Shown here piece by piece: positions 1 through 64,000 of a stretch of 64,000 bases of DNA. The position numbers and the translations under genes are program-made. How positions within the stretch are numbered: the stretch's first letter is position 1; each line of letters opens with the position of its first letter. Source of the DNA: a virus; the IMG/VR virus record IMGVR_UViG_3300023278_002893, positions 124,001 through 188,000 of that record. One strand, given 5' to 3'. The notes under the pieces were generated by a model. That model saw only the letters and a program-made list of their open reading frames with translations, did no database searches and was not told the DNA's origin.

Positions 1-3000
1 CGACTCCAGCAAACGAAATTCATGAATAACTATAGAATTGGCATCCTCACCCTGACCTTGTACTGAATCCACCTCTAAAGTCCAGGTATCTGCAGTTATT
101 GGAGGATTCAACGTACCGCTGAAAGTCAACCCGACGAAATCCTCCTCGGTCAGGACAACCTGCTCGACAGAACCAGGGTTAGCTTTGAGGGTAAAAGTAG
201 CGGGCGCGTTAGTACGTAAGCCCGTGCCTACCTGCTTGGCATAGCTCTCGTCCATCTCCCATTCAAATCTGTTTACGGTTTTAGGCTCAGCAAGAGTAAC
301 AGTAAGGGTATCTGTAAATCCGGTAGCTTGCCAGAAAGTCCCATTATCGCCATCCACCATATAAGACGCCTGGTGTTCGGGGACAAAGGTTAGAGACGAT
401 GCCGTAGAACCCCAGGCATGGTTGGTCTCGATGAGTCCCTGTATATTAGCGGAAGACACGGTCTCTTCAAACAACTGAATAGACACAACACGTGTCTGGG
501 GACCACGACCAATACCAAACTGATTGGATTGTCCTACTTCATTGGGCTCATTGAGAACAGACTCATCGGGATAAACACTGTCTTCTACATAAACACGCAT
601 TCCTGAGGTCTCTATGGTATTGATAAAAATATGTGTAAAGCCAATACCCTCATTATAACTATCCACTCCTGTAAAAGACGCCTGATCGATGTCTAACCAG
701 CTGGCATCAAGTGTGGGATCTGATTCTGAATTGGTCAAAGTTTGGATCTTGAAGTCTGTGGGGTAAAATTCTGTGTCGTACCCCAATACAGTAATGGCTT
801 TAATCTCTTTGGTAATCACGTCACCTCTGTACGCGTCATGGAAAACTCTCCAAACATAGTGGGGAAATTCACTGCCCGGTACCACAAGATCAGTCAATGT
901 GTTCTTAGTAAAGACACCCCAATAATCATCTTCGGATATCTCATCGAACTTACCATCCCAAAGGAAGAAGGGGTCACCTATAGTATTGACATCAGAAGAG
1001 TTATGGCTAGCTCCATAATCCACACCCTCCAGCAGACTATAAAGATTGCCTTGAGTATTATTAAAGGTGGAGACATCCTGTAATCCTGCACGGGTAGTAC
1101 TAAACCAATTAGAGTTCTCCGTGAATATCTCTGGTTGGGCCGGAGCAAAATTAACACCAAACAAAGTACCACCCTGCGTGTTAAAGTTATACTGCTTAGG
1201 CTGGGAGGCTAAATCCGACTGCAAGAGATTACTATCACCACGTACGGCCACCCATCTAATTGCGGTAGAGGGAGTAGCAGTACCCCAATCGGAATACTCT
1301 ACATTCTCAGGGCTGCCCACTCCAATAAATGACTTATTGGAATACGTAAAATTGCTATCATCATCTACATCCCAATAGCCTTTATCGTCTGTTGCGGGTT
1401 TAGCTCCCGGTGTCAGTAAGTCTCGTCTAAGTTCGGTGGCTGCGGAAAACGTACTGAGTCTGTAGGGCCTATTTAAATCAAAGCATATTACGGGATAGTC
1501 TGAGTAATTGATGGAGGTGGTGTTTCTGTTGTCCGTAAGCACATCTCCCAAAGGATCCCAAAAATGGTTTGGTCCTTGATGGGGTATGGCTGCCTGAGTT
1601 ATCCGAGGATATATCCTCGCTTGGTATAAAATGGCCTGGGGAAAATTATCTATCTGGTAAGGAGACTTACCCTCCGTGGTGGAGCCCCCAGTACTTCCCT
1701 GGACGTTAAGCTCAAATTCGGCGGCGGCTGAAGATTCAAATCGAATCCAACGGGCAAAGGAAGAAGAACCTGCCCAATCAACTAGGTTGGGATCAGAGAC
1801 GTCATCCCCACTAAATAGCGCTGTGTTGGGCCAAGGGGTCTGATTTAGAGTTTCGGAAATTAATTCAAAAACACGGGAAGCCGTGTCGATATTAAAGTGT
1901 CTTCCCAGATCGACTGCAACATGAATGACACCACCCACTCCCCCACACTCCGCTACGCCGGGAGTATATTCCCTATCAACGGTGTTGTCTACGGGCAGTG
2001 TATTCCTCCCCACCGACTCCAACGCCATGAACATACTTGCCCGAATGCCTGTATTGGATTTAAAATCAGTGTCGATGGTGGAGTTATCTGGACAATCTAA
2101 GGCTGCACTAAATGCGGGATATCCCGAAGGCCCCAAAGGAAACAAAGAACGTTCGAAGGTATCACAGTTCCTGAGATATACAATTCTAATTCCCTCAGTA
2201 GTAACAGGCGTTAGAAATATAAAAGTGTTTATCTTGGACTTAGTACCCCCAAAAGTAGACGTAGCCAGCTGAAGCTGTTGGGGCTCGTCATCCCTTAGAA
2301 GTGCCCTAACCTGACGGACAGTCTTCCAATGGCTGTTCTCATTTACGTCGGGGGGAATACCTCCCAACTCTGCTTGTGTTTTTAGGGCCTCGATATCCCA
2401 ATAACGGGGATAGTGATCTGCAGAAGTACAATCAAGCGTAGAGTCTCTAAAATCAGTATGTGCTATTCTAATACCGCCAATTACTTTCTCACCGCCCCAC
2501 TGCATTCCCAAAATACCAGGATTGGTGGCGGTCATACGGGAAAATGACTGAACCCCACTATTTCTATCCTGATTGAACGCATTAGTAAATCCAAGACTCT
2601 GGGACCCATCGGGGGTATCTATGTCTAATTGACGGGCAGGTTGGTACCAATGACTACTTCCTGTAACAGTAGTTAGCAGTCCAGTATCTACCGGAACATA
2701 CTGAGCGTCAGTAAAATCTTTCACGCCCGTGAGATAACTCTTATACCAGTTGGCGATCGTAACCGCAGGTGCATTAAGAACCGCCCCATACGCATCCATA
2801 TGCCATATCTCTCGTCCAAGCGTGGCGGAAGTATCGGCACCGGTTTTATCCACCTCAATGAGCATTCTTACGAAACGGGTACCAGATTTCAATAGTGTCT
2901 GTCCATTGAAAGTGATGTTACCTGTGCTTGCATCAGCAAGTCCGGTGGACTCCCTGCCCGCAAATATAGAAAGCTGATTGCTCCCATAATCACCCACTAC

Positions 3001-6000
3001 GTGTCCGGGATCTTCCAGGACTCCCGACAAGGTAGGACTACCTAAAAGGCGGAAGCGGGGAGCGCCGCCGGTTCCATAATCCGCATAACGAAAAGACCAC
3101 TCCAAGGTCGCAGCGCCCTGATCCAGACTAGCAGCATACTCAGTGAGATCTGTCGTCTGTGATAAATCAAAAGTAACCTGAGTAAATTGCCCCTCGTGAG
3201 AAGGATCCTCCAGATCGATGTTAAAACCAAAAGAGCGACTACCTCCCTGAATAGCTCCCGAACTATACTCAGAGAAATCAGCGACCCTTGGAATCTGGAA
3301 AGGCAAAGATCCGGAATTAACAACTACAAGATCCCACCCAGTGAGATCTCCCGTCTCAAAGGCACCATTAGTAGCGAGATTACCTGTCTTAAAGGACTCC
3401 GTACCGCTCACTAAACTAATCAAACCATACGCCTGCGCACTCAACGTAACGCTAGACTCCTCCTTCAAAACCTTATCCTCTGTGAAATCGATTCGGGCAG
3501 GAGGGCCAATTTGAGGGCTTTGTATGTCTGCCAAAGAGTTCAACTGATTGAAGTAGAGAAGCTGCCTGGCAGATTCGATATCCTCAGGAACATCTACTAT
3601 TAGATCCGCCTTCTGCCCTAAGGTATTTATCACCTTGAGGGGCACACTGGCTCCTACAGAACCGACCCTAGCATCTGTCAGATGTATCGAATTCTCTATT
3701 CTACCTTCCTCTCCAAAACAAACCTGGTCTTCTTCGAAGCGCACCTTAACATCGCTGATGGATGTTTGGAGAGTGGGTCTGATAATTAAACGGATGAATT
3801 GAGGAGAATTGCCTACCTTAAACTCAGCCTCCTTCTCATTAGCATTTAACAATTCTCCGGATGAGAAAAGCTGTCCATCTTCGGAAAAGAATATCTGAAC
3901 ATTATCCGCCAAGGACTCATCAGATTGAGAAACACCATAGATTTCCATCTCAGAAATCTTAGTACTCCAATGTAGATCACTCTGCCACCTAATGGCAGTA
4001 GTTCGGACAGGATCAAAGACCCATTCAAATCGATTCCACTGCATGTTGGAAAATGCAGACTGCTCTCGAAAATTAATGCCTCCCAGCTCCGCAACACTCT
4101 TAACGTAATCTACACCCTGAACAGGATTGATAGTACCATCCGCAGCAATGACGTCCAACCTGGAAGGATTGGAAAGTAACAAATCCATTCCTATGTCTTT
4201 GAGGGTAGAACCTGGTGGATAGTTTATAATCTTCTGCTGATCTATCTTGACATGTTGGATAGAATCCTCAGGTATAACAGAGAACCCCGACTTAGAACCA
4301 TCCCCACCTTTCCCCCCATCCGAAGGTGCGTAGTCTAACTGCCAGGCACGTTGGTTCTTTTTATCCTTGAAATACATCACAATCTTACCAACAGACTTAC
4401 TAGGACGAGGAGTCTGGCTACTAAAAAAACAATCTATACCCACAGCATCTCTTTCAAAATCATAGGAATCCGGAGACTGATTTACAAACTCGAAGGTCTC
4501 AAAGAATTCCCCATCCCCATTGGTGTAGAAATAGGTAGCGCCGGCAGAGGTGGCTCCCCCCGCACCAGTAGGTCCTGGATCTCCAAATGCAGACACCCCA
4601 TTCTCCGCCAAACGAACACCATCGTTGAGTGCCTGTATATTGAAGCTCTCGTTCTGGCGCTCAACACAAACTCGGGTATCGGGGGCGGGGTTATAGCAGA
4701 TGGTATGGGAACCACTAACATCAGATTGATAAACAGCGGAGGTGGCTATTCCTAGGTTGTATTCTAGATTAGTCTGATCTTCTTCACCAGTAATAAACAA
4801 CTTGTCGATATTCAAACGTCTCTGCAAATCAATATCAATGACTGCTCGATTTTTAGTTTGAAGACCGTGCGCATAAACAGAAATCCCCGTCTCACCCGCA
4901 CCTTCAGGAGAGGGCGGGGTAAATGTACCAACAGCATCTCCAGAAACTTGGTAATATAAAGCATCTGGTTTTAGAGTAGTCCCCGCACCTGCGTGGAGAT
5001 CCGTATTGTAAATTCCGAGGAGATCGCCTCGGCGAACAAAGATTTCGGAAGTAGTCACATCCGCAACGAAAACGGACGGAGCGGGACTCCCCACTAGACC
5101 CCCGTTAGGATCATCTGTAAAGTCCTTCAGACCAATAACCCCCTCGGAGACTAACGTAAGTTTGCCATCCAAAGAGGGTCGAAATATTTTCCACTTACTG
5201 GAACCGCCAGTGTCGGGAGAACCATTCATGAATATACGATCCACCTGACCCTCATCACTGAAGGGATGGTTTAGATCTATAAAAGTGAGTCCTACACCTG
5301 GGAAAAATCCATCCTGTTCAAACTTAGCACCCTGAAGTCCTGTGTTTCTTCCCTCAAAAACAGGCTCCTGGGTGATCTTCTGATTCACTACATCGAAATG
5401 GACGTTACCTCCCTGGACAATATATTGTTGGGGAGCCAAACTAAATGCTGGAAGAGAATCATCATTGTCAAACAGTGCTAGAATCTCTAACGTCAGGGGC
5501 CTATATGCAGACAGGGGGACATAACTAGAAGACGGGTCGGTGCCTGTTCCCGTAGTACCTACAAAAAGTCCAGCCGCTGTTGTGAGCCCCAAAACAAACG
5601 CTGCAGAATTAGAGCCATATTCTATAGTGGCTGAGGAATCAGACGCTCTAGTTCCAGATTCGATTCTAAGAAGTTGAGAATCTGTAAGGAATGCTTCAGC
5701 CCTAGGATATCCCCCGATAGCAACCTTACCTAACTGCAAAGAGATGTCGCGAGCAATGAGGAAAGCCGTAGATTCTTGAGGAGTTAGAGTTATCTGAACA
5801 TCACCGTATCCATCTAAATTAACAATTAGCTTATCGTTGACGTCCTTCTCGATAAGCACGGAACCTAGTATGGGACTACCTCCCTGAACAAAACCAGCAG
5901 ACCCGGCGTCTTCAGAGTCGAAAGAGAATTCGAAAGCGTTAGTTCCTATTTCAAAAAAGCCCAAAAAGAATTCATCATTAAACGCGCCGTCTTCACAGGG

Positions 6001-6459
6001 ATGAAAACGTACTCTAGTAATCTCACCTATCCAATCGAAACTCTCACCCATATTGATCTCGTAAAGATGCCACTTACCATCTGCATTGATGTCGAAGGTG
6101 AGGGATTTAGTCTCATTGAATATTGGATCGGATGAGGTAACCCACGCTATCTTACCAAAAGATGTCGGTGCTGTGCTGAGAGGACTCTGGTCGTATTTCA
6201 TTCGGAAAAAGACACGATCATTTACTAACGCATCGACTGCCGCAAAATCACTAGACGGGCCAATGTATCCACCAGATTCAGATCTCTTTGTACCGAATAG
6301 GAAACCTCCCCACGCACCGATGACATCCAATTCAAAAAAGGTATTCCAGCCTTTCAGGTCTCGGTTTTCATCCCAGACTACCTGATACTGAGTCGAGTCC
6401 GACTTAAGCGGCGCGACCGAATGTCGCACACGTGCTTCGGAGAGAATAGAATATACCAT
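1..6459 (-). CDS. giant tail fibre/adhesin with discoidin-like and CBM-like domains (partial, runs off left edge)
   Basis: The minus-strand frame is open from an ATG at 6459 to the window edge, giving 2153 visible codons; the C-terminus is outside the window. The start overlaps the stop of the upstream zinc-ribbon gene by one base. Visible modules are beta-rich and of the carbohydrate-binding type. Near residue 1040 there is an N-G-A-F-E-T-G-D-L-T-G-W motif typical of CBM-like jelly-roll domains. Near residue 2033 there is a discoidin (F5/8 type C)-like stretch with V-D-G-D-N-G-T-F-W-Q followed by L-A-E-P-K-T-V-N-R-F-E-W. The likely role is a receptor-binding or side fibre of the tail. This is inferred from its size, domain type and position after the tip genes; no catalytic motif was seen. 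Confidence 0.8.
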   Translation of the reverse strand, partial: MVYSILSEARVRHSVAPLKSDSTQYQVVWDENRDLKGWNTFFELDVIGAWGGFLFGTKRSESGGYIGPSSDFAAVDALVNDRVFFRMKYDQSPLSTAPTSFGKIAWVTSSDPIFNETKSLTFDINADGKWHLYEINMGESFDWIGEITRVRFHPCEDGAFNDEFFLGFFEIGTNAFEFSFDSEDAGSAGFVQGGSPILGSVLIEKDVNDKLIVNLDGYGDVQITLTPQESTAFLIARDISLQLGKVAIGGYPRAEAFLTDSQLLRIESGTRASDSSATIEYGSNSAAFVLGLTTAAGLFVGTTGTGTDPSSSYVPLSAYRPLTLEILALFDNDDSLPAFSLAPQQYIVQGGNVHFDVVNQKITQEPVFEGRNTGLQGAKFEQDGFFPGVGLTFIDLNHPFSDEGQVDRIFMNGSPDTGGSSKWKIFRPSLDGKLTLVSEGVIGLKDFTDDPNGGLVGSPAPSVFVADVTTSEIFVRRGDLLGIYNTDLHAGAGTTLKPDALYYQVSGDAVGTFTPPSPEGAGETGISVYAHGLQTKNRAVIDIDLQRRLNIDKLFITGEEDQTNLEYNLGIATSAVYQSDVSGSHTICYNPAPDTRVCVERQNESFNIQALNDGVRLAENGVSAFGDPGPTGAGGATSAGATYFYTNGDGEFFETFEFVNQSPDSYDFERDAVGIDCFFSSQTPRPSKSVGKIVMYFKDKKNQRAWQLDYAPSDGGKGGDGSKSGFSVIPEDSIQHVKIDQQKIINYPPGSTLKDIGMDLLLSNPSRLDVIAADGTINPVQGVDYVKSVAELGGINFREQSAFSNMQWNRFEWVFDPVRTTAIRWQSDLHWSTKISEMEIYGVSQSDESLADNVQIFFSEDGQLFSSGELLNANEKEAEFKVGNSPQFIRLIIRPTLQTSISDVKVRFEEDQVCFGEEGRIENSIHLTDARVGSVGASVPLKVINTLGQKADLIVDVPEDIESARQLLYFNQLNSLADIQSPQIGPPARIDFTEDKVLKEESSVTLSAQAYGLISLVSGTESFKTGNLATNGAFETGDLTGWDLVVVNSGSLPFQIPRVADFSEYSSGAIQGGSRSFGFNIDLEDPSHEGQFTQVTFDLSQTTDLTEYAASLDQGAATLEWSFRYADYGTGGAPRFRLLGSPTLSGVLEDPGHVVGDYGSNQLSIFAGRESTGLADASTGNITFNGQTLLKSGTRFVRMLIEVDKTGADTSATLGREIWHMDAYGAVLNAPAVTIANWYKSYLTGVKDFTDAQYVPVDTGLLTTVTGSSHWYQPARQLDIDTPDGSQSLGFTNAFNQDRNSGVQSFSRMTATNPGILGMQWGGEKVIGGIRIAHTDFRDSTLDCTSADHYPRYWDIEALKTQAELGGIPPDVNENSHWKTVRQVRALLRDDEPQQLQLATSTFGGTKSKINTFIFLTPVTTEGIRIVYLRNCDTFERSLFPLGPSGYPAFSAALDCPDNSTIDTDFKSNTGIRASMFMALESVGRNTLPVDNTVDREYTPGVAECGGVGGVIHVAVDLGRHFNIDTASRVFELISETLNQTPWPNTALFSGDDVSDPNLVDWAGSSSFARWIRFESSAAAEFELNVQGSTGGSTTEGKSPYQIDNFPQAILYQARIYPRITQAAIPHQGPNHFWDPLGDVLTDNRNTTSINYSDYPVICFDLNRPYRLSTFSAATELRRDLLTPGAKPATDDKGYWDVDDDSNFTYSNKSFIGVGSPENVEYSDWGTATPSTAIRWVAVRGDSNLLQSDLASQPKQYNFNTQGGTLFGVNFAPAQPEIFTENSNWFSTTRAGLQDVSTFNNTQGNLYSLLEGVDYGASHNSSDVNTIGDPFFLWDGKFDEISEDDYWGVFTKNTLTDLVVPGSEFPHYVWRVFHDAYRGDVITKEIKAITVLGYDTEFYPTDFKIQTLTNSESDPTLDASWLDIDQASFTGVDSYNEGIGFTHIFINTIETSGMRVYVEDSVYPDESVLNEPNEVGQSNQFGIGRGPQTRVVSIQLFEETVSSANIQGLIETNHAWGSTASSLTFVPEHQASYMVDGDNGTFWQATGFTDTLTVTLAEPKTVNRFEWEMDESYAKQVGTGLRTNAPATFTLKANPGSVEQVVLTEEDFVGLTFSGTLNPPITADTWTLEVDSVQGQGEDANSIVIHEFRLLES

Positions 6460-6833
6460 TATTTTTTCGTATATATCCTGTCTAAACGTTTAGATGTTTG
6501 TTTCCTAAGAGCAGTAGGATCGGGTTCTGAAATGATACGGCCCATCTCATCAAAATCTATATAATCCAACTTGTCAAAATACTCTCTTAGCCTCTCAGAT
6601 TGTTCGCTAAAATGCGCCCTTACTTTTTTCTCTATGTTACGGAAAGTGAGACGCTCAAAAGTACCACACCTATAGCAAGCGTAGACTAGGTAATCCCAGA
6701 CTATAGTAGCTTGATTTATGAAATTATCCTTGTCTCGACGACCATCCTTATGATATTCCCGAATCGTGGCGCCGTGATCGACGTCTAAACTATCCCCACA
6801 CTTATCACACCTTACAAAATCTAAATAAGGCAT
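6459..6833 (-). CDS. small zinc-ribbon protein of unknown function
   Basis: This 124-residue protein has two CxxC knuckles, C9-x2-C12 and C53-x2-C56, which probably bind one zinc. A charged helical C-terminal half (about residues 65-124) follows. It sits between the two giant fibre genes: the upstream one ends 11 nt before its start and the downstream one overlaps its stop by one base, so it is co-transcribed with them. It may be a fibre assembly factor or a small regulator; neither can be shown from sequence. The gene is real by frame, spacing and conserved Cys pairs. The function is unknown. Confidence 0.75.
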   Translation of the reverse strand: MPYLDFVRCDKCGDSLDVDHGATIREYHKDGRRDKDNFINQATIVWDYLVYACYRCGTFERLTFRNIEKKVRAHFSEQSERLREYFDKLDYIDFDEMGRIISEPDPTALRKQTSKRLDRIYTKK

Positions 6834-6844
6834 TGCTCCTCCTA

Positions 6845-9800
6845 TTATGTTAGTAGTGTGTCTGAAGTATATCCAGTCAAGATTAAGTTGCCCGCTTTAT
6901 CCCTTCGCATCCCACTGGCGTTAAGAACCTCAGCCGAGATTGGATCTCCATTTTGGTCGAAAAGCTCCCTCTCCCGCATCTGTCTAACGTCGGGAGTTGC
7001 TTGGGCCGAGGGCAATACGGAAGACGCCCCTCCCTGACCCGAAGAGAAGTCAGACCAAAACCCTGTCGTTTCTATCGGATCAAGGTCGTCGTGTAAATGT
7101 GCATACTTATACTCTACCAATTGGGAATGTCCGCACCCATCGCAGCATTCATTATAATTCTCATTTAGATCATGAAGCCAGGCGTGTCCGGGCGGGTGGA
7201 AGACACTTCTGGACGGCACCTCCCCATAAAGAGACACATCAGTCTCATAGGTGGTAACATCCTCGATGTTATTAACAGTCACTGATACCGTGGTTGTCCA
7301 CGAAGGCAAACTACCTCCCAGAAAAGTTAGCCATCTCTGCTCGTCTAAAGGGGTGAAACTGACAAAGTCAAACCTGTAAGGAGACGACATTAGATTCCTG
7401 GCTTTCCCATATTCCGCAGCTTGTAAATTCTCCAGCGTGGTCACATCCCCTCCTATAGTAGGCTGACCTCCCCCCTGACCGGTAGAAGATTCATTCGTTA
7501 TCTTCGCGGACCACGCATACGCACGGTGCCTATTACCTCCCCGATCGGGGGCGGTGGAGGTGGATCTCCAGTACGCAGTACAGCTATCCATTCCCGCGAG
7601 GTTTTCTTCTGGATTTTTACCGGGCGGAGAAAAACTATTAGTATAATACCTACGCTCAGGTATAAATATAGTCTCCGTTAGAGACGTATTGGATGTAAGA
7701 ATATCAGAAGTAAACTGTATGGAATGAATACCCATGGAAAGTGTATTGCTTCTTCTACCAAAGACAAGATGAAATTCTTGATAAAATTTATCCCAAAACA
7801 CCACATCAGTGAGATTAGGAACGATAGTGATGGAAAACAAAACCTCACCTGCCTGGATGTCGGCAGAATTAAAACTACCGGGGACGGAGGTGTCGATGGA
7901 AACGGTTTCGGACTGGCCAAGGAGTCTTCCACTCCGTGTTGTAACAAAATCACCTGTTCTGGCTGCGGTAGGAATACCATATAGAAAGAATTTGGGAACC
8001 TCCATTCCCTTTCCAGCTAAGAAATGTACGGTAACAGATTTGACAGCGACAAAGGTATCGAATGTCCAATCCAAAGTTATGGTCTCCGACTGTCCTTGGG
8101 ACTCCTTATCTTCACTTACAGGCACCCCACCCAGCAGTTTAGGATCATCATCTTTAAGCGGGCCGGGAACCAAAATACCAATACTATTATCAGATAGAAC
8201 CTTGGCAGCTTCAGTAGGTGACGGCCAGAACGCAGTAACTAAGGTACGATCTAATCGAACAGCTCCTGTCTGTGGTCTTCTCCGGAGCACCCCACCCCCA
8301 TTACTCTTCAAAGCTATATAATCCTGTGCCCTATTTTCCTGACCCGAAAAAATACCATCTATTGCCAAGTTAGAACCAATACCGTGAGGTACCCTACTCC
8401 AGGTGTATTCTATATCGGTGAAAGTGGTAAGTGCGGGGTCTACATTGATCGTTAAAGGTAGAAATGTAGAACTAAGTCTAAAGTGAATCTGCTCCAGGAA
8501 ATAATTACACATACAGCAGGGGTCTGAAAGATCCGTGCGGGTGATGTCTGTGGGAAATGCAGGCCCCATTTCATCACTAACATAAAGAGCCACAAAATCT
8601 CCAGGGGCGAGCGAATCTCCGTGTATAAAAATAGCAGGGAGTTCATTGCCTGACGTATCATCCTTATTACCCTCACAACTACACAGATTGGCCAGTTGAA
8701 GGTTACTGGACGCCCTGGACTCACAGGGCAGGGCATCGTCTCCTAGTACCTGGGAGGTGTCATATACCGTACCGGGCATTAACGCGGGTCCAAATTGTCT
8801 GTTGATAAAATCTATAAGTATCTCACGCGGCGGACCCGTACCTAACCGCATCTCCGCATTCTGCGAGATTGTACCATCTTTATTATACGAAGGCGCTGTA
8901 TATGCCACTACGTACTCACCCTCAGCAGGCCTCAACCTAACTTCCATACGACGGTTATCTAGAAAATAATCGGGCGGTAGAAAAGACATCCCGATCAACG
9001 CATCGGAACCCGACTGAGCTCTCTTAATGGGCTTGTCCTGTTCTCGCCAAGCCCATGAGGTAGTAATTGCCCCCACAGGCACTGGGGCTCCGGGCGCAAT
9101 TCCCTGGGCTTCAGGCTCAATTCCTAACAAAGCATCTGGTAGGAATGTAGGATAATAAGGAACATAAGGATAATCAATTCCGCCGGCAGGCCTATTAGTA
9201 ATCAAAGACGTGTGTGTATAGCGATCACTAGATTCATTAGGAGTATCCTCCGAAAGACCCCCCAACGGACAAGAGGTGGCTACTAGTCGAAGAGTAGCAG
9301 GCTCAAGCGACTCACCAAATAAACCCGCACCCGCGCCCATATCTTCACGTTCTGGAAACACGGGCATCCAACGAAAAGCTACCGATTCGGGACTAGGTGA
9401 ATAATCACCTCTCTTTGTAGCAACCTCACACATGAGCATGTTGCGCCCAAAGTTTCCAAATGGAGGAAATGCCCATCCCATAACATCAAACCAGAAGGTG
9501 TCTACCTCCCCCCTCTTACGAGCATATCCCGAAAAGGAAGCCCCTCCTACCAAAACTGTATTACCATAGGTATATCCAGAAAGACACGCACGAAGGGTGG
9601 GATGAATATCTAGAATACGAGCAGTGACTTCATCATACGCGTGGTGTGTCTCCGACGATTGTTCCGCAAGAGGTCCCTGGACCCCCGCACCTGCCGAGAA
9701 AGTACCCGCACCAAATTCTCCGCTTGTTGCCCCCGAATTTGAGGTCGTTATGTTAATCAATTCAGTAGTGTCTGTCTGAGCCTTACCCATCATTGTCTTA

Positions 9801-12800
9801 TTGTACCGAGGTTTTTCACAGGTAATATATGGATACCACAAAGTTCCACGTTTTAACTGCCAGACCGACTCTGGAGGGTGTGTAAACGCAATATCAACGC
9901 CCGCCAACGATTGGCCCGCTGAGGGGTAAAATGCCTTTTGAGAAACAGGATCACCGGGGTCGGATCCTCCGATATTGCCCACCACTTCAAACTCTTTACG
10001 GGTCTTTGCCAGTCTAAGAACCTCATGATCCCCACAATTGGGAATATTAGTACACGGTCCGCTTCCTACCAAATTTTTAGCCCTGTGTCCCAGGGTCAGG
10101 TCACTGGAGTCTATGGTCGCGCGTAGATCACTTTCCTTACGTCCATTTGATCCCCCCGTAGCTAGGAACAGGTCGGGTATAAGTCCATAAGTGGAACAAG
10201 TACTGCTCCAGGCATAGAAGATCTCCACATTTATACACGCTAGATTATAATAGGTCACCAGAAAACGTACATTTTTCTTACCAATAGGCCTATCTGTAGA
10301 ATCTTTGAATACAAAAACATAATCTTGTTGGTCTTGTGTGATTGCAACGGGGCGATTACCCCCCGCCACCAACCCCGTGTCCGAAAACGTAACATCGTGA
10401 TTGTGCGTTCTAAGACGATCACCATAAAAGTTATTACTAACAACCTCTCCCGCACCTTCCGGCTCGGTGGCCACCTCGCCAGCACCCTCTTTTTTGTGCG
10501 TTTGAGACCTAAGATAAGTATACGTAATAGTTAGAGTATCTTGGCTGGGGTCGGGTCGTCCAAATAAATTCTCATCGCCGGGGGCCGGACCATAAATACC
10601 ATAGTTAGCGGGGAGGCCGACTCCATCTTCGTTTCGATAGAGAAGAACCATATCCTTATCTTCACCACCAATGTTAAGGACAACACTTTCCGGAGCCCAC
10701 GGAGCAACAATACTACCAGTAGCACCGTTGTTTACTAGAACAGGGGAGAGTGCCTGAAACTCACCTCTCTGATTAGGTAAAGGCATAACCCTATTGACTT
10801 CCGGATCTGCTATCTCAGCCATGATAATACCACAATCATTGATCAAATACCAATTATCTATCGTCTCCTCTGCTCGGTATTGCACAACTCTGTAAGATAC
10901 ATTAGTAATAAAAGCAGAAGCATCAGACTCGGTAACGAATGCCGTGTTATCGCCACTTACAGAATCCTCAGGAACTAGGTCACTACCCGCATTTAAAGTG
11001 CTAAATCTAAGATTTCTGTCTTTGAAACGCCAAGCATAATAACCATGATCTATAAAGACAGGCTCCTCTCCCAACACCTGATGCATGGAAGCAACTATTC
11101 TGGCATTTGCGACCTGATTTCGAATCGCTATACCCAACTTAGTATCATTGGTTCCCAAGTCGTTGATCGTAAAATCCCGAGAAGTAAAAGAGTCCTGACC
11201 AACTACTGCGTGAAGCACGCGGTAATCTACCTCCACACTATCAAATATGAAGGTACCAGGTCCTGTAAATATGAATACGAATATCTTGTTTATTTCATTA
11301 TGCACCAGATCTACCTGATTTATAGAATCCCAAAAACCTGTCCTACTAGAAGAAACTTTATCAAATCCTAAAACGGCAGCAGATTGATTGGTTGCTTTCT
11401 CAGATTCTAAATTGATGAATATCTGAAGAAGCTGCTCAGGCGCAATCCCGTTAAAATCGCTGGCTGCTCCAGGAAGACCTACGGCAATTTCAAACAAATC
11501 CTTACTATCGTAAAACTCATGATACCTTGCACGCTCTCTAAGCGCAGTATCATTGACAATATAGATAACCTGCTCGGGGGACGCCGAACCAAATAAAGAA
11601 ATTCTATTGGTGAATTCCGGAGTCCATGCTCTATAAACGAAAGGAGCATTTAGATTGTTAGGAGGATGTGCTATTCTAAGACGGGTATTAGCAGGCACAT
11701 CGAACGAACCAATTTTACTAGCATAAGTGGTACTCCTATCCAAATCCAGAGTCTCAGAACCTGGCTGTATTCTACTGGTAGCCTTCTCAAACGCCAGTGA
11801 CTCAAAGTTGCTTATGGACACTTTCTCCACAAGCATAGTCTCCCAGTTCTCCTCATCTAAGGTGTCTGGATTATCTGGCGGAGCTTCCTCATTAGTAGGC
11901 TCGCGCGCGAACATTGTTTTCGGCCGATATAATATCATATCAGCTACGTCGGGGACACCGCCCGCGTCTACAAAATCTTTCAGGGCCCAAATAAAGGAGG
12001 TAGTAAATCTCTCCCTAAACTCCTCCTCGGGGTCACTGTAGCGCGTCCAATCATCAGAAAAATACCTAAGCTCCTGGATGGCCTCCGCAGTAACCTTCTG
12101 ACCTATCTCCAACTTATCCGTAGTAGCAAATTCCCACGTAGGTCCTGTATAGAATTTACAATCCGAACGCATACCATTACAGGGGAGAGAACCATCAATT
12201 GGGGAGTTCCATGCCTGAGCGGGGTTTCCATCAGTAAATGCTAAATTACATTTGGTAGAGCCCCCGCGTCCTGCGAATCGGAGCGACTGAGACAGGGCGC
12301 GGATCTGGCGGGATTGCCCCGCTGCGGTCTCCGCCGCAGGCTCACCACCGCAATTCACATTAGCCACGTCGAGCTGGTCGGCAACGTCATCCAGAGCGTC
12401 CGCACACGCCGCTGCTGAACTATTTACTGCATCTTGGGTGGTAGCTACGATTAGATCCTGGGCTTCGTCAAAAGCGATTACAGACGCTGCTGTAGCATCC
12501 ACCTTGGCGGTTGCGATTACATTCACTGCCTCGCCGGCAGCCACGGTCCTATCAAATGCTTCTTGTTTCTGCTCGGCGGTAGCGCTGGATGTTCTTATAT
12601 TGTTAAAGTAATCGGCCTCCGCATTGGCATTTTGCTGGGCCTGAAAACCACAATAATTTATAGCGTCCAGCGCGCGTGTGAGTGCCGCGCCTACTCCATT
12701 AGCAATGATTTTGGCCTGAGCATTAACCGTCTCAGAGTTCTCTGTAGATTTGAAAACAACACCCTCTCCGGGCGTTACAAGTCCTGTACGTGGTTCCAAA

Positions 12801-13471
12801 TAGAAAGAAGGCGCATCCGACCACCCCGCAACAACAACCGTGCCTACGGGGAAGAAAGAACCACCTTCTGGATTTGTATCTGGATTCCCCACATCGTCTG
12901 GGAAAACATCATTTTTAATACGGATACCTTTCACGGTCGTGACTTTACCGTCCGCATCTGTTAGTTCGATTGTATCAGGCCCGTCAATAATTGTAGTAAG
13001 GAGAAATTGGGTAGAGGATCCATTACCCTCACTCCACCTGCAACACTTAGCAATCTCGGCCTGGATGTTACGAATTATTATATGGAAAGGTAGCTGCGTC
13101 TGATCTATACCCGTCACAGCCAGCCCACCAGCTCGAATTTGGGGAGACCTCAGATCCTCATCAGAGAAGCCCTTAGAGAACTCTCGAAAAAAGTCCATAG
13201 GCGGAGAATGACTGATCCCCATGCGCGCGCCTTCCCCATACCTATACTTAGTACAGGGCAGACATTTCCCCTCCCCATTACATCTACCGTCGTTAAAACA
13301 ACTAATATCCAACGGGCTGAAATAATGATTAGCAATACACCTACCAGAGGTATCCTGAGAAATCAAAGGGGTGAAACTTTCATCTGGATTAGTTTCCTGT
13401 GTAGTGCTCCAATAAGCACAAACGGGTATCTTTTCACCATCATAAGATGTACCGGTCAAAAATTTAACCAC
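6845..13471 (-). CDS. giant tail-tip/fibre structural protein (2208 aa)
   Basis: The start is a GTG codon, with AAGGAG 10 nt upstream. The N-terminal ~120 residues hold a Cys-rich knot (C-F-N-D-G-R-C-N-G-E-G-K-C-L-P-C). A long Ala-rich helical segment follows (about 285-390), probably a coiled coil. The rest is beta-rich, with many Cys and aromatic residues. A discoidin-like strand pattern appears about three quarters along (I-T-L-D-W-T-F-D, then P-K-F-F-L-Y-G), and a C-C-D-G-C-G-H cluster lies near the C-terminus. These features fit a trimeric fibre or tail-tip protein. It lies between small hypothetical genes and the other giant adhesin. No peptidase or hydrolase motif was recognised, so the exact role is inferred from size and location. 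Confidence 0.75.
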   Translation of the reverse strand: MVKFLTGTSYDGEKIPVCAYWSTTQETNPDESFTPLISQDTSGRCIANHYFSPLDISCFNDGRCNGEGKCLPCTKYRYGEGARMGISHSPPMDFFREFSKGFSDEDLRSPQIRAGGLAVTGIDQTQLPFHIIIRNIQAEIAKCCRWSEGNGSSTQFLLTTIIDGPDTIELTDADGKVTTVKGIRIKNDVFPDDVGNPDTNPEGGSFFPVGTVVVAGWSDAPSFYLEPRTGLVTPGEGVVFKSTENSETVNAQAKIIANGVGAALTRALDAINYCGFQAQQNANAEADYFNNIRTSSATAEQKQEAFDRTVAAGEAVNVIATAKVDATAASVIAFDEAQDLIVATTQDAVNSSAAACADALDDVADQLDVANVNCGGEPAAETAAGQSRQIRALSQSLRFAGRGGSTKCNLAFTDGNPAQAWNSPIDGSLPCNGMRSDCKFYTGPTWEFATTDKLEIGQKVTAEAIQELRYFSDDWTRYSDPEEEFRERFTTSFIWALKDFVDAGGVPDVADMILYRPKTMFAREPTNEEAPPDNPDTLDEENWETMLVEKVSISNFESLAFEKATSRIQPGSETLDLDRSTTYASKIGSFDVPANTRLRIAHPPNNLNAPFVYRAWTPEFTNRISLFGSASPEQVIYIVNDTALRERARYHEFYDSKDLFEIAVGLPGAASDFNGIAPEQLLQIFINLESEKATNQSAAVLGFDKVSSSRTGFWDSINQVDLVHNEINKIFVFIFTGPGTFIFDSVEVDYRVLHAVVGQDSFTSRDFTINDLGTNDTKLGIAIRNQVANARIVASMHQVLGEEPVFIDHGYYAWRFKDRNLRFSTLNAGSDLVPEDSVSGDNTAFVTESDASAFITNVSYRVVQYRAEETIDNWYLINDCGIIMAEIADPEVNRVMPLPNQRGEFQALSPVLVNNGATGSIVAPWAPESVVLNIGGEDKDMVLLYRNEDGVGLPANYGIYGPAPGDENLFGRPDPSQDTLTITYTYLRSQTHKKEGAGEVATEPEGAGEVVSNNFYGDRLRTHNHDVTFSDTGLVAGGNRPVAITQDQQDYVFVFKDSTDRPIGKKNVRFLVTYYNLACINVEIFYAWSSTCSTYGLIPDLFLATGGSNGRKESDLRATIDSSDLTLGHRAKNLVGSGPCTNIPNCGDHEVLRLAKTRKEFEVVGNIGGSDPGDPVSQKAFYPSAGQSLAGVDIAFTHPPESVWQLKRGTLWYPYITCEKPRYNKTMMGKAQTDTTELINITTSNSGATSGEFGAGTFSAGAGVQGPLAEQSSETHHAYDEVTARILDIHPTLRACLSGYTYGNTVLVGGASFSGYARKRGEVDTFWFDVMGWAFPPFGNFGRNMLMCEVATKRGDYSPSPESVAFRWMPVFPEREDMGAGAGLFGESLEPATLRLVATSCPLGGLSEDTPNESSDRYTHTSLITNRPAGGIDYPYVPYYPTFLPDALLGIEPEAQGIAPGAPVPVGAITTSWAWREQDKPIKRAQSGSDALIGMSFLPPDYFLDNRRMEVRLRPAEGEYVVAYTAPSYNKDGTISQNAEMRLGTGPPREILIDFINRQFGPALMPGTVYDTSQVLGDDALPCESRASSNLQLANLCSCEGNKDDTSGNELPAIFIHGDSLAPGDFVALYVSDEMGPAFPTDITRTDLSDPCCMCNYFLEQIHFRLSSTFLPLTINVDPALTTFTDIEYTWSRVPHGIGSNLAIDGIFSGQENRAQDYIALKSNGGGVLRRRPQTGAVRLDRTLVTAFWPSPTEAAKVLSDNSIGILVPGPLKDDDPKLLGGVPVSEDKESQGQSETITLDWTFDTFVAVKSVTVHFLAGKGMEVPKFFLYGIPTAARTGDFVTTRSGRLLGQSETVSIDTSVPGSFNSADIQAGEVLFSITIVPNLTDVVFWDKFYQEFHLVFGRRSNTLSMGIHSIQFTSDILTSNTSLTETIFIPERRYYTNSFSPPGKNPEENLAGMDSCTAYWRSTSTAPDRGGNRHRAYAWSAKITNESSTGQGGGQPTIGGDVTTLENLQAAEYGKARNLMSSPYRFDFVSFTPLDEQRWLTFLGGSLPSWTTTVSVTVNNIEDVTTYETDVSLYGEVPSRSVFHPPGHAWLHDLNENYNECCDGCGHSQLVEYKYAHLHDDLDPIETTGFWSDFSSGQGGASSVLPSAQATPDVRQMRERELFDQNGDPISAEVLNASGMRRDKAGNLILTGYTSDTLLT

Positions 13472-13491
13472 CTGTCACCTTCTCCTTTTCC

Positions 13492-13839
13492 TTAGTTAAA
13501 CGGTTCTAGGTCATAGTTCATTTGGCCTGTAGCCTCATCGACACGTATAATAACCTTACACTTCTCCTCCATATCATAATATCCAATGGTACGGGAGTGA
13601 ATCCCTTGCGAGGTCCCTCCCGTACTAACATCCACATATCCTTTTTTCTTTGGTACGATGTAGTGCTCTTTGTCGCAAAGATCCCAGATACGATCTTCCC
13701 ATTTCAAAATCATCCGTTGGATGTTCTTCTTCTTGGGAACTTTTATCCACTGCATCTGGTCTTCGGTTATCACAGTGCCGTCATGAAACTGGACTATCCA
13801 TCCACGCTTCATACGGACATCAACATCCCCGACCCTCAT
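13492..13839 (-). CDS. hypothetical phage protein, 115 aa
   Basis: This is a small soluble protein of mixed beta and charged segments. A distinctive central stretch reads W-I-K-V-P-K-K-K-N-I-Q-R-M-I-L-K-W-E-D-R, followed by an aromatic Y-I-V-P-K-K-K-G-Y motif. There is no signal peptide or membrane segment. It is packed closely between the upstream HEPN-like gene (10 nt) and the giant tail protein (20 nt), so it belongs to the same transcript. I do not recognise the family. A minor tail or fibre-associated role is possible only by location. Confidence 0.65.
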   Translation of the reverse strand: MRVGDVDVRMKRGWIVQFHDGTVITEDQMQWIKVPKKKNIQRMILKWEDRIWDLCDKEHYIVPKKKGYVDVSTGGTSQGIHSRTIGYYDMEEKCKVIIRVDEATGQMNYDLEPFN

Positions 13840-13849
13840 AATATAACTC

Positions 13850-14218
13850 CTAATACTTTGATTTTAACATACCACACAGGCGCCTATGTAATTTCCGGGA
13901 CGACTCAAAGGATGTATCGGTATGTTTATATTCTGGATCATATCTGATCTGCTCACTCAAACCCTTCAGCCGTTTATAGTCAGGAATAAATTTTGAACAC
14001 TTACTCCTATATCCAAGCTCCGGACAATTACTTAATGATTCTCGCCGGGCATCGTGGTTCCCGGAACGAGGCAATCCTTTATGTTCCACCAGATAACCCT
14101 CTAACAAAAGAACAACTGATTGATAAAACCAAAAAATAGCTTCGTCTTTGTCGCCCCTGACTATAGCACGGTTTGCTTTTTCTTCATGTACCACAGAACG
14201 TTCTTTGTAAATACTCAC
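13850..14218 (-). CDS. small helical protein, possibly HEPN-like
   Basis: The 122 residues are almost entirely helical. The layout resembles HEPN-type bundles: an amphipathic A-x-F-W-F-Y-Q-S helix around residues 25-50, then N-H-D-A-R-R, then Y-K-R-L-K-G-L-S-E-Q-I-R-Y in the second half. The canonical HEPN RNase motif R-x4-H is not present as such; the nearest is R-S-G-N-H, one residue short. Catalytic RNase activity is therefore doubtful. The next gene upstream has features reminiscent of a nucleotidyltransferase partner. If the pairing is real it resembles a HEPN/MNT module. The gene call is solid; the family call is tentative. Confidence 0.55.
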   Translation of the reverse strand: MSIYKERSVVHEEKANRAIVRGDKDEAIFWFYQSVVLLLEGYLVEHKGLPRSGNHDARRESLSNCPELGYRSKCSKFIPDYKRLKGLSEQIRYDPEYKHTDTSFESSRKLHRRLCGMLKSKY

Positions 14219-14230
14219 AAAAATTCCCCA

Positions 14231-14548
14231 CTATCGCACAAAATAACTGTTAAAATAATCTGCTGGAGACTCGCTATAATCTCTGCCCTGGTGCGCCCAT
14301 GACACGACACAACCTTTAGGATATTTCTGGCGAATACTATATTCAAATTCTTCTAACTGCTCGTACGCTTCCTCTGTGTGTTCTTGAATCCACACAAACA
14401 AATCTAATCTGTCCCCGCTCCCTACTTTACCAAAAACCGCATCAATACAATACAAGCGCTTTACCAAATCTTTGATAGATTCGCGCAGACCTCCAGTGTC
14501 CTCTCTTTGCATAGACATGGCACCTCCCGACCTCTCCATTTGTTCCAT
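14231..14548 (-). CDS. small protein, possibly a degenerate nucleotidyltransferase fold
   Basis: This is a 105-residue product. A strand-like segment A-V-F-G-K-V-G-S-G-D-R-L-D-L-F-V-W-I resembles the G-S-x10-D-x-D core of minimal nucleotidyltransferases, but only one of the usual two aspartates is clear, so it may be inactive. The C-terminal part has H-Q-G-R-D-Y-S-E and D-Y-F. The start is ambiguous: ATG at 14548 has AAGGA 8 nt upstream, while ATGs at 14518 and 14512 sit behind a better GGGAGG at 14523-14528. It ends 12 nt before the HEPN-like gene, suggesting a two-gene unit. The family assignment is uncertain. Confidence 0.55.
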   Translation of the reverse strand: MEQMERSGGAMSMQREDTGGLRESIKDLVKRLYCIDAVFGKVGSGDRLDLFVWIQEHTEEAYEQLEEFEYSIRQKYPKGCVVSWAHQGRDYSESPADYFNSYFVR

Positions 14549-14562
14549 CTCTTTGATCCTTT

Positions 14563-15339
14563 CTATCCTATTATAACCTTACCAGATGTGTCTATAATAC
14601 CCAATCGTATTAGATCATCGCGGTAAAGAACTATCAAATTATCTATCTGTGCTTTTATTGAATTAAGTTTGGACCTACCTTCCTCATCACAGAATCCTTT
14701 AATCTCCACAAGACAGGGGATCTTGGATAGGAACCCCTGGGGTAGATAAAAATCTGAGACATAGGTTCTGGTTTTACCATTGTGTATGTATTTAAATCTA
14801 TACTTCTCATACTCCCAAACAATTCCTAGGGAATCTAAATAAACCGCAAAACCATATTCCCATTTGGAACGGAAAACCTCACCTTTATAATCCACCCTTG
14901 TTCCGTAGGGATTGCGGCTGGAAACAGATAGGTTCTTTTTACCGTTGAAAACCACATCCGACATGAGATTTTTTGTTTCTTCCGAATGACCTACACCGTA
15001 AATAGGATTCAATTCTTTGATCCGAGCTTCGGATTTAGTACGTAAAGGTATGCCAAACTCTCTCATCTTCTTGGTCACTGTGTTTTTATGCGCCCCTAGT
15101 ATTTTACCAATCTCCACAGGGTGCATCTTCTTATCCCAGTACATTTCTTTGAGTACGTGTTTATCAATATGAACCTCTTTGCGGGCATTACAGCCCCGCA
15201 TTTTGACTCCTGCGGACGCTAGTCGCGTCTGTACGAGACTTACTGAGCACCCCAGCTGCTCTGCTACCTCTTTTCCAAGAAGGCCGCCCTCATACAATCC
15301 TATGATATCTTCTGTATTGATATCTTTTCTTTGAACCAT
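14563..15339 (-). CDS. PD-(D/E)XK homing endonuclease with tandem HTH and NUMOD3-like motif
   Basis: This 258-residue mobile nuclease has helix-turn-helix segments at about residues 22-45 and 75-98, which would bind DNA. A NUMOD3-like linker (N-P-I-Y-G-V-G-H-S-E-E-T-K) lies at 111-123. The nuclease domain spans about 150-240: R-S-K-W-E at 157-161, then S-D-F-Y-L-P with D196, then V-E-I-K-G with E212 and K214. The D...ExK constellation is the PD-(D/E)XK active site and appears intact. It stands alone between the 544-aa structural gene and the small 105-aa gene, with its own strong promoter. It probably cleaves an uninserted allele of this locus and spreads by homing. Confidence 0.85.
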   Translation of the reverse strand: MVQRKDINTEDIIGLYEGGLLGKEVAEQLGCSVSLVQTRLASAGVKMRGCNARKEVHIDKHVLKEMYWDKKMHPVEIGKILGAHKNTVTKKMREFGIPLRTKSEARIKELNPIYGVGHSEETKNLMSDVVFNGKKNLSVSSRNPYGTRVDYKGEVFRSKWEYGFAVYLDSLGIVWEYEKYRFKYIHNGKTRTYVSDFYLPQGFLSKIPCLVEIKGFCDEEGRSKLNSIKAQIDNLIVLYRDDLIRLGIIDTSGKVIIG

Positions 15340-15381
15340 CTAACCCCTCCTCCAAAGAATCTTCCGATCCTCCGTTGAAGA

Positions 15382-15410
15382 ATAATAGGATATCAAATAG
15401 AGTTTGTCAA
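15382..15410 (-). promoter_or_regulatory. sigma-70-type promoter for the homing endonuclease
   Basis: Read on the minus strand, a perfect -35 hexamer TTGACA (15405-15410) is followed after exactly 17 nt by the -10 hexamer TATTAT (15382-15387), which matches TATAAT at five of six positions. It lies about 40 nt upstream of the endonuclease ATG and just after the stop of the preceding structural gene. It is the best host-type promoter I found in the window. It suggests that the inserted gene brought its own expression signal. Confidence 0.75.
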
Positions 15411-15414
15411 GTAT

Positions 15415-15472
15415 AGAATGTTCTAAATACTCTAAGTAGTTGATTTATCTAAGAAAAGTCAAAGAACATTCT
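15415..15472 (-). repeat. 10-bp inverted repeat at the homing-gene boundary
   Basis: AGAATGTTCT at 15415-15424 is an exact inverted copy of AGAACATTCT at 15463-15472, separated by 38 nt. One arm lies in the last codons of the 544-aa structural gene and the other between that gene and the endonuclease promoter. It could be a weak stem after the stop codon, a footprint of the insertion, or chance in AT-rich sequence. No U-tract follows to make it a classical terminator. Confidence 0.4.
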
Positions 15473-17083
15473 GTAATTTATAGTGCTATTAGCACCTGTC
15501 TCATCCGCTCCCAATCTAATACCCAACCAGATAATATCGCTCACCAAAGCACCTTGGTAATTACCAATTGCTTCAGCATTATCAGCGGAACTCACCACTG
15601 CAAGATCTGCCTTAGTGGCAAACAAATTGTTCGGAGAAGTATCACTATCAATATCTGTTGCTAGAATGTTTCCGAGGCCATCCCCATCAACAGAGAACTC
15701 TACCTGGTCGTTGGCAGTGGCACCAGAACCTGCTGCGGAATTACCAGCACCTGCATTTCCGAAATAGAACTGAGTGTCGTTATTTCCCTGATCGTGATGT
15801 TGGAAAGTACCGTCACTCTGGAGACTGAACTTAACAGTAGACATGGAGACTGCTCCACCTATAATCTCAAACCAAACAGCATTTACAGGGCTGTTGGTAG
15901 ATACGGTAACATTACCGAAGTTCAACTGAGTGACCGGTTCGGTAAGGGGCTGAGGACCTCGACAAATCACCGAGATCATCTCTCCCGCTGCGTGAGTACC
16001 AGTAGCTTCGAAGCCCATGGTAACTCCCCGAGTACCAACCTGATTAGGAACAACATCAGTAGTCTTAGCGGCGATACCCTTGGCTTTGGAGGAGTCCCCT
16101 AACCACGAATCCCAAATATACTTAGAGGATCCCGGAGAAGTACTTGCAATCGCGGCTCCCGAAGCAACAACATCGTACGAATCGCTACTTCCAAATACTG
16201 CGTCTGCCCATTTAACACGGGCTCCTAGAAGTCCCAAATCATACCAAGAATCTGCATATAGAAGCTCCACCGGCCCGCCATTGTCTGACACGGGGCTGGC
16301 AGTCCAACTCATCTGGGGAACATTCAAAGAACCCGCTCCCATAGAAGAACCATTAGTAGTGTCGATTGTGATTGTATAGGTAGTATCGGTTTGGCTAGTA
16401 TGGTGATAAAGACCACCTGTTGTAAGATTACTTACATTGTAAGTTGGAGAACCAACGGCGGTAGCGTCCATGATCACTTCATTATCAGAAAGTTCTAAGG
16501 TGTAGTAATCATCAAATTGGCCACCATAAGATCCCGAAACTGTGGAATCTCCGGTAAAAGAACTGGCTGCGAAAAGGGTTGCGAAATCCGCGCCGGCGGA
16601 ATCGGTAGGAGCATCAAATCCCAAAGTGGCTCGTGCATCTCTGGAACCTAATGGAGTAAATACAGGCTCGTTGCTACCTGAATTACTTCCCAACTTACCT
16701 GTGTATATGATGAAATTATTGGTAGTGTTGGTACCTACAGGAACAAGTCCTTGACTACCATTTCGCCAATTACATTGGGCGAACTTCCAACTGTCATTAG
16801 ACGGCTGGGCCTCATGGAGACGAAATTCAATATCCCTCGCTACAAAACGAGGATCTAAATCAACTCCTGAGGTAAGAGTGATGGTGGAAGTACTACCTCC
16901 ATTTATAGCGATCTGCAACTGATCATTGGAGTTGGTGGTGATTGTAAACGTATCAACACCCGCACCGAGATTGGAACCACGACTAAAACCTCGGGATCCC
17001 TTAGACGCTTCGTCATCAGAAGTACCTGTGGCGAATGTCTGTGCAGTCACTGAAAATTCTACGAATCTGCTTACAGCAACCAT
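15449..17083 (-). CDS. Gly/Ser/Thr-rich structural protein, 544 aa (fibre or tip)
   Basis: The composition (rich in G, S, T, N and D, with many short beta strands) is typical of virion fibre or tip proteins. Recognisable pieces are a T-F-T-I-T-T-N-S-N-D strand pair near residue 45 and a repeated beta pattern to the C-terminus (N-Y-R-M-F-F-D-F-S). AAGGAGG lies about 9 nt before the ATG, implying strong translation. It is directly downstream of the 1110-aa fibre (20 nt gap) and upstream of the inserted endonuclease. No enzymatic motif is seen; the role is inferred from context. Confidence 0.7.
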   Translation of the reverse strand: MVAVSRFVEFSVTAQTFATGTSDDEASKGSRGFSRGSNLGAGVDTFTITTNSNDQLQIAINGGSTSTITLTSGVDLDPRFVARDIEFRLHEAQPSNDSWKFAQCNWRNGSQGLVPVGTNTTNNFIIYTGKLGSNSGSNEPVFTPLGSRDARATLGFDAPTDSAGADFATLFAASSFTGDSTVSGSYGGQFDDYYTLELSDNEVIMDATAVGSPTYNVSNLTTGGLYHHTSQTDTTYTITIDTTNGSSMGAGSLNVPQMSWTASPVSDNGGPVELLYADSWYDLGLLGARVKWADAVFGSSDSYDVVASGAAIASTSPGSSKYIWDSWLGDSSKAKGIAAKTTDVVPNQVGTRGVTMGFEATGTHAAGEMISVICRGPQPLTEPVTQLNFGNVTVSTNSPVNAVWFEIIGGAVSMSTVKFSLQSDGTFQHHDQGNNDTQFYFGNAGAGNSAAGSGATANDQVEFSVDGDGLGNILATDIDSDTSPNNLFATKADLAVVSSADNAEAIGNYQGALVSDIIWLGIRLGADETGANSTINYRMFFDFS

Positions 17084-17103
17084 ATTGGCTGACCTCCTTA
17101 AAT

Positions 17104-20100
17104 TTACTTATCTTGTATGATAAATGTATGTGTAAAGCTGAGTCTATTACCTTCATTGTCGAAGACTTCAACTTCTATGTCTATAGTCTTGCCGTACTCA
17201 AAGTGTGTGCTCTGTGGATCTAGACTTGCGGGGAGATCCGCAATCTGGATATTGGATATGATAGATGCACCGAGATCCACATGTTGTAGACTCTCGGTGA
17301 GGAAATCATAGAATAAACTTGCCTCATTGAACTTCTTTCCGAAGTTCTTAACTTCAGACAAAACCTGAATGTTTGAGATGAATGGGAACACTTCCTCCGC
17401 GCCAGATCCCGTTCCTGTTGATCTGTTAGGCCAATCAACATCGTATCCTGCGTGTAGTAAGAAAGTCTGTTCCTTGATTACGGGGAATGGGCCTGGGAAA
17501 TTATTCTCCGCATGAACAAATACAGAAACATCGAGGCGGTCCGTCATGACATTTTCGGAGGGGACGCTGTAAATCACCCTGTCTGGACCTAAACCGCTCG
17601 TAGTAATAACTAATCCTGAGGGAACTACCCCATCAACCAAGAAATCAGTACCACTAGTACTAACTCCATAAACAAGATCTTCAACGGCGACGGAAATTTC
17701 AGTACCCGTAGTAACCAAGATAGAAGAGCCCTGGTCGATAAAGAAATCGGTGATGGAGAGGGTGTCTGCAGGAGTTATTGTAAATTCATAATCTGTGCTT
17801 GTGGAATTACCCACGTTATCCGAAGCCTCTATGGTACCAGTCACCGTCTCGCCGAAAGTGAAAGGAGCGGCTGTGGTATATACGTAATCAAAGCCCCTGC
17901 CCGCATTAACTACCTTGCTAAATGAACCCGCTGTCGCTGCATCATTGACTATCTTCACCGAACCATTGATAAGGAGTCTAACAGAAACTGGATCCACACC
18001 CGAGGCATCGTCGGTAAGATTCCAGGACAGGGTCGTGTCTGGGGAAACCTGCGTGTCCAGATCCTCAGGATAAACAAGAGACAAGACCGGGGGATCGCCG
18101 TCGGCGGCTCCAGATATAGTAGCACTCAAAACACCCGATCCCAGGACGGAAAACTGGTATGTAGTAATGGACTGATTACTTACAGGGTCTGCAAGATCGG
18201 TCAGCTCACCACTAACCGTGACAATGGACTGCTGGGGATAATCCTCATTACGTGTAAAGTCATATTGAATATCCCGTGGAGAAATAACAGTCCTATCACC
18301 TGAAGGCCACGTGGTACTAGTCTGCACCGTACTTGCATTTACTATCTGGACATCATCCACCCAAACATCTACATTGGATGTATCCAGACTAGAGTGCGTA
18401 TCCTTGACATGGAAACTGAGAACGCCATCAGGAACATTATAGGTAGTTCCGGACACAGGCGCTGTCTCGTCAAAGAAAGGCGGAGTCTGGTCAATAGAAT
18501 TCACTTCATCGAAATTAGTAATCGTGAATGGAATTCCACTGGTTACTGGAGCATTAGTATTGACATGTGCAAAACTACTGGTCTGTAGTAAATGACTTGG
18601 GTCAATCGACACAGTAAGCGCAAACGCATCCACGACTGACGTAACGTCAAGGAAGTCCGAAGAAACTATGTGCCAAATATCTACATTGTTGAATGTAAAA
18701 AAAGAATTCTCCGTATCCTGCTTCAGGTCACGGGTGTATGCGGTTATTACATCTGCCGTACTACTAAGTCCTATACTCGCGGCAGGCCCCAGTGTTGTAA
18801 ATCCTGAAGGATCTACAGGAGCACCTCCCGATCCATTATAGGTATATTGTAGATGATAAACATCTTCCCCATCATTACTGAAAACTAGGTTAGTGGAGTA
18901 TTGCCTATCCCCCGAAAGGAAACTTGGCATATGGTGCCAAAAGAACACATCTAGAATTGTAGATTCATAGTTTTGGGGCAAGACCACAGTCTGTCTAATA
19001 TATTGCGATACGGTATCATCTGTATCAGGAGCAGCAACGTATGCAAAATAACTTCCCTCTTGGGGAAGTATCCCATCAGGGACAGACGCGAATGGAATAT
19101 CAGTACTAGTAGTTACCACGTCTGTCAAAGTACCTGTACTTACTACCCACCCAGTAAAGTCACCAAGCTCAAAGCCTCCATTGATAACCTGATCGGAGGG
19201 AGCGAATGTGGCGTCTGCTATCTCCGGCCCCTTGACAGCGGTCAATGGCGCTGTACGTTCAGTAGATCTCCAATTCTCAAAAGTGCTGAGAAACGCATGA
19301 CTGGATAGGTAGAAGGGTGTTACATCATGACGATCCCGTTCGGTATTGGGGTCTAATTCCGTTGGGGTAAAGAAGAAAGGAGACCTGTCAAAATCTCTTT
19401 CGTAGGTTTCCAAAGTACCGATAACAGCAGAGAAGTTTCTTGAGCGCTGCTGCGACACAGTACTAATTGCATGTAGTGGTTCAGAGATACTTGTGGGAAA
19501 CAACTCTAGTTGAGGCTGCCCGGTAGTAATAACAAACCAATCCCAAAGAGTGTCGAATGTGGTCGGGAAGAGGGTATCTTCCATATCTGTAACTATCCAC
19601 AACCTAATCTGGGTATATGAAAATGTAGATGCAACATCGGTAAGGAGAAGCCTAGTAAAGGTTTGGAACTCGTCCGCACCGATCTGGGTAAGCCCAACTA
19701 CCTTGTTGATGGTGGGAAATCCTGGCGGTCGTTTGGGAAGCTCACCCTCTGTAAAGTTATAGGCTATGGTATAAAAAGTAAGACCCGTATTGATAAACTC
19801 CACGGCCACCATGCCGTGCCTAGCTGCGGGACTACCAAAAAATGCAAAAGCGCTGTCAGATGCCACTGAAAACTGGAGGATGCCTAGTAACGAAGTGTGA
19901 GAAAACTCTTCAATGGTCTGAGACAGAGCTAGTGTTCCCGTCTCCCCATCCTTAAACATATGGAGCATGCGCTCACCATTAGGAACTGCAAGATCGGCCG
20001 GATCGCCATTGTCAAAACCCACCCCTTTGGGGAACTCAGAAACAACATTCACACCGTGTCTTTGTCCAGAAACTGTTGCATCTACGTGAAGCGTCCATCG

Positions 20101-20436
20101 GGAAGAGCCGCTCTCGAAACTCGGGTTCTGGACAACATTACTATAAACCAAAGGAACAAGTTGATTTTCGGAACCCTCAAGTTTGGCAACAATAATATCA
20201 CCCTTGTTACCTGCCCCCTGGAACGCATGGAATGGCTCAGCGGTGGTATTGATATCGCCGGACTGAAGACCATCATTCTCTACAGTAAAACCCGTATAAG
20301 GCGTGGTGTGGGTGGCTCCGGTAACTATACCCGACTGATTCTGATCGTTGGACGCTACGATACCAGAGCCAGCTACAACCGTTGTAGTCTGTGTTACGAC
20401 AACTGGGGGAAAATCAAAGCCGGGAATGGAGGGCAA
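17104..20436 (-). CDS. fibre protein with CBM-like and Ig-like domains, 1110 aa
   Basis: The start is TTG with AAGGAGG 7 nt upstream. Two CBM-like jelly-roll openings are visible: N-P-S-F-E-S-G near residue 105 and N-G-G-F-E-L-G-D-F-T-G-W near 410. The second half is an Ig-like array. One module has S-S-L-D-T-S-N-V-D-V-W-V-D-D, another S-G-V-D-P-V-S-V-R-L-L-I-N-G, followed by A-S-D-N-V-G-N-S as in bacterial Ig repeats. Such proteins bind surface glycans. It overlaps no gene but is 12 nt from its upstream neighbour, consistent with one fibre operon. A receptor-binding or side-fibre role is inferred. Confidence 0.75.
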   Translation of the reverse strand: MPSIPGFDFPPVVVTQTTTVVAGSGIVASNDQNQSGIVTGATHTTPYTGFTVENDGLQSGDINTTAEPFHAFQGAGNKGDIIVAKLEGSENQLVPLVYSNVVQNPSFESGSSRWTLHVDATVSGQRHGVNVVSEFPKGVGFDNGDPADLAVPNGERMLHMFKDGETGTLALSQTIEEFSHTSLLGILQFSVASDSAFAFFGSPAARHGMVAVEFINTGLTFYTIAYNFTEGELPKRPPGFPTINKVVGLTQIGADEFQTFTRLLLTDVASTFSYTQIRLWIVTDMEDTLFPTTFDTLWDWFVITTGQPQLELFPTSISEPLHAISTVSQQRSRNFSAVIGTLETYERDFDRSPFFFTPTELDPNTERDRHDVTPFYLSSHAFLSTFENWRSTERTAPLTAVKGPEIADATFAPSDQVINGGFELGDFTGWVVSTGTLTDVVTTSTDIPFASVPDGILPQEGSYFAYVAAPDTDDTVSQYIRQTVVLPQNYESTILDVFFWHHMPSFLSGDRQYSTNLVFSNDGEDVYHLQYTYNGSGGAPVDPSGFTTLGPAASIGLSSTADVITAYTRDLKQDTENSFFTFNNVDIWHIVSSDFLDVTSVVDAFALTVSIDPSHLLQTSSFAHVNTNAPVTSGIPFTITNFDEVNSIDQTPPFFDETAPVSGTTYNVPDGVLSFHVKDTHSSLDTSNVDVWVDDVQIVNASTVQTSTTWPSGDRTVISPRDIQYDFTRNEDYPQQSIVTVSGELTDLADPVSNQSITTYQFSVLGSGVLSATISGAADGDPPVLSLVYPEDLDTQVSPDTTLSWNLTDDASGVDPVSVRLLINGSVKIVNDAATAGSFSKVVNAGRGFDYVYTTAAPFTFGETVTGTIEASDNVGNSTSTDYEFTITPADTLSITDFFIDQGSSILVTTGTEISVAVEDLVYGVSTSGTDFLVDGVVPSGLVITTSGLGPDRVIYSVPSENVMTDRLDVSVFVHAENNFPGPFPVIKEQTFLLHAGYDVDWPNRSTGTGSGAEEVFPFISNIQVLSEVKNFGKKFNEASLFYDFLTESLQHVDLGASIISNIQIADLPASLDPQSTHFEYGKTIDIEVEVFDNEGNRLSFTHTFIIQDK

Positions 20437-20448
20437 GTTAGTCCCTCC

Positions 20449-22875
20449 TTATGTTTCCGTAACCGTGGCGGTGACGGTCGAGACGCCAACAGTGGCACCG
20501 ACTGTGAATTGTGTGGTTGCGCGTCCTCCTGATATGGTAGTGTCTGTAGAAGGAGTAACCGCACCGTCTCCTGCAGTAACCTGGAAAGTGACATCCTTTC
20601 CATCCAAAGCCTCACCCCAAGCATTAATGACGTCCGCATTTACCAGCGTGCTCTGCGCAGTGCCAGCTGGAAGGGTAGTGTCGTCAGCATTCACTGCCAT
20701 GAACGCAGAGATTCTATCATCAAAATTAAATGCTCTAAGATTGGTACCGTTATCGACGTAATACAGAGTATCAAAATCATTCTGGTCGTAGAACGTAGTA
20801 TATGTGTTGGTCGAGTAATCAGAGATGTCTAGAAGAATCTCTTTATCGTCCGTCGTATTTAACAAAGTATCGTTATTTATAGTCTTGGTGTGGAGAATAT
20901 CTAAACCAGATTCATACTCAAGGTAAGTCAAGAAAGGAGCGCCCCCGATGCTGGAGGTCTTAGTCCACGCAAAACTACTAGTACCGTCCTGAGGTATCTG
21001 ATCTATTGTCGGAGAAATTACAGAGTTAGTACCAGATTCCGTAGAAAGAGCTACGTTATTAGCATACTTATAAAGAGTGCTATTGACCTTGATATAAACA
21101 AAACCTCCTCCTAATCCAGAGGCAGTGGTTGCTATCTGTACTCTCCCGTCCAGGAAGTCATTGTAGGTTTTACTCGGATCCCCAATAACATCAAATGACT
21201 CAATTAGGGGAACGCCCAGAACATCACCTTCACCATCTGTCTTCTCAACTGTCAATACAGCGATCTGAGGGAAAGTTTCAGTACCACTTACTACAAAATC
21301 ATCCGCCTCTAACGTAATGGGACCATCGGCGTAACCGAAGATCTCTATGTTACACGCGTCTGTTACCACTGTAGGAGGTGAGCCTGGGCCTACCACCCCC
21401 TGCAACCCACTCCATGTAGTAGATATTCTCTCAATACCGATATCACCTACGGCCGGGGGCTCCTTGTGCCCGCTAGCAGTTACCAAATCAAAAGTAAATT
21501 GCTCGCCTGAATTAGGAGTAGAGGTAGTAGCAATTAGAAACTCTATAGGAGTATTAGGATCAACACCCTCATCGTAAAGAACACCGGTCTGTGCGTCTGT
21601 CAGAGCGCCTGTTAAAGTTCCAGAAACTTGCCAAGCAGAACCGGAAAACGCAACAGTAAATGCATCAGTACCTATCTGAGTATTGTGCCACAGAGGACGT
21701 CCTTCTCTCAAATCACCAGAAGAACTGTTATCCGTCAGATTAGACATATAAGAAGCGAAGTACACGCCTGTGGTGGTGGGTGAAGTTTCTATACCTACCC
21801 CCTCACTCATGATTGTATTGTTATCCGAATCAAGAGCGCGGATAGCAAACCATCTTTTCTTATTTGTGAGCGAGACAGGATTGACATTAATCTCTGCTCT
21901 AAAATCTCCAGCCATTGTATAGGTAGTTTCTAACTGTCCGTTCCCAACAGATACATTATGTGATATTAATTCAGATCCCTGATCTCTTAGGAACTGAGGG
22001 TTTGCTGTACTCTCAACCCAACGTGCGGGGTTGAAATTATTAGATCCTGCGGCGGAGCCGGCCTCGGCATCAGAGAAATCATCACCCAAATTAGTTTCCG
22101 TAGATCCCACATTATCTTCGTTGAATCGGATAGTATAAAATCTATCATTGGGAGTATCAAAACATGCGTCTAGAATATTAGACTTTTCAAACTCAAATGC
22201 ACCAGCGGCTGCACCGTCGGTGTCAAAAAAGGAAAGAACGGACACAAACGGTTGAAGCTCATCCTCACTATTAGTAATAACCTTGTCCTTCAGTGCCACT
22301 TCAGAAACGAATGCGAATGCGGCAGAATCATCATGCAGGATTCTCCAGTAGGGCATTCCGTTTCCTGTCGCATTGATGGGGGGTGCGCTGAAATCGAGGA
22401 GGTATCGAAACTGATTACCTGCAGGAGTAGATATGACAGCCTCTCCGACTGTTGAGATAGTTGCTATGAAGTTGGTGGCGACGAATTCTGAATCTAGATT
22501 ATTCAAACTTGTAGACACATGCCATTTACCAGTAGTCGTGTCTATAGCTGCGGTGGAAAATATTATTATCTGGGTAGTGGATACCAATCGGCCGCCAAAA
22601 TATACAATCATCATATCCGCAGGGGAAATCGGACCGATAGTAGTATAAAGACCATCACGCCAACCCGGGACCTCTACTTGAGTATCAGGAGTCGAGGTCG
22701 CTGCGCCGAAAACGGCAGTAGCTTGAGGATTTTGGAGAACTAGCCTTACAAATTGAGTACCATTATGTAGAGATCGATCGACATCGTCTATACTAGACAC
22801 CACAGTATCACTGTAGTAACTCTCCATATTCTTAGTTGTATCGGTAGAACCTAGCCTACCTTGTTGAACAGTCAC
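20449..22875 (-). CDS. tail fibre/adhesin ending in a Big_1-type Ig domain, 808 aa
   Basis: The N-terminal part contains repeated beta-sandwich segments, including a C-F-D-T-P-N-D-R-F-Y-T-I-R-F stretch and a jelly-roll-like region around residues 270-450. The last ~100 residues form an invasin/Big_1-like domain: G-K-D-V-T-F-Q-V-T-A-G-D-G, then G-G-R-A-T-T-Q-F-T-V-G, then V-S-T-V-T-A-T-V. The two genes further upstream (24217-25551 and 25566-26912) end in the same kind of domain. All belong to the same run of adhesion genes. A surface-binding structural role is inferred. Confidence 0.72.
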   Translation of the reverse strand: MTVQQGRLGSTDTTKNMESYYSDTVVSSIDDVDRSLHNGTQFVRLVLQNPQATAVFGAATSTPDTQVEVPGWRDGLYTTIGPISPADMMIVYFGGRLVSTTQIIIFSTAAIDTTTGKWHVSTSLNNLDSEFVATNFIATISTVGEAVISTPAGNQFRYLLDFSAPPINATGNGMPYWRILHDDSAAFAFVSEVALKDKVITNSEDELQPFVSVLSFFDTDGAAAGAFEFEKSNILDACFDTPNDRFYTIRFNEDNVGSTETNLGDDFSDAEAGSAAGSNNFNPARWVESTANPQFLRDQGSELISHNVSVGNGQLETTYTMAGDFRAEINVNPVSLTNKKRWFAIRALDSDNNTIMSEGVGIETSPTTTGVYFASYMSNLTDNSSSGDLREGRPLWHNTQIGTDAFTVAFSGSAWQVSGTLTGALTDAQTGVLYDEGVDPNTPIEFLIATTSTPNSGEQFTFDLVTASGHKEPPAVGDIGIERISTTWSGLQGVVGPGSPPTVVTDACNIEIFGYADGPITLEADDFVVSGTETFPQIAVLTVEKTDGEGDVLGVPLIESFDVIGDPSKTYNDFLDGRVQIATTASGLGGGFVYIKVNSTLYKYANNVALSTESGTNSVISPTIDQIPQDGTSSFAWTKTSSIGGAPFLTYLEYESGLDILHTKTINNDTLLNTTDDKEILLDISDYSTNTYTTFYDQNDFDTLYYVDNGTNLRAFNFDDRISAFMAVNADDTTLPAGTAQSTLVNADVINAWGEALDGKDVTFQVTAGDGAVTPSTDTTISGGRATTQFTVGATVGVSTVTATVTET

Positions 22876-22888
22876 AGGGCCTTCCTCC

Positions 22889-24217
22889 TTACGTAGTCCT
22901 TAGTATTCTGGGACGTACAAATACCTTACGAAGCTTGTTATCCACTCTTACTTCTAGGGTAGAGATATCCACACCGTGTTCTACCCCATATACCTCAAAA
23001 GAGAGTCCGGTTCTGTTATCAACAAAAGAATCACAAGGACCGGGCTCCATGTTTATGTATATGGGCTCATTACTTTCCTCCACATCAAACGCACAGACGA
23101 AGAGCGATCGGTTCTGGAGTTCGGAAAGATCCCTTGCCTCCATGGAAAGGGTCACATTAGAATCATAATTCCAAGGAGCATCGGGGTGTGTATAAGTTAC
23201 ATGGTATCCAGTAGCGGTAGCGCCTATTGGGACTCCAGAGACAGTAGCAAAGTCCTGGATAGTTATTGCGTCTAAGGTCACACCACTGCAGACAGTGATT
23301 CCCTCCACCGACAGCCTAATAGAATCCGGATCTACTCCCTCCCCGAAATCTAAAACATCGAAGGAAACAGGAGCAACTACGGATGCTCCCGATGATCCAC
23401 ATGAAGGGAGAATATTTCTGTAAAAGGGGGGTCGTACATCTGGAACCGTCTGCCATTCACAATGAATGAAGAAGGTATTTTCCGGCTCGGCGGTGTCGTC
23501 TATGGTAAGTTCTACCACCACCGTGGAGTCGTATAAGAAATTACTAGGGGGATCATAGAACAACTGGAGACCGTTAGGAATACTAGAAATAACGAACGTA
23601 GGACTATCCTGAACCTCGACCCCCTGCACTTTAAATATAAGAGTATCGGCATCTAAAGGCGACCCGAAGTCGCGAATTCTCCAAAGAATGTTAGTATTTA
23701 CTGCATTTTTTACACTCAAGCAGGGGGGAAATACCAACTCCAAAAAATCAAACTGGGTGATCTGAAACGAATTGCTAATCTCGGGCTCTTGTTGAATCGG
23801 CCTGCTTAAGGTACTACCAGCAGTAGTAATACCAAACTGCTCTAAAGGCTGACCATCGTCCTCAAACCCCAGCTGCTGGACAGGGGTTTCGGGCTTGGTA
23901 TCGTGGGTAGAATTAGGATGATTAGCAGTAACTAGAAGATGTTGCTGAATGGCGTGATCGTTCTCAGGATCAGGGAAACCGGCTGCAAATACTAAATCAC
24001 CCAACTGCCGGATCGGCTTAGAATAAGATCCCGTCGGATTGTTGTGCCCGTCGGGCCGAGTACGTACAGTAAGACGCTGTTCAATGGGTTCAGACTGGGT
24101 ATTTAATTTGAGAGAGGTCTGAGTTATAGGCCTACTAACATCAGGCGTTATACCTCCAGGATTAGTGGTCAGATCACCTTTCTGAACGCTGATCGCTTCT
24201 AGTACTTGAGAGCCCAT
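22889..24217 (-). CDS. Ig-like repeat structural protein, 442 aa
   Basis: The start codon overlaps the stop of the upstream gene by one base (TAATG), so translation is probably coupled. After a Pro/Gln-rich N-terminal ~150 residues come three Ig-like units with a common signature, acidic then D-x-x-(T/S)-(L/I) then a V-x-G turn: D-A-D-T-L-I-F-K-V-Q-G, D-P-D-S-I-R-L-S-V-E-G and D-I-S-T-L-E-V-R-V-D-N. The same unit occurs in the 204-aa and 1110-aa neighbours. The protein is probably a spacer or decoration of the fibre complex. Confidence 0.7.
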   Translation of the reverse strand: MGSQVLEAISVQKGDLTTNPGGITPDVSRPITQTSLKLNTQSEPIEQRLTVRTRPDGHNNPTGSYSKPIRQLGDLVFAAGFPDPENDHAIQQHLLVTANHPNSTHDTKPETPVQQLGFEDDGQPLEQFGITTAGSTLSRPIQQEPEISNSFQITQFDFLELVFPPCLSVKNAVNTNILWRIRDFGSPLDADTLIFKVQGVEVQDSPTFVISSIPNGLQLFYDPPSNFLYDSTVVVELTIDDTAEPENTFFIHCEWQTVPDVRPPFYRNILPSCGSSGASVVAPVSFDVLDFGEGVDPDSIRLSVEGITVCSGVTLDAITIQDFATVSGVPIGATATGYHVTYTHPDAPWNYDSNVTLSMEARDLSELQNRSLFVCAFDVEESNEPIYINMEPGPCDSFVDNRTGLSFEVYGVEHGVDISTLEVRVDNKLRKVFVRPRILRTT

Positions 24218-25551
24218 TAGGGCAGAACCTGCGCTTTGACATCCATCAGTAAGTCTATGGCAGTCACACTAGGAGTGAATTCTGAACTTGCTCTTCCCAA
24301 AATGTCCGTACCGCTAATTGCAGGATCCATAGTACCTGGGATACCGGCGGCTCCTGCATTATTAACTGTAGTCGTGAATTGAATATCCTTTCCCAGAACT
24401 GGGAAATTATACTGGTCTCTAACTTCTGCGGTCACCGTAAATTTACGAGACTTAGGAGATGATAGAGAGATTGCAAACCTGGTGGGAGAAAAGTTCAGGG
24501 CAATAGATTTTATAAAAGAGAGATTGGTCTCCGTCTGGAAGTTATAATCCGGCGCTCGATTTATTGTAGTATAGGTTCCAGTAGGTATATCCTCAGTCGT
24601 CTCTTTCTGCTGCAACTTGTAATAGAGATTATTATCCAAATCAGAAATGAGATCAAATGCCTCTATCAAGTTAGCTCTATCCGCCGCCATCAAGTTGATT
24701 GTGATGGAAGACTCTATAGCCCAAACAGGGGCGCCCAAATTAACGGTCAGCAACATCGGGCCTCTAATAAAAGAAAGACGGGTCTGATCAAAGTCTGCCG
24801 CCACCACCGCGTTATACTTTCTACCAGTAGTAGTAGTTAGGGGCGACTTGCTGGGATATTCAAAACTACTTAGAGACCCCTCATCATCCTCACCTCTCCC
24901 AGAAAAGGAATGATCATTGAAGACCCAAATCTTCTTGGTCACACTTACAGGATCGGAGTTATTGTAGTTGCTGGCCAACCCTCCCTGTTTTAGGAACAAA
25001 ACAGTATTGTTTAGCTGATTGAGTCCTCCAACAATGAGACTCTCCTCTTGTCCCTCAGACCCTGCAAAAGTACTGGGGCCCAGATATAACTCATCTCCCA
25101 ATGCAATTTCAGAGATGTCATTAAGCTGTATGGAGGAACTGCCTTGGGTTGTAGAACCTACAAGCTGTCTGTGATAGTGTTCTATCGCAAACGCTCTAGA
25201 CTCATATACCGTATTTGGCTGATTGAGTAGGGTCAATTCATCTTGCCAACGCAGCTCGGAAGGAGATGCGGTGGGGAACAAATTGGTCTTGTGGGGAAAA
25301 AGTCTCCACTTCTTAATCACTATGCCTAAATCAGAAGGTAATTCTTCCAAAGTCCAAAAGAAAGTACCGTCGTAATGCAACTCAATGACCGGATTTCTTA
25401 GCTGAGAAAGGGTAATGGGAAAAGTATCTACCACATCTCCATCAGCTTCCACTTGGAACAATGCATCTACACTCTTGTTTATCGTGTAGAAAAAACCGGT
25501 CAGCGGGCCGAATGAAAAATTACCATCATTGATGCTTATGTTATCTGGCAT
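24217..25551 (-). CDS. tail protein with beta-propeller-like body and Big_1 domain, copy 2 (444 aa)
   Basis: It is clearly paralogous to the gene immediately upstream (25566-26912). Both start with G-x-F/Y-Y then a D-V-D/D-T-M-I-like repeat. Both continue with Y-D-G-x-x-W-x-x-E-x-L and I-K-R/K-W, share a central F-x-G-P/F-I-G-P-S-T element and V-F-N-x-H, and end in a Big_1-type Ig domain (V-R-D-Q-Y-N-F-P-V-L-G-K-D-I-Q-F-T-T). The W-x-x-E and W-V/L-F repeats suggest blades of a small propeller. The pair probably arose by tandem duplication. The function is inferred to be adhesion or fibre structure. Confidence 0.72.
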   Translation of the reverse strand: MPDNISINDGNFSFGPLTGFFYTINKSVDALFQVEADGDVVDTFPITLSQLRNPVIELHYDGTFFWTLEELPSDLGIVIKKWRLFPHKTNLFPTASPSELRWQDELTLLNQPNTVYESRAFAIEHYHRQLVGSTTQGSSSIQLNDISEIALGDELYLGPSTFAGSEGQEESLIVGGLNQLNNTVLFLKQGGLASNYNNSDPVSVTKKIWVFNDHSFSGRGEDDEGSLSSFEYPSKSPLTTTTGRKYNAVVAADFDQTRLSFIRGPMLLTVNLGAPVWAIESSITINLMAADRANLIEAFDLISDLDNNLYYKLQQKETTEDIPTGTYTTINRAPDYNFQTETNLSFIKSIALNFSPTRFAISLSSPKSRKFTVTAEVRDQYNFPVLGKDIQFTTTVNNAGAAGIPGTMDPAISGTDILGRASSEFTPSVTAIDLLMDVKAQVLP

Positions 25552-25565
25552 GGAGTCCCCGCCCC

Positions 25566-26912
25566 CTAAATGCTAACCACCGCAGATATAGTAACCAGTC
25601 CCGCAGTATCACCTGCGGTATAAGTCACGGTCGCCTGACCGTTCGAGTCTAGGGAAATAGAACCAGTCTCTGAAAGACCAGAACCAGTACCACCCCCACT
25701 GGTCTGGAAAACAATAGTAGCTGCTGGTGTTTGTAGGTAAGGAAGTGCGTACTGATCGGTAACCGTAGCGGTAATGACCGAAGTAGAAATTTGATCCGCA
25801 GCCAAAATAGCAGGGGCCGAAGACAAAGCAATTGCGGTTGGGAAGGGCTTGAATGTGGCTAACTGGTAGTTGTAGGTAGATTCAGTAGATTCAGTACCAT
25901 CAATGTTAAACTTCTGTTGAAGTCTGAACAGAGTATCTTTTTCCAATGCGAAATCAAAAACGGTATATACTGTATTAGAATCCGGGCTTAGATTATTCTG
26001 AATAGCAGATAATTCCGTAATAAGTTGAGGGTCTAACGCATCTATGAAAAGGAGATTGTTGGTACGTATGAAAATAATATAACTACGCTTATTGAATTGA
26101 GACAACGACCCGTCAAATACTCCTCCCGAAGGATTACTAGGAGTAACACCCGCTTCGATAAGATCAACGAAAGTAGCAGCATCCACATCCTTATAAGCAC
26201 CCCCTGAGGTTCTGGACAGAACAGTACCCTGTTGGATACTAATCTTATACAACGCCCCTGCATCCTGAGACTTCAAGTAATGCTGATTAAATACCCAGAG
26301 ATTCTTACTAAATACTACCGTATCGCCCGCATTAAACCCTACGGTTTTGTCCGCAGAGAGCGTAACGACCTTAGTGGCAGGATTAGTTGAGGAAACAGTA
26401 ACTCTAAGAGACTGCCCTGTGAAATCAGTAGGAGATGTCTTAGTACTAGGCCCAATGAACATAGTGGTTCCTGCGGTCAGTAATCCAAATATATTGGAAT
26501 CTACAGAGTTATCGAAACTAACCGTTATAGTATCAGTATTCTCAGCACCGCCTGCAAGCACTGTACCTGTGTACATCTCCAGTGAAAATGCATTAGCTTC
26601 GAAATCATCAGTGGCATTGGACGCAAAACTATATGATTGCTGCAATACCATAACAAAGTTGGAAATAACCCACCTCTTGATGATAAAACCATCAGACGCC
26701 GTAGCAGACAGATGCTCCATAGTCCACCAGCTTTCCCCATCGTATGTCATATCAATCACTTCTCGGGAAATAGATGTGTCCAGAGGATAAGCGAAAGCCA
26801 ACGTACCATCATCCGTCTTCTGGATCATGGTATCCGTGGCCTGATCGAAGCTGTAAAAATAACCATCTACGCGAGTGACGTTGCCGTTAAGTAGGCGAAC
26901 ATTCTGAATCAT
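25566..26912 (-). CDS. tail protein with beta-propeller-like body and Big_1 domain, copy 1 (448 aa)
   Basis: Paralogue of the following gene, from which it is separated by 14 nt. The N-terminal 100 residues show D-G-Y-F-Y-S-F-D-Q-A-T-D then Y-D-G-E-S-W-W-T-M-E-H-L. The middle has M-F-I-G-P-S-T-K and L-W-V-F-N-Q-H-Y. The last ~85 residues are a Big_1-like Ig domain with V-T-D-Q-Y-A-L-P-Y and D-S-N-G-Q-A-T-V-T-Y-T-A-G. Divergence between the copies is greatest in the middle, as expected for surface-exposed variable regions. A structural or adhesive role is inferred. Confidence 0.72.
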   Translation of the reverse strand: MIQNVRLLNGNVTRVDGYFYSFDQATDTMIQKTDDGTLAFAYPLDTSISREVIDMTYDGESWWTMEHLSATASDGFIIKRWVISNFVMVLQQSYSFASNATDDFEANAFSLEMYTGTVLAGGAENTDTITVSFDNSVDSNIFGLLTAGTTMFIGPSTKTSPTDFTGQSLRVTVSSTNPATKVVTLSADKTVGFNAGDTVVFSKNLWVFNQHYLKSQDAGALYKISIQQGTVLSRTSGGAYKDVDAATFVDLIEAGVTPSNPSGGVFDGSLSQFNKRSYIIFIRTNNLLFIDALDPQLITELSAIQNNLSPDSNTVYTVFDFALEKDTLFRLQQKFNIDGTESTESTYNYQLATFKPFPTAIALSSAPAILAADQISTSVITATVTDQYALPYLQTPAATIVFQTSGGGTGSGLSETGSISLDSNGQATVTYTAGDTAGLVTISAVVSI

Positions 26913-26921
26913 GTATCTCTC

Positions 26922-27536
26922 CTAGTTATAGGATCTTTTGGGCCTGTATATTATCTGAAAATCAAACACATTTCCTCTAAACTCCACGGACTCTCCTGAC
27001 TGCGCCACGCCACTTGTGATTATAGGAAAACCATTCAACGTCATCTGAAGTGTGGATAAATCTAAACCTGAGGAAGGCAAAGGCTCGGTAATGCGATAAA
27101 TAACATTAGACTGGATATGTACATCCGTGTTAGCGTCTAACGCGGGCTCTGCACTTTCGAGTTGGGGAGGTTTGTTATCGGGGAGTAAAGCAGTCCAAGC
27201 CACTCTATCACCAATTCTTCCCATAGCTGCCTGTATTTCTTCGTGGAATGTTTCTTCTGAAATAAGATTAACGAACTCCGGCGGGATAGGTTGTCCTGTA
27301 TCCTTATCCAACTCATCTCGAGGAGGGGCTACCATCAACAACCATATGGAATCACCTTCCGGATCTGTTAGATTAGGAAATTCAATCCCGGACGCGGTCA
27401 CCCCTGAAATAGTGGGGACCTGATCAGGCCTAACCGGGTTCTTAAAGGATTTTACAGGGTCTAGCTGGAGAGATACTGTAAGAGGAACAATTTTATCATC
27501 GGGAGCCCTACTATTTCGAAGATAAAATACGACCAT
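26922..27536 (-). CDS. Ig-like structural protein, 204 aa
   Basis: The N-terminal ~110 residues are a mixed domain with W-L-L-M-V-A-P-P-R-D-E-L and a helical E-E-T-F-H-E-E-I-Q-A-A-M. The C-terminal ~80 residues form one Ig-like unit (P-P-Q-L-E-S then L-D-L-S-T-L-Q-M-T-L-N-G) of the type found three times in the 442-aa gene. It lies 3 nt from its upstream neighbour and 9 nt from its downstream one. It is probably an adaptor between tail tip and fibres; this is inference from its place at the boundary of the two gene groups. Confidence 0.65.
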   Translation of the reverse strand: MVVFYLRNSRAPDDKIVPLTVSLQLDPVKSFKNPVRPDQVPTISGVTASGIEFPNLTDPEGDSIWLLMVAPPRDELDKDTGQPIPPEFVNLISEETFHEEIQAAMGRIGDRVAWTALLPDNKPPQLESAEPALDANTDVHIQSNVIYRITEPLPSSGLDLSTLQMTLNGFPIITSGVAQSGESVEFRGNVFDFQIIYRPKRSYN

Positions 27537-27539
27537 TAA

Positions 27540-28496
27540 TTACGCCGAGAAGTCTATTTGATTTACGATGCTGTCGATCTGGAATCTGTAAAGCGCATCC
27601 AGTGTAGTAATAGCAGATACAGGAGATGCTGTTTCAATCTCGTGATACTTTCGTACCTGAGAACCTCCACTATAGGTCGTTGACAGTCCGGTAGTTATTC
27701 CTGAAGTCGTTACAAATCTAATCTCGGACGCACTCAGCCCTCCGGTCACTCCCGCACCAGAAATGAGAACTATCTGGGAATTAACAGTGTCTCTGACCTC
27801 AAGCGCAGATCCTGCTGAGAAGCCCGCAGTGCTTACAACTTCTAGAAGATCTCCAGAAGAGTAGTCTGATGCTAAAGTGGTCTGGGCGATCTGACGAGCA
27901 GCAAGCAGCTCGCTGGAAACAAACAGGTGGAGTCCCAAAGTCTCTCTAATGTCAGTTCCTGAATCAGGAACATCGATTGCAACAGAACTCCTACCCGAGC
28001 CCGTGAATTTCTCAGTCACTGTTCCAGACTCAATGCTGAATACACCATTAAGGAAACGTACCTGCGCATTGAGATAAGAAAGATTTCCTATCTTTGCGCC
28101 GCCGGCACCGATATCAGCCTCTAATCGAAGTTTATCTTCTATGTCCTGCGCAACGTCGGCCGGGAGAAGATTTGTCCCCACCTCTAGAGTGATATCCACT
28201 CCGGATCCGATTGCTTCGTCGAGCGCGACCTTTAAACCACTAGACGCTCCGATATCTATTAGTGCGGTTGTGGGTGCCGTACCTCGCAAAAATCCTCTTA
28301 CCATTTCGTTCTTGAATATGTTTTGGATTGCTCCCCCACCAGACGCGGTTGCAGTCGTGGTTGAAGAAGTAACCCAGATTTCGTCACCTTCCGGATTGCC
28401 ACCATTAGGAACTACTTGCGCGATATCTAATGTGATGGTCTTTGCTGTTCCGCCCGGGAAATTTACTATATCCTTCACTGTAACATTGATTGCCAT
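27540..28496 (-). CDS. Gly/Ala-rich structural protein, 318 aa (baseplate or tip candidate)
   Basis: The product starts M-A-I-N-V-T-V-K-D-I and is a mostly beta protein with alternating hydrophobic patterns. It includes N-G-G-N-P-E-G-D-E-I-W-V-T-S-S near residue 32 and a helical A-D-V-A-Q-D-I-E-D-K-L stretch near 112. The shared P-E-G-D-(E/S)-I-W motif also occurs in the 204-aa protein that follows, hinting at partial relatedness. An HNH endonuclease gene ends directly at its start, implying that the insertion separated it from the 135-aa gene upstream. No enzymatic motif is seen. Confidence 0.65.
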   Translation of the reverse strand: MAINVTVKDIVNFPGGTAKTITLDIAQVVPNGGNPEGDEIWVTSSTTTATASGGGAIQNIFKNEMVRGFLRGTAPTTALIDIGASSGLKVALDEAIGSGVDITLEVGTNLLPADVAQDIEDKLRLEADIGAGGAKIGNLSYLNAQVRFLNGVFSIESGTVTEKFTGSGRSSVAIDVPDSGTDIRETLGLHLFVSSELLAARQIAQTTLASDYSSGDLLEVVSTAGFSAGSALEVRDTVNSQIVLISGAGVTGGLSASEIRFVTTSGITTGLSTTYSGGSQVRKYHEIETASPVSAITTLDALYRFQIDSIVNQIDFSA

Positions 28497-29093
28497 TTAA
28501 ATCTCCTCCTTTTCTGCTAGGAATTCCTCAACAGTTTTTGTATGTTTTCTTAGATTACAAAAGGGACAGGACAAACATAGGTTTTTGTCATCATGAAGTC
28601 CTCCCCGGGAAACGGGAACCATGTACTCTAAATGCCATTTATCTAGTTTCTCCTGGCAATAGTAACACATACCATCCTGTTCTTTAGATAATTTTTCAAT
28701 TATGTCTGGGGAAACCACACCCATCTGATCTTTTAGACTTACATAGTATTTATGCTTGTATAGTCTACGTTTATCAGGATTACTATCCCACCATTCTCTG
28801 TGCTTCTTAGATATTTCAGTCTTGTTAAGTTGATACCATTCGGAAAGATATTTCTTTCTACGGTATCTGTTTTCTTCTTCCCAAGCGGCGCGATATTCCT
28901 TAAATCTTTCTCCATTTTCCTTAAGCCATTCTCGTGATTTTCTGTCCTTGTGTTCTTTATTTCTAATATACCAATTTTTAGAAGATTTAGAAATACAATA
29001 CTTACAATAACTGGTAAGACCATCTTTGTTACGAGAACATTTACTAAACTCATAGTCTCTTTTATCTTCTTTACATTTTCTACAATTCTTCAT
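28497..29093 (-). CDS. free-standing HNH homing endonuclease, probably catalytically impaired
   Basis: I place the start at the ATG at 29093 (198 aa), which overlaps the upstream stop as ATGA; the longer frame upstream only shadows the 135-aa gene. An N-terminal zinc finger (C4, C7, C30, C33) precedes a long charged helical linker. The HNH domain has structural knuckles C143-x2-C146 and C176-x2-C179, N171, and R-K-H at 182-184. Where active relatives have D-H, this protein has E156-Y157. The codon is TAC, one transition from His CAC. The related enzyme at 59442-59954 keeps D-H, so this copy may no longer cut. Confidence 0.82.
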   Translation of the reverse strand: MKNCRKCKEDKRDYEFSKCSRNKDGLTSYCKYCISKSSKNWYIRNKEHKDRKSREWLKENGERFKEYRAAWEEENRYRRKKYLSEWYQLNKTEISKKHREWWDSNPDKRRLYKHKYYVSLKDQMGVVSPDIIEKLSKEQDGMCYYCQEKLDKWHLEYMVPVSRGGLHDDKNLCLSCPFCNLRKHTKTVEEFLAEKEEI

Positions 29094-29497
29094 ATCTGAT
29101 AATACCTTGTGCCCGAAACTATTGTTCTGCCTTGCTCTAAAGCCTCCACCGTCCCAGAAACTGCAGGATCGGAATCGGCACACGCTGTGGAACCTGGAGT
29201 AGGTACAAACCGCCTCCCATGTTGTGTAACTTCTGTCGTTGCGGTACCTATGTAATAAGGGCACCCGTTGTCTGCACAAACCCATCCCAGATAACCTCCT
29301 CCTAGGGAATAGGTGTGCATGCGGCCGCTGGTCTCATGATGATGTACCTTCTCGCCGCCCGGCACTTCAGCATTCTGATTATAGTCTGTTATCTGTGTCG
29401 AGTATGGACAGTATCGCCAAGTCTTAGCACCTCTAACTTTACTTCCCGAAACTACCGGACCCGGCTCAAATATACCCCCCGATGGTAGAATTGTCAT
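29090..29497 (-). CDS. hypothetical Cys/His-containing tip protein, 135 aa
   Basis: A small protein rich in Gly, His and Cys: Y-C-P-Y-S near residue 29, a K-V-H-H-H-E-T cluster near 51, and W-V-C-A-D-N-G-C-P-Y-Y near 72. These residues could bind a metal, which is common in trimeric phage spike tips; this is suggestive only. Its stop codon overlaps the start of the inserted HNH gene by 4 nt, and its start abuts the 137-aa gene. I do not recognise the family. Confidence 0.65.
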   Translation of the reverse strand: MTILPSGGIFEPGPVVSGSKVRGAKTWRYCPYSTQITDYNQNAEVPGGEKVHHHETSGRMHTYSLGGGYLGWVCADNGCPYYIGTATTEVTQHGRRFVPTPGSTACADSDPAVSGTVEALEQGRTIVSGTRYYQI

Positions 29498-29911
29498 CTA
29501 GTACTTCCTCTCCCCTTCCTTCTTATGGACTTCACTCCAGTAAACTAAAAGGTATGGATGCTTAGATTCTTCATGCTCTTTGCAATCAATCAGGATCCAA
29601 TCATCATTCTCTAGTCTTTCTAAAACATTTACGTACTTACCTTGTACCCACACCTCTTTCAAAAAAACTTTGTCATCCCTGTAATTTACCCCTTTCCACT
29701 TCAGAACAGCCTGGTAATAGTCATCCATTGCCGCCAAAATAACGTGCTGCTTAGTCATATCCAACATAAGCTGATCGTCGTCATTGATCTGGGCGGCATC
29801 ACTAAGAACAGGTCCTGTAAAATAAGCACCCTTGAGTACTGCCTTGTCGTCCTGGGGATACTCTACCGAATCCCAGTGTAGTTCCAAACGATATTTCTTC
29901 AAAACATCCAT
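29498..29911 (-). CDS. hypothetical protein, 137 aa
   Basis: A soluble acidic protein of alternating strands and short helices. Notable stretches are L-E-L-H-W-D-S-V-E-Y-P near the N-terminus, a Y-Y-Q-A-V-L-K-W-K-G repeat-like middle and E-N-D-D-W-I-L-I-D-C-K near residue 100. It is placed directly between the 229-aa tip-like gene (13 nt) and the 135-aa gene (no gap), so it is part of the tail-tip cluster. It may be an assembly factor rather than a virion component because it lacks the Gly/Ser/Thr bias of its neighbours. Confidence 0.62.
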   Translation of the reverse strand: MDVLKKYRLELHWDSVEYPQDDKAVLKGAYFTGPVLSDAAQINDDDQLMLDMTKQHVILAAMDDYYQAVLKWKGVNYRDDKVFLKEVWVQGKYVNVLERLENDDWILIDCKEHEESKHPYLLVYWSEVHKKEGERKY

Positions 29912-29924
29912 ACTAAAACTCCGA

Positions 29925-30614
29925 TTAAAAGAAGATCAACTGGTGGGGAATGCTGGCGGAAGAAGTTCCTCGCTTTCCGTCCTCCTTACCCACACCGCCA
30001 CCAATCTGGGTAGCCTTACCAAAATCCTGGTCGTCGTCCTGACCTAAACCAGGAGAACCTGCACTCACGTTTATGTTCCTTCCCGTGGCATCAACTAATC
30101 CTGGGGTACCTGTTGTACTATCTACCAGAACCAGACCATCGTTAGAAACAATATCCGTTCCTGTAATTCTATTACCTTCAGAGAATCCCTGAATGTAAGC
30201 AATGTTACCCGTAAAGCCTGCAATCTGAGGCTTACCCGACAAGCTCCAACTCTCCTGTCCATATCCCTGGAAATCCTTTGAGTAGGAGAATCCAGTGATA
30301 AACAGCGCATTACTTCCTGTACGTGTAATGGGAACGACTGAACCCGTGCAGGGGGCGGGAGTTATTGTGACATCCATCTTAGCAGTTGAATCTGCACAAG
30401 AGGTAGAGGGTGTAAGGGTAACAGGAGTCGAAGCTCCACCATAGCTAGAAATGCTGGAACTTTCCTGGGTAGTGACATTAGTGTCGAAAGCGTCGAAGCT
30501 CCCCAACTGAAACAAGCGTTCTACCTGAGGGGCTATGGTGAAACTAACAGACACAAATCCACTAGATATTTTATCAGATGTAACTGTGGTTCCCGCGCCG
30601 ATTATAACCGCCAT
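29925..30614 (-). CDS. beta-rich tail-tip protein, 229 aa
   Basis: The N-terminus M-A-V-I-I-G-A-G-T-T-V then S-G-F-V-S-V-S-F-T is followed by a Ser/Thr-rich beta body with C-A-D-S and T-P-A-P-C. The middle reads F-I-T-G-F-S-Y-S-K-D-F-Q-G-Y-G-Q-E. Comparable G-(x)-V-S-V-S-(F/L)-T strands open the 213-aa gene at 32264-32905, and a similar (I/L)-T-G-F strand follows in both, so the two may share a fold. Its C-terminal H-Q-L-I-F-F end resembles exposed tips. No motif gives a biochemical role. Confidence 0.65.
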   Translation of the reverse strand: MAVIIGAGTTVTSDKISSGFVSVSFTIAPQVERLFQLGSFDAFDTNVTTQESSSISSYGGASTPVTLTPSTSCADSTAKMDVTITPAPCTGSVVPITRTGSNALFITGFSYSKDFQGYGQESWSLSGKPQIAGFTGNIAYIQGFSEGNRITGTDIVSNDGLVLVDSTTGTPGLVDATGRNINVSAGSPGLGQDDDQDFGKATQIGGGVGKEDGKRGTSSASIPHQLIFF

Positions 30615-30827
30615 CTATTCCTGTTCCTCCTTTTTGGGCTTGGGGTTCCCACAAATGGAACAAGGATCACCCATGGTCAGCGCATCGCAGGAAGTACATT
30701 TACCAATCTTACCAACAATCTCATCCGCCTTTGCGCGCTGGGCTGAAGAAAGATACGCATACTTCTGATAATATCCCGCAGCGCCGTCTTTATTCACCCT
30801 ATTGTCTGGTCTTCCGCAGCAGCCCAT
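30615..30827 (-). CDS. small zinc-ribbon protein, 70 aa
   Basis: I choose the ATG at 30827 (M-G-C-C-G-R-P) because AAGGAG lies about 8 nt upstream and the longer frame has no comparable site. The product has C-C near the N-terminus, C-T-S-C-D and C-S-I-C-G knuckles about 13 residues apart, and a basic/acidic K-P-K-K-E-E-Q-E tail. The two CxxC pairs fit a single zinc-ribbon. The stop is next to the start of the 229-aa tip gene. The function is unknown. Confidence 0.65.
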   Translation of the reverse strand: MGCCGRPDNRVNKDGAAGYYQKYAYLSSAQRAKADEIVGKIGKCTSCDALTMGDPCSICGNPKPKKEEQE

Positions 30828-30838
30828 ATTATATCTCC

Positions 30839-31129
30839 TTAGGGGGTAGTTCCGCGAGGACAATCATCCGCGCAACCCGTCGCTATTAGTGTTATTTTAT
30901 GTTCAAATACCGTAGGGATTGACGCTGGAATTACTCCAGAACCTACCTCTGTAATATATCCTTTGAAATCCACGCCGCCAAAAGTTAATTCCGTGTAGTT
31001 GCGAGGGGGAGTGACCCCAGGCACCTGTTCTGTAGATACCACCGTAAAAGAAACTGTGGCTAATCCATTAGCCTGATACGTAATTGAAATCGTGGGACAA
31101 TCTATAAACTCGAAAACCTCCGTAGCCAT
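30839..31129 (-). CDS. small beta-rich tail-tip protein, 96 aa
   Basis: The product has a beta pattern (I-T-Y-Q-A-N-G-L-A-T-V-S-F-T-V-V) followed by F-G-G-V-D-F-K-G-Y-I-T-E-V, similar in rhythm to the domain-opening strands of tail hub proteins. It contains three Cys (F-I-D-C-P, G-C-A-D-D-C). Its start codon overlaps the stop of the inserted GIY-YIG gene by one base, which indicates that the nuclease gene was placed precisely between two structural genes. The role in the tail tip is inferred. Confidence 0.62.
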   Translation of the reverse strand: MATEVFEFIDCPTISITYQANGLATVSFTVVSTEQVPGVTPPRNYTELTFGGVDFKGYITEVGSGVIPASIPTVFEHKITLIATGCADDCPRGTTP

Positions 31130-31923
31130 TAGAGTGCCTTCTTCCGTAACCTAGCTGCCGCAGAGTTTATTCGTAGGCAACTACGACACTGTCTTTGATT
31201 GGCTTTACCTGGAGGTACATACGTATTTTCCTTGCTCATCTTATGTCCATGTTTGCAAGTTTCACGAAGTATTCCTCTTTTTACTCTCTCCTGTGCGGAC
31301 CTGGACATTTTTAACAGAGTCTCCTCACTATAAGTTCTACCCAACATAGATTGTCGTATCTTATCTCTGATCTTCGTGGAAACTTGATGTCCTTTAGAAG
31401 ACTCACTCATTTTTTGCTTACTCTTTTCTGCGTGTTTACGCCCCAACCAAAACTGTCTCATCTTCTCTATAGCAGCGGGCGACATCTTCTTACCTAAATT
31501 AATCCGCCTTAGTTTTTCTTTGGTTTCTTCAGAAGTTTTCCTACCTAAATTTACCTGACGCATATACTCTATTTGTTCTGGTGTTCTTTTTCTTCCTTTG
31601 TGGGCCATACCTATTTTTATTTTAGTCTCTTCGGCACAAGGTCCCCCACCCTCACCTCCTTCTTTTATATTATATCCAAGAGGCGTGCGAGAAGAAAGAA
31701 TTTTAATCCAATATTTCTCCTTTTCATCCATTTCCTTTTGACTAAAACATCTATCTATAACAGAGAAACTAAAATTAAACTGCCCGTGTTTGTTTATAGA
31801 ATTTTGCAGAGCTGTACATCCACATTTACCTCGACGGTGGGCAAGTTCCCGCTTACGTAAATTACGAGCCTGTCCTACATACACTTTATCATTAATTTCA
31901 TTCTTCATTAAATAAATAAACAT
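31129..31923 (-). CDS. GIY-YIG homing endonuclease with NUMOD3 repeat array
   Basis: This 264-residue enzyme has an N-terminal GIY-YIG domain: I3-Y4 in F-I-Y-L-M, then V14-Y15-V16-G17, R25, H29, a probable catalytic E69 in E-K-Y-W-I, and G-Y-N-I. All expected residues are present, so it looks active. From about residue 97 to 215 there is an array of NUMOD3-type DNA-binding repeats (G-R-K-T-S-E-E-T-K-E-K-L-R and variants). A C-terminal C-K-H-G-H and C-R-S-C pair suggests a zinc finger. It overlaps its downstream neighbour by one base, typical of a free-standing intergenic homing gene. Confidence 0.9.
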   Translation of the reverse strand: MFIYLMKNEINDKVYVGQARNLRKRELAHRRGKCGCTALQNSINKHGQFNFSFSVIDRCFSQKEMDEKEKYWIKILSSRTPLGYNIKEGGEGGGPCAEETKIKIGMAHKGRKRTPEQIEYMRQVNLGRKTSEETKEKLRRINLGKKMSPAAIEKMRQFWLGRKHAEKSKQKMSESSKGHQVSTKIRDKIRQSMLGRTYSEETLLKMSRSAQERVKRGILRETCKHGHKMSKENTYVPPGKANQRQCRSCLRINSAAARLRKKAL

Positions 31924-31925
31924 AA

Positions 31926-32264
31926 TTAAATCAAAGACGCTCCCGGTACATCATCCTCGTTAATAATTACTCTATCGTAAGTCTCGGTGGCGGTAAAGAC
32001 AATGCCTCCAGTGTCTGGATCCAGAAATCTTTGAGCAGAATAACTCGCAGAGACATAGTTTCCTCCCAGGCCAATCATATCCGTAGAACACAGGAGCTGA
32101 GCCTTATCCTCACAGGTATCTGTAATAATCGACTCCGCTTTGAAGGTTTGCAGAACGAAACCTGAAATAGTCCCAGGAGTAGATGCTATGGAGGCACCGC
32201 AAGTATCAGACCGCGCCTGGGGACCGCTAGATCGCAATTTATAAGAGGTACTCCGCGTGACCAT
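31926..32264 (-). CDS. small structural tail protein, 112 aa
   Basis: The product begins M-V-T-R-S-T-S-Y-K-L-R-S-S-G-P and has a beta-rich, Cys-containing body (D-T-C-G-A, D-T-C-E-D-K, L-L-C-S-T-D) ending with Y-D-R-V-I-I-N-E-D-D. Its start overlaps the stop of the 213-aa protein by one base, so translation is probably coupled. The GIY-YIG gene follows after 2 nt. It probably belongs to the tail hub/tip group; no known family was recognised. Confidence 0.6.
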   Translation of the reverse strand: MVTRSTSYKLRSSGPQARSDTCGASIASTPGTISGFVLQTFKAESIITDTCEDKAQLLCSTDMIGLGGNYVSASYSAQRFLDPDTGGIVFTATETYDRVIINEDDVPGASLI

Positions 32265-32905
32265 TATAGAAGATCTCCTTCACATGAGGGAATTGAGTAT
32301 TGAAAAGTATAACTATTAGTCGCGGCGGAAGGGGTAGTAACGGAGATGTTGAAACCAGTAAGTTTCACATCCAATCCCAAGATATTGAAATCCAGAGTAT
32401 CCGCATCTGTAGTGTCGAATGTGAAGGGAGGTCCAGTCCAGATGAGATCTGAACCTAGGAACTTCTCAGTATCCACTACCCTGCTGGAAGGCCCCGACTG
32501 GGCATTAGCATTCACCGTACGGAAAGAACAAAACTCATCCAAGAGCGTAATCCCGTCTATAGGGTCTCCCTCCCTAGATGCCTCTCCTGTTTTGGTTCTA
32601 ATTATGCGGGTGATGTTATTTTCACAGTCGAAACGGTTCTGGGTGGGGAGGCTGACGCTCGCCTGAGAGGGACAGGATGTCCCCAGGAGCTTGTTTGTGG
32701 AACCTTGGAGGAAAGCATACGCGTTTATACTCATCGTCCCTGTGGAGGGACCCTTGAGACGCTTACGGACATCGGTAAATACATTTGGAGCAGCATCGCA
32801 TTGGCTCAGAATGTCAAGAAACTCTGAGGAACCAGTGAGACTGACAGAAACGATCCCGGTAAATCCTACCTCAAAAAGTCCCGCGACGACACATTCGCAA
32901 GCCAT
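32264..32905 (-). CDS. beta-rich tail-tip protein, 213 aa
   Basis: The N-terminus M-A-C-E-C-V-V-A-G-L-F has two Cys near the start. A G-I-V-S-V-S-L-T strand follows, similar to the opening of the 229-aa protein at 29925-30614. A later L-T-G-F-N-I-S-V-T-T strand also matches that protein's I-T-G-F-S-Y-S. Six Cys residues and strong beta patterning suggest a rigid virion component. It is preceded by AGGAGG and lies about 50 nt from the hub gene upstream. Confidence 0.62.
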   Translation of the reverse strand: MACECVVAGLFEVGFTGIVSVSLTGSSEFLDILSQCDAAPNVFTDVRKRLKGPSTGTMSINAYAFLQGSTNKLLGTSCPSQASVSLPTQNRFDCENNITRIIRTKTGEASREGDPIDGITLLDEFCSFRTVNANAQSGPSSRVVDTEKFLGSDLIWTGPPFTFDTTDADTLDFNILGLDVKLTGFNISVTTPSAATNSYTFQYSIPSCEGDLL

Positions 32906-32955
32906 GTATAATTTTTATCCTCCTAATTATACGCTATTGTCATTATAAATGCAAC

Positions 32956-33861
32956 CTACTCAGACCCATAAACCCCAAAGGCTGGCCCGCCTTGACCCAA
33001 GCTACTATGGTCATGAATCGGTGTACCAACCGCAGTAGCGGTACCTGCATTACCTGCACTGTTATCCGTAAAAGTAATGACATTCTCTCCGAGGGCTATG
33101 TGGGTGTAGATTGCGGTTCCGTCTTGTCGATCAATAATAGTACCAATTGTTGGGTCTGAGACCGTCCAGGAATCCCCCGCCGCGTAAGTGGCATTCACGA
33201 CCAGGAATCTAACAGAACTACCTACCGGGATTGCGATTGCTGCCGGGCGGATTCCTAAAACATTAGCGGTGCTTCCGCCAATATCTCTCTCGTCTTCCAC
33301 CTCTTCTGGAAGTTTGGCATTTCTAAGAGGTGCCCAATGAGGTCTCTCCGTACTAACCAACTTGGAATTCTCTCTGAGGTCGGTGTCGGAGGCATGAACG
33401 GTGGCAGAACCACCCTGCCCTCCAATTTTCTTGTCATAAGAAATACCCTTCTGAGGCTTCTTGGTGACCTGGGTGATTGCCGCAAACGTCTGGGCGGCTC
33501 TAGTTCTTTGCCGGCGCGAAATATTCTTACCCTCTAATTCCTGAAACTTGTCTGCGCCTGAGAGATTAACAACAAAGGACGAAGCCTTCTCAAATGCAGG
33601 ATTGACTGTTACCGATCTTACAGATCCAGTAAATATAGTTTGTTCATTTCCTTCGGTCCCGGCTCTTATTACTACCTGTTCTCCAGTAGCAAATTTCTGA
33701 GTCAGGGGCACTTCTACAGACACACTGAATGTAGATGCCAACTGAGATCGGGAACGGGTCACGTTGAAGGATTTTATATCCGGCGTAACAAAAGTTTTAT
33801 CACCAATTGTAATTTCCGCCCGGATCTTTTCAATTGTAATGTTTGCGCAGGACGGAGACAT
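32956..33861 (-). CDS. tail hub domain (gpD-like) protein fused to an Ig-like domain, 301 aa
   Basis: The first ~140 residues follow the pattern of the tail-hub family related to late-control gpD: I-K-S-F-N-V-T-R-S-R-S then S-T-F-S-V-S-V-E, G-E-Q-V-V-I-R-A, F-T-G-S-V-R-S-V and L-S-G-A-D-K-F-Q-E-L. The C-terminal ~90 residues resemble a Big_2-like Ig domain (I-P-V-G-S-S-V-R-F, N-V-I-T-F-T-D-N-S-A-G-N-A-G-T-A). The protein ends with H-D-H-S-S-L-G-Q-G-G, a His-rich motif common in phage tip proteins. It is likely the baseplate hub or distal tail component. The inserted HTH gene remnant touches its start. Confidence 0.65.
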   Translation of the reverse strand: MSPSCANITIEKIRAEITIGDKTFVTPDIKSFNVTRSRSQLASTFSVSVEVPLTQKFATGEQVVIRAGTEGNEQTIFTGSVRSVTVNPAFEKASSFVVNLSGADKFQELEGKNISRRQRTRAAQTFAAITQVTKKPQKGISYDKKIGGQGGSATVHASDTDLRENSKLVSTERPHWAPLRNAKLPEEVEDERDIGGSTANVLGIRPAAIAIPVGSSVRFLVVNATYAAGDSWTVSDPTIGTIIDRQDGTAIYTHIALGENVITFTDNSAGNAGTATAVGTPIHDHSSLGQGGPAFGVYGSE

Positions 33862-34136
33862 TAAACCTCCCCCGAAACCATAGCTAGGTACTTATCGCTA
33901 AATACATACTCGCATTTCTTTGTTTTACCATGACATTTATTACATAACGTAATTACATTACTCTCTTCCATTATACCATCCTTCAAATAATCAGATCTTT
34001 TTCTAATCTCTATTCCATATCTCTTTAGCCAAGTTCTGACTGTGGGTGCCGAACAACCTGCCTCTTTGGCAATAGCGTAAGAACTCAAACCACACTCCAC
34101 GTATTTAGTGTGTAGCCAGGTTTCATCTTTATACAT
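33861..34136 (-). CDS. remnant of an HTH-HNH homing endonuclease, 91 aa
   Basis: The N-terminal ~45 residues are a clean helix-turn-helix (Y-A-I-A-K-E-A-G-C-S-A-P-T-V-R-T-W-L-K) as found at the front of many phage HNH enzymes. It is followed almost at once by N-V-I-T-L-C-N-K-C-H-G-K-T-K, the usual C-terminal end of an HNH domain. The central D-H motif and first zinc knuckle are missing. This looks like an internal deletion of roughly 100 residues that kept the frame. The product cannot cut as an HNH enzyme but could still bind DNA. It occupies the gap between the hub and 736-aa genes with 1-2 nt to spare. Confidence 0.7.
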   Translation of the reverse strand: MYKDETWLHTKYVECGLSSYAIAKEAGCSAPTVRTWLKRYGIEIRKRSDYLKDGIMEESNVITLCNKCHGKTKKCEYVFSDKYLAMVSGEV

Positions 34137-34138
34137 GG

Positions 34139-36349
34139 TTATATCTTCTCCACTGGGTGATTGAATATCCTAACCTGACATTTATCTCCCACCGAGATAT
34201 CTTCCAGAACAAAACTTAGAGCAACTAACTCGTCTCCTCCCTGCACCCTAACTACATAAGACGCACCGTCGCCTCTGTCCTGAACAATTATACCTTCCTT
34301 GGTAACTTCCTCGGTCTGGAGCTGGTATGTAGAACTATTGAAACTACCCGCAGTCAAATACTTAGGACCCGTAGTCACGTTGATCAGATACTGACTAGCG
34401 TCTGCATATGAATAGTTGATCTCATTTATGATGGAAGTATTACCATTGGAATCAGTAAATACATCTCCTAAACGCGGAGTCGAATCAGGACCAAGAACCA
34501 CCGATGTGGATGTAACTACTTCATTTTGCTGCGCTAGAAAATTCTGGGCCATTTCCAAACACTCAATATCGTCAAGAAAGGGAAGTGTGATATCAATGGT
34601 ACTTCCATTAGTATTGTCTTGTAAAATAGACATCTCACTCTCATCAAAGTCCTGAGTAGTGGAGGGGTCATTGTCTCTAATACCGTCGGTCTGGTCTATA
34701 ATACCAAAAGCATTTAAGGTTTTACCCCCACCCCCTGTAGATTCATCTATACTCTGCAAAGAACTAGTAGATGCGTACGCTATGGGGGGTGGAAAATCTA
34801 CCAAAACGATGGGAGTGTAGGTTATACTAATACTGGCAGCGACACCCATCGCAGCACCTCGGGGGTCAAATATATCGATGCTGGGACGTCGTCGTTCAAC
34901 AACAATACACATCTCGCCGCTAGCAACCTTATAACCAAGCGCGTCTCCAATAGAACAAATATAATCTCTAAACTGATTAGTAGATACAGTAAAGGTATTA
35001 GGTGTATCTTTAGTGGCCTCTCGGTATTCGAAACCGGCGGGTGGGGATGTGAAAGGATCATAAAATCTACAAATAGTTGATGCATACTCACTGTCTATGA
35101 TACTAAATAGATCTATCTCTAGGTTTTCGTCAGCGTCTTGGGTCCATGTCCAGTTGCGACCATGCTGAAGACTTATCAATTCCTTGTGAGGATTAAGAAT
35201 AGTTTTAGCAAATCCCGAGAAACCCCCTCCTCCTCCAAATTCTTGAAGCTGAAATACTTTCTGGCCAGAAAATACAATATCCGTGATCGAAAGAAAATCA
35301 GATTCCAACTGGCCAAACTTATTCAACCTCTTAAAACGATCTGCACCTATTGTGATTCGAGAACCCACTAAGGTCGTATTGGTTACAGTACATTCGCCTG
35401 TCTGCTCATTAACAGTGGTTATTGTGGCGGGAACTCCCGCTCCAAAACTACCGCCCGCGGATGCGCCCAATGCACGGCCCGCACCCAATTGCTGACTTAC
35501 ATCCTGAGCGCCTCTAAAGTTAGGTAAAATTATACTACCATCTATCTTACTAACTTTAAAAAGTTCGGAATCAAAACGGATATATTCTTTCGTTGAATCT
35601 CCAAAAGATATTCTAAGACCGGGAACAGACTCACTGTCCGCGGACACATCGAAATCTATAATGTAACCTAATAAACTCTCAAACGCGCCTATCTCATAAG
35701 AGTTAATAATGTCATCGTTGTAAGCCTGATCCAGTGCGGGGTCATCATAGGAAATAGTTGCATATTTTGCATTATGATCCTGCTCACAGGTATCGACAGC
35801 ACAGTCGTCGTAAGCCATAAATTCTTTATTCTTAAGTCCGTCAAAGGATTCTCGGAGCTCACGCGTGATAGGAGGATCATACCCCCTAACGATAACCAAA
35901 CTTGCTTCATTGGTAACCTGGCCAGTGGGAATACAATACCGGACATCTAAATTACTTGCGGTAGCAGACCCTACTATATAGAAACGGGCGATACCATCTG
36001 CGTCTATTTCTACCTCGGCAAAACCGCCCAAACCCGAGCGGCCCGATCCCTGCGGCGCGGAGTTCAAAAGCTCAGTAGATAATGCCAAACGTAACATCCC
36101 CGTAGCGTCTTGGTTACGGATGTCATATCCAGGCAGTGTCCCTCCCATCACAGGCTGGCTGAAAGGAATATTGTAGGTCTCTAATACCAATTGAGAAACA
36201 GGACGAGTGGGATCGGGATCTAATACCGAGTTTTGAGGAACAGTATTGCCGATGACCACACTTTGGTAATCCGGATTGTCATTTGGTATGATCGTATCTA
36301 CCGCAGTTCCGGGATTAACTCCAAAGCCTGGGAAGTTAATAGCTGCCAT
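34139..36349 (-). CDS. large baseplate/tail hub protein, 736 aa
   Basis: It comes directly after the tape measure gene (15 nt), the normal position for distal-tail and hub proteins. The N-terminal ~290 residues are loop-rich, with a Cys pair in Y-D-D-C-A-V-D-T-C-E-Q-D-H. The middle has a Gly/Ala-rich linker near 295-310 and beta strands such as R-I-T-I-G-A-D-R-F. The last ~80 residues (G-I-I-V-Q-D-R-G-D-G-A-S-Y-V-V-R-V, D-I-S-V-G-D-K-C-Q-V-R) look like a small OB-type barrel as in spike or hub proteins. AAAAGGAG precedes the ATG. A structural tail-tip role is likely; no peptidase motif is visible. Confidence 0.65.
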   Translation of the reverse strand: MAAINFPGFGVNPGTAVDTIIPNDNPDYQSVVIGNTVPQNSVLDPDPTRPVSQLVLETYNIPFSQPVMGGTLPGYDIRNQDATGMLRLALSTELLNSAPQGSGRSGLGGFAEVEIDADGIARFYIVGSATASNLDVRYCIPTGQVTNEASLVIVRGYDPPITRELRESFDGLKNKEFMAYDDCAVDTCEQDHNAKYATISYDDPALDQAYNDDIINSYEIGAFESLLGYIIDFDVSADSESVPGLRISFGDSTKEYIRFDSELFKVSKIDGSIILPNFRGAQDVSQQLGAGRALGASAGGSFGAGVPATITTVNEQTGECTVTNTTLVGSRITIGADRFKRLNKFGQLESDFLSITDIVFSGQKVFQLQEFGGGGGFSGFAKTILNPHKELISLQHGRNWTWTQDADENLEIDLFSIIDSEYASTICRFYDPFTSPPAGFEYREATKDTPNTFTVSTNQFRDYICSIGDALGYKVASGEMCIVVERRRPSIDIFDPRGAAMGVAASISITYTPIVLVDFPPPIAYASTSSLQSIDESTGGGGKTLNAFGIIDQTDGIRDNDPSTTQDFDESEMSILQDNTNGSTIDITLPFLDDIECLEMAQNFLAQQNEVVTSTSVVLGPDSTPRLGDVFTDSNGNTSIINEINYSYADASQYLINVTTGPKYLTAGSFNSSTYQLQTEEVTKEGIIVQDRGDGASYVVRVQGGDELVALSFVLEDISVGDKCQVRIFNHPVEKI

Positions 36350-36364
36350 TCAAGTCTCCTTTTC

Positions 36365-39300
36365 CTAGTTTCCTCTGCCTGCCTGTGCGAGGGAGAGAGC
36401 CTGTGATGCCTGGGTAAGTGCAGTAGATGCTCTCTGACCGATCTCGCCCAGAAGCTGTTTATCTGACTTACGTGCGGTTTCTGCTGTTGTAATCTCTGTG
36501 TTAATCTGTCGGACTTCGGCCTCAATACCTTGCTTATTGTCCCCGACGGCAGTCGAGAGGTCGGTGATCTGCTCGGCAAGGACAGAGACATTTTCAGTTG
36601 CCGCGGTGGCTACGGTTGTAGCGGTAGCTGCGGCAGATGTCGCGGATGATGATGCCTCCGTGGCAAGAGTGGCGCTCTCGCTGGCAGCCTGGGAGGTCGT
36701 AGTTGCGAGTTCTATTGTCGTACTGAACGTAGAAACCTCGAGCGTGAGAGCGTCTAGATTACTAGTCGTAAGGGTTTGTTTTGATTCCAGTGTGGATACG
36801 TCCTCCTCCAAAGCTAGAATTGATTCATTGAGTGGTCCAGAAGTATCGGTCAGCCCCTCGACCGCATCCACCCTAACACCCAAAGCGGTAATGTCAGCCC
36901 CCGCAGCTCCTGTCGCAGCCTCAGTGGCAGCTACAGCCAGTTCATCGATGTTAGAAACTGTAACTGCAGGCTCGCCATCAATGGTGACTGTGAGGGTCTC
37001 ACCCAAAGCTTCGGTAATATCAGAACCTATGGATGCGATATCGGAACTGAAGGATTCAGGAAGGGTCACGCCCTGGCTTGCCAACCCACCTATAACCTCA
37101 TTGAGCGACGCTATGGAGTCATTCAGAGCACTTAGTGCCTCCGAGGAACCCCCATCGCCCGTACCACCCCTAGTAACTCTGTCTGCTGGATCATCTCTAG
37201 TACCCGGCGCAGAGCCATCTTCCTTTCTAATAACATTGGAGGGACTAGCAGCGTCATCACCAAACCTGGCGCTAGCATTCGCCTCAGCAGCCAGGTTATT
37301 ATTCGTAAGTCCTACCATGGGATTTATTCGGCGCATGCCTGCATTTAGATTTACGGTGCCGGTTCCTGCAAGCTCTGTGCTGGAGAGAACACCACTTTCC
37401 CTGCCTCGATAAACATGCTCGCCGCTATCGATACCCTTTTGAATAATCCTCATGGCACTTATCTGCTTTTCACCGGCAGTTAGTTCGGATCCGCGATCTG
37501 CTGCCTTTAACTGACCTGTGTAAGTACTTTCGCCAGGCCTGCCACCAGCGAGCTGTGCAAATGTTCCAGCGGTTGGGGGTTTTGTGCCGAAACCGCCCTG
37601 CATAGATAATCCTAAAGTCGGTCCAGTAGATTTGGTACCAGGACCTGCTACCATAGCCGCCAACTCTTGCTCATTCCACTTGTTTTTGATAGTCTCAGGA
37701 CCTGAGGTTGCAACTCCTCCGGGCGCGGGAATCGCGGACGCGCCCATTCTTATACCGGAGGTGGGATCCGCAGCCTTGTTAGTTAGCGTCTCAAGTGCGG
37801 ATAATTGTTCTCTTTGTAATCCCACAGAGGTGGTTAGGATTGCATTCGTAGGGATCATCCCAGTAGCCATATCCTCTACTCCCGCCTGGCGCGCTGCCTT
37901 CTTTGACAGGTCTTGCGCTTCTTGAGTAATGGAACCTGCAAACTTGGAGAGACCTTCCAGAGAAGGAAGTCCCTTGAAGAAAAGTTTATCATCGCGACCC
38001 TTCTTCGTCGCCTGTTCGGAGGTTGCCAATTCCTCACCAAGGATATCAAAATACTTCTGAGCTTTAGCCTTCAAGTCATCACTCTGTCCCGGATCAAACA
38101 TTACATCTGCAAGGGTTGATCGGACACGCTCCGCTTTCTGTTGCTGACTTCGTAGAGCCGTAGTTTCTATGCTCTGCTTCTGCTGAATGACAGCTTCCTT
38201 CTCATCAAAGTCAACGTCTTTCAGTGCTTGCTTCTTGGCGCGCATATCGGCCAACGTCGTTCGTCCACCACTACCAAATTGTTTCTCTATATCTCGTCTC
38301 TTGTTTTCGAAAGAAGTTCGGAAACCAGCTTGACCCACTCGGGCCATTGGACCATCCAAATCAGAATCTATCTTATTAATGATTTGAGAATCTGCTTTTT
38401 CGAAATCCCTAACCATGTCATTTAGAGTGGTAGCGAAGTTTATAGCAGCGTCCGCCAATCTAATAGCGGGAATATCTGCCTGCAACTTATTATTGCTGTC
38501 CTCTAGGGCCTTGATAGCCTTAGCTTGAGCTTCAAGATGGGATGCCCGTACTGAGTTCTCCCACTGAATGGACTTGGCCTTCGCCGCGTCAAGATCCTTG
38601 GAAGCCTTTAGCTGCTTCGCTGCTTTGGCCTTCGACATATCTTGGGGGCTGGATGATTTAATCATCTCCGTGGTAAGACCGGAGGCGGCCTTGCCATCAT
38701 TCTCGAAGACCTCCGCCATTCTGTCCGCTAGATTTGACTGTAAATCCTTCTGACTCCAGAACTGCTGGGTAGGTTGACCATCGGCGGTGTCGGACAGAGG
38801 TACGTCTATCATTCCTCTACCCTCAAACTGCTGCATACCATTCATAAGTGCTACTATATTCTTCATCTGGGGATGGGAAGGAGCGTTAGCACCCGCTCTT
38901 AAATTACCATCGGCATCTGGAATTATGTTAAGAACCTTCTTGAAGACATCGTTCATCGCGCCGCCCCCAAGTACTTCTCCAAACGCGCTGGTCTTCTCTT
39001 TAAAGGACTTCTTGGACATAACGGAGGCAAAGGCTTCGGCCCTATCACCTTCCGGCAAGGACTGGATGTAGGTAAGTTCGTGCAGGGCTTCGAGCATGGA
39101 GTTTTGGACACTCAGCTGGCGACCCCCAATATCGGTAAAGTCGTCAGCTAATTTATTCATACCCCTAATCATCTCAAGTTGGCCTGCTGAGGTTTTCTCT
39201 CCAGAGCCAGCTAGACGCTTCTTTTGCTCGGAGGTCATGGAGTCCCCGGCTTTGGCCATGTCCGTAACTGAAGTTTCGAAGTCAGACATCTGCTTCTCTA

Positions 39301-42300
39301 TCTTATTGAGTGTGTCCAGATCTCGATTTCTTTTATCTGAGGTTCCTGCAGTCCCTCGAAGAAGTTTAGCAAACTCAGGCACTGCGACAGCTAGCTTCTC
39401 CAAACCACTGAGTTCTTTAAAGGACTTGCCGAGATCTATGCTGGGGACAGCGCCCATACCCTTCATCGCGCCGCCAGAGCCTGTTATAAATTTGTTCTTG
39501 TTAGCTTCGGCCCGTTCGTAGTCGGCAGCGGCCGTAGCTGCGTCTTTTAAGGTAATGTTAAGCTTCTCTTGCATCTTCTGGTAATTACCCAGAACAGAGA
39601 GGAAGAAACCCTCCTTCTGTAGTGTCGTTGCAAGCTGCAGAACTTCCTGAGTAACTACCTTTAGTGCCTTCCCGGAAGATGCTTGTCTCTTGTAAGTACC
39701 CTCAACATCCGTAAGTAGGTCTTCTCCGTACTCCTTGGTGAGGGCATTGAATTCGGACTGAATGTCTGCCAACCTCTGCATGTCCTCTGGAAGAGAACGC
39801 ATTACTCTCTGCTCCACAGACAGTTCTTTCTCACTGGCGGGTCCCAAGTTAGGCATCCCTCCCGTAGGAATACGAACTCCCGCCATAGCACCCGAGTACT
39901 GCATGGTCATAATCTTCTTAGTGTGTGCCTCAGCGGCATCCACTTCCTTCTTGGTCCAGGTCATGAAGTGGTGTGCGACATCTGCCTTTTCCAACTCCTT
40001 GACGACACCCTCCAATTCGGTGCCCATAACACTGGAGAGAGCCCCGGTGCTGGTTCTAAATTGCCAAATAGCCTTCTCGGTGCCTTCTTCAAGCGAGGAG
40101 AAAAGTGTCGTGACTCCTCCCGTTTTCAGGTCTGCAGCTGCTTGGGAAATAACGGCCATCTGACCCGCCTTAACTGGTGCTCCAGCACTGCCCGTTACCG
40201 CGCCTGAGCCGCTTGTAGCACCTATTCCTCTAGACAGGAATGCATTTGCTATAAGTCCAGAAGACTGAGTGTTCTGATAATCCAGAACCCCACCCAGGCC
40301 GGACTGCTTACCCATGAACTGGGTCATTACTGAACTACCAGTTGCCCCTCGACCGAAGGCACCCGCTTCCGCGGCATCGTTAATTTGACTTTGGAGTTGT
40401 GGGGTAATACTCCCCATAGCACTTTCCAAATCACCGAACTCAGGAATAGATTCAAAAACCCGTTTCATCTCATTGGCGGTGGCCAGAACTGCCTCGCGCT
40501 CAGCGCCTTCCTGCGCCACCAATTCATTCATTCTGGACTGGTTAACAAGGCTGTACTCACCAGACTTAGCCTGTTCGTTCATTATCTTCGAAAGTTTTTG
40601 AATTTCCTTTCTTGTGTCACGAAGCTTACCCATACCGCTTTGATCTTCGTTCGCGCCAGCCATGCCTCCAGTTGCGAAATTTGCAAACTTAGCGAAGCCC
40701 TGCTTCATGTTATCCAGTATTCCCTCCGCAGTGGTTAGCTCCTCTGCGAATTTAGATATAACATCTACCTTGAAGGCAGTGGTTATAGCGTTCTGGGCAT
40801 CTAATGCTGATACAGTAAGGGATTTGAAATTAGAATCTATTCCCAGAATGTAGTCGCCAGAATCTGAAATACCCTGGACCTTGGTAGGGTCTAGTGAAGC
40901 CATGCTATTACCTATGTCAGCCATCATGTTGTTGTACGTCTGGGCCGCGGTGGCGGCTCCCTTGAAGCGACCTTCACCTAATGCTGTACTCATAGCGGCA
41001 TCGTCCGCCATGGCTTCCTGAGCTTTCCCTACCTTAATAAAGGACAAAGCTAAACGATCAGCATTAACAGATTGGCTTCTTAGAGTCGACGCGGCGTCCT
41101 CGCTCCTCCCCATAACCTCCTCTACGGACTGCTCGTAATCTTTGGCTGATTGGGAGGCTTTCTGGTATGCCATATATGCACCGCCAAGAGCGGCGACAAC
41201 GGTCAGGATCGCGGCGGCGCCGACTGAGGTAACCATTGCGGCGCTGAAACCTTTCTGAGCGACGGTAGCGCCTAAGAATCCCTTTTCAGCCAACTTTGTT
41301 ACAAGCGACGTTCCGAGAAGACTATTCCCCAAACCATCAACTGCTCTTCTGGTGAGATGGGCAGTACTAGCGAATTTAGTCATCTCCTCAGTGCGGCCAG
41401 TCCCAGCACCTGCGGCGTCCCAGCCAGTCTTAGCGCTTGATTTGATTCCCGAGAGCAACTTAAAGGTACTGCTTCTACCCCCGCCAGTAGTACTCACCTC
41501 GTTACCTGAGAAAACATCCATAGTATCTGCGATCAGGTCAGCAGCCTTGTGGAAAGCCAATCCCATCGCAACAGCACCCATGGTGCTCTTCATAATCATG
41601 GGGTGTAGATCACCGACGAGTCCAACTAGTTTGGAGACACTCTGAATTGCACCAGTTGCCAATCCGAGACCGGTCTTACCAAACTCTAGTACAAGACCCT
41701 TAACACTTTCCTTGAGAACCGTAACATTCTTGGTGAATGTTTGCATCGCCAATCGGTTCTTTCTCATAGCAAAGCCCTGCGAGTTAGCAGCGTCAGCGCT
41801 AGCAAGCAAGGCTTCGTCGAAGTTATTCATCAAGACGATGAATGAGTTATAGTGTCTAATACCCGCCATTGCTTGAGCTAGATTGACTTGCTGTGCGCGA
41901 GTCATTCCGTCCCAAGAACCGGCTAATTCCTTGAGTATGCCCATAGCGGGTTTGAAATCACCGCCCACCTCCATACTACCAACGCCCATCTTGCCAAGTT
42001 CCTTCTGCGCAGTAGGCCGTCTCATCGCGCGGAACATGAACTTGGTGCTGGTTGCAACTTCCTTACCAGATTGTCGAGTTACAGCACCAATTGCAGTAAC
42101 CACTCCCATGAAGTCTTCAAAACCCACACCCGCCACTTGGGCGGCAGCACCGGAACGCTTAACCGCGTCTGCTAGATCCTTAGCTGTAATAGCGTGCCTG
42201 GCTGCAACAGCTGCCCAGGCATCAACAAACTCAGCCGACCCTGACACAGAGTCCCCGAAAACTTTATGAGCTGCTGTGAGAGCTTCCGTAGCTTCTACGG

Positions 42301-45300
42301 AAGTCAGAGTGGTAACATTAACAGCGAGCATGGTAGCGCGTGTGCGCTCCATGATCTTATTCATCTTCAAACCCTGCTGACCATAGACAACCATACCGTC
42401 TAATACATCTTCAATGCCAATTCCAAACTCGGATGCAAAATCAGATGCGGAATCCTGCATACGTTCGAAGTTGGTAACCGAGGTGTCCATCACCTTCTTC
42501 AACGCAGTGACCTTAGTCTCAACTTCGGTAATAACAGTGACCATTTGTCGAAAAGCTCTGATAGTACCATAAACGATACCGGTAGCAAATCCCCACTGAA
42601 CCACTCTTCTCAGAGAGTTTCTCATATGTCCAGTAAATTCTTTAGCGGCACTACCTGCGTTAGTAAGAGACACTACGTACTCATCACCGAACCTACGAGC
42701 AGACATTGTCAGTTTTTCAAGAACCGTGTTGCTCTCCTGATCTACAATCGGAAAGGACCCCTCTTTGGAAATTCTATTACCACCAATAGGCTTGAATCCC
42801 TGCTTGTGCATGGCGGTTAGCTGCTTTCCCCACTGCTCAGCTTGCGCTTCAATGTCTCTTCTCTGCTTATCATAAGACGCCTTCAGATCCATCCCGCCTG
42901 TTGCAGCAGCTTGAATGGGGCGGGAATCAGCAGCAGCGCGTGCGTGCTCTTCCGTAGTTCTGGGAACGGTACCTAACTTCTCATATGCTTTGTGTGCCTT
43001 ATTTGCCATGTCGGCCATTGCTTTGAGAATGTTTACTTGTTCGGAGTCGGGGCCACTGATTGTACCCATGAGAGATGACATTGCTTTTAGAATCGAGGAA
43101 ACCTTACCTAAGTTCTCTACAAGTGTCTCGGGGGACTGAGCAAGTTCATCCCAAATCTGAGTCCAAACCTTGGTCTTACTAATGCCAGCCTCAATCTGAT
43201 CCTTGGCGCTCATCAAGGTTTCACCCAGGCCTCCAAATTTTTCTTTGCTCTCACCACGACCCGCACTCTGCTTGATGATATCAGACCATGCAGATTTTCC
43301 AGGCTGAATTCGTAATTCGTCCGCGGCGGTGGGGAGCATTGCGCCAGAACGGCCCATAGCAATACCTGTCTGTTTGAATGTACCAGGTAGTTTAGTCTGC
43401 CCTAAAACCGCATACATTTGCTGAATAGTGTTGTTGAAGTGCTCTAGTAGCTCGGCGAATTCGGGGGTATCTGCCGCTCCTGAATCCCGAACCTGCTTTA
43501 TCATCTCTTGAAGACCCTTACCTTTGTTGATATACATCTGAAGCTCGGCAGCTTGGAATTCCTGCATCGCCGAGAGATACGCCTCGTTTCCCCGACGACC
43601 ACCACCACCTGCATCTTCGCCGACATCCTTCAATCCTTTCTTATATCCGAAAGCGGTTTCCTGGTAAATCTTCTTCATGTCTGCCATTCGGGCAGGATCT
43701 ACCCCACCCTCCTGTCCCATCTCACTGAGCATCAATCGCATAGACTCGGCGGGGACTTCCATTCCCGAAATGTTCTCGCCGGGGAATGAGATAGGACCCG
43801 CAGTGCGGGTACGTCCACCTTTTCGCTCACCGGCGACCAGCTTGAGATTATTACGTGCCTCCTTCAATGCCTGGTCAAATAATATCAACTCATCACTGAG
43901 CTTCCTATTGAGTTCTGCTCCGGGGTATCCTCCGGCAGAACGTATTTTATCCTGCGCCTCACCCCGGACCGTCTGTCCGTGGGTTTTAGTCACAGATGCT
44001 ATCATACCGCCAGCCTGTTTAAGAATATTTCCAGAAATACCACCAACCGCCTCATCTAATTCAGAAAACATCTTCATTAGAGCTTTTTGTACTTCGTCGG
44101 GGATGTCTCCGAAGATCTCCATCCACTTGGATGGGTTAGTAAGATGGGCTAGCAGCTCTTCAGCGACCATCTCGAAGTATTTCGTACCCTGTGCCTGTAT
44201 GGCTTCATCCGCAGTTTTACCTGCAAACTCTTTCAAATTACCTATACCAGAAACCTCAGCACCGCCACCACTCTCCCTTCGGATCTTACTCAACAGCTTT
44301 AATTTATCAGCGTTACGCCCTACCATTGTTAGTTGATTTGCCGCCTTTAGTATTAACGGCGCCGCCTGGCCTATAGCGGTACCACCATCGACGAGGGAGG
44401 CAGATATCTCATTGATACCAGATCTAACAGTCTTAGCACTCTTATGTATATTCTCATGAGCCAGTGTAGCACCCATATTGGATATAGCTTGGGTAACGAA
44501 CTCTATACCTTTAGCAGTGGTCGGAATTTCCCCAGCGTCTATACGCCCAAGCATCTTCAGAGCCATTTCCAGAGGCTTCATTCGGGAGGTTGCGCCGACG
44601 CTGATCTTTCCCTCGCCGGGGGCAGTTCCTGGTTTCTCACGATAAACACCCGCAACCTTCTTAGGATCTAAACCACTAGCAATAAAAAGCTCGTCGCTAA
44701 CTACACCGTACATTTGCTTGATATTAGCAATCCATGCAGAAAGTTTATCTACTATCTCTTTACCCACAGCAATAGGTTTACCCGGATCTTCTTCCAGATC
44801 CACCCCACCCTTCAGCGCCTGGGCGGTGTCGCTAAACAGCGTGTTGAGAATCTTAGAAGCGCGATCCTCCAGAGGCAGCCCCTCCATCTCTCGGGTGCCC
44901 TTCCTTCTAGACAATGCATAGGATTCAGGAATAATCTCACGAGGATCTAATCCCTCTATCTTGCCTTGATTCTGGGCAGTTTTGGTAGTTCTTTGTCTGA
45001 CGTACTCTGCAGCCGATGACGGGCTAGCGCCTTTATCTATCATGGCCTGGCGGGCATTCTCCTCCAGCATTTCCTGCATGCGTTTGAGCTGACCTCTAAG
45101 ATCCATCTTATCCAACAACTGCTGAATGACCTTCTCGTAATTACCCTTGTCTAATCCTTGACCCTCTTTGAGAACTCCCTCCTCAAGAGCCGTCTGTGTA
45201 AGTGCGGCTGGATCCTGAGACCTAAGCATGGGCTCCATCTCGGCAAACATTTGCTTATTATAACGTCCCATTTTACCAAAAGTATCACCACCCCCAGCAT

Positions 45301-48300
45301 CCATTCCTGCTATGATCCTAGCCATTCCGGAGGGTCCGGATGACAATGACTTTACAAGATCTTGTGGTCCCGCCATGTTGCCCGAACCGCTCTTAGCAGC
45401 TAAAGACTCATTAATGTTCATCATAATGTAATCGGAAGCTGTTGCAAATGCGTCTCCCGACATCTTAGCACCACCTACAACTGCGTTATAGAAAATGTTG
45501 AACACGTCCGAAAGAAGTCCTACAGAAAGCTTACCGCCGGTAAGTGCCAAGGTCTGCTCTCTTTCCGTTTCTGCGCTATCAGGCATGGCCACTGCGGCTT
45601 TATATGCATCCGGGCGCTTGGCGATTGCGCCGAATGCCTCGTTAGCGCCTTCCAAGCTAGAATAATCTTGATCTGCAGTTTCTATACTACCTATAATATT
45701 ACGCATAGCGGACTGCATGGAGAAACCGGTCTGTAAATAAATCTCCTTAGCTGTCTTCATGGCGTGTGCTGACTCTATCGTCATTGCCCCAAACAGCTTA
45801 GTGGCGTCACCGTCGAAGTCTAGGTTCATGGTTGCCGAATGAAAAGCATTAGTAAATTCATAAATAGCGCGGTTGGCTATTCCAAGATTCTTCCTAGCTT
45901 TGTCTGCGGCAGGACCCAGTCCGTTATTGGCTTTTATAACCTTCATAGAAGATGCCCGTAGGTCCTCAAAAGGTTTTTTTACCTTCTGAGCATCTTCGGT
46001 AGAGGACATTGCGAAGGTACCCGGAACACCCATCTTACCTTCAGGTAGTCGCCCCGTCTTATCCTCCATTATTTTAACAATCTGCTGGCTCGCGCCTCCT
46101 GTAACAGGATCGCGAAGATGCATACCTCTTTCCATAACCTTGTCAAGATCCTTCCCGCTTAGCTTCTGTCCCATAGCCTTAGCTTGTTTCTTAGCCAGAG
46201 ACCGCATCGTTGCGTAGTCTTTCTTGCTGAGAAGAATACCGTCTCGGGGGAGGACGTCCTTAGTCACCTGGAGAGACTTCATTCTATCCAGAGCCTCAAG
46301 CGCATCACTCGTATCCGCACCTGCCTTTCCTAAAGCCTTAAGATGTCTTTCCGCTCTCTTTATCTCGGAAGACATATCTACTGCATACTCAATAGCTTTA
46401 GAGTACTGCGCGTTGGCGAGACCCGAGCCACGAGTCTGTGCTACCTTTCGAGACTCTTCAAATGCAGGAGTTCCTGAGGTTCTACCGAATCCCTGAGAGG
46501 TGACCTCTTGTAGGAGCTGTCCTTTTACCTGATCCTGTCTTTCCCATTGTTTTTCCGTAAAAGCAGGGTCTTCGGCAGAAGCTGTGCCTACACGCTTAAG
46601 TGCGGCTTCTACAAGATCTAAACTCTTAAACAAACCACCTGTGCTTGCTATTGATCCGGTTTTTTTATTCTCCGCCCTGAAACCAAGCACGTCGCGCATT
46701 CTATTAATCTGTGCAACATCTCCCTTACCCCCACCCACATAATCTTCAGCGGACTGTCGATTAGTTTCTATCCTACCACCACGTCCAAAGTATTGTATAC
46801 CAGATTTCATCCCAAGACCTTTCATAGCCTTAACGAGAGGCATAAAAGTGTTCTTGAACTCCTTAACCATAGACTTGCCTTCGTCTGTATCCGGTCCCGC
46901 TTTCTTAATATCAGATATCTGCTGGTTCATTCTCTTAGTGAGGAATTCTGCAGATTCCCTATGCGCAGCCTCACTGTCTCTGGGAGTCAATTCTCCCCGG
47001 CCGCCTTTAATGTTCATGCTCTGCTGTCTAAGTTTTTCCAAAAGCCTGGTCAGTTTACTGGGATCCGCCAAACCTTCTTCGGTAGTACGCACATCCCGCT
47101 GGCCTACAGCCTTTCCCATTCCGGGGATAAAGAGCTCCTCTTGCCCTCCCCCTTTTTTAGGAAGCATCATACTAAAAGCCTGCTTCTGAAACTCAGGATC
47201 TGCTAGAGTACCTTTCATCATATCAGGTTCGGCGAATCCTCCCGGCATTGGTGAAAAATCTTCAGGTTTCATCTTCTTCAGGTTAGAAACGACGCTGGCA
47301 CCAGCGCCGCTCATACTAAGAAGCATCTTGCGATAATCATCCTGCGCGGAGATTACATGTTTACTACTTTTGTTCTGGGCTGCCATTGCAAAGGATAGGG
47401 TTTCCGCTCTCTGCTCAAGAGCTTTCATTGCCACGGGGTCTATGAATCTATCACGCTCGATTGACTCTCCGGTCTGACCTTCCTTCTCGATTCGATTCCA
47501 CGCTAACCTACCTGTAAGTACCTTACCGATTCCACCCGCAGCCAGAGCACCTGAAGTTTTCTCGAATGCTGATTCGGGGTCAAGTCCTAACTCCTTACCC
47601 ACCGCGCGGGCGGCGGGTGCCATCTCCAACCCGGGAGTTGCTTTCATAGCACCGGTTATCTTATCAAATATTGTTTGCGCAGCTACCTTACCTCCAGAAG
47701 CCATGCTGGTAGAAATCATTGCGATGATGTCTTGTAGGTCAGCACGTCTAATGAAACCTTCTGCGCTGGTAATTACGTCAGTGTCTTTACCTGCGCCGAA
47801 CTTTGCCATAGACTCGTCAGATACAACCTTAGCAATACTTTTACTTCCTGCAAAAGTTGAGAACTTAGAACCGGTAGTCGCTGCATTGAATTCATCGAAG
47901 ACGATCTCGAACATCTTCCTACCATTTCTAAAGACCTGCTTTAATTCCTTGATCTCCGCATAAGACCCCTTAAGGTTAAACTCAATGTCTTTACCCGCAG
48001 CATCTATGCCTAATTTCTGACCCTTCTGTAATCCCATTCCTACGACTAGGTCTTCCGAAAGATTTGAAACCGTTTCTTTATCTTCCTTGTACATACCCGC
48101 ACGTTTAGCTGCGGAAGCTCTCATCAAGATCTGATCTTCGTGAAGCTCCGGTATGTGTTTTTGAGACACTGCTGCAGTTTTAAAATTCAATGACGACGCA
48201 GAAATCTGACCCTGCTTCAATAGCTGCTTCATTAGAGGGGACACAATGTCAGGCATCTCACCGCCTTCCACCTTAGCAAATCCCTTCATAAAGTTAGTAC

Positions 48301-50029
48301 GCATCTGCTTACTAAACCCAGCACCACCTGCCAAGAGTTCGGCTACGGGCCTGGTCTGGACTTTACCTTGGACAGCCCCTCCCTCCGACAGACCACCAAG
48401 AGACTTAGCCATGTCAGCTGCGGCCTCCTCGGTGAGTCCAATCATGGAAACCACGTCGGCACCTGCGGCAACAAACTTACCGGAAGCGCGTGTCATGTCG
48501 TGGAGAATAGCAGCTATCTCACCGAGCTTACCAGCATCGGTGTCATGTTTCATTATCTTCTCGGTCTGTTTCTTGGAGGGGGTCCATTGAAGTTGGGACT
48601 CTCCCCCCTTTATAAACTGACCCATAGATTGATGTTTCTCATATCTAGACGCATCCCCGCCAATTCTCTTTCTAATCATCGAACGCGTCATCTGAACAGC
48701 AGTTTCTTGGGACCTGCCTGCTCTTCTGGCAATTACTTTAAGTTCACCCTCAACACCCTCCAGGGCGTGAGTAATACTATCAAGCCTTGTTACGTTGTTT
48801 CCCTGAATCTTAAGAACACTACCTATTATCTTCTCTGAACCCGCACCTGTCTTAATGGTAGGGACGGAACCAGGAGCCACGCGTACATCCCCAGGAGAGG
48901 GCAACCCCAGAGCAGCCTGAAGATTTTTACCTTTGAAACTAGGTAAAGCTGTTTCTATATCCTTACCTAAACGAACAAGAGCTTTGGATACCGTCTTAGC
49001 AGTCTGTTCTGCCTGTGCTTGGTAGTCAACTCGACCCTGCGTCCCACGGGGAGGTGAAGTTCTAGCCTCCTCCCTCTTAACGGTAGCCTGCTTAGTTCCC
49101 CTGCTGTCTATTTTAGGAACACCAGTAACAGACCGGGTCTGGGGAGTAACCAAACTACTATCTCTCCGGCCTCCCGTTTCACTACGAGTAGTTCTATCTC
49201 TTTGGATATTTCTGTTGGTGGCGCCCGCAGCGGGTTGGTTTTTGATAGTCTGTCTGGGGTCTCTCTGCGCTTTTCCAGCTCCAGAACCAACAATGCCGCC
49301 AGTCAGCGCGGCTCCCTGCTTATTTATCTTAGAGATAAATCGGGATCGCGCTGCGGCGGCAGTTCTTTCAGCGGCGGTCGAAGCTTCAATCGCCTTTATA
49401 TTATCTAAAGTAGCTTTTCTTTTGCGCTCCTCCAGTCTTACATTCTGCTCCAGGATACGACTAACTTTAGCCTGGGCACGTTGTAATTTCCTGGAAGTCT
49501 CAGTAGATTTATCACCTGCTTTTATTTCACGCGCAAGAGACTGGGCCCTCTTCTCAGCGGCTACGGCTGCTTTCTCGATACGCGCAACCCGTCCTGCTAA
49601 ACCTGATTCTATTTTACCTAGAGTCTTGTCACTCTTAGAAGAGGACGCCTGTGCGGCAGTTCCAGCGCGCGATGGTGTAGATTTTACAGGTGTGGAAACT
49701 TGTGTCTTAGACTGGCGCTGCGACTTATTAAGTGCAGCAGTTAGAGAAGATAAAGCAGATGTCATTTCTTTGGTAGACGCTTCAAAGCTCTTGAATTCAG
49801 ACCTAAGTACTTTACGTACATCCTTGGCAAAGTCTGCGCCCTTGACGCCTGTAGCCCCAGCTGCAGCTTTAACTGATCCAGAACTAGGACCGATAGCTCC
49901 AAGATTAACACCTTTAAGTGCGTTCTGGGTAGCGGACTTAACGGCTTTCTTTATTTGACCTTCTAGACCTTTGATACTAGTCTGATCAAGTTCTAGATCT
50001 ATACCAATCTTAAACTTTTCTTCTACCAA
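36365..50029 (-). CDS. giant tape measure protein fused to a single-chain RNA polymerase and a zincin metallopeptidase (4554 aa)
   Basis: The start is TTG with GGAGG about 10 nt upstream. Order from N to C: charged coiled-coil/low-complexity region (about 1-330); RNA polymerase two-barrel core (about 620-1520); HExxH metallopeptidase region (about 1800-1970); TP901-type tape measure domain (about 2465-2835); one strongly hydrophobic segment (about 2930-2955); long helical coiled coils; and a Ser/Thr/Ala-rich helical tail (about 4290-4554). Polymerase residues: E631-D632, K722, K730, R1306, D1404-F-D-G-D1408. Zincin residues: H1858-E-x-x-H1862, with candidate third ligands E1953 or E1957/E1958. 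It lies between the assembly-chaperone-position genes and the hub gene, as tape measures do. The inferred role is to set tail length and to enter the cell with the DNA, carrying an RNA polymerase. Giant virion proteins with RNA polymerase domains are known in crAss-like phages; the fusion to a TP901 tape measure is the unusual part. Confidence 0.88.
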   Translation of the reverse strand: MVEEKFKIGIDLELDQTSIKGLEGQIKKAVKSATQNALKGVNLGAIGPSSGSVKAAAGATGVKGADFAKDVRKVLRSEFKSFEASTKEMTSALSSLTAALNKSQRQSKTQVSTPVKSTPSRAGTAAQASSSKSDKTLGKIESGLAGRVARIEKAAVAAEKRAQSLAREIKAGDKSTETSRKLQRAQAKVSRILEQNVRLEERKRKATLDNIKAIEASTAAERTAAAARSRFISKINKQGAALTGGIVGSGAGKAQRDPRQTIKNQPAAGATNRNIQRDRTTRSETGGRRDSSLVTPQTRSVTGVPKIDSRGTKQATVKREEARTSPPRGTQGRVDYQAQAEQTAKTVSKALVRLGKDIETALPSFKGKNLQAALGLPSPGDVRVAPGSVPTIKTGAGSEKIIGSVLKIQGNNVTRLDSITHALEGVEGELKVIARRAGRSQETAVQMTRSMIRKRIGGDASRYEKHQSMGQFIKGGESQLQWTPSKKQTEKIMKHDTDAGKLGEIAAILHDMTRASGKFVAAGADVVSMIGLTEEAAADMAKSLGGLSEGGAVQGKVQTRPVAELLAGGAGFSKQMRTNFMKGFAKVEGGEMPDIVSPLMKQLLKQGQISASSLNFKTAAVSQKHIPELHEDQILMRASAAKRAGMYKEDKETVSNLSEDLVVGMGLQKGQKLGIDAAGKDIEFNLKGSYAEIKELKQVFRNGRKMFEIVFDEFNAATTGSKFSTFAGSKSIAKVVSDESMAKFGAGKDTDVITSAEGFIRRADLQDIIAMISTSMASGGKVAAQTIFDKITGAMKATPGLEMAPAARAVGKELGLDPESAFEKTSGALAAGGIGKVLTGRLAWNRIEKEGQTGESIERDRFIDPVAMKALEQRAETLSFAMAAQNKSSKHVISAQDDYRKMLLSMSGAGASVVSNLKKMKPEDFSPMPGGFAEPDMMKGTLADPEFQKQAFSMMLPKKGGGQEELFIPGMGKAVGQRDVRTTEEGLADPSKLTRLLEKLRQQSMNIKGGRGELTPRDSEAAHRESAEFLTKRMNQQISDIKKAGPDTDEGKSMVKEFKNTFMPLVKAMKGLGMKSGIQYFGRGGRIETNRQSAEDYVGGGKGDVAQINRMRDVLGFRAENKKTGSIASTGGLFKSLDLVEAALKRVGTASAEDPAFTEKQWERQDQVKGQLLQEVTSQGFGRTSGTPAFEESRKVAQTRGSGLANAQYSKAIEYAVDMSSEIKRAERHLKALGKAGADTSDALEALDRMKSLQVTKDVLPRDGILLSKKDYATMRSLAKKQAKAMGQKLSGKDLDKVMERGMHLRDPVTGGASQQIVKIMEDKTGRLPEGKMGVPGTFAMSSTEDAQKVKKPFEDLRASSMKVIKANNGLGPAADKARKNLGIANRAIYEFTNAFHSATMNLDFDGDATKLFGAMTIESAHAMKTAKEIYLQTGFSMQSAMRNIIGSIETADQDYSSLEGANEAFGAIAKRPDAYKAAVAMPDSAETEREQTLALTGGKLSVGLLSDVFNIFYNAVVGGAKMSGDAFATASDYIMMNINESLAAKSGSGNMAGPQDLVKSLSSGPSGMARIIAGMDAGGGDTFGKMGRYNKQMFAEMEPMLRSQDPAALTQTALEEGVLKEGQGLDKGNYEKVIQQLLDKMDLRGQLKRMQEMLEENARQAMIDKGASPSSAAEYVRQRTTKTAQNQGKIEGLDPREIIPESYALSRRKGTREMEGLPLEDRASKILNTLFSDTAQALKGGVDLEEDPGKPIAVGKEIVDKLSAWIANIKQMYGVVSDELFIASGLDPKKVAGVYREKPGTAPGEGKISVGATSRMKPLEMALKMLGRIDAGEIPTTAKGIEFVTQAISNMGATLAHENIHKSAKTVRSGINEISASLVDGGTAIGQAAPLILKAANQLTMVGRNADKLKLLSKIRRESGGGAEVSGIGNLKEFAGKTADEAIQAQGTKYFEMVAEELLAHLTNPSKWMEIFGDIPDEVQKALMKMFSELDEAVGGISGNILKQAGGMIASVTKTHGQTVRGEAQDKIRSAGGYPGAELNRKLSDELILFDQALKEARNNLKLVAGERKGGRTRTAGPISFPGENISGMEVPAESMRLMLSEMGQEGGVDPARMADMKKIYQETAFGYKKGLKDVGEDAGGGGRRGNEAYLSAMQEFQAAELQMYINKGKGLQEMIKQVRDSGAADTPEFAELLEHFNNTIQQMYAVLGQTKLPGTFKQTGIAMGRSGAMLPTAADELRIQPGKSAWSDIIKQSAGRGESKEKFGGLGETLMSAKDQIEAGISKTKVWTQIWDELAQSPETLVENLGKVSSILKAMSSLMGTISGPDSEQVNILKAMADMANKAHKAYEKLGTVPRTTEEHARAAADSRPIQAAATGGMDLKASYDKQRRDIEAQAEQWGKQLTAMHKQGFKPIGGNRISKEGSFPIVDQESNTVLEKLTMSARRFGDEYVVSLTNAGSAAKEFTGHMRNSLRRVVQWGFATGIVYGTIRAFRQMVTVITEVETKVTALKKVMDTSVTNFERMQDSASDFASEFGIGIEDVLDGMVVYGQQGLKMNKIMERTRATMLAVNVTTLTSVEATEALTAAHKVFGDSVSGSAEFVDAWAAVAARHAITAKDLADAVKRSGAAAQVAGVGFEDFMGVVTAIGAVTRQSGKEVATSTKFMFRAMRRPTAQKELGKMGVGSMEVGGDFKPAMGILKELAGSWDGMTRAQQVNLAQAMAGIRHYNSFIVLMNNFDEALLASADAANSQGFAMRKNRLAMQTFTKNVTVLKESVKGLVLEFGKTGLGLATGAIQSVSKLVGLVGDLHPMIMKSTMGAVAMGLAFHKAADLIADTMDVFSGNEVSTTGGGRSSTFKLLSGIKSSAKTGWDAAGAGTGRTEEMTKFASTAHLTRRAVDGLGNSLLGTSLVTKLAEKGFLGATVAQKGFSAAMVTSVGAAAILTVVAALGGAYMAYQKASQSAKDYEQSVEEVMGRSEDAASTLRSQSVNADRLALSFIKVGKAQEAMADDAAMSTALGEGRFKGAATAAQTYNNMMADIGNSMASLDPTKVQGISDSGDYILGIDSNFKSLTVSALDAQNAITTAFKVDVISKFAEELTTAEGILDNMKQGFAKFANFATGGMAGANEDQSGMGKLRDTRKEIQKLSKIMNEQAKSGEYSLVNQSRMNELVAQEGAEREAVLATANEMKRVFESIPEFGDLESAMGSITPQLQSQINDAAEAGAFGRGATGSSVMTQFMGKQSGLGGVLDYQNTQSSGLIANAFLSRGIGATSGSGAVTGSAGAPVKAGQMAVISQAAADLKTGGVTTLFSSLEEGTEKAIWQFRTSTGALSSVMGTELEGVVKELEKADVAHHFMTWTKKEVDAAEAHTKKIMTMQYSGAMAGVRIPTGGMPNLGPASEKELSVEQRVMRSLPEDMQRLADIQSEFNALTKEYGEDLLTDVEGTYKRQASSGKALKVVTQEVLQLATTLQKEGFFLSVLGNYQKMQEKLNITLKDAATAAADYERAEANKNKFITGSGGAMKGMGAVPSIDLGKSFKELSGLEKLAVAVPEFAKLLRGTAGTSDKRNRDLDTLNKIEKQMSDFETSVTDMAKAGDSMTSEQKKRLAGSGEKTSAGQLEMIRGMNKLADDFTDIGGRQLSVQNSMLEALHELTYIQSLPEGDRAEAFASVMSKKSFKEKTSAFGEVLGGGAMNDVFKKVLNIIPDADGNLRAGANAPSHPQMKNIVALMNGMQQFEGRGMIDVPLSDTADGQPTQQFWSQKDLQSNLADRMAEVFENDGKAASGLTTEMIKSSSPQDMSKAKAAKQLKASKDLDAAKAKSIQWENSVRASHLEAQAKAIKALEDSNNKLQADIPAIRLADAAINFATTLNDMVRDFEKADSQIINKIDSDLDGPMARVGQAGFRTSFENKRRDIEKQFGSGGRTTLADMRAKKQALKDVDFDEKEAVIQQKQSIETTALRSQQQKAERVRSTLADVMFDPGQSDDLKAKAQKYFDILGEELATSEQATKKGRDDKLFFKGLPSLEGLSKFAGSITQEAQDLSKKAARQAGVEDMATGMIPTNAILTTSVGLQREQLSALETLTNKAADPTSGIRMGASAIPAPGGVATSGPETIKNKWNEQELAAMVAGPGTKSTGPTLGLSMQGGFGTKPPTAGTFAQLAGGRPGESTYTGQLKAADRGSELTAGEKQISAMRIIQKGIDSGEHVYRGRESGVLSSTELAGTGTVNLNAGMRRINPMVGLTNNNLAAEANASARFGDDAASPSNVIRKEDGSAPGTRDDPADRVTRGGTGDGGSSEALSALNDSIASLNEVIGGLASQGVTLPESFSSDIASIGSDITEALGETLTVTIDGEPAVTVSNIDELAVAATEAATGAAGADITALGVRVDAVEGLTDTSGPLNESILALEEDVSTLESKQTLTTSNLDALTLEVSTFSTTIELATTTSQAASESATLATEASSSATSAAATATTVATAATENVSVLAEQITDLSTAVGDNKQGIEAEVRQINTEITTAETARKSDKQLLGEIGQRASTALTQASQALSLAQAGRGN
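41525..42637 (-). other. TP901-type tape measure domain
   Basis: Residues about 2465-2835 show the classic pattern of the TP901/PhageMin tail tape measure family. A basic amphipathic start (R-N-S-L-R-R-V-V-Q-W-G-F) is followed by a hydrophobic helix and V-E-T-K-V-T-A-L-K-K-V. Then come M-Q-D-S-A-S-D-F-A-S-E-F-G, Ala-rich helices with V-A-A-R-H-A-I-T, A-D-A-V-K-R-S-G-A-A-A and A-T-S-T-K-F-M-F-R-A-M, and finally the R-H-Y-N-S-F and K-N-R-L-A-M-Q-T-F-T-K helices. This domain fixes the identity of the long protein as a tape measure. Confidence 0.85.
44120..44632 (-). other. zincin (HExxH) metallopeptidase region inside the tape measure protein
   Basis: A-H1858-E-N-I-H1862 is an exact HExxH zinc-binding motif at the end of a helix. 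About 95 residues later comes F-E1953-M-V-A-E1957-E1958-L-L-A-H, a helix of the kind that supplies the third zinc ligand in gluzincin-type phage polyvalent-protein peptidases. The preceding G-K-I-S-V-G-A-T-S strand is also usual for such domains. It lies between the polymerase core and the tape measure domain, so it could cut the polyprotein and release the polymerase, or open host cell envelope proteins. Both ideas are inference. Confidence 0.7.
45470..48172 (-). other. RNA polymerase two-barrel catalytic core inside the tape measure protein
   Basis: H-E-D-Q-I-L-M at residues 630-636 matches the Y/F-E-D-(A/S)-I-L motif of bacterial beta. G-S-K722-F-S-T-F-A-G-S-K730 matches beta G-D-K-M-A-G-R-H-G-N-K with the same 8-residue lysine spacing. 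It is followed by S-D-E-S-M, T-D-V-I-T and R-R-A-D-L, like D-M-P, V-D-I-V-L and S-R-M-N-I. Further on, L-R1306-D-P-V-T-G resembles the NTP-contacting N-R-A-P-T, and M-N-L-D-F-D-G-D at 1401-1408 is the beta'-type N-A-D-F-D-G-D metal-binding loop. A K1500-L-S-V-G motif follows. The order beta-barrel then beta'-barrel on one chain is that of YonO-like and crAss-like phage polymerases. The polymerase assignment rests on motif order and spacing. Confidence 0.85.
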
Positions 50030-50056
50030 TTGTCCGTGTCCTCCACCGTTAGATTA

Positions 50057-51145
50057 TCATCTAGAGCCGCCCCTCATGGCAGACTTAGACTTAGCCCTTG
50101 AGCGTCTGTTCCTAGAACGACGACTATTAGGGTTAATAACTTCCACCTCTGAGGTTCCTTCAGCGATCTTTAGTCTTTCTTCACTATACGCTAATTTCAT
50201 ATACTCAGGATGGGATGGTGTGATAATCAACTCCTCGCCTCTCTCCCATGCGTTTAACTTACCGCCCTTATTGCCTCCTCGACCTGCTGCCTTTCCTTCT
50301 GTCTTTTCCTGTTCTCTATTCTTAAAGTAATCACCCATGTACTCATCAAGCTTCTCGTCATCTTCTATTATTTCTTGAGAAGGCTGATCGTCTGGGAGCA
50401 TCTCATAAATGGACTGGTAATAATTACTCCAATATAAGAGAGACATTTGATCGGGGGTCAGGTCCAACAATCCATCTTGGAATAACTGCTGACCCATCTT
50501 AGTAGCTGCAGTGTATCTTATACGCCACAGACTATGACGCGCTAAAAAGCGAATGGATTTGGAGGGCAACCCCACGTTAAATTTAGTAAAGTTTTCAAAA
50601 AGAGAAGCTCTCAAATCATGTCGAGTCTCGTCTTCAAATTCCTTAAAAGTATCCCAAAAACGTTCTCCAGTTACTGCGTAAGTGGAAGCCCAGGTCAAGA
50701 ATATAAAAGACTCCTCGTCCGCCTTCCTCTCCTGCGAAAGATAAAGAATATTATGAACCTTATTCTGAAGCGGCGCTGCTTGATCTTGGAGGCGCTCTAT
50801 GTTTTCCTGGATCTGATCTTTACGGGCATCAATTGATGTCATCTCCAGAACAGACGTCTGGGCCTCGATCTTCTCCTGTATCTCTTTCAGCGTATCCTTA
50901 TCTTCTTGAGTAGTTACCTTTTCAGACAACCCCTCTGCTTCTTCGAGAGTGGGAAGACCTTCCTCCTGCGCTGTGAGCAAAGCCTTGTCTCTCATATAGC
51001 GACTGAGAAGTAAATCTTGCGCTTTAGGAAAACAAAATATTATAAATTCTACTCCTCCAATGTAGTCTAGACGGGTAAGACGTTTGTTGGAAATTATAGA
51101 ATCAAGCAAAGCCTCTATTTCCTGAAAAGGAAGCTCCTCAATCAT
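50057..51145 (-). CDS. tail assembly protein with Arg-rich C-terminus, 362 aa
   Basis: The ATG follows the stop of the previous gene almost directly (TAATAATG), suggesting coupled translation. The product is helical with a coiled coil around residues 75-135 and aromatic-rich helices in the middle (F-L-T-W-A-S-T-Y, L-L-Y-W-S-N-Y-Y-Q-S). The last ~25 residues are extremely basic (R-R-S-R-N-R-R-S-R-A-K-S-K-S). It lies immediately before the tape measure gene, the position of tail assembly chaperones. The basic tail may contact the tape measure or nucleic acid; this is inference. Confidence 0.65.
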   Translation of the reverse strand: MIEELPFQEIEALLDSIISNKRLTRLDYIGGVEFIIFCFPKAQDLLLSRYMRDKALLTAQEEGLPTLEEAEGLSEKVTTQEDKDTLKEIQEKIEAQTSVLEMTSIDARKDQIQENIERLQDQAAPLQNKVHNILYLSQERKADEESFIFLTWASTYAVTGERFWDTFKEFEDETRHDLRASLFENFTKFNVGLPSKSIRFLARHSLWRIRYTAATKMGQQLFQDGLLDLTPDQMSLLYWSNYYQSIYEMLPDDQPSQEIIEDDEKLDEYMGDYFKNREQEKTEGKAAGRGGNKGGKLNAWERGEELIITPSHPEYMKLAYSEERLKIAEGTSEVEVINPNSRRSRNRRSRAKSKSAMRGGSR

Positions 51146-51147
51146 TA

Positions 51148-52020
51148 TTAAGCCTTGGGAGTTTCCTCAGGAGCGGGCTCTTCCTTCTTCTTTCGAGGAC
51201 GTCCTCGCTTCTTAGGTGCCGGCTTCACAGCAGCGGCTTTCTTCTTAGGAGCTTTCTTCTTCTTTGGTTTCGCATCTACTGCGTCCAAAGATAGCTCCTC
51301 AGAAGTATCTTCCTCCACGTCAGCGTCAGCATCAGGATTTTCCTCTTCTGCTTCTGCTCTTGCAGTGTCAATGGCACGGGTTAGTCTATCCTGTGCTATG
51401 TCTCTAAGAGCAGACTGCTCAGGGGTATTCTCTAGGAAATTACTTTCTAATCCCTGAATCCAAAGCATGACTTCGAATCTGGACTTTACGGAAAGTGCGG
51501 AGTTCTCTTCATTCTGGTAAGAATCAAAGTCTTCCCAAAGAACAGAACCATCCTTCTCCTGGACAATACGGGATGTTAGATACTCGTTACGGGCGTCGTC
51601 TGCCAGATTCTCACAGGTGTTTCCCATAGGACCATTCACCTGCTGGTTAAGAGAAAACAACTCGTCGCGCAATCTAGCTATCTCAAGTGCTAGTCCCTCA
51701 CGTTCTAGTTCGGGGGCGGTATCACTAACGTTTTCTAGTTTAAATAGTTCGGAAGCTAGTCCGATCCTGGTACTCTCCACCTTCATCGCGTAGTCCTCGG
51801 AAAGAATACCCTTCTCTCTTAGAACATCCACCATCTGTGCTTGGGTAAGAAACCCATCTACGATGGCTTGGTTATAAATCTTAGAGTATTGCCAGTCTGC
51901 CTTTCGAACATCAGCAGCGCTTGGCTGTGCGATGAAGAAAGAAACATCTTCACCCTCCACGGGTGCGGTAAATTCACGTCTAGAATCCAGAACGTCTTTA
52001 ACGTTTTTGGCAGTTGCCAT
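51148..52020 (-). CDS. tail assembly chaperone candidate with C-terminal AT-hook, 290 aa
   Basis: Residues 1-200 are mainly helical and acidic. The segment D-V-S-F-F-I-A-Q-P-S-A-A-D-V-R-K-A near the start is typical of tail assembly chaperone-like proteins that precede tape measures. An acidic stretch (about 215-240) is followed by a Lys/Ala/Pro-rich tail containing K-K-R-G-R-P-R-K-K-K at about 270-279. That is the R-G-R-P core of an AT-hook, which binds the minor groove of AT-rich DNA. A DNA-binding motif is unexpected in a tail gene. The next gene has its own ATG, so a programmed frameshift is not required. Confidence 0.68.
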   Translation of the reverse strand: MATAKNVKDVLDSRREFTAPVEGEDVSFFIAQPSAADVRKADWQYSKIYNQAIVDGFLTQAQMVDVLREKGILSEDYAMKVESTRIGLASELFKLENVSDTAPELEREGLALEIARLRDELFSLNQQVNGPMGNTCENLADDARNEYLTSRIVQEKDGSVLWEDFDSYQNEENSALSVKSRFEVMLWIQGLESNFLENTPEQSALRDIAQDRLTRAIDTARAEAEEENPDADADVEEDTSEELSLDAVDAKPKKKKAPKKKAAAVKPAPKKRGRPRKKKEEPAPEETPKA

Positions 52021-52039
52021 TTTATATTCTCCTTTTCCT

Positions 52040-52330
52040 TTAAGCCTTCCTATTTGAACCTATTACGGGACGCTGGATTTCAATAACGTCCTCATTAGTA
52101 GGAACAAATAGTACCCGGTAATACATGTCAAGGTTTTTCTTAACGTCACGCACCGCGTTATTTGCAGATCTAAGTACCTTAGATCGGACAATCTTATAAC
52201 GTTCAGGATCTCCAATTGCTACTTCAACAATGTTGAGGATCTCGTCGGCGCTTCCCAGAACATTAACCTCTACCTCTTTCTTTAGTTTGTCTCTGGACCT
52301 CTCCAGAACTACATCTTCCTGTGAATTCAT
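52040..52330 (-). CDS. small tail-region protein, 96 aa
   Basis: A charged, mostly helical protein (V-V-L-E-R-S-R-D-K-L-K-K-E-V, N-N-A-V-R-D-V-K-K-N-L) with a C-terminal strand pair (Y-R-V-L-F-V-P-T, V-I-E-I-Q-R-P-V-I). It sits between the tube gene, after a hairpin-rich gap, and the AT-hook protein. A minor tail protein or assembly factor is likely from position. The family is not recognised. Confidence 0.62.
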   Translation of the reverse strand: MNSQEDVVLERSRDKLKKEVEVNVLGSADEILNIVEVAIGDPERYKIVRSKVLRSANNAVRDVKKNLDMYYRVLFVPTNEDVIEIQRPVIGSNRKA

Positions 52331-52365
52331 TAGGTAGCATCTCCTTCCCTTTTAATCCTATTCCT

Positions 52366-52418
52366 CCGGAAAGATCCGGAAGTCTGGTTACTGCCCTAGG
52401 ATATACCCAGAACAGTAA
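52366..52418 (-). terminator. two hairpins after the tail tube gene
   Basis: TTACTG at 52388-52393 pairs with CAGTAA at 52413-52418. The two palindromic TCCGGA copies at 52366-52371 and 52376-52381 form a hairpin with a 4-nt loop. Both lie just after the tube stop codon. Neither is followed by a long U-run, so they may stabilise or process the mRNA or act as weak attenuators rather than full terminators. Confidence 0.45.
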
Positions 52419-52430
52419 TTAAGAATTGCC

Positions 52431-54311
52431 TTACGAAATTCGAGGTGCGTTCGGATTAATTTCGAATCCGGGGTCGGCGACGAGGTCACCAACATCAACT
52501 TCACCAAGAATGGCGAATACTCGATTGGTGCCTCGGAAACCGTAGGTCTGACTTGCATTCTCTCCAAGGGAGAGATTGAATGCTTCGTCAGTGATTCGAA
52601 GATCCTTAGCAAGGACCGTCTTCAACGGTCGCTCACGATGTGTGTTAGTCTTAGAAGGTACTGCGGGGATTTCCGTCGGCGAACCGGACGGATCACCATC
52701 AGGGTCTTCCGCGAGTCCATCATAATAATTGTATCGCGTTCCTCTCTGATAGTACTCATCTCCTACCATCTCACGAGTAACAACACGTCGTTCAGACCCA
52801 ACACCACCAGCTTCCTCATCAGTCTGCTGGTAAATAAGTACTGCGAGATCAAGTCGCTGGTTAGCAGTCATGAAGTCAAAGATGGAAATTTCGTCGGTGG
52901 TTAGAGCGGTAAAGCCTGCCTTCTTAGAAGCAAAGGTGGCATACTCAGTAAGATCACCAGCGGTGGTTTCCATCGTTACAGTAAATGGAATTGGGAATGT
53001 TAGGGATCGATCATAAGGCCTTAGATGCGAGAGTTCGAAAAGAGGCTCACGAGTGAGATCTGCAGCAATAGTCACAGATTGTACTCGAAGAGCAATCTCG
53101 CCATCGAGATCAAAACCAGGGCCTAGAACATCTTTATCAATGAGGTAAATCTCAACTTGACCCTGTCGGACCGCTCCGACGTCCTCTGGCTTAGCAGCGG
53201 GGTCAATTTCGATCGGTGAGAAATATTCAGCATCACGTCGCGTAGCCATGTTGGAAGCAGCTGCAGTACTATTTCTAGCGGTCTGCGTAGTTCCATCCAA
53301 CTGACTGAAGGTGCTTGCAAAAGCGTTTGCGGCGTAAATTACGAACAGGATATCACCAGCGGACTTTACGTCTCCGTTCAAAAAAGCAACGTTAGATGAA
53401 AGATCGGTGGGATCAAATAACTCATTCGTAGAACTGTCATATACATATTTACCCGCCGTTGCTGCTGCTCCCGCCTCTACTGGAACTTCGAAAGAAGTCA
53501 AAGTAGAGTTGTTGAAGTAGCGAACAGACGGAGTACCAAAGGAATCGAATCTTAAGAATGACAACTGACCAGTAGAGCGGGTCGAAACCAACTCGGGGAC
53601 GGTTGCGTTCTCATCGAGTCCAATGAACACGGACGCCGAGGCCTTATCGACCTTGAGTCCCGTTCCGCCAGTAACACCACTGTTGGCGTCGGTCTCACCA
53701 GCGGCATCTGCATACACAAATTCCTCATTTGAAACAAATTTACCATCATTGACAAACCAGAACTTAGAGTCTGTCTCTGCGCCGAAGTTCTCGGCAGCAT
53801 TTGCCCCAGCTGAATATGTCCATTCAATAGAATTGATGAACACACGAGGCAGGTACATCGTCTGATCAATTGCATCATTCGAAGTACCAAGAGAGCACTC
53901 GCTCTGGATTGGTGCCCAAATCTCAACAGCCGAACCTGTCTCGCAGCCGGAAAGACCAAAATCGGTCAGGGCAATACCATGATAATAAGCAATTTCTACT
54001 GCAGCGTCTCCAATACCACTTACAACGGTCAAGTGACCAGAAGCGGTAGTGGCACCTTTGTTAACAACACCGTCGAACTCAAGGTTCGCTAGGTGATAAA
54101 GATTAGACACTGAACCGAACTCGTCGGTCTCGAGGGTGACTGCGACAGTCGGGGAATCATCCACGACGTCGATGACTTTAAGCTGACCCAACTCGAAGAT
54201 ATCTTCAGTGTTGAAGGTCGTAGTAGAGCCAAAAGTCATCACCCGATACAGTACATTACCATTTGCCCATACCGAATTACTTGGATATATAATTCGATTT
54301 CGTCTTGCCAT
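52431..54311 (-). CDS. probable major tail tube protein (large, 626 aa)
   Basis: It occupies the tube position: directly after the neck/terminator genes and before the assembly and tape measure genes. The protein is beta-rich, with a long central region (about 130-420) of Gly/Ser/Thr/Asp-rich strands such as F-W-F-V-N-D-G-K-F-V-S-N-E-E-F. C-terminal segments with E-M-V-G-D-E-Y-Y-Q-R-G-T-R-Y and an ordered L-T-F-P-I-P-F-T-V-T-M-E-T strand follow. It is more than twice the length of many tube proteins, so extra surface domains are likely. Hairpins on both sides suggest separate expression control. There is no sheath-like neighbour. Confidence 0.55.
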   Translation of the reverse strand: MARRNRIIYPSNSVWANGNVLYRVMTFGSTTTFNTEDIFELGQLKVIDVVDDSPTVAVTLETDEFGSVSNLYHLANLEFDGVVNKGATTASGHLTVVSGIGDAAVEIAYYHGIALTDFGLSGCETGSAVEIWAPIQSECSLGTSNDAIDQTMYLPRVFINSIEWTYSAGANAAENFGAETDSKFWFVNDGKFVSNEEFVYADAAGETDANSGVTGGTGLKVDKASASVFIGLDENATVPELVSTRSTGQLSFLRFDSFGTPSVRYFNNSTLTSFEVPVEAGAAATAGKYVYDSSTNELFDPTDLSSNVAFLNGDVKSAGDILFVIYAANAFASTFSQLDGTTQTARNSTAAASNMATRRDAEYFSPIEIDPAAKPEDVGAVRQGQVEIYLIDKDVLGPGFDLDGEIALRVQSVTIAADLTREPLFELSHLRPYDRSLTFPIPFTVTMETTAGDLTEYATFASKKAGFTALTTDEISIFDFMTANQRLDLAVLIYQQTDEEAGGVGSERRVVTREMVGDEYYQRGTRYNYYDGLAEDPDGDPSGSPTEIPAVPSKTNTHRERPLKTVLAKDLRITDEAFNLSLGENASQTYGFRGTNRVFAILGEVDVGDLVADPGFEINPNAPRIS

Positions 54312-54372
54312 ATCAGGTCTTCCTCCTTTTACGAGAATTTATTTGCCACATCATTGGGGGTAAAGTGTGACA

Positions 54373-54439
54373 CCACTAAAGTGAGGCTACTTTGGTGGAA
54401 TAAAAAAGGCCTATACCATACCTGGACGCTTCTGCGTCC
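54373..54439 (-). terminator. hairpin pair in the gap before the tail tube gene
   Basis: Eight nt after the upstream stop, a perfect 6-bp stem with a 4-nt loop forms (54424-54429 with 54434-54439); a run of six U residues (54402-54407) follows 16 nt later. A second, 10-bp near-perfect stem lies at 54373-54382 with 54389-54398. The arrangement looks like a leaky terminator or RNA-processing region ahead of a highly expressed gene. No good sigma-70 promoter was found in this gap. Confidence 0.45.
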
Positions 54440-54446
54440 GTATTTG

Positions 54447-55286
54447 CTACAGAGAGTTGAAATCCAAACCCATTCTGTAAGATTCTGCCATGAAAGTTAC
54501 CTTAGAACGCCATTGATTAAGATCACTCCATTCCTGCCTAAAACTAATAGGCTCCGCTCTTACATTTCTGAAATGAAAAAGAGCATCATCGTTTCCATTG
54601 ACCTGGAGAACATCTCCGGCCCAACCAGTATTATAAGTACCATCATAGTTGAGAGGCTCACCCTCTCTAAAGTCCATAACGGTTAAGTGTCTATTATACA
54701 AAGCATCATAAATAAACTCAGTAAGATCATCCCGTTCAGAGCTGGAGGTAGCAAAGACATGGATGATCATGTTTCTGCGCGAGATTCTACCAGGCCCGAT
54801 CTGATAAGGATCTTTCTGGTATGCACCCATCTCCACCGCCACAATTGGACCATCTGGAGGATTAGTGCCAGGCCATCCATCAATTACAGATACGTAGTTT
54901 TGACTAAAATCAACCAGGGTAGGAACTCCGTCCGGAGTAGTAGTACCCCCACTGGCGACGAGTGCACCGTCAAGATAATTTATTGTGTAGTAGGAGCTGT
55001 CTATCACCCCTCCCACTTCGTTATATACAGTTACTCTGGTGGTTTGTTCGGTATTGGGAATCCCTGTCGTACAGAGAGAGTCCTGACCGTAAGCGTCAAA
55101 ATAAACCCAACCCCGACCCTCGTCTAGAAAATTAGGGAGCCAGGTTATTGCTGCTTCAAACCGTGTCTTATCTGCGTTGTAGCTGAGGGGCGCATTAACA
55201 ATGTTCTCTACCCACTTCATGGGGAGAAGAACACCCTTCAACCAGTGCTGCAACGACTGGTCTTCCATGCGGGCTAGAGTTACCAT
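54447..55286 (-). CDS. tail terminator/completion candidate, 279 aa
   Basis: The position between the neck proteins and the tube gene fits the protein that caps the tube. The N-terminus has a helix (S-L-Q-H-W-L-K-G-V-L-L-P-M-K-W-V). The rest is mixed strands, including I-I-H-V-F-A-T-S-S-S-E-R-D-D-L-T-E-F-I-Y-D-A-L-Y as found in tail terminator and completion folds. Its start overlaps the upstream stop by one base. The assignment rests on synteny and fold pattern, not on a diagnostic motif. Confidence 0.55.
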   Translation of the reverse strand: MVTLARMEDQSLQHWLKGVLLPMKWVENIVNAPLSYNADKTRFEAAITWLPNFLDEGRGWVYFDAYGQDSLCTTGIPNTEQTTRVTVYNEVGGVIDSSYYTINYLDGALVASGGTTTPDGVPTLVDFSQNYVSVIDGWPGTNPPDGPIVAVEMGAYQKDPYQIGPGRISRRNMIIHVFATSSSERDDLTEFIYDALYNRHLTVMDFREGEPLNYDGTYNTGWAGDVLQVNGNDDALFHFRNVRAEPISFRQEWSDLNQWRSKVTFMAESYRMGLDFNSL

Positions 55287-55939
55287 TATAAACGCTTTCC
55301 CTCCCTTGCGGATTTGATTGCTTTAGTAATGAATGGTTTTAATTTAAATTCATTAATCGCCTCGGTAAAAATATCCAAAGGAGAAAGTCCAGAAAAGGGA
55401 TGCCTGACGGAAGCAAATGAGGTGAATTTACTCCACCCCTCCCTATCGAACTCATCACGGCTAATCATAAACCCTTCCTGGAATCTACCAGGAGTAGGAG
55501 GGGAACCTCCCTTCTGGGCGTAAAGTTCAGGAGTAATAAAAGCCCACTCTCCCAACAATCCCTCTATATAGAACACCACCCAGTCGAGCGGATTAAAACT
55601 TTTAGGATCCCAATTACCATCCTCCGAATAACCTAAAAACTCCTTTTCTCCTAAACGAACTATAAGTCCTCGATCAGTAACCAGCAAGTTGTGTTCCAGG
55701 TCTTGCTCAAGTTTTGTCTTAAATTCTGTTCTCCAATAAGCGGGGTTAGTAGGATCTTCAGGCATACCCGACATTCTAGAAGAAAGATCATCATACCCAT
55801 CCATAATCATGTCAATTAGATGAGGCATAGCCTCCGTTCTAATAACCGTGACTACATTATGGTGGATGAGCTCCTGCCTCTTCTTGAGGATTCTACTTAA
55901 TCCAGACGTATCTATATTTAGATTTGCCTTAAACCCCAC
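55286..55939 (-). CDS. neck/tail completion protein (HK97 gp10-like candidate), 217 aa
   Basis: The first ~60 residues fit the opening of gp10-like neck proteins: D-T-S-G-L-S-R-I-L-K-K-R-Q-E-L, then a helix with A-M-P-H-L-I-D-M-I-M. The middle has W-R-T-E-F-K-T-K-L-E-Q-D-L and aromatic W-V-V-F-Y-I-E-G-L-L-G-E-W-A-F. The C-terminus is basic and helical. One-base overlaps with both neighbours show a translationally coupled connector cluster. Function by synteny. Confidence 0.55.
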   Translation of the reverse strand: MGFKANLNIDTSGLSRILKKRQELIHHNVVTVIRTEAMPHLIDMIMDGYDDLSSRMSGMPEDPTNPAYWRTEFKTKLEQDLEHNLLVTDRGLIVRLGEKEFLGYSEDGNWDPKSFNPLDWVVFYIEGLLGEWAFITPELYAQKGGSPPTPGRFQEGFMISRDEFDREGWSKFTSFASVRHPFSGLSPLDIFTEAINEFKLKPFITKAIKSAREGKRL

Positions 55940-56619
55940 TATCTGCCTCCCAGACGGCCCCGCTGGTCAAGAATATCAGAGGCATTCTTGATTCTCTTTC
56001 TAGGATCATCATCTCTACTTAGTTTGTCACCACTTCCATAATTACCACTGGTACGCTGACCCTCATCTACTGTTTGCATCAGCGTCTCACACACAGCGTC
56101 CTCACCACCAAGTCCTCTAAGGAAAGGGGGCTTAAACTTGGCGAGCTTTACGTTGGTGTTTATAAAAAATATTTCATTGTTCAGAAGCAGCTCGTAGTTA
56201 CAAGGGAGCGTCTTGATGATTACCAGACTAACTCCCTCCTTACCAGCAGCTTCACTTTGAAAAGAACCCCTTCTTCCCGTCTCAGAGAAGAAATTAACCA
56301 TTGACTTGATGCAAATCTCCTTGTTAGTAAAGATCTGACCCTCTCCGATACATACCGGGCATCTCCCCTCTGTAAAACTGATAGGACTCAGGAGTCTAGA
56401 ATCACTGGTACCTGCGAAGATGGTCGTGGGGGTAACGAATGTAGAATCAAAAACATTAGAAGAGTTCTTGTTGATGGAATCCCAAATACAGTTGGGGCAA
56501 TCCACGAACATAGGACTCTCCTGGACTACAACCAGATCCTGAGATAGGTCAGTTACCAGCTGCTGAACCTTCCTCTTATAATCCTTCTTCATCTTGCTAG
56601 TTACTAGTTTTCTCGGCAT
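55939..56619 (-). CDS. head closure/connector candidate with zinc knuckles, 226 aa
   Basis: Residues about 40-45 (C-P-N-C) and 87-90 (C-P-V-C) form two CxxC pairs, likely one zinc site, an element found in some head-closure proteins. A beta-rich part with Y-E-L-L-L-N-N-E-I-F-F-I-N follows, then a charged C-terminus with D-D-D-P-R-K-R-I-K-N. It is between the adaptor and neck genes, with one-base overlaps on both sides. The connector role is inferred from order. Confidence 0.52.
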   Translation of the reverse strand: MPRKLVTSKMKKDYKRKVQQLVTDLSQDLVVVQESPMFVDCPNCIWDSINKNSSNVFDSTFVTPTTIFAGTSDSRLLSPISFTEGRCPVCIGEGQIFTNKEICIKSMVNFFSETGRRGSFQSEAAGKEGVSLVIIKTLPCNYELLLNNEIFFINTNVKLAKFKPPFLRGLGGEDAVCETLMQTVDEGQRTSGNYGSGDKLSRDDDPRKRIKNASDILDQRGRLGGR

Positions 56620-57575
56620 TAGTCTATCCTAACGCCAGTAATATTGTATGAAGATGCATATCTAGCACACTCAACCAGGTAGTCTATCTTTCTCTTAAGA
56701 TCAGATAAATCCTCCGTTCGAGATCTAATCATCGCACTATTGTCGTAGGTGGTATCCCCATCAACGATCTTGAATGCTCCCTGTGAGACTTCTCTAATTT
56801 CCCCCTCAAGTAGAAGGATGGCTGCTTGCATGATTCTCATCTCAGTGGTTATTTGCGTCGCGGTGAGCCCACAACTGACTAGCAGATTCGCCGAGCGGTC
56901 ATACGCCAGTAGGATCTCACGGTCAGAGAACCTGAAGTGATTATAATAAACGTCTAGAGACCCTGTAATGCACGGGCTAGTGCCACTAAAAGACAAAAAG
57001 CGGTAACCAATAACCTGAGGGTCAGCGATATCGGTCTTTTCAATACCATTGAGAAGTACCTTTTGAGGCCAAGCCTTCCACTCATTCATCTCCCAAGTAC
57101 ATCCATTGGGATCGATCTGGGTGGCACAGGCGGCATTTGATTGTACATCAGAGGAGTCGTAAATGTCTCTCTCGATCAGACCACTGTCGCCTAGGGTAAG
57201 ACGCAAAGACTCCACGATCTCCCTGTCATCGTCACTGAGGGCGATCTCCGGGGGATATGTAGCGGTAGTAGTAGGTACGGTGTATTCGGAAAAGATCCCA
57301 GTCTCCTGGGCCACTTCTGAGAATACACTGGAGATCAGGGTGCTGGTATTGTAATACTGCGCCTTGTAATACAGTGCCGGCGTACTAGTCAAATCGCAAT
57401 AGACAACAGAAGAAGAGACAGCCACCTCAGCGAGGAGACTGTAAGGTCCATTCACATCGGTAGCTCTAAATATTCGCACCACATCGAAAAGAGTCCCCAC
57501 TGCGGTAACGGAAGTCGCGGTTATTGTTAAAGTACCATTAACTATACTATCAATAACTGGCTTGAGTACTGACAT
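56619..57575 (-). CDS. head-tail adaptor candidate, 318 aa
   Basis: The N-terminal ~110 residues resemble a small fibronectin-like beta domain (A-V-G-T-L-F-D-V-V-R-I-F-R-A, Y-Y-K-A-Q-Y-Y-N). The C-terminal ~90 residues are helical: T-E-M-R-I-M-Q-A-A-I-L-L-L-E-G-E-I-R-E-V and L-S-D-L-K-R-K-I-D-Y-L-V. That fits ring-forming adaptors of the gp6/gp15 type. It is the first of four tightly linked connector genes. The assignment is by pattern and position. Confidence 0.52.
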   Translation of the reverse strand: MSVLKPVIDSIVNGTLTITATSVTAVGTLFDVVRIFRATDVNGPYSLLAEVAVSSSVVYCDLTSTPALYYKAQYYNTSTLISSVFSEVAQETGIFSEYTVPTTTATYPPEIALSDDDREIVESLRLTLGDSGLIERDIYDSSDVQSNAACATQIDPNGCTWEMNEWKAWPQKVLLNGIEKTDIADPQVIGYRFLSFSGTSPCITGSLDVYYNHFRFSDREILLAYDRSANLLVSCGLTATQITTEMRIMQAAILLLEGEIREVSQGAFKIVDGDTTYDNSAMIRSRTEDLSDLKRKIDYLVECARYASSYNITGVRID

Positions 57576-57612
57576 GTGTTAGGACTCCTCCTTCTTATTA
57601 GTGACGCACACT

Positions 57613-58143
57613 CTAATAAACTTCCTCCAGTCTTTTCATAACGAGGCGTCTATGTTCTTCTTTATTAGAAAAATGATTAGTCATGCTCAATGCTCTCTTC
57701 AAGATCTTACGGTCATTTGTATTATTGATTAGCGACTTGGCGTCTTCGATACTCGATTCAACTATTAGGCCTGACGTTACCTTTGCTCTCTCGTTTGCAT
57801 CCTTAGTTCGAGTAAATTTCTTTCCGGCCCCTTTCCCAGGTGTTACCTTCTTACGAACTTTAGGTACAGAAACTACTACTTCTGGTTCCCCCTTCTTGAC
57901 TTCTACTGCAGTCTCTCTATCTTCCTTGAAAAAAGGAACTCCTTCTTCTTTGTAAAAATTCCACCCATCGGCGGAGAAGTAGTTTTCCTTCAACCACTTG
58001 GCAAAAGCGACCCCCTTTTTCAAACCGCTACGCTCACCAACAGTTAGATACGCGTTATCTAGTGAGAGGATGCCGTTTATTGGTAAGGGCCTCTGTAGTT
58101 TAAAAATAGATCTATTTGTCTCGTTCTTAACAAAACCTTTCAT
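57613..58143 (-). CDS. hypothetical basic head-region protein, 176 aa
   Basis: The first ~65 residues form a compact domain (L-P-I-N-G-I-L-S-L-D-N-A-Y-L-T-V, W-L-K-E-N-Y-F). A Lys/Val/Pro-rich flexible linker lies at about 80-120, and a helical C-terminus carries N-D-R-K-I-L-K-R-A-L and H-R-R-L-V-M-K-R-L-E-E-V. A domain-linker-helix layout of this type occurs in small capsid-associated proteins. It sits between the membrane-protein gene and the connector genes. Function unknown. Confidence 0.6.
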   Translation of the reverse strand: MKGFVKNETNRSIFKLQRPLPINGILSLDNAYLTVGERSGLKKGVAFAKWLKENYFSADGWNFYKEEGVPFFKEDRETAVEVKKGEPEVVVSVPKVRKKVTPGKGAGKKFTRTKDANERAKVTSGLIVESSIEDAKSLINNTNDRKILKRALSMTNHFSNKEEHRRLVMKRLEEVY

Positions 58144-58153
58144 AAAATACTCC

Positions 58154-58498
58154 TTAATCCTTTATAATATTAACATACCTCTGGTCATAATATTTATCCG
58201 TCCATTTATCAACGATGTTGTGGATAACATTAGATAGTCTTTGGACTATGAACAAAGTAAAGAATAGATCCAAGTAACCGTTACCGGACATGGGCACAAC
58301 AGGTCTCGCTACGCAAACCACTACGGCTGCAACCCAAAAAGAAAAACAATAACCACAACTGAGTAATTCCCCAAACCAACTACCCCATTTAGAAACTACA
58401 GCGCGAAGGGGTTTAAAGAGAACAGATTTAATTACTAGTTCCGTTAGCGCCTCAGTAATGAAAGCTGCTGCTAAAATATGTAAAAATATAAGACCCAT
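58154..58498 (-). CDS. small membrane protein with CGYC motif (DUF1360-like), 114 aa
   Basis: At least three hydrophobic segments are visible, about residues 2-18, 42-66 and 77-88. The diagnostic piece is C-G-Y-C-F-S-F-W, matching the C-x-x-C-x-x-F-W signature of DUF1360-type membrane proteins. It would reside in the host inner membrane. It is oddly placed among head genes and does not look like a virion part. A role in the host envelope or in superinfection control is only a guess. Confidence 0.62.
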   Translation of the reverse strand: MGLIFLHILAAAFITEALTELVIKSVLFKPLRAVVSKWGSWFGELLSCGYCFSFWVAAVVVCVARPVVPMSGNGYLDLFFTLFIVQRLSNVIHNIVDKWTDKYYDQRYVNIIKD

Positions 58499-58507
58499 GT
58501 AATTCTC

Positions 58508-58810
58508 CTATTCGTATATAATAGTAACGTCTATGTCCGCACTTAAAACCAACGTTAATCCGTTGTTTAGTGGGATGTCGAAACCAATACTCTTCTTGAA
58601 AGCATTTCCTGTGCCGATGGTGGATTGATAAACAATATCGCCCGAGGCGGCGCCGTTATTATACACTGTAATAGTGCTGCTGTTGGGATTAGAATTAATC
58701 GAAATCTGGTGGAGCCATGCCTTAGCGCCCGTCTCGCGCAGTACGGTGGTGGACGCGAGGTCAACTCGGAACCATTTTCTAGCATCTCTGTAGTGGACAG
58801 TATTTGTCAT
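58508..58810 (-). CDS. small head-decoration-type protein, copy 3 of 3 (100 aa)
   Basis: It is a member of a tandem triplet. Shared features are a basic start ending R-K-W-x-R-(V/I), a T-T-V-(L/I)-R strand, W-L-H-Q-I-S-I, I-T-V-Y-N-N-G-A-A-S-G-D and a C-terminal N-G-L-T-L-V-L-S with V-T-I-I-Y-E. The pattern is an all-beta fold of about 100 residues. The genes are probably virion surface decorations or small fibres of the head. Copy order follows transcription (59128, 58820, 58508). Confidence 0.68.
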   Translation of the reverse strand: MTNTVHYRDARKWFRVDLASTTVLRETGAKAWLHQISINSNPNSSTITVYNNGAASGDIVYQSTIGTGNAFKKSIGFDIPLNNGLTLVLSADIDVTIIYE

Positions 58811-58819
58811 TTGTACCTC

Positions 58820-59122
58820 CTACTCATATATAACGGTTAAATCTAACCCACCGCTACCAACTACAGTAAGACCCTTATCAAGTAATACATTAAAGTCAAA
58901 CACACGTGATTGGTTAGAGGCGAACCCGACATTAAGCACTGAGACGGGATCAGATGACTCTCCGGAACTATTATAAATCACAACCGTGGCCGGGTCGAAG
59001 GCCGTGTTAATTATAATTCTGTGCAGCCGTGCTGAATTACCATCACCCCTAATAACAGTGGTCCCTGCGGTACTAATACGTATCCATTTTCTATTTTCTC
59101 TATTAGGTTCTTCCATCCTCAA
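58820..59122 (-). CDS. small head-decoration-type protein, copy 2 of 3 (100 aa)
   Basis: This is the most diverged copy of the triplet: N-R-K-W-I-R-I, then L-H-R-I-I-I-N, V-V-I-Y-N-S-S-G-E-S-S-D-P-V and K-G-L-T-V-V-G-S with L-T-V-I-Y-E. The G-A-A-S-G-D loop of the other two copies is G-E-S-S-D here, so the loop between the middle strands varies most. The shared beta scaffold with variable loops fits surface-exposed decoration. Separated from the neighbouring copies by 9 and 5 nt. Confidence 0.66.
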   Translation of the reverse strand: MRMEEPNRENRKWIRISTAGTTVIRGDGNSARLHRIIINTAFDPATVVIYNSSGESSDPVSVLNVGFASNQSRVFDFNVLLDKGLTVVGSGGLDLTVIYE

Positions 59123-59127
59123 ACTCC

Positions 59128-59424
59128 CTACTCGTATACCACTGTTAGGTTCATCGGGGCACTCAAGACAATGGTTAGTCCGCTATCTAATCTAACATCA
59201 AACAGAAACGGGTTCCTAAGAGCGGCTGTATCCGTTAAAGTAATTAACGCAAAGACATCACCAGACGCTGCTCCATTATTATAAATTGTAACAGTTCCGG
59301 GTGCGGGATCACCTGGTATAATGGAATGAAGCCATGCAGTATTACCAGTGGCTCTTAGTATATTAGTACCTGAGGTCAATCGTGCCCATTTCCTACCTTC
59401 CCTGTAGAGTGGATTATCTGTCAT
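59128..59424 (-). CDS. small head-decoration-type protein, copy 1 of 3 (98 aa)
   Basis: First transcribed copy of the triplet. It shows G-R-K-W-A-R-L, W-L-H-S-I-I-P, V-T-I-Y-N-N-G-A-A-S-G-D-V and S-G-L-T-I-V-L-S with L-T-V-V-Y-E. It resembles copy 3 more than copy 2 in the central loop. An HNH endonuclease gene has been inserted between it and the major capsid gene, so in the ancestral order it directly followed the capsid gene. That supports a capsid-related role. Confidence 0.67.
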   Translation of the reverse strand: MTDNPLYREGRKWARLTSGTNILRATGNTAWLHSIIPGDPAPGTVTIYNNGAASGDVFALITLTDTAALRNPFLFDVRLDSGLTIVLSAPMNLTVVYE

Positions 59425-59441
59425 TTATCTTTTCCTTGTTG

Positions 59442-59954
59442 TTAAATTTCAGACATAAATTCTTCTGCGGTCTTAGTGTGTTTCCTAAGATTACAACTAG
59501 GACACGCAAGGCATAAATTAGACCAAGTGTGCTTACCTCCCCTAGAAAGGGGCAGTTTGTGATCTAAATGAGAATTTTCTTCAATAGAAACACTGCAATA
59601 AAAACACATCTTATCTTGTACACACGAGAGTAGTTCTATCATGCCACTAAAAATAAATCCTAAATTATTATCCTTAAGTGCTCGTCTTTTTTGGGCATAT
59701 TCTCTAAATTTAAGTTTATTAGATTTCTGATATTCAGATTGTTTTGATGGATATTTATCCCTATAAGATTCACTATATTCTCTGTGCATTATTTTCTTTC
59801 TCTCTATGTTGCACTTATAATACTTATTATTTCTAAGTTTATCTATCTCCGATACACACTCTTTACACTGAGATTTAAATCCATTTTTAGAAGAACTATT
59901 TTTATAGAATTCATTCTTTCTCTTTAGCACCTTGCATGTACTACATATTTTCAT
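59442..59954 (-). CDS. intact HNH homing endonuclease, 170 aa
   Basis: An N-terminal zinc finger (C4, C7, C30, C33) leads into a basic helical linker and a complete HNH domain. Zinc knuckles are C117-x2-C120 and C151-x2-C154, the catalytic D131-H132 lies in L-D-H-K-L-P-L-S-R-G-G, and N146 and H159 complete the site. It is a close architectural relative of the 198-aa protein at 28497-29093, which has lost the D-H. It lies between the capsid gene and the decoration triplet. Its ribosome binding site AGAGG (59960-59964) is inside a long stem of its leader, so translation is probably restrained. Confidence 0.88.
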   Translation of the reverse strand: MKICSTCKVLKRKNEFYKNSSSKNGFKSQCKECVSEIDKLRNNKYYKCNIERKKIMHREYSESYRDKYPSKQSEYQKSNKLKFREYAQKRRALKDNNLGFIFSGMIELLSCVQDKMCFYCSVSIEENSHLDHKLPLSRGGKHTWSNLCLACPSCNLRKHTKTAEEFMSEI

Positions 59955-60180
59955 AAATACCTCTTGTAGCTAGAACGTAGGGACAGTTAGCGGGGAGACT
60001 AACCTTTTTTAGATGCCTAGGCTATAGGAACCCACGCTCTAGCTTTTAATATTATGGGACCTAAAAAACCTACAAGAGCATTGTTTATCTAATCCCTACC
60101 TACCGCGGGTCCCCTTATTACTTGCTCCCAAAAGGAGAAAGACGCTTACGCGCCTCCCCCCTAAGGGATTAACGCGATGA
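59955..60180 (-). promoter_or_regulatory. structured 5' leader between capsid gene and HNH gene, with a probable pseudoknot
   Basis: Several exact complementarities occur. CTCTTGTAG/CTACAAGAG pairs 59961-59969 with 60070-60078 (9 bp). A 9-bp stem with one G-U joins 59969-59977 to 60035-60043. A 5-bp hairpin pairs 59986-59990 with 59998-60002. GGGACC/GGTCCC pairs 60056-60061 with 60108-60113 and crosses the first stem, making a pseudoknot. TAATCCCT/AGGGATTA joins 60090-60097 to 60164-60171. The first stem covers most of the AGAGG ribosome binding site of the HNH gene. Homing-endonuclease genes of T4 are known to hide their binding sites in hairpins. No tRNA or group I core fits. Confidence 0.6.
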
Positions 60181-61248
60181 TTAACTTCGGTCAATAACAC
60201 CAAGCTGGGTCATTCGAGAGTCGAGAAGGGCGAACCCTACCTCTTCCCATCCGAAGAATCCCTGCTTCTGCTGTCGAAGCAAGCTCGGGTCATCGTGCGC
60301 CTCGAACTCCTTTCGTACAGGCATAACAAGCGAATCATTAACGGAGAGATCAAATCCATAGACCTGGGTCTCACCTGCAGTGGTAACGTTTCCGTTAGCA
60401 TCCACGGTGTTAATGTTCGTTGGGGTGTAATCATTGAAGTCGCCGGAACCATCTACCTGGAAGATACCATAAGAAGCGCCGTTCTGGTTGATGTTGAATC
60501 GACCAGTAGCACCAAGCTGGAATACCTCATGTAGATTTACGTTCCAGATTCGACCCATACCAGCAGCCGTGAAAATCTCTCGGCGGGTGATCGGATCAAC
60601 CTGAGTATCGGTCCACTCACGAATGTCAGCGGCGTCCTCAGGGGAAATGTATAGGTCAGTAAGGGAGCGTCGAACTCTCTTCATTCCTACCATCATCAGG
60701 TTCAGGAGCTCCTTCGAGAGGAACTTCTCACCGGTAGATCCGGAGGGAACCTGGAAAACAGGAGCATTGCGAGCGCCAAGGAGACCCTGGCCTGCGAAGT
60801 CAGTAGTAGCACCGGGGACAATTACTCGCCATCCGGACTCCTCTTCGTAGTCTGCAATAGATCGTGCTGCGTTTCGAGCTGCTCGCTCGGGGATATCAAT
60901 GCGTGAGTCGCGTGCGTAGGTTACCTTCCAATCCGCAGATACTGCGATGGAGAAAGTAGGTACGTACACTTCCTCACCAACACCCTCAACGAAGTTCTGT
61001 GCGATATATCCGAGTCCCGGAAGTACGAATACCGGAACGTCGAAGTCGTCAGCAACTGGATATACAGCCTGTGCGCCTGGCGCCAATCGCTCAACAGCAA
61101 AGAGCTGTCGCATGATGGACGCGTCTCGAATCTCCTGGAGAATCGGGACAGTAAGAGCCTGCGCAAAGGCTTTGTATGCTTCAACACCCTCGGGAGTGTC
61201 GATAGCTGCAGTTGCTTGGAACATTTCCTGTAGCTTTGTTCTATCCAT
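60181..61248 (-). CDS. major capsid protein (HK97 fold), 355 aa
   Basis: It sits directly after the scaffold and decoration genes. The sequence fits an HK97-type shell protein: a helical N-arm (residues 1-45), an E-loop-like stretch (Y-P-V-A-D-D-F-D-V-P-V-F), a long spine helix region (I-P-E-R-A-A-R-N-A-A-R-S-I-A-D-Y-E-E-E) and the characteristic D-L-Y-I-S-P-E-D-A-A-D-I-R-E-W. It ends with the common beta pattern near G-F-F-G-W-E-E-V-G-F-A-L-L-D. The N-terminus reads M-D-R-T-K-L-Q-E-M-F, with no large leader, so scaffolding appears to be a separate protein. It forms the icosahedral shell. Confidence 0.85.
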   Translation of the reverse strand: MDRTKLQEMFQATAAIDTPEGVEAYKAFAQALTVPILQEIRDASIMRQLFAVERLAPGAQAVYPVADDFDVPVFVLPGLGYIAQNFVEGVGEEVYVPTFSIAVSADWKVTYARDSRIDIPERAARNAARSIADYEEESGWRVIVPGATTDFAGQGLLGARNAPVFQVPSGSTGEKFLSKELLNLMMVGMKRVRRSLTDLYISPEDAADIREWTDTQVDPITRREIFTAAGMGRIWNVNLHEVFQLGATGRFNINQNGASYGIFQVDGSGDFNDYTPTNINTVDANGNVTTAGETQVYGFDLSVNDSLVMPVRKEFEAHDDPSLLRQQKQGFFGWEEVGFALLDSRMTQLGVIDRS

Positions 61249-61267
61249 GATAGAAACCTCCTTTGGG

Positions 61268-61774
61268 TTAGATTAGTAGTTTAATCCTGAGAGACGATCC
61301 TGCCGCTACAGCAGTCGCATCCAGGGTATTTTGGGCAACAGCAACAACGTTCTGCGTGGCAATGTTAATGCCATTCTTTGAATCAAAATCGACGGCGTCG
61401 CCATCGTCGGCAGGAATAACCCTACCAGCCTCGGTAACACCTAAAAGGTCACCGAACGCGTAAGTTGCTGATGTATCATAAAAAGTAGTATCATACAGAC
61501 CAAGGTGAGCGACGGCAACCGGATCACCGGTAAACGCGTCAGAACTGCCCAGATCACCAGGGAGTCGAAAACCCGTGGGGTGAGCCGAAGACTCAGCCTT
61601 CACGTTCTGCATGAGGAAACCATAAGGGTACGTATCGCTACCACTAACCACCATTACTTTTTCACTGGCGGATAGGGAAACAACAGCACCTGCGGTCGCA
61701 GTAGCATTTCCATTGGTCGAGTCGTGCACCAGGAACTGGTTCTGCGAAACTGGGTCGCGTGGAATGAATACCAT
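61268..61774 (-). CDS. capsid decoration or stabilisation protein, 168 aa
   Basis: A beta-rich protein (A-G-A-V-V-S-L-S-A-S-E-K-V-M-V-V, Y-P-Y-G-F-L-M-Q-N-V, G-D-L-L-G-V-T-E-A-G-R-V) next to the capsid gene, as capsid decoration proteins of the lambda gpD type usually are. It has no Cys and a hydrophobic C-terminal strand (L-R-I-K-L-L-I). The gap to the capsid gene is 19 nt with a good binding site. Assignment by fold type and synteny. Confidence 0.62.
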   Translation of the reverse strand: MVFIPRDPVSQNQFLVHDSTNGNATATAGAVVSLSASEKVMVVSGSDTYPYGFLMQNVKAESSAHPTGFRLPGDLGSSDAFTGDPVAVAHLGLYDTTFYDTSATYAFGDLLGVTEAGRVIPADDGDAVDFDSKNGINIATQNVVAVAQNTLDATAVAAGSSLRIKLLI

Positions 61775-61788
61775 GTTTCATTTCCTCC

Positions 61789-62670
61789 TTATTCGGATTT
61801 ATTTTCGTTACGCGCTGCGTAACGATCCTCCCATGCTTGGGCAAGCTCATTCTTTAATGTGGGGTTAGCCACAATTTCCTGATCCACAGACTTGGCAATT
61901 GCTTCGCCGAGAGAAAGCTTCTTAGAAGCAACTTCCTTAAGAGGCGCCTCTTCCTTCACAACTGCCTCTTCGGCATCAGCGTTCGCTTCCTCAGCAACTT
62001 CAGAAGCTGACGGGACTCGCCGCTCTCGGGTGACTTGCGCCATCTTCTGAGCAACATCGCGTACCATAGATACACACTTTTCGTCTTTCGGATCACAACC
62101 AAGGCTTTCTGCGATAGAAGCAACTTCCTTCTCATCGAGTTCTGCCTCGGTATCTTCTCCTGCTTCTTCGGAAGAGGATGCGTACTTAGTCTTAAGAGCC
62201 ACAAGTTCACTCTTGTACGCTTCAAAAGATTCGTCATCAAAACTTCGAACCTTAGCATACTGACGCTCGGCCTCGTCACCCTCAAGGGCAACACCTGCGT
62301 CTTCCAGGTCGGACATACGTCCGGCGGCAGTTTCCTCACGAGCGAGCGTCTCCAAAGCGGCCTCGGCCACCTCGGCTCGGCGAGATAGTGTTTCAATCTG
62401 CGCCTCAAGTTCAACGGTTCTCTCATTAGCTGCAACCTCTGCCTCAGATGGGGCAGTGGTGTCCAGCTGCGCAAGAGCTTCCTCGTACTCGGCAATCTTA
62501 GCGTCCTTCGCCTCAAGGGCCGCTCGTAGCTTCGCAAAAGTATCTCGTGCTTCAGTGAGAGCTTCCTCGGCTGCGGTTCGTGCGTGTGCCTCTTCGCGAG
62601 AAGATAGCACCTCATCGACCTTAGCCTGGACAGCATTGTTGAACTCTTCAGGAGTCATTTCCTTTGTCAT
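61789..62670 (-). CDS. capsid scaffolding protein, 293 aa
   Basis: Residues about 10-160 are heptad-rich coiled coil with dense Glu/Ala (E-A-L-T-E-A-R-D-T-F-A-K-L-R-A-A-L, V-E-L-E-A-Q-I-E-T-L). This is followed by acidic linkers (about 160-235) and a basic C-terminal helix (A-W-E-D-R-Y-A-A-R-N-E-N-K), which in scaffold proteins binds the capsid protein. It lies two genes before the major capsid gene. No protease triad was found in it. High coiled-coil content, acidity and synteny make this a confident call. Confidence 0.78.
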   Translation of the reverse strand: MTKEMTPEEFNNAVQAKVDEVLSSREEAHARTAAEEALTEARDTFAKLRAALEAKDAKIAEYEEALAQLDTTAPSEAEVAANERTVELEAQIETLSRRAEVAEAALETLAREETAAGRMSDLEDAGVALEGDEAERQYAKVRSFDDESFEAYKSELVALKTKYASSSEEAGEDTEAELDEKEVASIAESLGCDPKDEKCVSMVRDVAQKMAQVTRERRVPSASEVAEEANADAEEAVVKEEAPLKEVASKKLSLGEAIAKSVDQEIVANPTLKNELAQAWEDRYAARNENKSE

Positions 62671-62841
62671 GGTCGCTCTTCCTCCTTTAATAGAGTTTAT
62701 ATTGGCTTTGAAGTTTCGTCCCCCAACGTAACTTGTTATCTGCCGTGGCGTGCGCTTTGTGTCACGCTTCCTCTCATCTACTCCGTATCCTATTCCTTGG
62801 TTTTAATCCAGTAAACCAATTACTTAATACCTAATACCTAG

Positions 62842-62926
62842 TGTCTTCGAAGACAATCTAGAAACCGTGTCAAACACGGCCTTGTGGTAACAGAGGCGCA
62901 CCCCTGTTACCGAATACTTGTGGTAA
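62842..62926 (-). terminator. hairpin and palindrome cluster between head genes
   Basis: Sixteen nt after the upstream stop an 11-bp stem with UGCG loop forms on the transcript (62886-62896 with 62901-62911; one G-U pair). Next is a perfect 6-bp stem with 3-nt loop (62865-62870 with 62874-62879) followed by UUUCU, the best terminator-like element here. A 14-nt perfect palindrome lies at 62842-62855. A 10-nt direct repeat occurs at 62881-62890 and 62917-62926. A weak promoter-like pair, TTTACT then TAGGAT with 17-nt spacing, lies further downstream. Confidence 0.55.
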
Positions 62927-63451
62927 TTAACTAGGTAAATCCATTCCCAATAACTTAATAGAAATACTATCAGCGCTGGTTCCTGAAGAGAGAACTGTAG
63001 TAGTACTTCCAAACTTGAAACTGATCGATACAATATTGTTTGTTGCGTCAGTATAAGCCTGGTTAAGAATCAAAGTAGAATCTGCCACATTATTACCATC
63101 GGTTCCACAGGCCACAAACTGTCCCCTGTAGGTCTTTTTAGCACCCGCAGAGCCGACCGACTCAAGGCCACCCGAAAAGTCCACCGCACTACCATCAACA
63201 GGCAACTCCACACAATTAATACCATCAAAATCAGAGGTGCTGTCCATAAGTCTGTAATTAGATTTAGTGTCGTCTAGATTATACTGAGCGATGATAGAAC
63301 CTCTACCGGAACCCTCGGTTGCAATCTTCACTTCCTTACCCTTGACAACAAGTTTAAGCATGTCGTGGGCAGTGTATCCCGAAACCGTAACTTCGTTCGT
63401 CGAGGTCAAAGATCCCTCTGTACTAGCTAGAACTTCCCATTCTCCTACCAT
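62927..63451 (-). CDS. head-associated structural protein, 174 aa
   Basis: An acidic, beta-rich protein (V-G-E-W-E-V-L-A-S-T-E-G-S, R-G-S-I-I-A-Q-Y-N-L-D-D, V-S-I-S-F-K-F-G-S-T-T-T-V). It has two Cys (N-C-V-E-L and V-A-C-G-T-D). AAAAGGAGG precedes the ATG, a strong initiation signal. A terminator is upstream and a hairpin cluster downstream, so it may be expressed as a separate unit. A decoration or head-surface function is inferred from composition and position only. Confidence 0.6.
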   Translation of the reverse strand: MVGEWEVLASTEGSLTSTNEVTVSGYTAHDMLKLVVKGKEVKIATEGSGRGSIIAQYNLDDTKSNYRLMDSTSDFDGINCVELPVDGSAVDFSGGLESVGSAGAKKTYRGQFVACGTDGNNVADSTLILNQAYTDATNNIVSISFKFGSTTTVLSSGTSADSISIKLLGMDLPS

Positions 63452-63490
63452 ACGTAATACCTCCTTTTAGTTTATTTTTTATTAAATAAA

Positions 63491-63525
63491 CAAAGAAAGT
63501 AAAACGGCCCCTATAGGGTGGGGCC
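63491..63525 (-). terminator. strong rho-independent terminator
   Basis: On the transcript strand, GGCCCC (63520-63525) pairs with GGGGCC (63506-63511) around an 8-nt loop, and the stem is followed by GTTTTACTTTCTTTG. This is the most convincing terminator in the window. It lies between the 66-aa gene and the 174-aa head gene, so a promoter for the latter would be expected nearby; none matches sigma-70 well. Confidence 0.75.
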
Positions 63526-63596
63526 CGGCCCTAATAAATATTACGACGCTCATAACTTCAAAGTGTGGTTATTTGAACTATTTAATAACTAAATGG

Positions 63597-63797
63597 TTAA
63601 GGTAACAGAACCGCTATACCACTAGTAACCACATCTACATACACACCACCAACAGGTACACCACTCGCAGTAGCATCGAGAGGACCATTAGCAGTTAAAA
63701 GACCGTTAAATGCAAGTGCTAATCCAAGTTTACCATCATCTCGGTACAGCTGTCCCACAGGGGTTACTGTAACGTTCTGCTGATCTGGCTTTGCCAT
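63597..63797 (-). CDS. small hypothetical protein, 66 aa
   Basis: A short product starting M-A-K-P-D-Q-Q-N-V-T-V-T-P with AAGGAGGAAGG before its ATG. It is followed by hydrophobic strands (L-G-L-A-L-A-F-N-G-L-L, V-Y-V-D-V-V-T-S-G-I-A-V-L-L-P). It begins 12 nt after the preceding gene and ends before a terminator-containing gap. It is possibly a minor capsid component; the family is not recognised. Confidence 0.6.
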   Translation of the reverse strand: MAKPDQQNVTVTPVGQLYRDDGKLGLALAFNGLLTANGPLDATASGVPVGGVYVDVVTSGIAVLLP

Positions 63798-63809
63798 AAC
63801 CTTCCTCCT

Positions 63810-64000
63810 TTATTCAGACTTTCTTGTAAAAATCAGCTGATCTTTTGTTATTTTAAATTCACCAATACTCGCTACAGCCTTCGATAAGAAGACAATAGTA
63901 TCTTGCCTATTAAGAAGCTCAACGGCTTGCTCAACGGCACGTTCCCGATCATCGCCGGCATCCACTATAGTAGGGCCAGATCCGACGAGTAAAAGAAAAC
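63810..64000 (-). CDS. C-terminal end of an unidentified protein (partial)
   Basis: The minus-strand frame entering from the right edge reads through about 62 residues to a TAA at 63810-63812. It begins F-L-L-L-V-G-S-G-P-T-I-V-D-A-G, continues with helical E-R-A-V-E-Q-A-V-E-L-L and ends I-F-T-R-K-S-E. No diagnostic motif is visible. Its position just upstream of the head genes would suit a portal- or protease-adjacent gene, but the visible part cannot decide. Confidence 0.6.
   Translation of the reverse strand, partial: FLLLVGSGPTIVDAGDDRERAVEQAVELLNRQDTIVFLSKAVASIGEFKITKDQLIFTRKSE

Follow-up and report, generated by a model that had tools for sequence, protein, structure and literature searches.

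The closest described system is gp96 of the Thermus phage P23-45, a virion RNA polymerase (RNAP) that is fused to the tail tape, carries a DFDGD motif and has been crystallised (Chaban et al. 2024, PMC10770324). This published tape-fused enzyme is a DNA-dependent RNAP that is active in vitro; full-length gp96 is present in virions and is associated with the pre-early genes, among them the gene of a second, non-virion RNAP, gp64 (PMC10770324). Tape-fused RNAPs of the gp96 type are carried by the Thermus phages P23-45, P74-26, G20c and TSP4 (PMC10770324), and a literature search that left aside subscription journals and preprints returned a report of such a fusion for P23-45 only. A single-chain two-barrel RNAP, gp66, is also found in the virion of phage phi14:2 (PMC10770324).

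The present analysis concerns a 64,000-nucleotide stretch of viral DNA (hereafter the window), which corresponds to bases 124001-188000 of a 297,725-base (~298-kb) virus record and is matched identically by an IMG/VR contig. A sequence-only reading of the window had placed a two-barrel RNAP inside its TP901-type tape measure protein (TMP) and had considered that no fusion of an RNAP to a tape measure was described. The earlier report of gp96 (Chaban et al. 2024, PMC10770324) invalidates this claim of novelty and provides a direct precedent for the proposed function. What the present case adds is a tape-fused RNAP from a phage lineage far removed from the Thermus phages, in which neither the polymerase nor the tape measure is that of gp96.

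The tape measure protein and its genomic surroundings

TMP is encoded on the minus strand (36365..50029) by a reading frame that is open across 4554 codons, starts with TTG downstream of a GGAGG sequence and begins with a region, LVEEKFKIGI, that is kept in homologues. Its assignment as a tape measure is firm on the strength of profile matches: a TP901/PhageMin_Tail core at aa 2438-2973 (41111..42718, minus strand) is recognized by phrog_4211 (2.9e-79) and, above the cut-off, by PF10145 (5.4e-25). The RNAP domain, delimited at aa ~545-1650 (45080..48397, minus strand) by profile-profile homology to a free-standing RNAP of the same phage and by Foldseek matches to RNAP chains, occupies the N-terminal third of the very same reading frame. 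The span initially proposed for this domain, 45470-48172 (aa 620-1520), does fall inside the RNAP region, but the homologous region turns out to be somewhat wider.

The presence of a major head protein gene at 60181..61248 (minus strand; phrog_2522, 1e-12) places TMP in a minus-strand structural module. Genes for HNH/endonuclease VII and homing-type endonucleases are dispersed in this module (14563-15339, 28497-29285, 31129-31923 and 59442-59954, all on the minus strand). Furthermore, two very large reading frames are found on the minus strand downstream of the tail genes, at 6845-13471 (2208 aa) and 17104-20436 (1110 aa); neither has a match in PHROG, and the former has none in Pfam.

Conservation of the catalytic residues

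All eight catalytic residues originally named in TMP are correctly positioned. On the minus strand, they comprise the beta-type acidic pair E631-D632 (48134..48139), the beta-type lysines K722 and K730 within a G-x-K-x5-G-x-K context (47840..47866), the predicted beta'-type nucleotide-contacting arginine R1306 of an R-D-P sequence ending at P1308 (46106..46114), and the aspartates D1404, D1406 and D1408 in MNLDFDGD, of which NLDFDGD (aa 1402-1408, 45806..45826) corresponds to the beta'-type metal-binding loop. Scans of viral contigs yielded seven other TMPs of the same family (L004, L005, L012, L013, L015, L025 and L026, n=8 with that of the window), which share 25-49% identity with the window across the RNAP region; one of them, L005, lies in a genome of 295,848 bases. 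When checked one by one, E631, D632, G720, K722, G728, K730, R1306, P1308, N1402, L1403, D1404, D1406 and D1408 are identical in 8/8 sequences, and TMPs retrieved by their core alone all carry the NLDFDGD motif too. The eight named residues are thus all kept in the homologues, where their absence would have spoken against a polymerase.

This conservation is not a general feature of the alignment, in which only 71/1156 columns and 19/308 charged positions are invariant. The probability that all eight named residues belong to the invariant set is ~1e-10 in a hypergeometric test, or 4e-11 among charged residues, so that chance is excluded for them. That the catalytic residues are invariant while ~94% of the columns vary implies, moreover, a selection acting on the active site.

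Each of these motifs has a counterpart in the second, free-standing RNAP encoded by this phage: E631-D632 is in register with its FEDQ motif, the two lysines pair with GFK-x5-GNKG, and the metal-binding loop pairs with an NLDFDGD. In the joint alignment, ERFPCLG lies opposite the context of R1306, for which most homologues read HRYPTTGG. Further along the chain, aa 1486-1550 (45380..45574, minus strand) align with TGP...NSVFxQKHG of the free-standing enzyme and constitute a candidate bridge-helix/trigger region, for which AF2 predicts a helix at low confidence. The distances between motifs are larger in TMP: R1306 and D1404 are 98 aa apart versus 39 in the free-standing RNAP and 38 in gp96, owing to an insert of ~60 aa, and the connector between K730 and R1306 reaches 576 aa versus 384 aa in the free-standing RNAP.

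Homology of the fused domain to the free-standing polymerase

Searches with DFDGD and PF00623 uncovered the free-standing RNAP, a frame of 1057 aa located outside the window (G000:C1, ~26.7-29.9 kb). It scores above the Pfam cut-offs for RNA_pol_Rpb2_6 and, further along the chain, for RNA_pol_Rpb1_2, matches bacterial RpoB chains at 1e-5 in a plain phmmer search, and displays FEDQ, GFK-x5-GNKG, ERFP and NLDFDGD in the same order and context as the fused domain. This second enzyme of the genome supplies the decisive evidence for the polymerase nature of the fused domain. Further phage contigs encode relatives of this free-standing RNAP; one of these contigs is the 295,848-base genome in which a fused copy also occurs, and hence both full-size genomes hold one fused and one free RNAP. 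The gene lies in a plus-strand run with genes for an SF2 helicase, a COOH-NH2 ligase and a glutamine amidotransferase (L045, G000:C1 ~32.1-38.9 kb, also outside the window), a set which is annotated in the crAss-like phage phi14:2 as well. No repeated promoter-like motif exceeding shuffled controls was detected in the 80 kb around it.

When the eight fused copies were compared with eight free RNAPs (L027 and L029-L035) by profile-profile alignment, the beta halves matched with a probability of 99.6% and an E-value of 1.8e-23 over 389 columns, with the E-D pair and both lysines in register and K722/K730 facing K376/K384 of the free RNAP. The C-terminal, beta' halves matched at 89.5% and 2e-6, from NLDFDGD through QKHG, while reversed-sequence decoys gave values of 0.15-0.51. 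Furthermore, an HMM built from the fused copies only retrieved 8/8 free RNAPs, with E-values, computed on a small set, of 1.7e-16 to 7.5e-31, and 0/4 control tape measures. In Pfam, Rpb1_2 is the only family matched by more than one fused copy, weakly (4/8, best 0.046); matches of single members, such as that to LEDGF, were weak and were taken as noise. Support for the beta' half thus consists of the 2e-6 alignment, the motifs and this weak Pfam signal. The fused and free RNAPs of the phage are paralogues.

The use of profiles was required because single-sequence searches with the domain gave no match in PDB, Pfam or phage genomes; likewise, no relatives were found in prokaryotes in a set of 84,980 species represented by one genome each. 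The empty single-sequence searches, along with a poor AF2 model computed from three rows (pLDDT 38, discarded), are what could be advanced in favor of motifs arisen by chance in an unrelated coiled tape measure. Yet this explanation is effectively refuted by the profile homology to RNAPs with clean decoys and by the invariance of the named residues, and we regard it as barely credible.

The profile alignment also shows that the beta' half of the fused domain has strongly diverged from that of the free RNAP. This divergence, together with the 60-aa insert that separates R1306 from the metal loop, would be compatible with an RNAP fold retained in a non-catalytic form and serving the tail as a structural element or as a guide for the DNA, but the strict invariance of the catalytic residues in such a variable alignment argues against it and makes a loss of catalysis improbable.

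Structure prediction

An AF2 model built from a 15-row alignment reached a mean pLDDT of 65.5, with values mostly of 70-87 in the beta-type region. Since 7/15 rows are free RNAPs, this model does not count as evidence separate from the homology claim. Foldseek returned 351 PDB matches at E <=0.001, the best 50 of which are all second-largest (beta/Rpb2-type) RNAP chains, the top one at 1.1e-8 over ~350 columns; among the matches listed, the fold support concerns the beta side only. In a viral library, the model matched RNAPs and also A0A8S5SD80, annotated as 'minor tail protein' of Siphoviridae sp. ctnpt50 (1076 columns, E 2.6e-6, BFVD). Judging from this predicted structure, the ctnpt50 protein may possibly represent a further lineage of tape-fused RNAPs.

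The assignment of aa ~545-1650 as a two-barrel RNAP domain is well supported by conservation among homologues, by profile homology to the RNAP of the same genome and by the fold comparison. The central proposal of a two-barrel RNAP within a TP901-type tape measure is hence upheld, with the profile values of 1.8e-23 and 2e-6 for the two halves.

Proposed function

The tape measure of this phage embeds an RNAP domain that is homologous to RNAPs and has kept an intact catalytic signature, and the genome encodes a second RNAP. Our preferred reading, to which we assign a probability of about 0.75, is that TMP combines a tape measure with a complete single-chain two-barrel RNAP, which would be carried in the tail and would transcribe the first phage genes before the free-standing RNAP takes over. 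We infer by analogy that the fused enzyme is packaged, ejected and catalytically active, and likewise which promoters it uses and when it acts relative to the free enzyme. By analogy with P23-45 gp96, TMP would be packed in the tail tube and would leave it before or together with the DNA, passing into the host envelope as the DNA enters. It is there that the RNAP domain would transcribe the earliest phage genes, the gene of the free-standing RNAP probably being one of them, and the latter enzyme would subsequently transcribe later genes.

An HExxH motif is present directly after the RNAP domain (aa 1858-1862, 44444..44458, minus strand), followed by a conserved EE ~100 aa downstream. It is kept in 7/7 family TMPs that cover the site and is absent from four related isolate TMPs. 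On the basis of these motifs, the segment is probably a zinc metallopeptidase that could free the RNAP or assist in opening the envelope. One may envisage that this peptidase, or another protease, cuts the active RNAP loose at assembly or upon entry, leaving it to act in the cytoplasm as a separate enzyme. The position and conservation of the motif, as well as the joint lack of RNAP and HExxH in related isolate TMPs, speak for such a release; on the other hand, P23-45 virions hold the RNAP as part of full-length gp96 (PMC10770324) and the window TMP contains no known cleavage site, and we consider this scenario unlikely.

A last alternative concerns the product, which could be something other than early mRNA if the domain were, for instance, a primase or an RNA-templated enzyme akin to QDE-1, itself a two-barrel enzyme using RNA as template (PMC10770324). 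The nearest relative of the domain is nevertheless a free RNAP whose motifs resemble those of bacterial beta, and the tape-fused gp96 is DNA-dependent, which leaves very little room for this alternative.

Comparison with known systems

Several phages share one of the two components of TMP. YonO of SPbeta is, like the fused domain, a single-chain two-barrel phage RNAP, but it is encoded by a gene of its own, while SPbeta-like phages possess a tape-measure core homologous to that of TMP. In the crAss-like phage phi14:2, gp66 is, as annotated, devoid of a tape-measure fusion. No significant HMM match was obtained with YonO or with phi14:2 gp66, the latter compared with both the fused and the free family (E >25 where any match to these two proteins was listed), and a comparison with P23-45 gp64 gave no homology either. 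As regards the tape measure, the TMPs of Bacillus phages vB_BcoS-136, Stahl and FADO and of Lactococcus phage AM9 have a homologous core (1.7e-49 to 1.9e-60), which starts at residue ~280-640 versus 2438 in the window TMP; these four proteins lack a match to the RNAP as well as the DxDGD and HExxH motifs.

The resemblance to gp96 of P23-45 lies in the architecture. Both place a single-chain two-barrel RNAP with a DFDGD loop towards the N-terminus of a giant tape measure, both genomes encode a second, non-fused RNAP, and a metallopeptidase is annotated in gp96 itself. However, a motif scan of gp96 revealed neither of the E-D and K-x7-K signatures of the window TMP, and gp96 has no HExxH; the P23-45 genome is 84 kb versus ~298 kb here, and the host and connector length differ too. 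While gp96 is clampless and flat with a short connector, the K730-R1306 connector of TMP is long, in a model of modest pLDDT (65.5). Since this connector also exceeds that of the free RNAP (576 versus 384 aa), the argument made for gp96 from its thin enzyme may not transfer to TMP.

Direct homology between the fused domain and gp96 was considered and rejected, as hhalign gave an E-value of 0.09 and aligned DFDGD alone. The free RNAP profile matched gp96 at 89.6% and 1.9e-6 in the DFDGD-bearing region, and the beta'-half profile matched the gp96 structures 8H2N/8H2M weakly (0.06-0.1), so that fused RNAP, free RNAP and gp96 appear to belong to one superfamily. Profiles of the TMP core, the HExxH segment, the linker and the C-terminal part gave no match with gp96. 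At the level of these comparisons, the fused RNAP of the window is closely related to the free RNAP of its own phage, gp96 being by far the more distant of the two.

The simplest reading of these alignments is that the RNAP and HExxH modules joined a TP901-type tape measure in the window lineage, separately from the Thermus event, although one ancient fusion common to both lineages may have been followed by extreme divergence or replacement. We somewhat favor at least two independent origins of the fusion, one in Thermus siphophages and another in the ~300-kb lineage. Each fused copy would then be a duplicate of the phage's own free RNAP that was inserted into a tape measure of unrelated descent, which would make entry-coupled transcription a recurrent strategy. 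The design no longer looks like a lone Thermus oddity, and a polymerase riding on the molecule that leads the DNA is probably a recurrent way to start an infection. Furthermore, the coexistence of related fused and free enzymes in one genome provides a second system for the passage of a polymerase through the tail tube. Finally, the window RNAP, which does not have the short connector of gp96, keeps catalytic signatures like those of bacterial beta, and may help to place phage RNAPs in the evolution of RNAPs.

Follow-up and report, generated by a model that had tools for sequence, protein, structure and literature searches.

We have identified a previously undescribed RNA hairpin, here called E3, which sequence comparison predicts downstream of the major capsid gene in a clade of uncultured large phages and to which E3 appears confined. 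The clade encodes a conserved intercistronic RNA past the capsid gene, made up of a hairpin at the capsid mRNA 3' end (E1), an optional segment (E2) and then E3. E3 is a candidate new motif among structured leader RNAs, with unusual, position-bound behavior. Selection acts both on its fold and on the bulge and loop letters, and it is probably a translational operator. In the genome studied here, an HNH endonuclease gene appears to have dropped in behind a pre-existing E3, which now forms its 5' leader. The endonuclease is best regarded as a passenger, and the folded RNA ahead of its gene seems, for the most part, not to be the nuclease's own switch.

Sequences and alignments

The window, meaning the whole stretch of DNA analyzed, is 64 kb out of a 297,725-bp virus record (IMGVR_UViG_3300023278_002893, positions 124,001 to 188,000). 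A capsid protein scan yielded 36 IMG/VR loci. Clade I comprises 24 contigs among these loci, with capsids at least 86% identical. Clade II comprises many loci from a wider capsid scan, with a capsid identity of 66-71%. E3 was aligned in sets of 16 rows and of 18 rows (17 distinct sequences). The duplicate contigs L005, L016, L022 and L032 were left out of both sets, and L010 and L071 were also left out of the 16-row set. The alignments of E1 and E2 had 19 and 11 rows, respectively.

The capsid locus

On the minus strand, the capsid gene is followed by a 226-nt gap (the leader), the HNH gene, three cassette genes of ~100 aa and a DUF1360-like gene.

60181-61248, minus strand: gene for the major capsid protein, 355 aa (matches the major head protein family PHROG 2522 at E = 1e-12)
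59442-59954, minus strand: HNH endonuclease gene, 170 aa (PF01844, E = 5e-11; PHROG 1035)
59128-59424, minus strand: first cassette gene, 98 aa (a relative lies directly behind E3 in L006 and L012)
58154-58498, minus strand: DUF1360-like gene, a fixed downstream landmark (PF07098, E = 2.6e-5)

The capsid protein is a weak, distant relative of the major head protein of Bacillus phage G (24.7% over 64% of the query) and groups with that of L006 on the capsid tree (support 100/99). The DUF1360-like gene (58154-58498) carries a conserved CGYCFSVW and is kept after the capsid gene in clades I and II. The row of three cassette genes (58508-59424) is paralogous, and the number and type of such genes differ among relatives.

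The capsid gene is a favored target of mobile elements in this phage group. Split capsid genes were seen in L037 (6079-6310 and 5516-5649), L025 (1799-2853), L030 (2920-4000), L031 (2852-4000) and L033 (2858-4000). That of L037 has a group I intron match (79.4 bits) plus a second match below threshold, and in L030, L033 and L037 the ORFs within the capsid-gene gaps encode LAGLIDADG endonucleases. In L025 (3839-5239), L029 (3113-4534) and L039 (5299-7641), the 3' side of the capsid gene is adjoined by a large ORF whose start is zinc-finger-like, one of these ORFs having a sub-threshold HNH match (E = 0.0019). In L032 (5861-6547), another HNH gene (PF01844) sits as an insertion between the DUF1360-like gene and its next neighbor.

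Fold and conservation of E3

E3 is built of a ~12-bp stem (P1), a bulge containing CCUAGG and a small hairpin (P2) with a nearly invariant loop.

59968-60045, minus strand: E3, conserved structured RNA motif (model score 40.5 bits, E = 1.9e-5 in the window)
60032-60043, minus strand: stem P1, 5' strand, including the third stem of the initial annotation discussed below (paired in 100% of cells across the 17 distinct sequences)
59969-59980, minus strand: stem P1, 3' strand (same 17-sequence comparison)
60016-60021, minus strand: palindromic hexamer CCUAGG of the bulge (CCNNGG invariant)
59986-60003, minus strand: hairpin P2, GUUAG 60003-59999 with CUAAC 59990-59986 (stem covaries)

The P2 loop is UCUCCCCG (59998-59991) in all members except L071, which has ACUCCCCG. 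The hexamer is CCUAGG everywhere except in L015 (CCGCGG) and L019 (CCCGGG). Across the 17 distinct sequences, 97.6% of cells in the E3 helices are paired, and double compensatory changes occur in 13 of 17 pairs (8/12 in the long stem and 5/5 in the short stem). The covariation score was 0.748 versus 0.284 shuffled, a value as high being reached in 0 of 500 shuffles, and slid controls scored 0.052-0.265. Parsimony on the capsid tree assigned 44 pair changes to the long stem, 30 double and 14 single, all of which keep the pair; there were no changes to mismatch, versus 26-39 mismatches in slid controls. The short stem had four changes to mismatch, located at its two middle pairs, and one such pair is open in 6 of the 17 sequences.

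G-U pairs are frequent in E3. At the six loci for which both strands were listed, the model scored 77.9-83 bits on the sense strand versus 14.8-19.5 on the opposite strand. Given these sense-strand scores and common wobble pairs, E3 looks to have been selected as RNA of the coding strand. A late-promoter (DNA) motif was rejected on the grounds that E3 occurs in single copy and its G-U pairs favor one strand.

E3 is carried by the window and by 21 of the 24 clade I contigs. The other three are fragments that stop short of its place: L018 breaks off in a 1525-aa frame, L025 runs for 2.3 kb past the capsid gene and L038 ends within it. The E3 of L071, left out of model building, was recovered at E = 6.7e-6. 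Among 14 whole records searched, E3 occurs once in each of eight, two of them about 296-298 kb; it was missing from the other six, all of clade II. There was no E3 in 66 clade II capsid loci, in 61 further loci or in the whole phage G record. A pattern scan of bacterial contigs returned nine stretches, the best of which (L227, 28.4 bits) falls within a coding frame that we take to be histidinol dehydrogenase-like, and these were dismissed as chance matches.

Scores were 40.5 bits for the window copy, 42.6 for L071 and 62-83 for the other 16 rows. The window E3 is thus among the two most diverged copies and has an enlarged bulge, yet its long stem is fully paired. It may be degenerating.

No Rfam 15 family, among them those of HDV-like and other ribozymes, riboswitches, the group I intron and HEARO, reached its gathering threshold in the window. 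A search of 59400-60300 returned RefB11 alone (12.9 bits, E = 8.9), and a search of seven relatives returned sR14 alone (E = 0.51). We found no published description of an E3-like motif in the literature searched.

E3 is tied to a place and not to a gene

In every member, 13-26 nt separate the base of the E3 stem from the next start codon. The spacing script picked an earlier ATG in L006 and L012, and figures counted by hand from the sequence to the listed frame (24 and 23 nt, respectively) were used for these two. Spacing stays constant across at least five kinds of next gene. This is a 92-102-aa cassette gene or, in L007, L013, L019, L020, L023 and L024, the DUF1360-like gene. Other forms are a larger tail- or lectin-like protein (L011 and L017), a 46-aa frame (L040) and, in the window, the HNH gene. 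E3 goes with the place, since its spacing is fixed whatever gene follows. Other genes separate it from the capsid gene in eight contigs (L011, L013, L019, L020, L022, L023, L024 and L032). In the window, the base of E3 (59969) lies flush against the AGAGG ribosome site of the HNH gene (59964-59960), and this site is mostly open when the full leader is folded.

Structures between the capsid gene and E3

60121-60168, minus strand: E1, long, GC-rich hairpin at the capsid mRNA 3' end (place and shape the same in relatives)
60062-60114, minus strand: E2 remnant, a decayed terminator/antiterminator segment with a U tract (comparison with ten relatives)

E1 pairs 60162-60150 with 60145-60133, is closed by UCCC/GGGA and is followed by GGGAGCAAG. 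Across clade I the hairpin is long and GC-rich, with a GGGAGCAAG-like tail behind it, and double changes occur in 7 of its 12 predicted pairs (19 rows). The ribosome site of the post-capsid ORF of L025 sits within an E1-type hairpin.

The full form of E2 was recognized in ten relatives only (L007-L009, L011-L015, L021 and L040), about 60-130 nt past the capsid stop, and not in the remaining members. It comprises two mutually exclusive helices that draw on a common C-run. One is a terminator hairpin that carries a U tract (-15.6 to -20.2 kcal/mol), the other an alternative helix that would form earlier (-9.2 to -16.6 kcal/mol). By these predictions, E2 resembles, in the ten relatives, an attenuator set between the capsid gene and the genes that follow. 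It shares with known transcription attenuators two helices on one C-run, one of them ending in a U tract; in the window, however, E2 has decayed, with energies of -5.5 for the terminator and -4.5 for the alternative helix. A terminator scan of the window leader region found none. The initial annotation of this DNA had proposed that the leader guards the nuclease gene against read-through from the capsid gene; with the post-capsid terminator of the relatives broken in the window, the opposite is seen. The leader does not obviously restrain expression of the nuclease, since its terminator/antiterminator pair has decayed.

The stem over the ribosome site of the HNH gene

The initial annotation also described a pseudoknotted leader built of three helices, all of which were placed correctly and belong to RNA of the minus strand.

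60070-60078, minus strand: ribosome-site stem, 5' strand (window lineage only)
59961-59969, minus strand: ribosome-site stem, 3' strand (overlaps AGAGG, 59964-59960)
60108-60113, minus strand: crossing helix, 5' strand (partner 60061-60056; length at chance level)
60056-60061, minus strand: crossing helix, 3' strand (in the sequence; GGTCCC is also found in L012 after the U tract)

The ribosome-site stem, CUCUUGUAG (60078-60070) with CUACAAGAG (59969-59961), is present as nine perfect pairs and covers AGAG of the AGAGG site, but it is neither conserved nor favored in folding. Likewise, GGGACC (60113-60108) and GGUCCC (60061-60056) exist and cross the first stem as described, but formation of the pseudoknot is not favored and the 6-mer is of chance-level length. 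The nested third stem, GCUAGAGCG with CGUUCUAGC (60043-60035 and 59977-59969), is the lone helix of the three that comparison backs; it has base 59969 in common with the ribosome-site stem.

A 9-bp Watson-Crick stem occurred somewhere in 58 of 500 dinucleotide shuffles of the 226-nt leader, and ten six-bp helices were observed against a shuffle mean of 6.3. By length alone, the three helices are not striking. A 9-bp stem over the one fixed ribosome site, itself one among many places open to a reader, arose in 6 of 2000 shuffles; the ribosome-site stem is only moderately unlikely by chance.

The whole leader folds better than its shuffles (z = -2.72). Within the nested ensemble, the pair probability was 0.000-0.003 for the ribosome-site stem and 0.002-0.009 for the crossing helix. 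With the stem forced and the crossing arms open, the folding energy was -73.5 versus a minimum of -82.6. The crossing duplex adds -10.4, which by rough addition only brings this fold level with the minimum, no pseudoknot penalty having yet been charged. In the fold of the full leader, AGAGG is mostly unpaired with the exception of its last G, and when the fold starts at 60140 the site pairs with other upstream bases.

The stem was absent from all 17 relatives compared, where the best Watson-Crick match to the site is 4-6 bp; a lack of compensatory changes, named as refuting in the initial annotation, thus holds for this stem. With G-U pairs allowed, longer U-rich matches to the site appear, reaching 11 bp in L007 and 10 in L023. 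At most, the ribosome-site stem is an addition particular to this lineage. The suggestion that the leader resembles regulatory RNA was borne out, since the leader does contain a structured RNA that is conserved and shows strong compensatory change. The purpose given to it, hiding the ribosome site to limit the nuclease, was not, as the conserved part exists in nuclease-less relatives ahead of unrelated genes. It follows that nuclease control was not what gave rise to this RNA.

The HNH gene

The HNH gene sits between E3 and the type of cassette that directly follows E3 in L006 and L012, which represent empty sites. Its GC content is 0.308, compared with 0.521 for the capsid gene and 0.438 for the next gene, and this low value fits a recent arrival. 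The protein matches PF01844 and the PHROG endonuclease VII/HNH families, which would make it a homing-type endonuclease. The one other genome found with this gene carries an identical copy. A scan of 59440-60260, limited to sigma-70 promoters, found one promoter-like site, inside the HNH gene, and none in the leader.

Other classes of RNA were considered for this locus. For the surroundings of the HNH gene, a group I intron and a ribozyme were both rejected, as neither the window nor the leader gave an Rfam match. IscB/omega-RNA systems are defined by a RuvC plus HNH effector beside an RNA. An IscB-like RNA-guided nuclease was rejected because the 170-aa protein has HNH only, without a RuvC domain. 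The order of the crossing helices loosely fits an HDV-like double pseudoknot, which was rejected as there is, by eye, no room for a third helix and no Rfam match.

Discussion

E3 has the structural features of a cis-regulatory RNA motif: covarying stems, conserved loops and a fixed relation to the coding start. In its covarying stems, conserved loops and fixed 5' leader place it is like the structured RNA motifs of Rfam, but it matches no Rfam 15 family and occurs only in phages, within one uncultured clade. The conserved loop and bulge letters, the exchangeable stem and the place flush with the ribosome site point to an RNA that something binds, which favors an operator or a ligand-bound leader. 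It is hypothesized that E3 acts in cis on the late capsid transcript. A candidate factor, which may be a small ligand or a protein of phage or host origin, would recognize the UCUCCCCG loop and the CCNNGG bulge that the stem presents. Once bound, directly beside the Shine-Dalgarno site, it would limit or time translation of the first gene after the capsid gene, and the endonuclease, as a hitch-hiker, would come under E3 control. We give this reading, of a factor-bound cis element whose control the endonuclease inherits, an even chance of being right; invariant loops would also fit contact with the ribosome, an RNase or RNA polymerase. Pairing of the loop UCUCC in cis with the GGAGA site of its own RNA was rejected on geometry: the letters fit in about half of the members, but in those with the site 2 nt from the stem the loop is some 17 bp off.

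It is unlikely, though the strongest of the alternatives, that E3 is a processing or stability element, with the late polycistronic transcript cut nearby, the stem guarding the downstream 5' end and E1 guarding the capsid 3' end. The gap is bracketed by E1 and E3 in many members and the stem of the window copy is stable (-29.9 kcal/mol). There is a T4 precedent beside the endonuclease gene segG, where gene 32 is stabilized by RNase E processing (PMC2988022). However, a stem that only protects has no need of an invariant 8-nt loop and bulge, and in the eight contigs named above other genes lie between the capsid gene and E3.

The pseudoknotted leader of the initial annotation, limiting nuclease production, is less probable still. 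It has in its favor the perfect 9-bp stem over AGAG, rare among shuffles, and the known ribosome-site hairpins of T4-type homing endonucleases (PMC2988022). In L025, independently, a 466-aa ORF behind the capsid gene has its AAAGGAG site in a predicted 15-bp hairpin. Set against this, the stem is missing in 17 relatives and has a nested pairing probability of about zero, the pseudoknot at best ties before any penalty, and the only other HNH-bearing genome is identical in the gene. The leader resembles the RBS-sequestering hairpins of T4 I-TevI, segB and Aeh1 mobE in placing a phage endonuclease gene behind an RNA that possibly covers its RBS, but the covering stem of the window is limited to one lineage and not favored. 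In leaders of that type a late promoter downstream of the 5' arm frees the site; the sigma-70 scan found no promoter-like site in the leader of the window.

A parallel for the endonuclease as a passenger comes from T4, of which genes 23 and 24 are capsid genes. Homing endonuclease genes of T4 sit in gene borders, such as segD between genes 23 and 24 (PMC2988022). Another likeness is the seg43(25) leader of Aeromonas phage 25, a very stable hairpin immediately upstream of the endonuclease ribosome site that excludes the site itself (PMC2988022). E3 would likewise be a stable hairpin directly upstream of a ribosome site that is left open; it differs in being conserved ahead of unrelated genes in relatives, of which the section on seg43(25) in PMC2988022 states nothing.

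We consider it very unlikely that E3 is a put- or EAR-like processive antitermination RNA that lets RNA polymerase read through later late-operon terminators. Like HK022 put, of about 70 nt (PMC9378689), it would be a cis-acting RNA of a phage transcript, about 65-70 nt long, and it lies just past the terminator-like E2 in most of the ten E2 loci. But put consists of two adjacent stem-loops (PMC9378689), whereas E3 has a single stem carrying a bulge and a hairpin, and a transcription element does not require a place 13-26 nt from a start codon. Equally improbable is action in trans or as a dimer through a kissing pair of the self-complementary bulge hexamer, as in a small RNA or assembly RNA: all three hexamers seen (CCUAGG, CCGCGG and CCCGGG) are palindromes, but only two departures from CCUAGG occur in 17 distinct sequences, evidence of a separate promoter is lacking and the position is bound to a start codon.

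Conclusions

E3 is a compact, testable RNA element by the capsid gene, for which the prediction is that the loop and bulge letters matter and the stem letters do not. More tentatively, it may represent a new class of phage regulatory RNA tied to a position, the first start codon of the post-capsid block, in which an invariant loop and a self-complementary bulge on an exchangeable stem are read by a late factor or through copy-copy pairing, and which would control any cassette or mobile gene landing behind it. The inference that the leader was made for the nuclease was a natural one, correctable only by comparison with nuclease-less relatives. A mobile nuclease gene can acquire a ready-made structured leader that is mistakable for a purpose-built switch.
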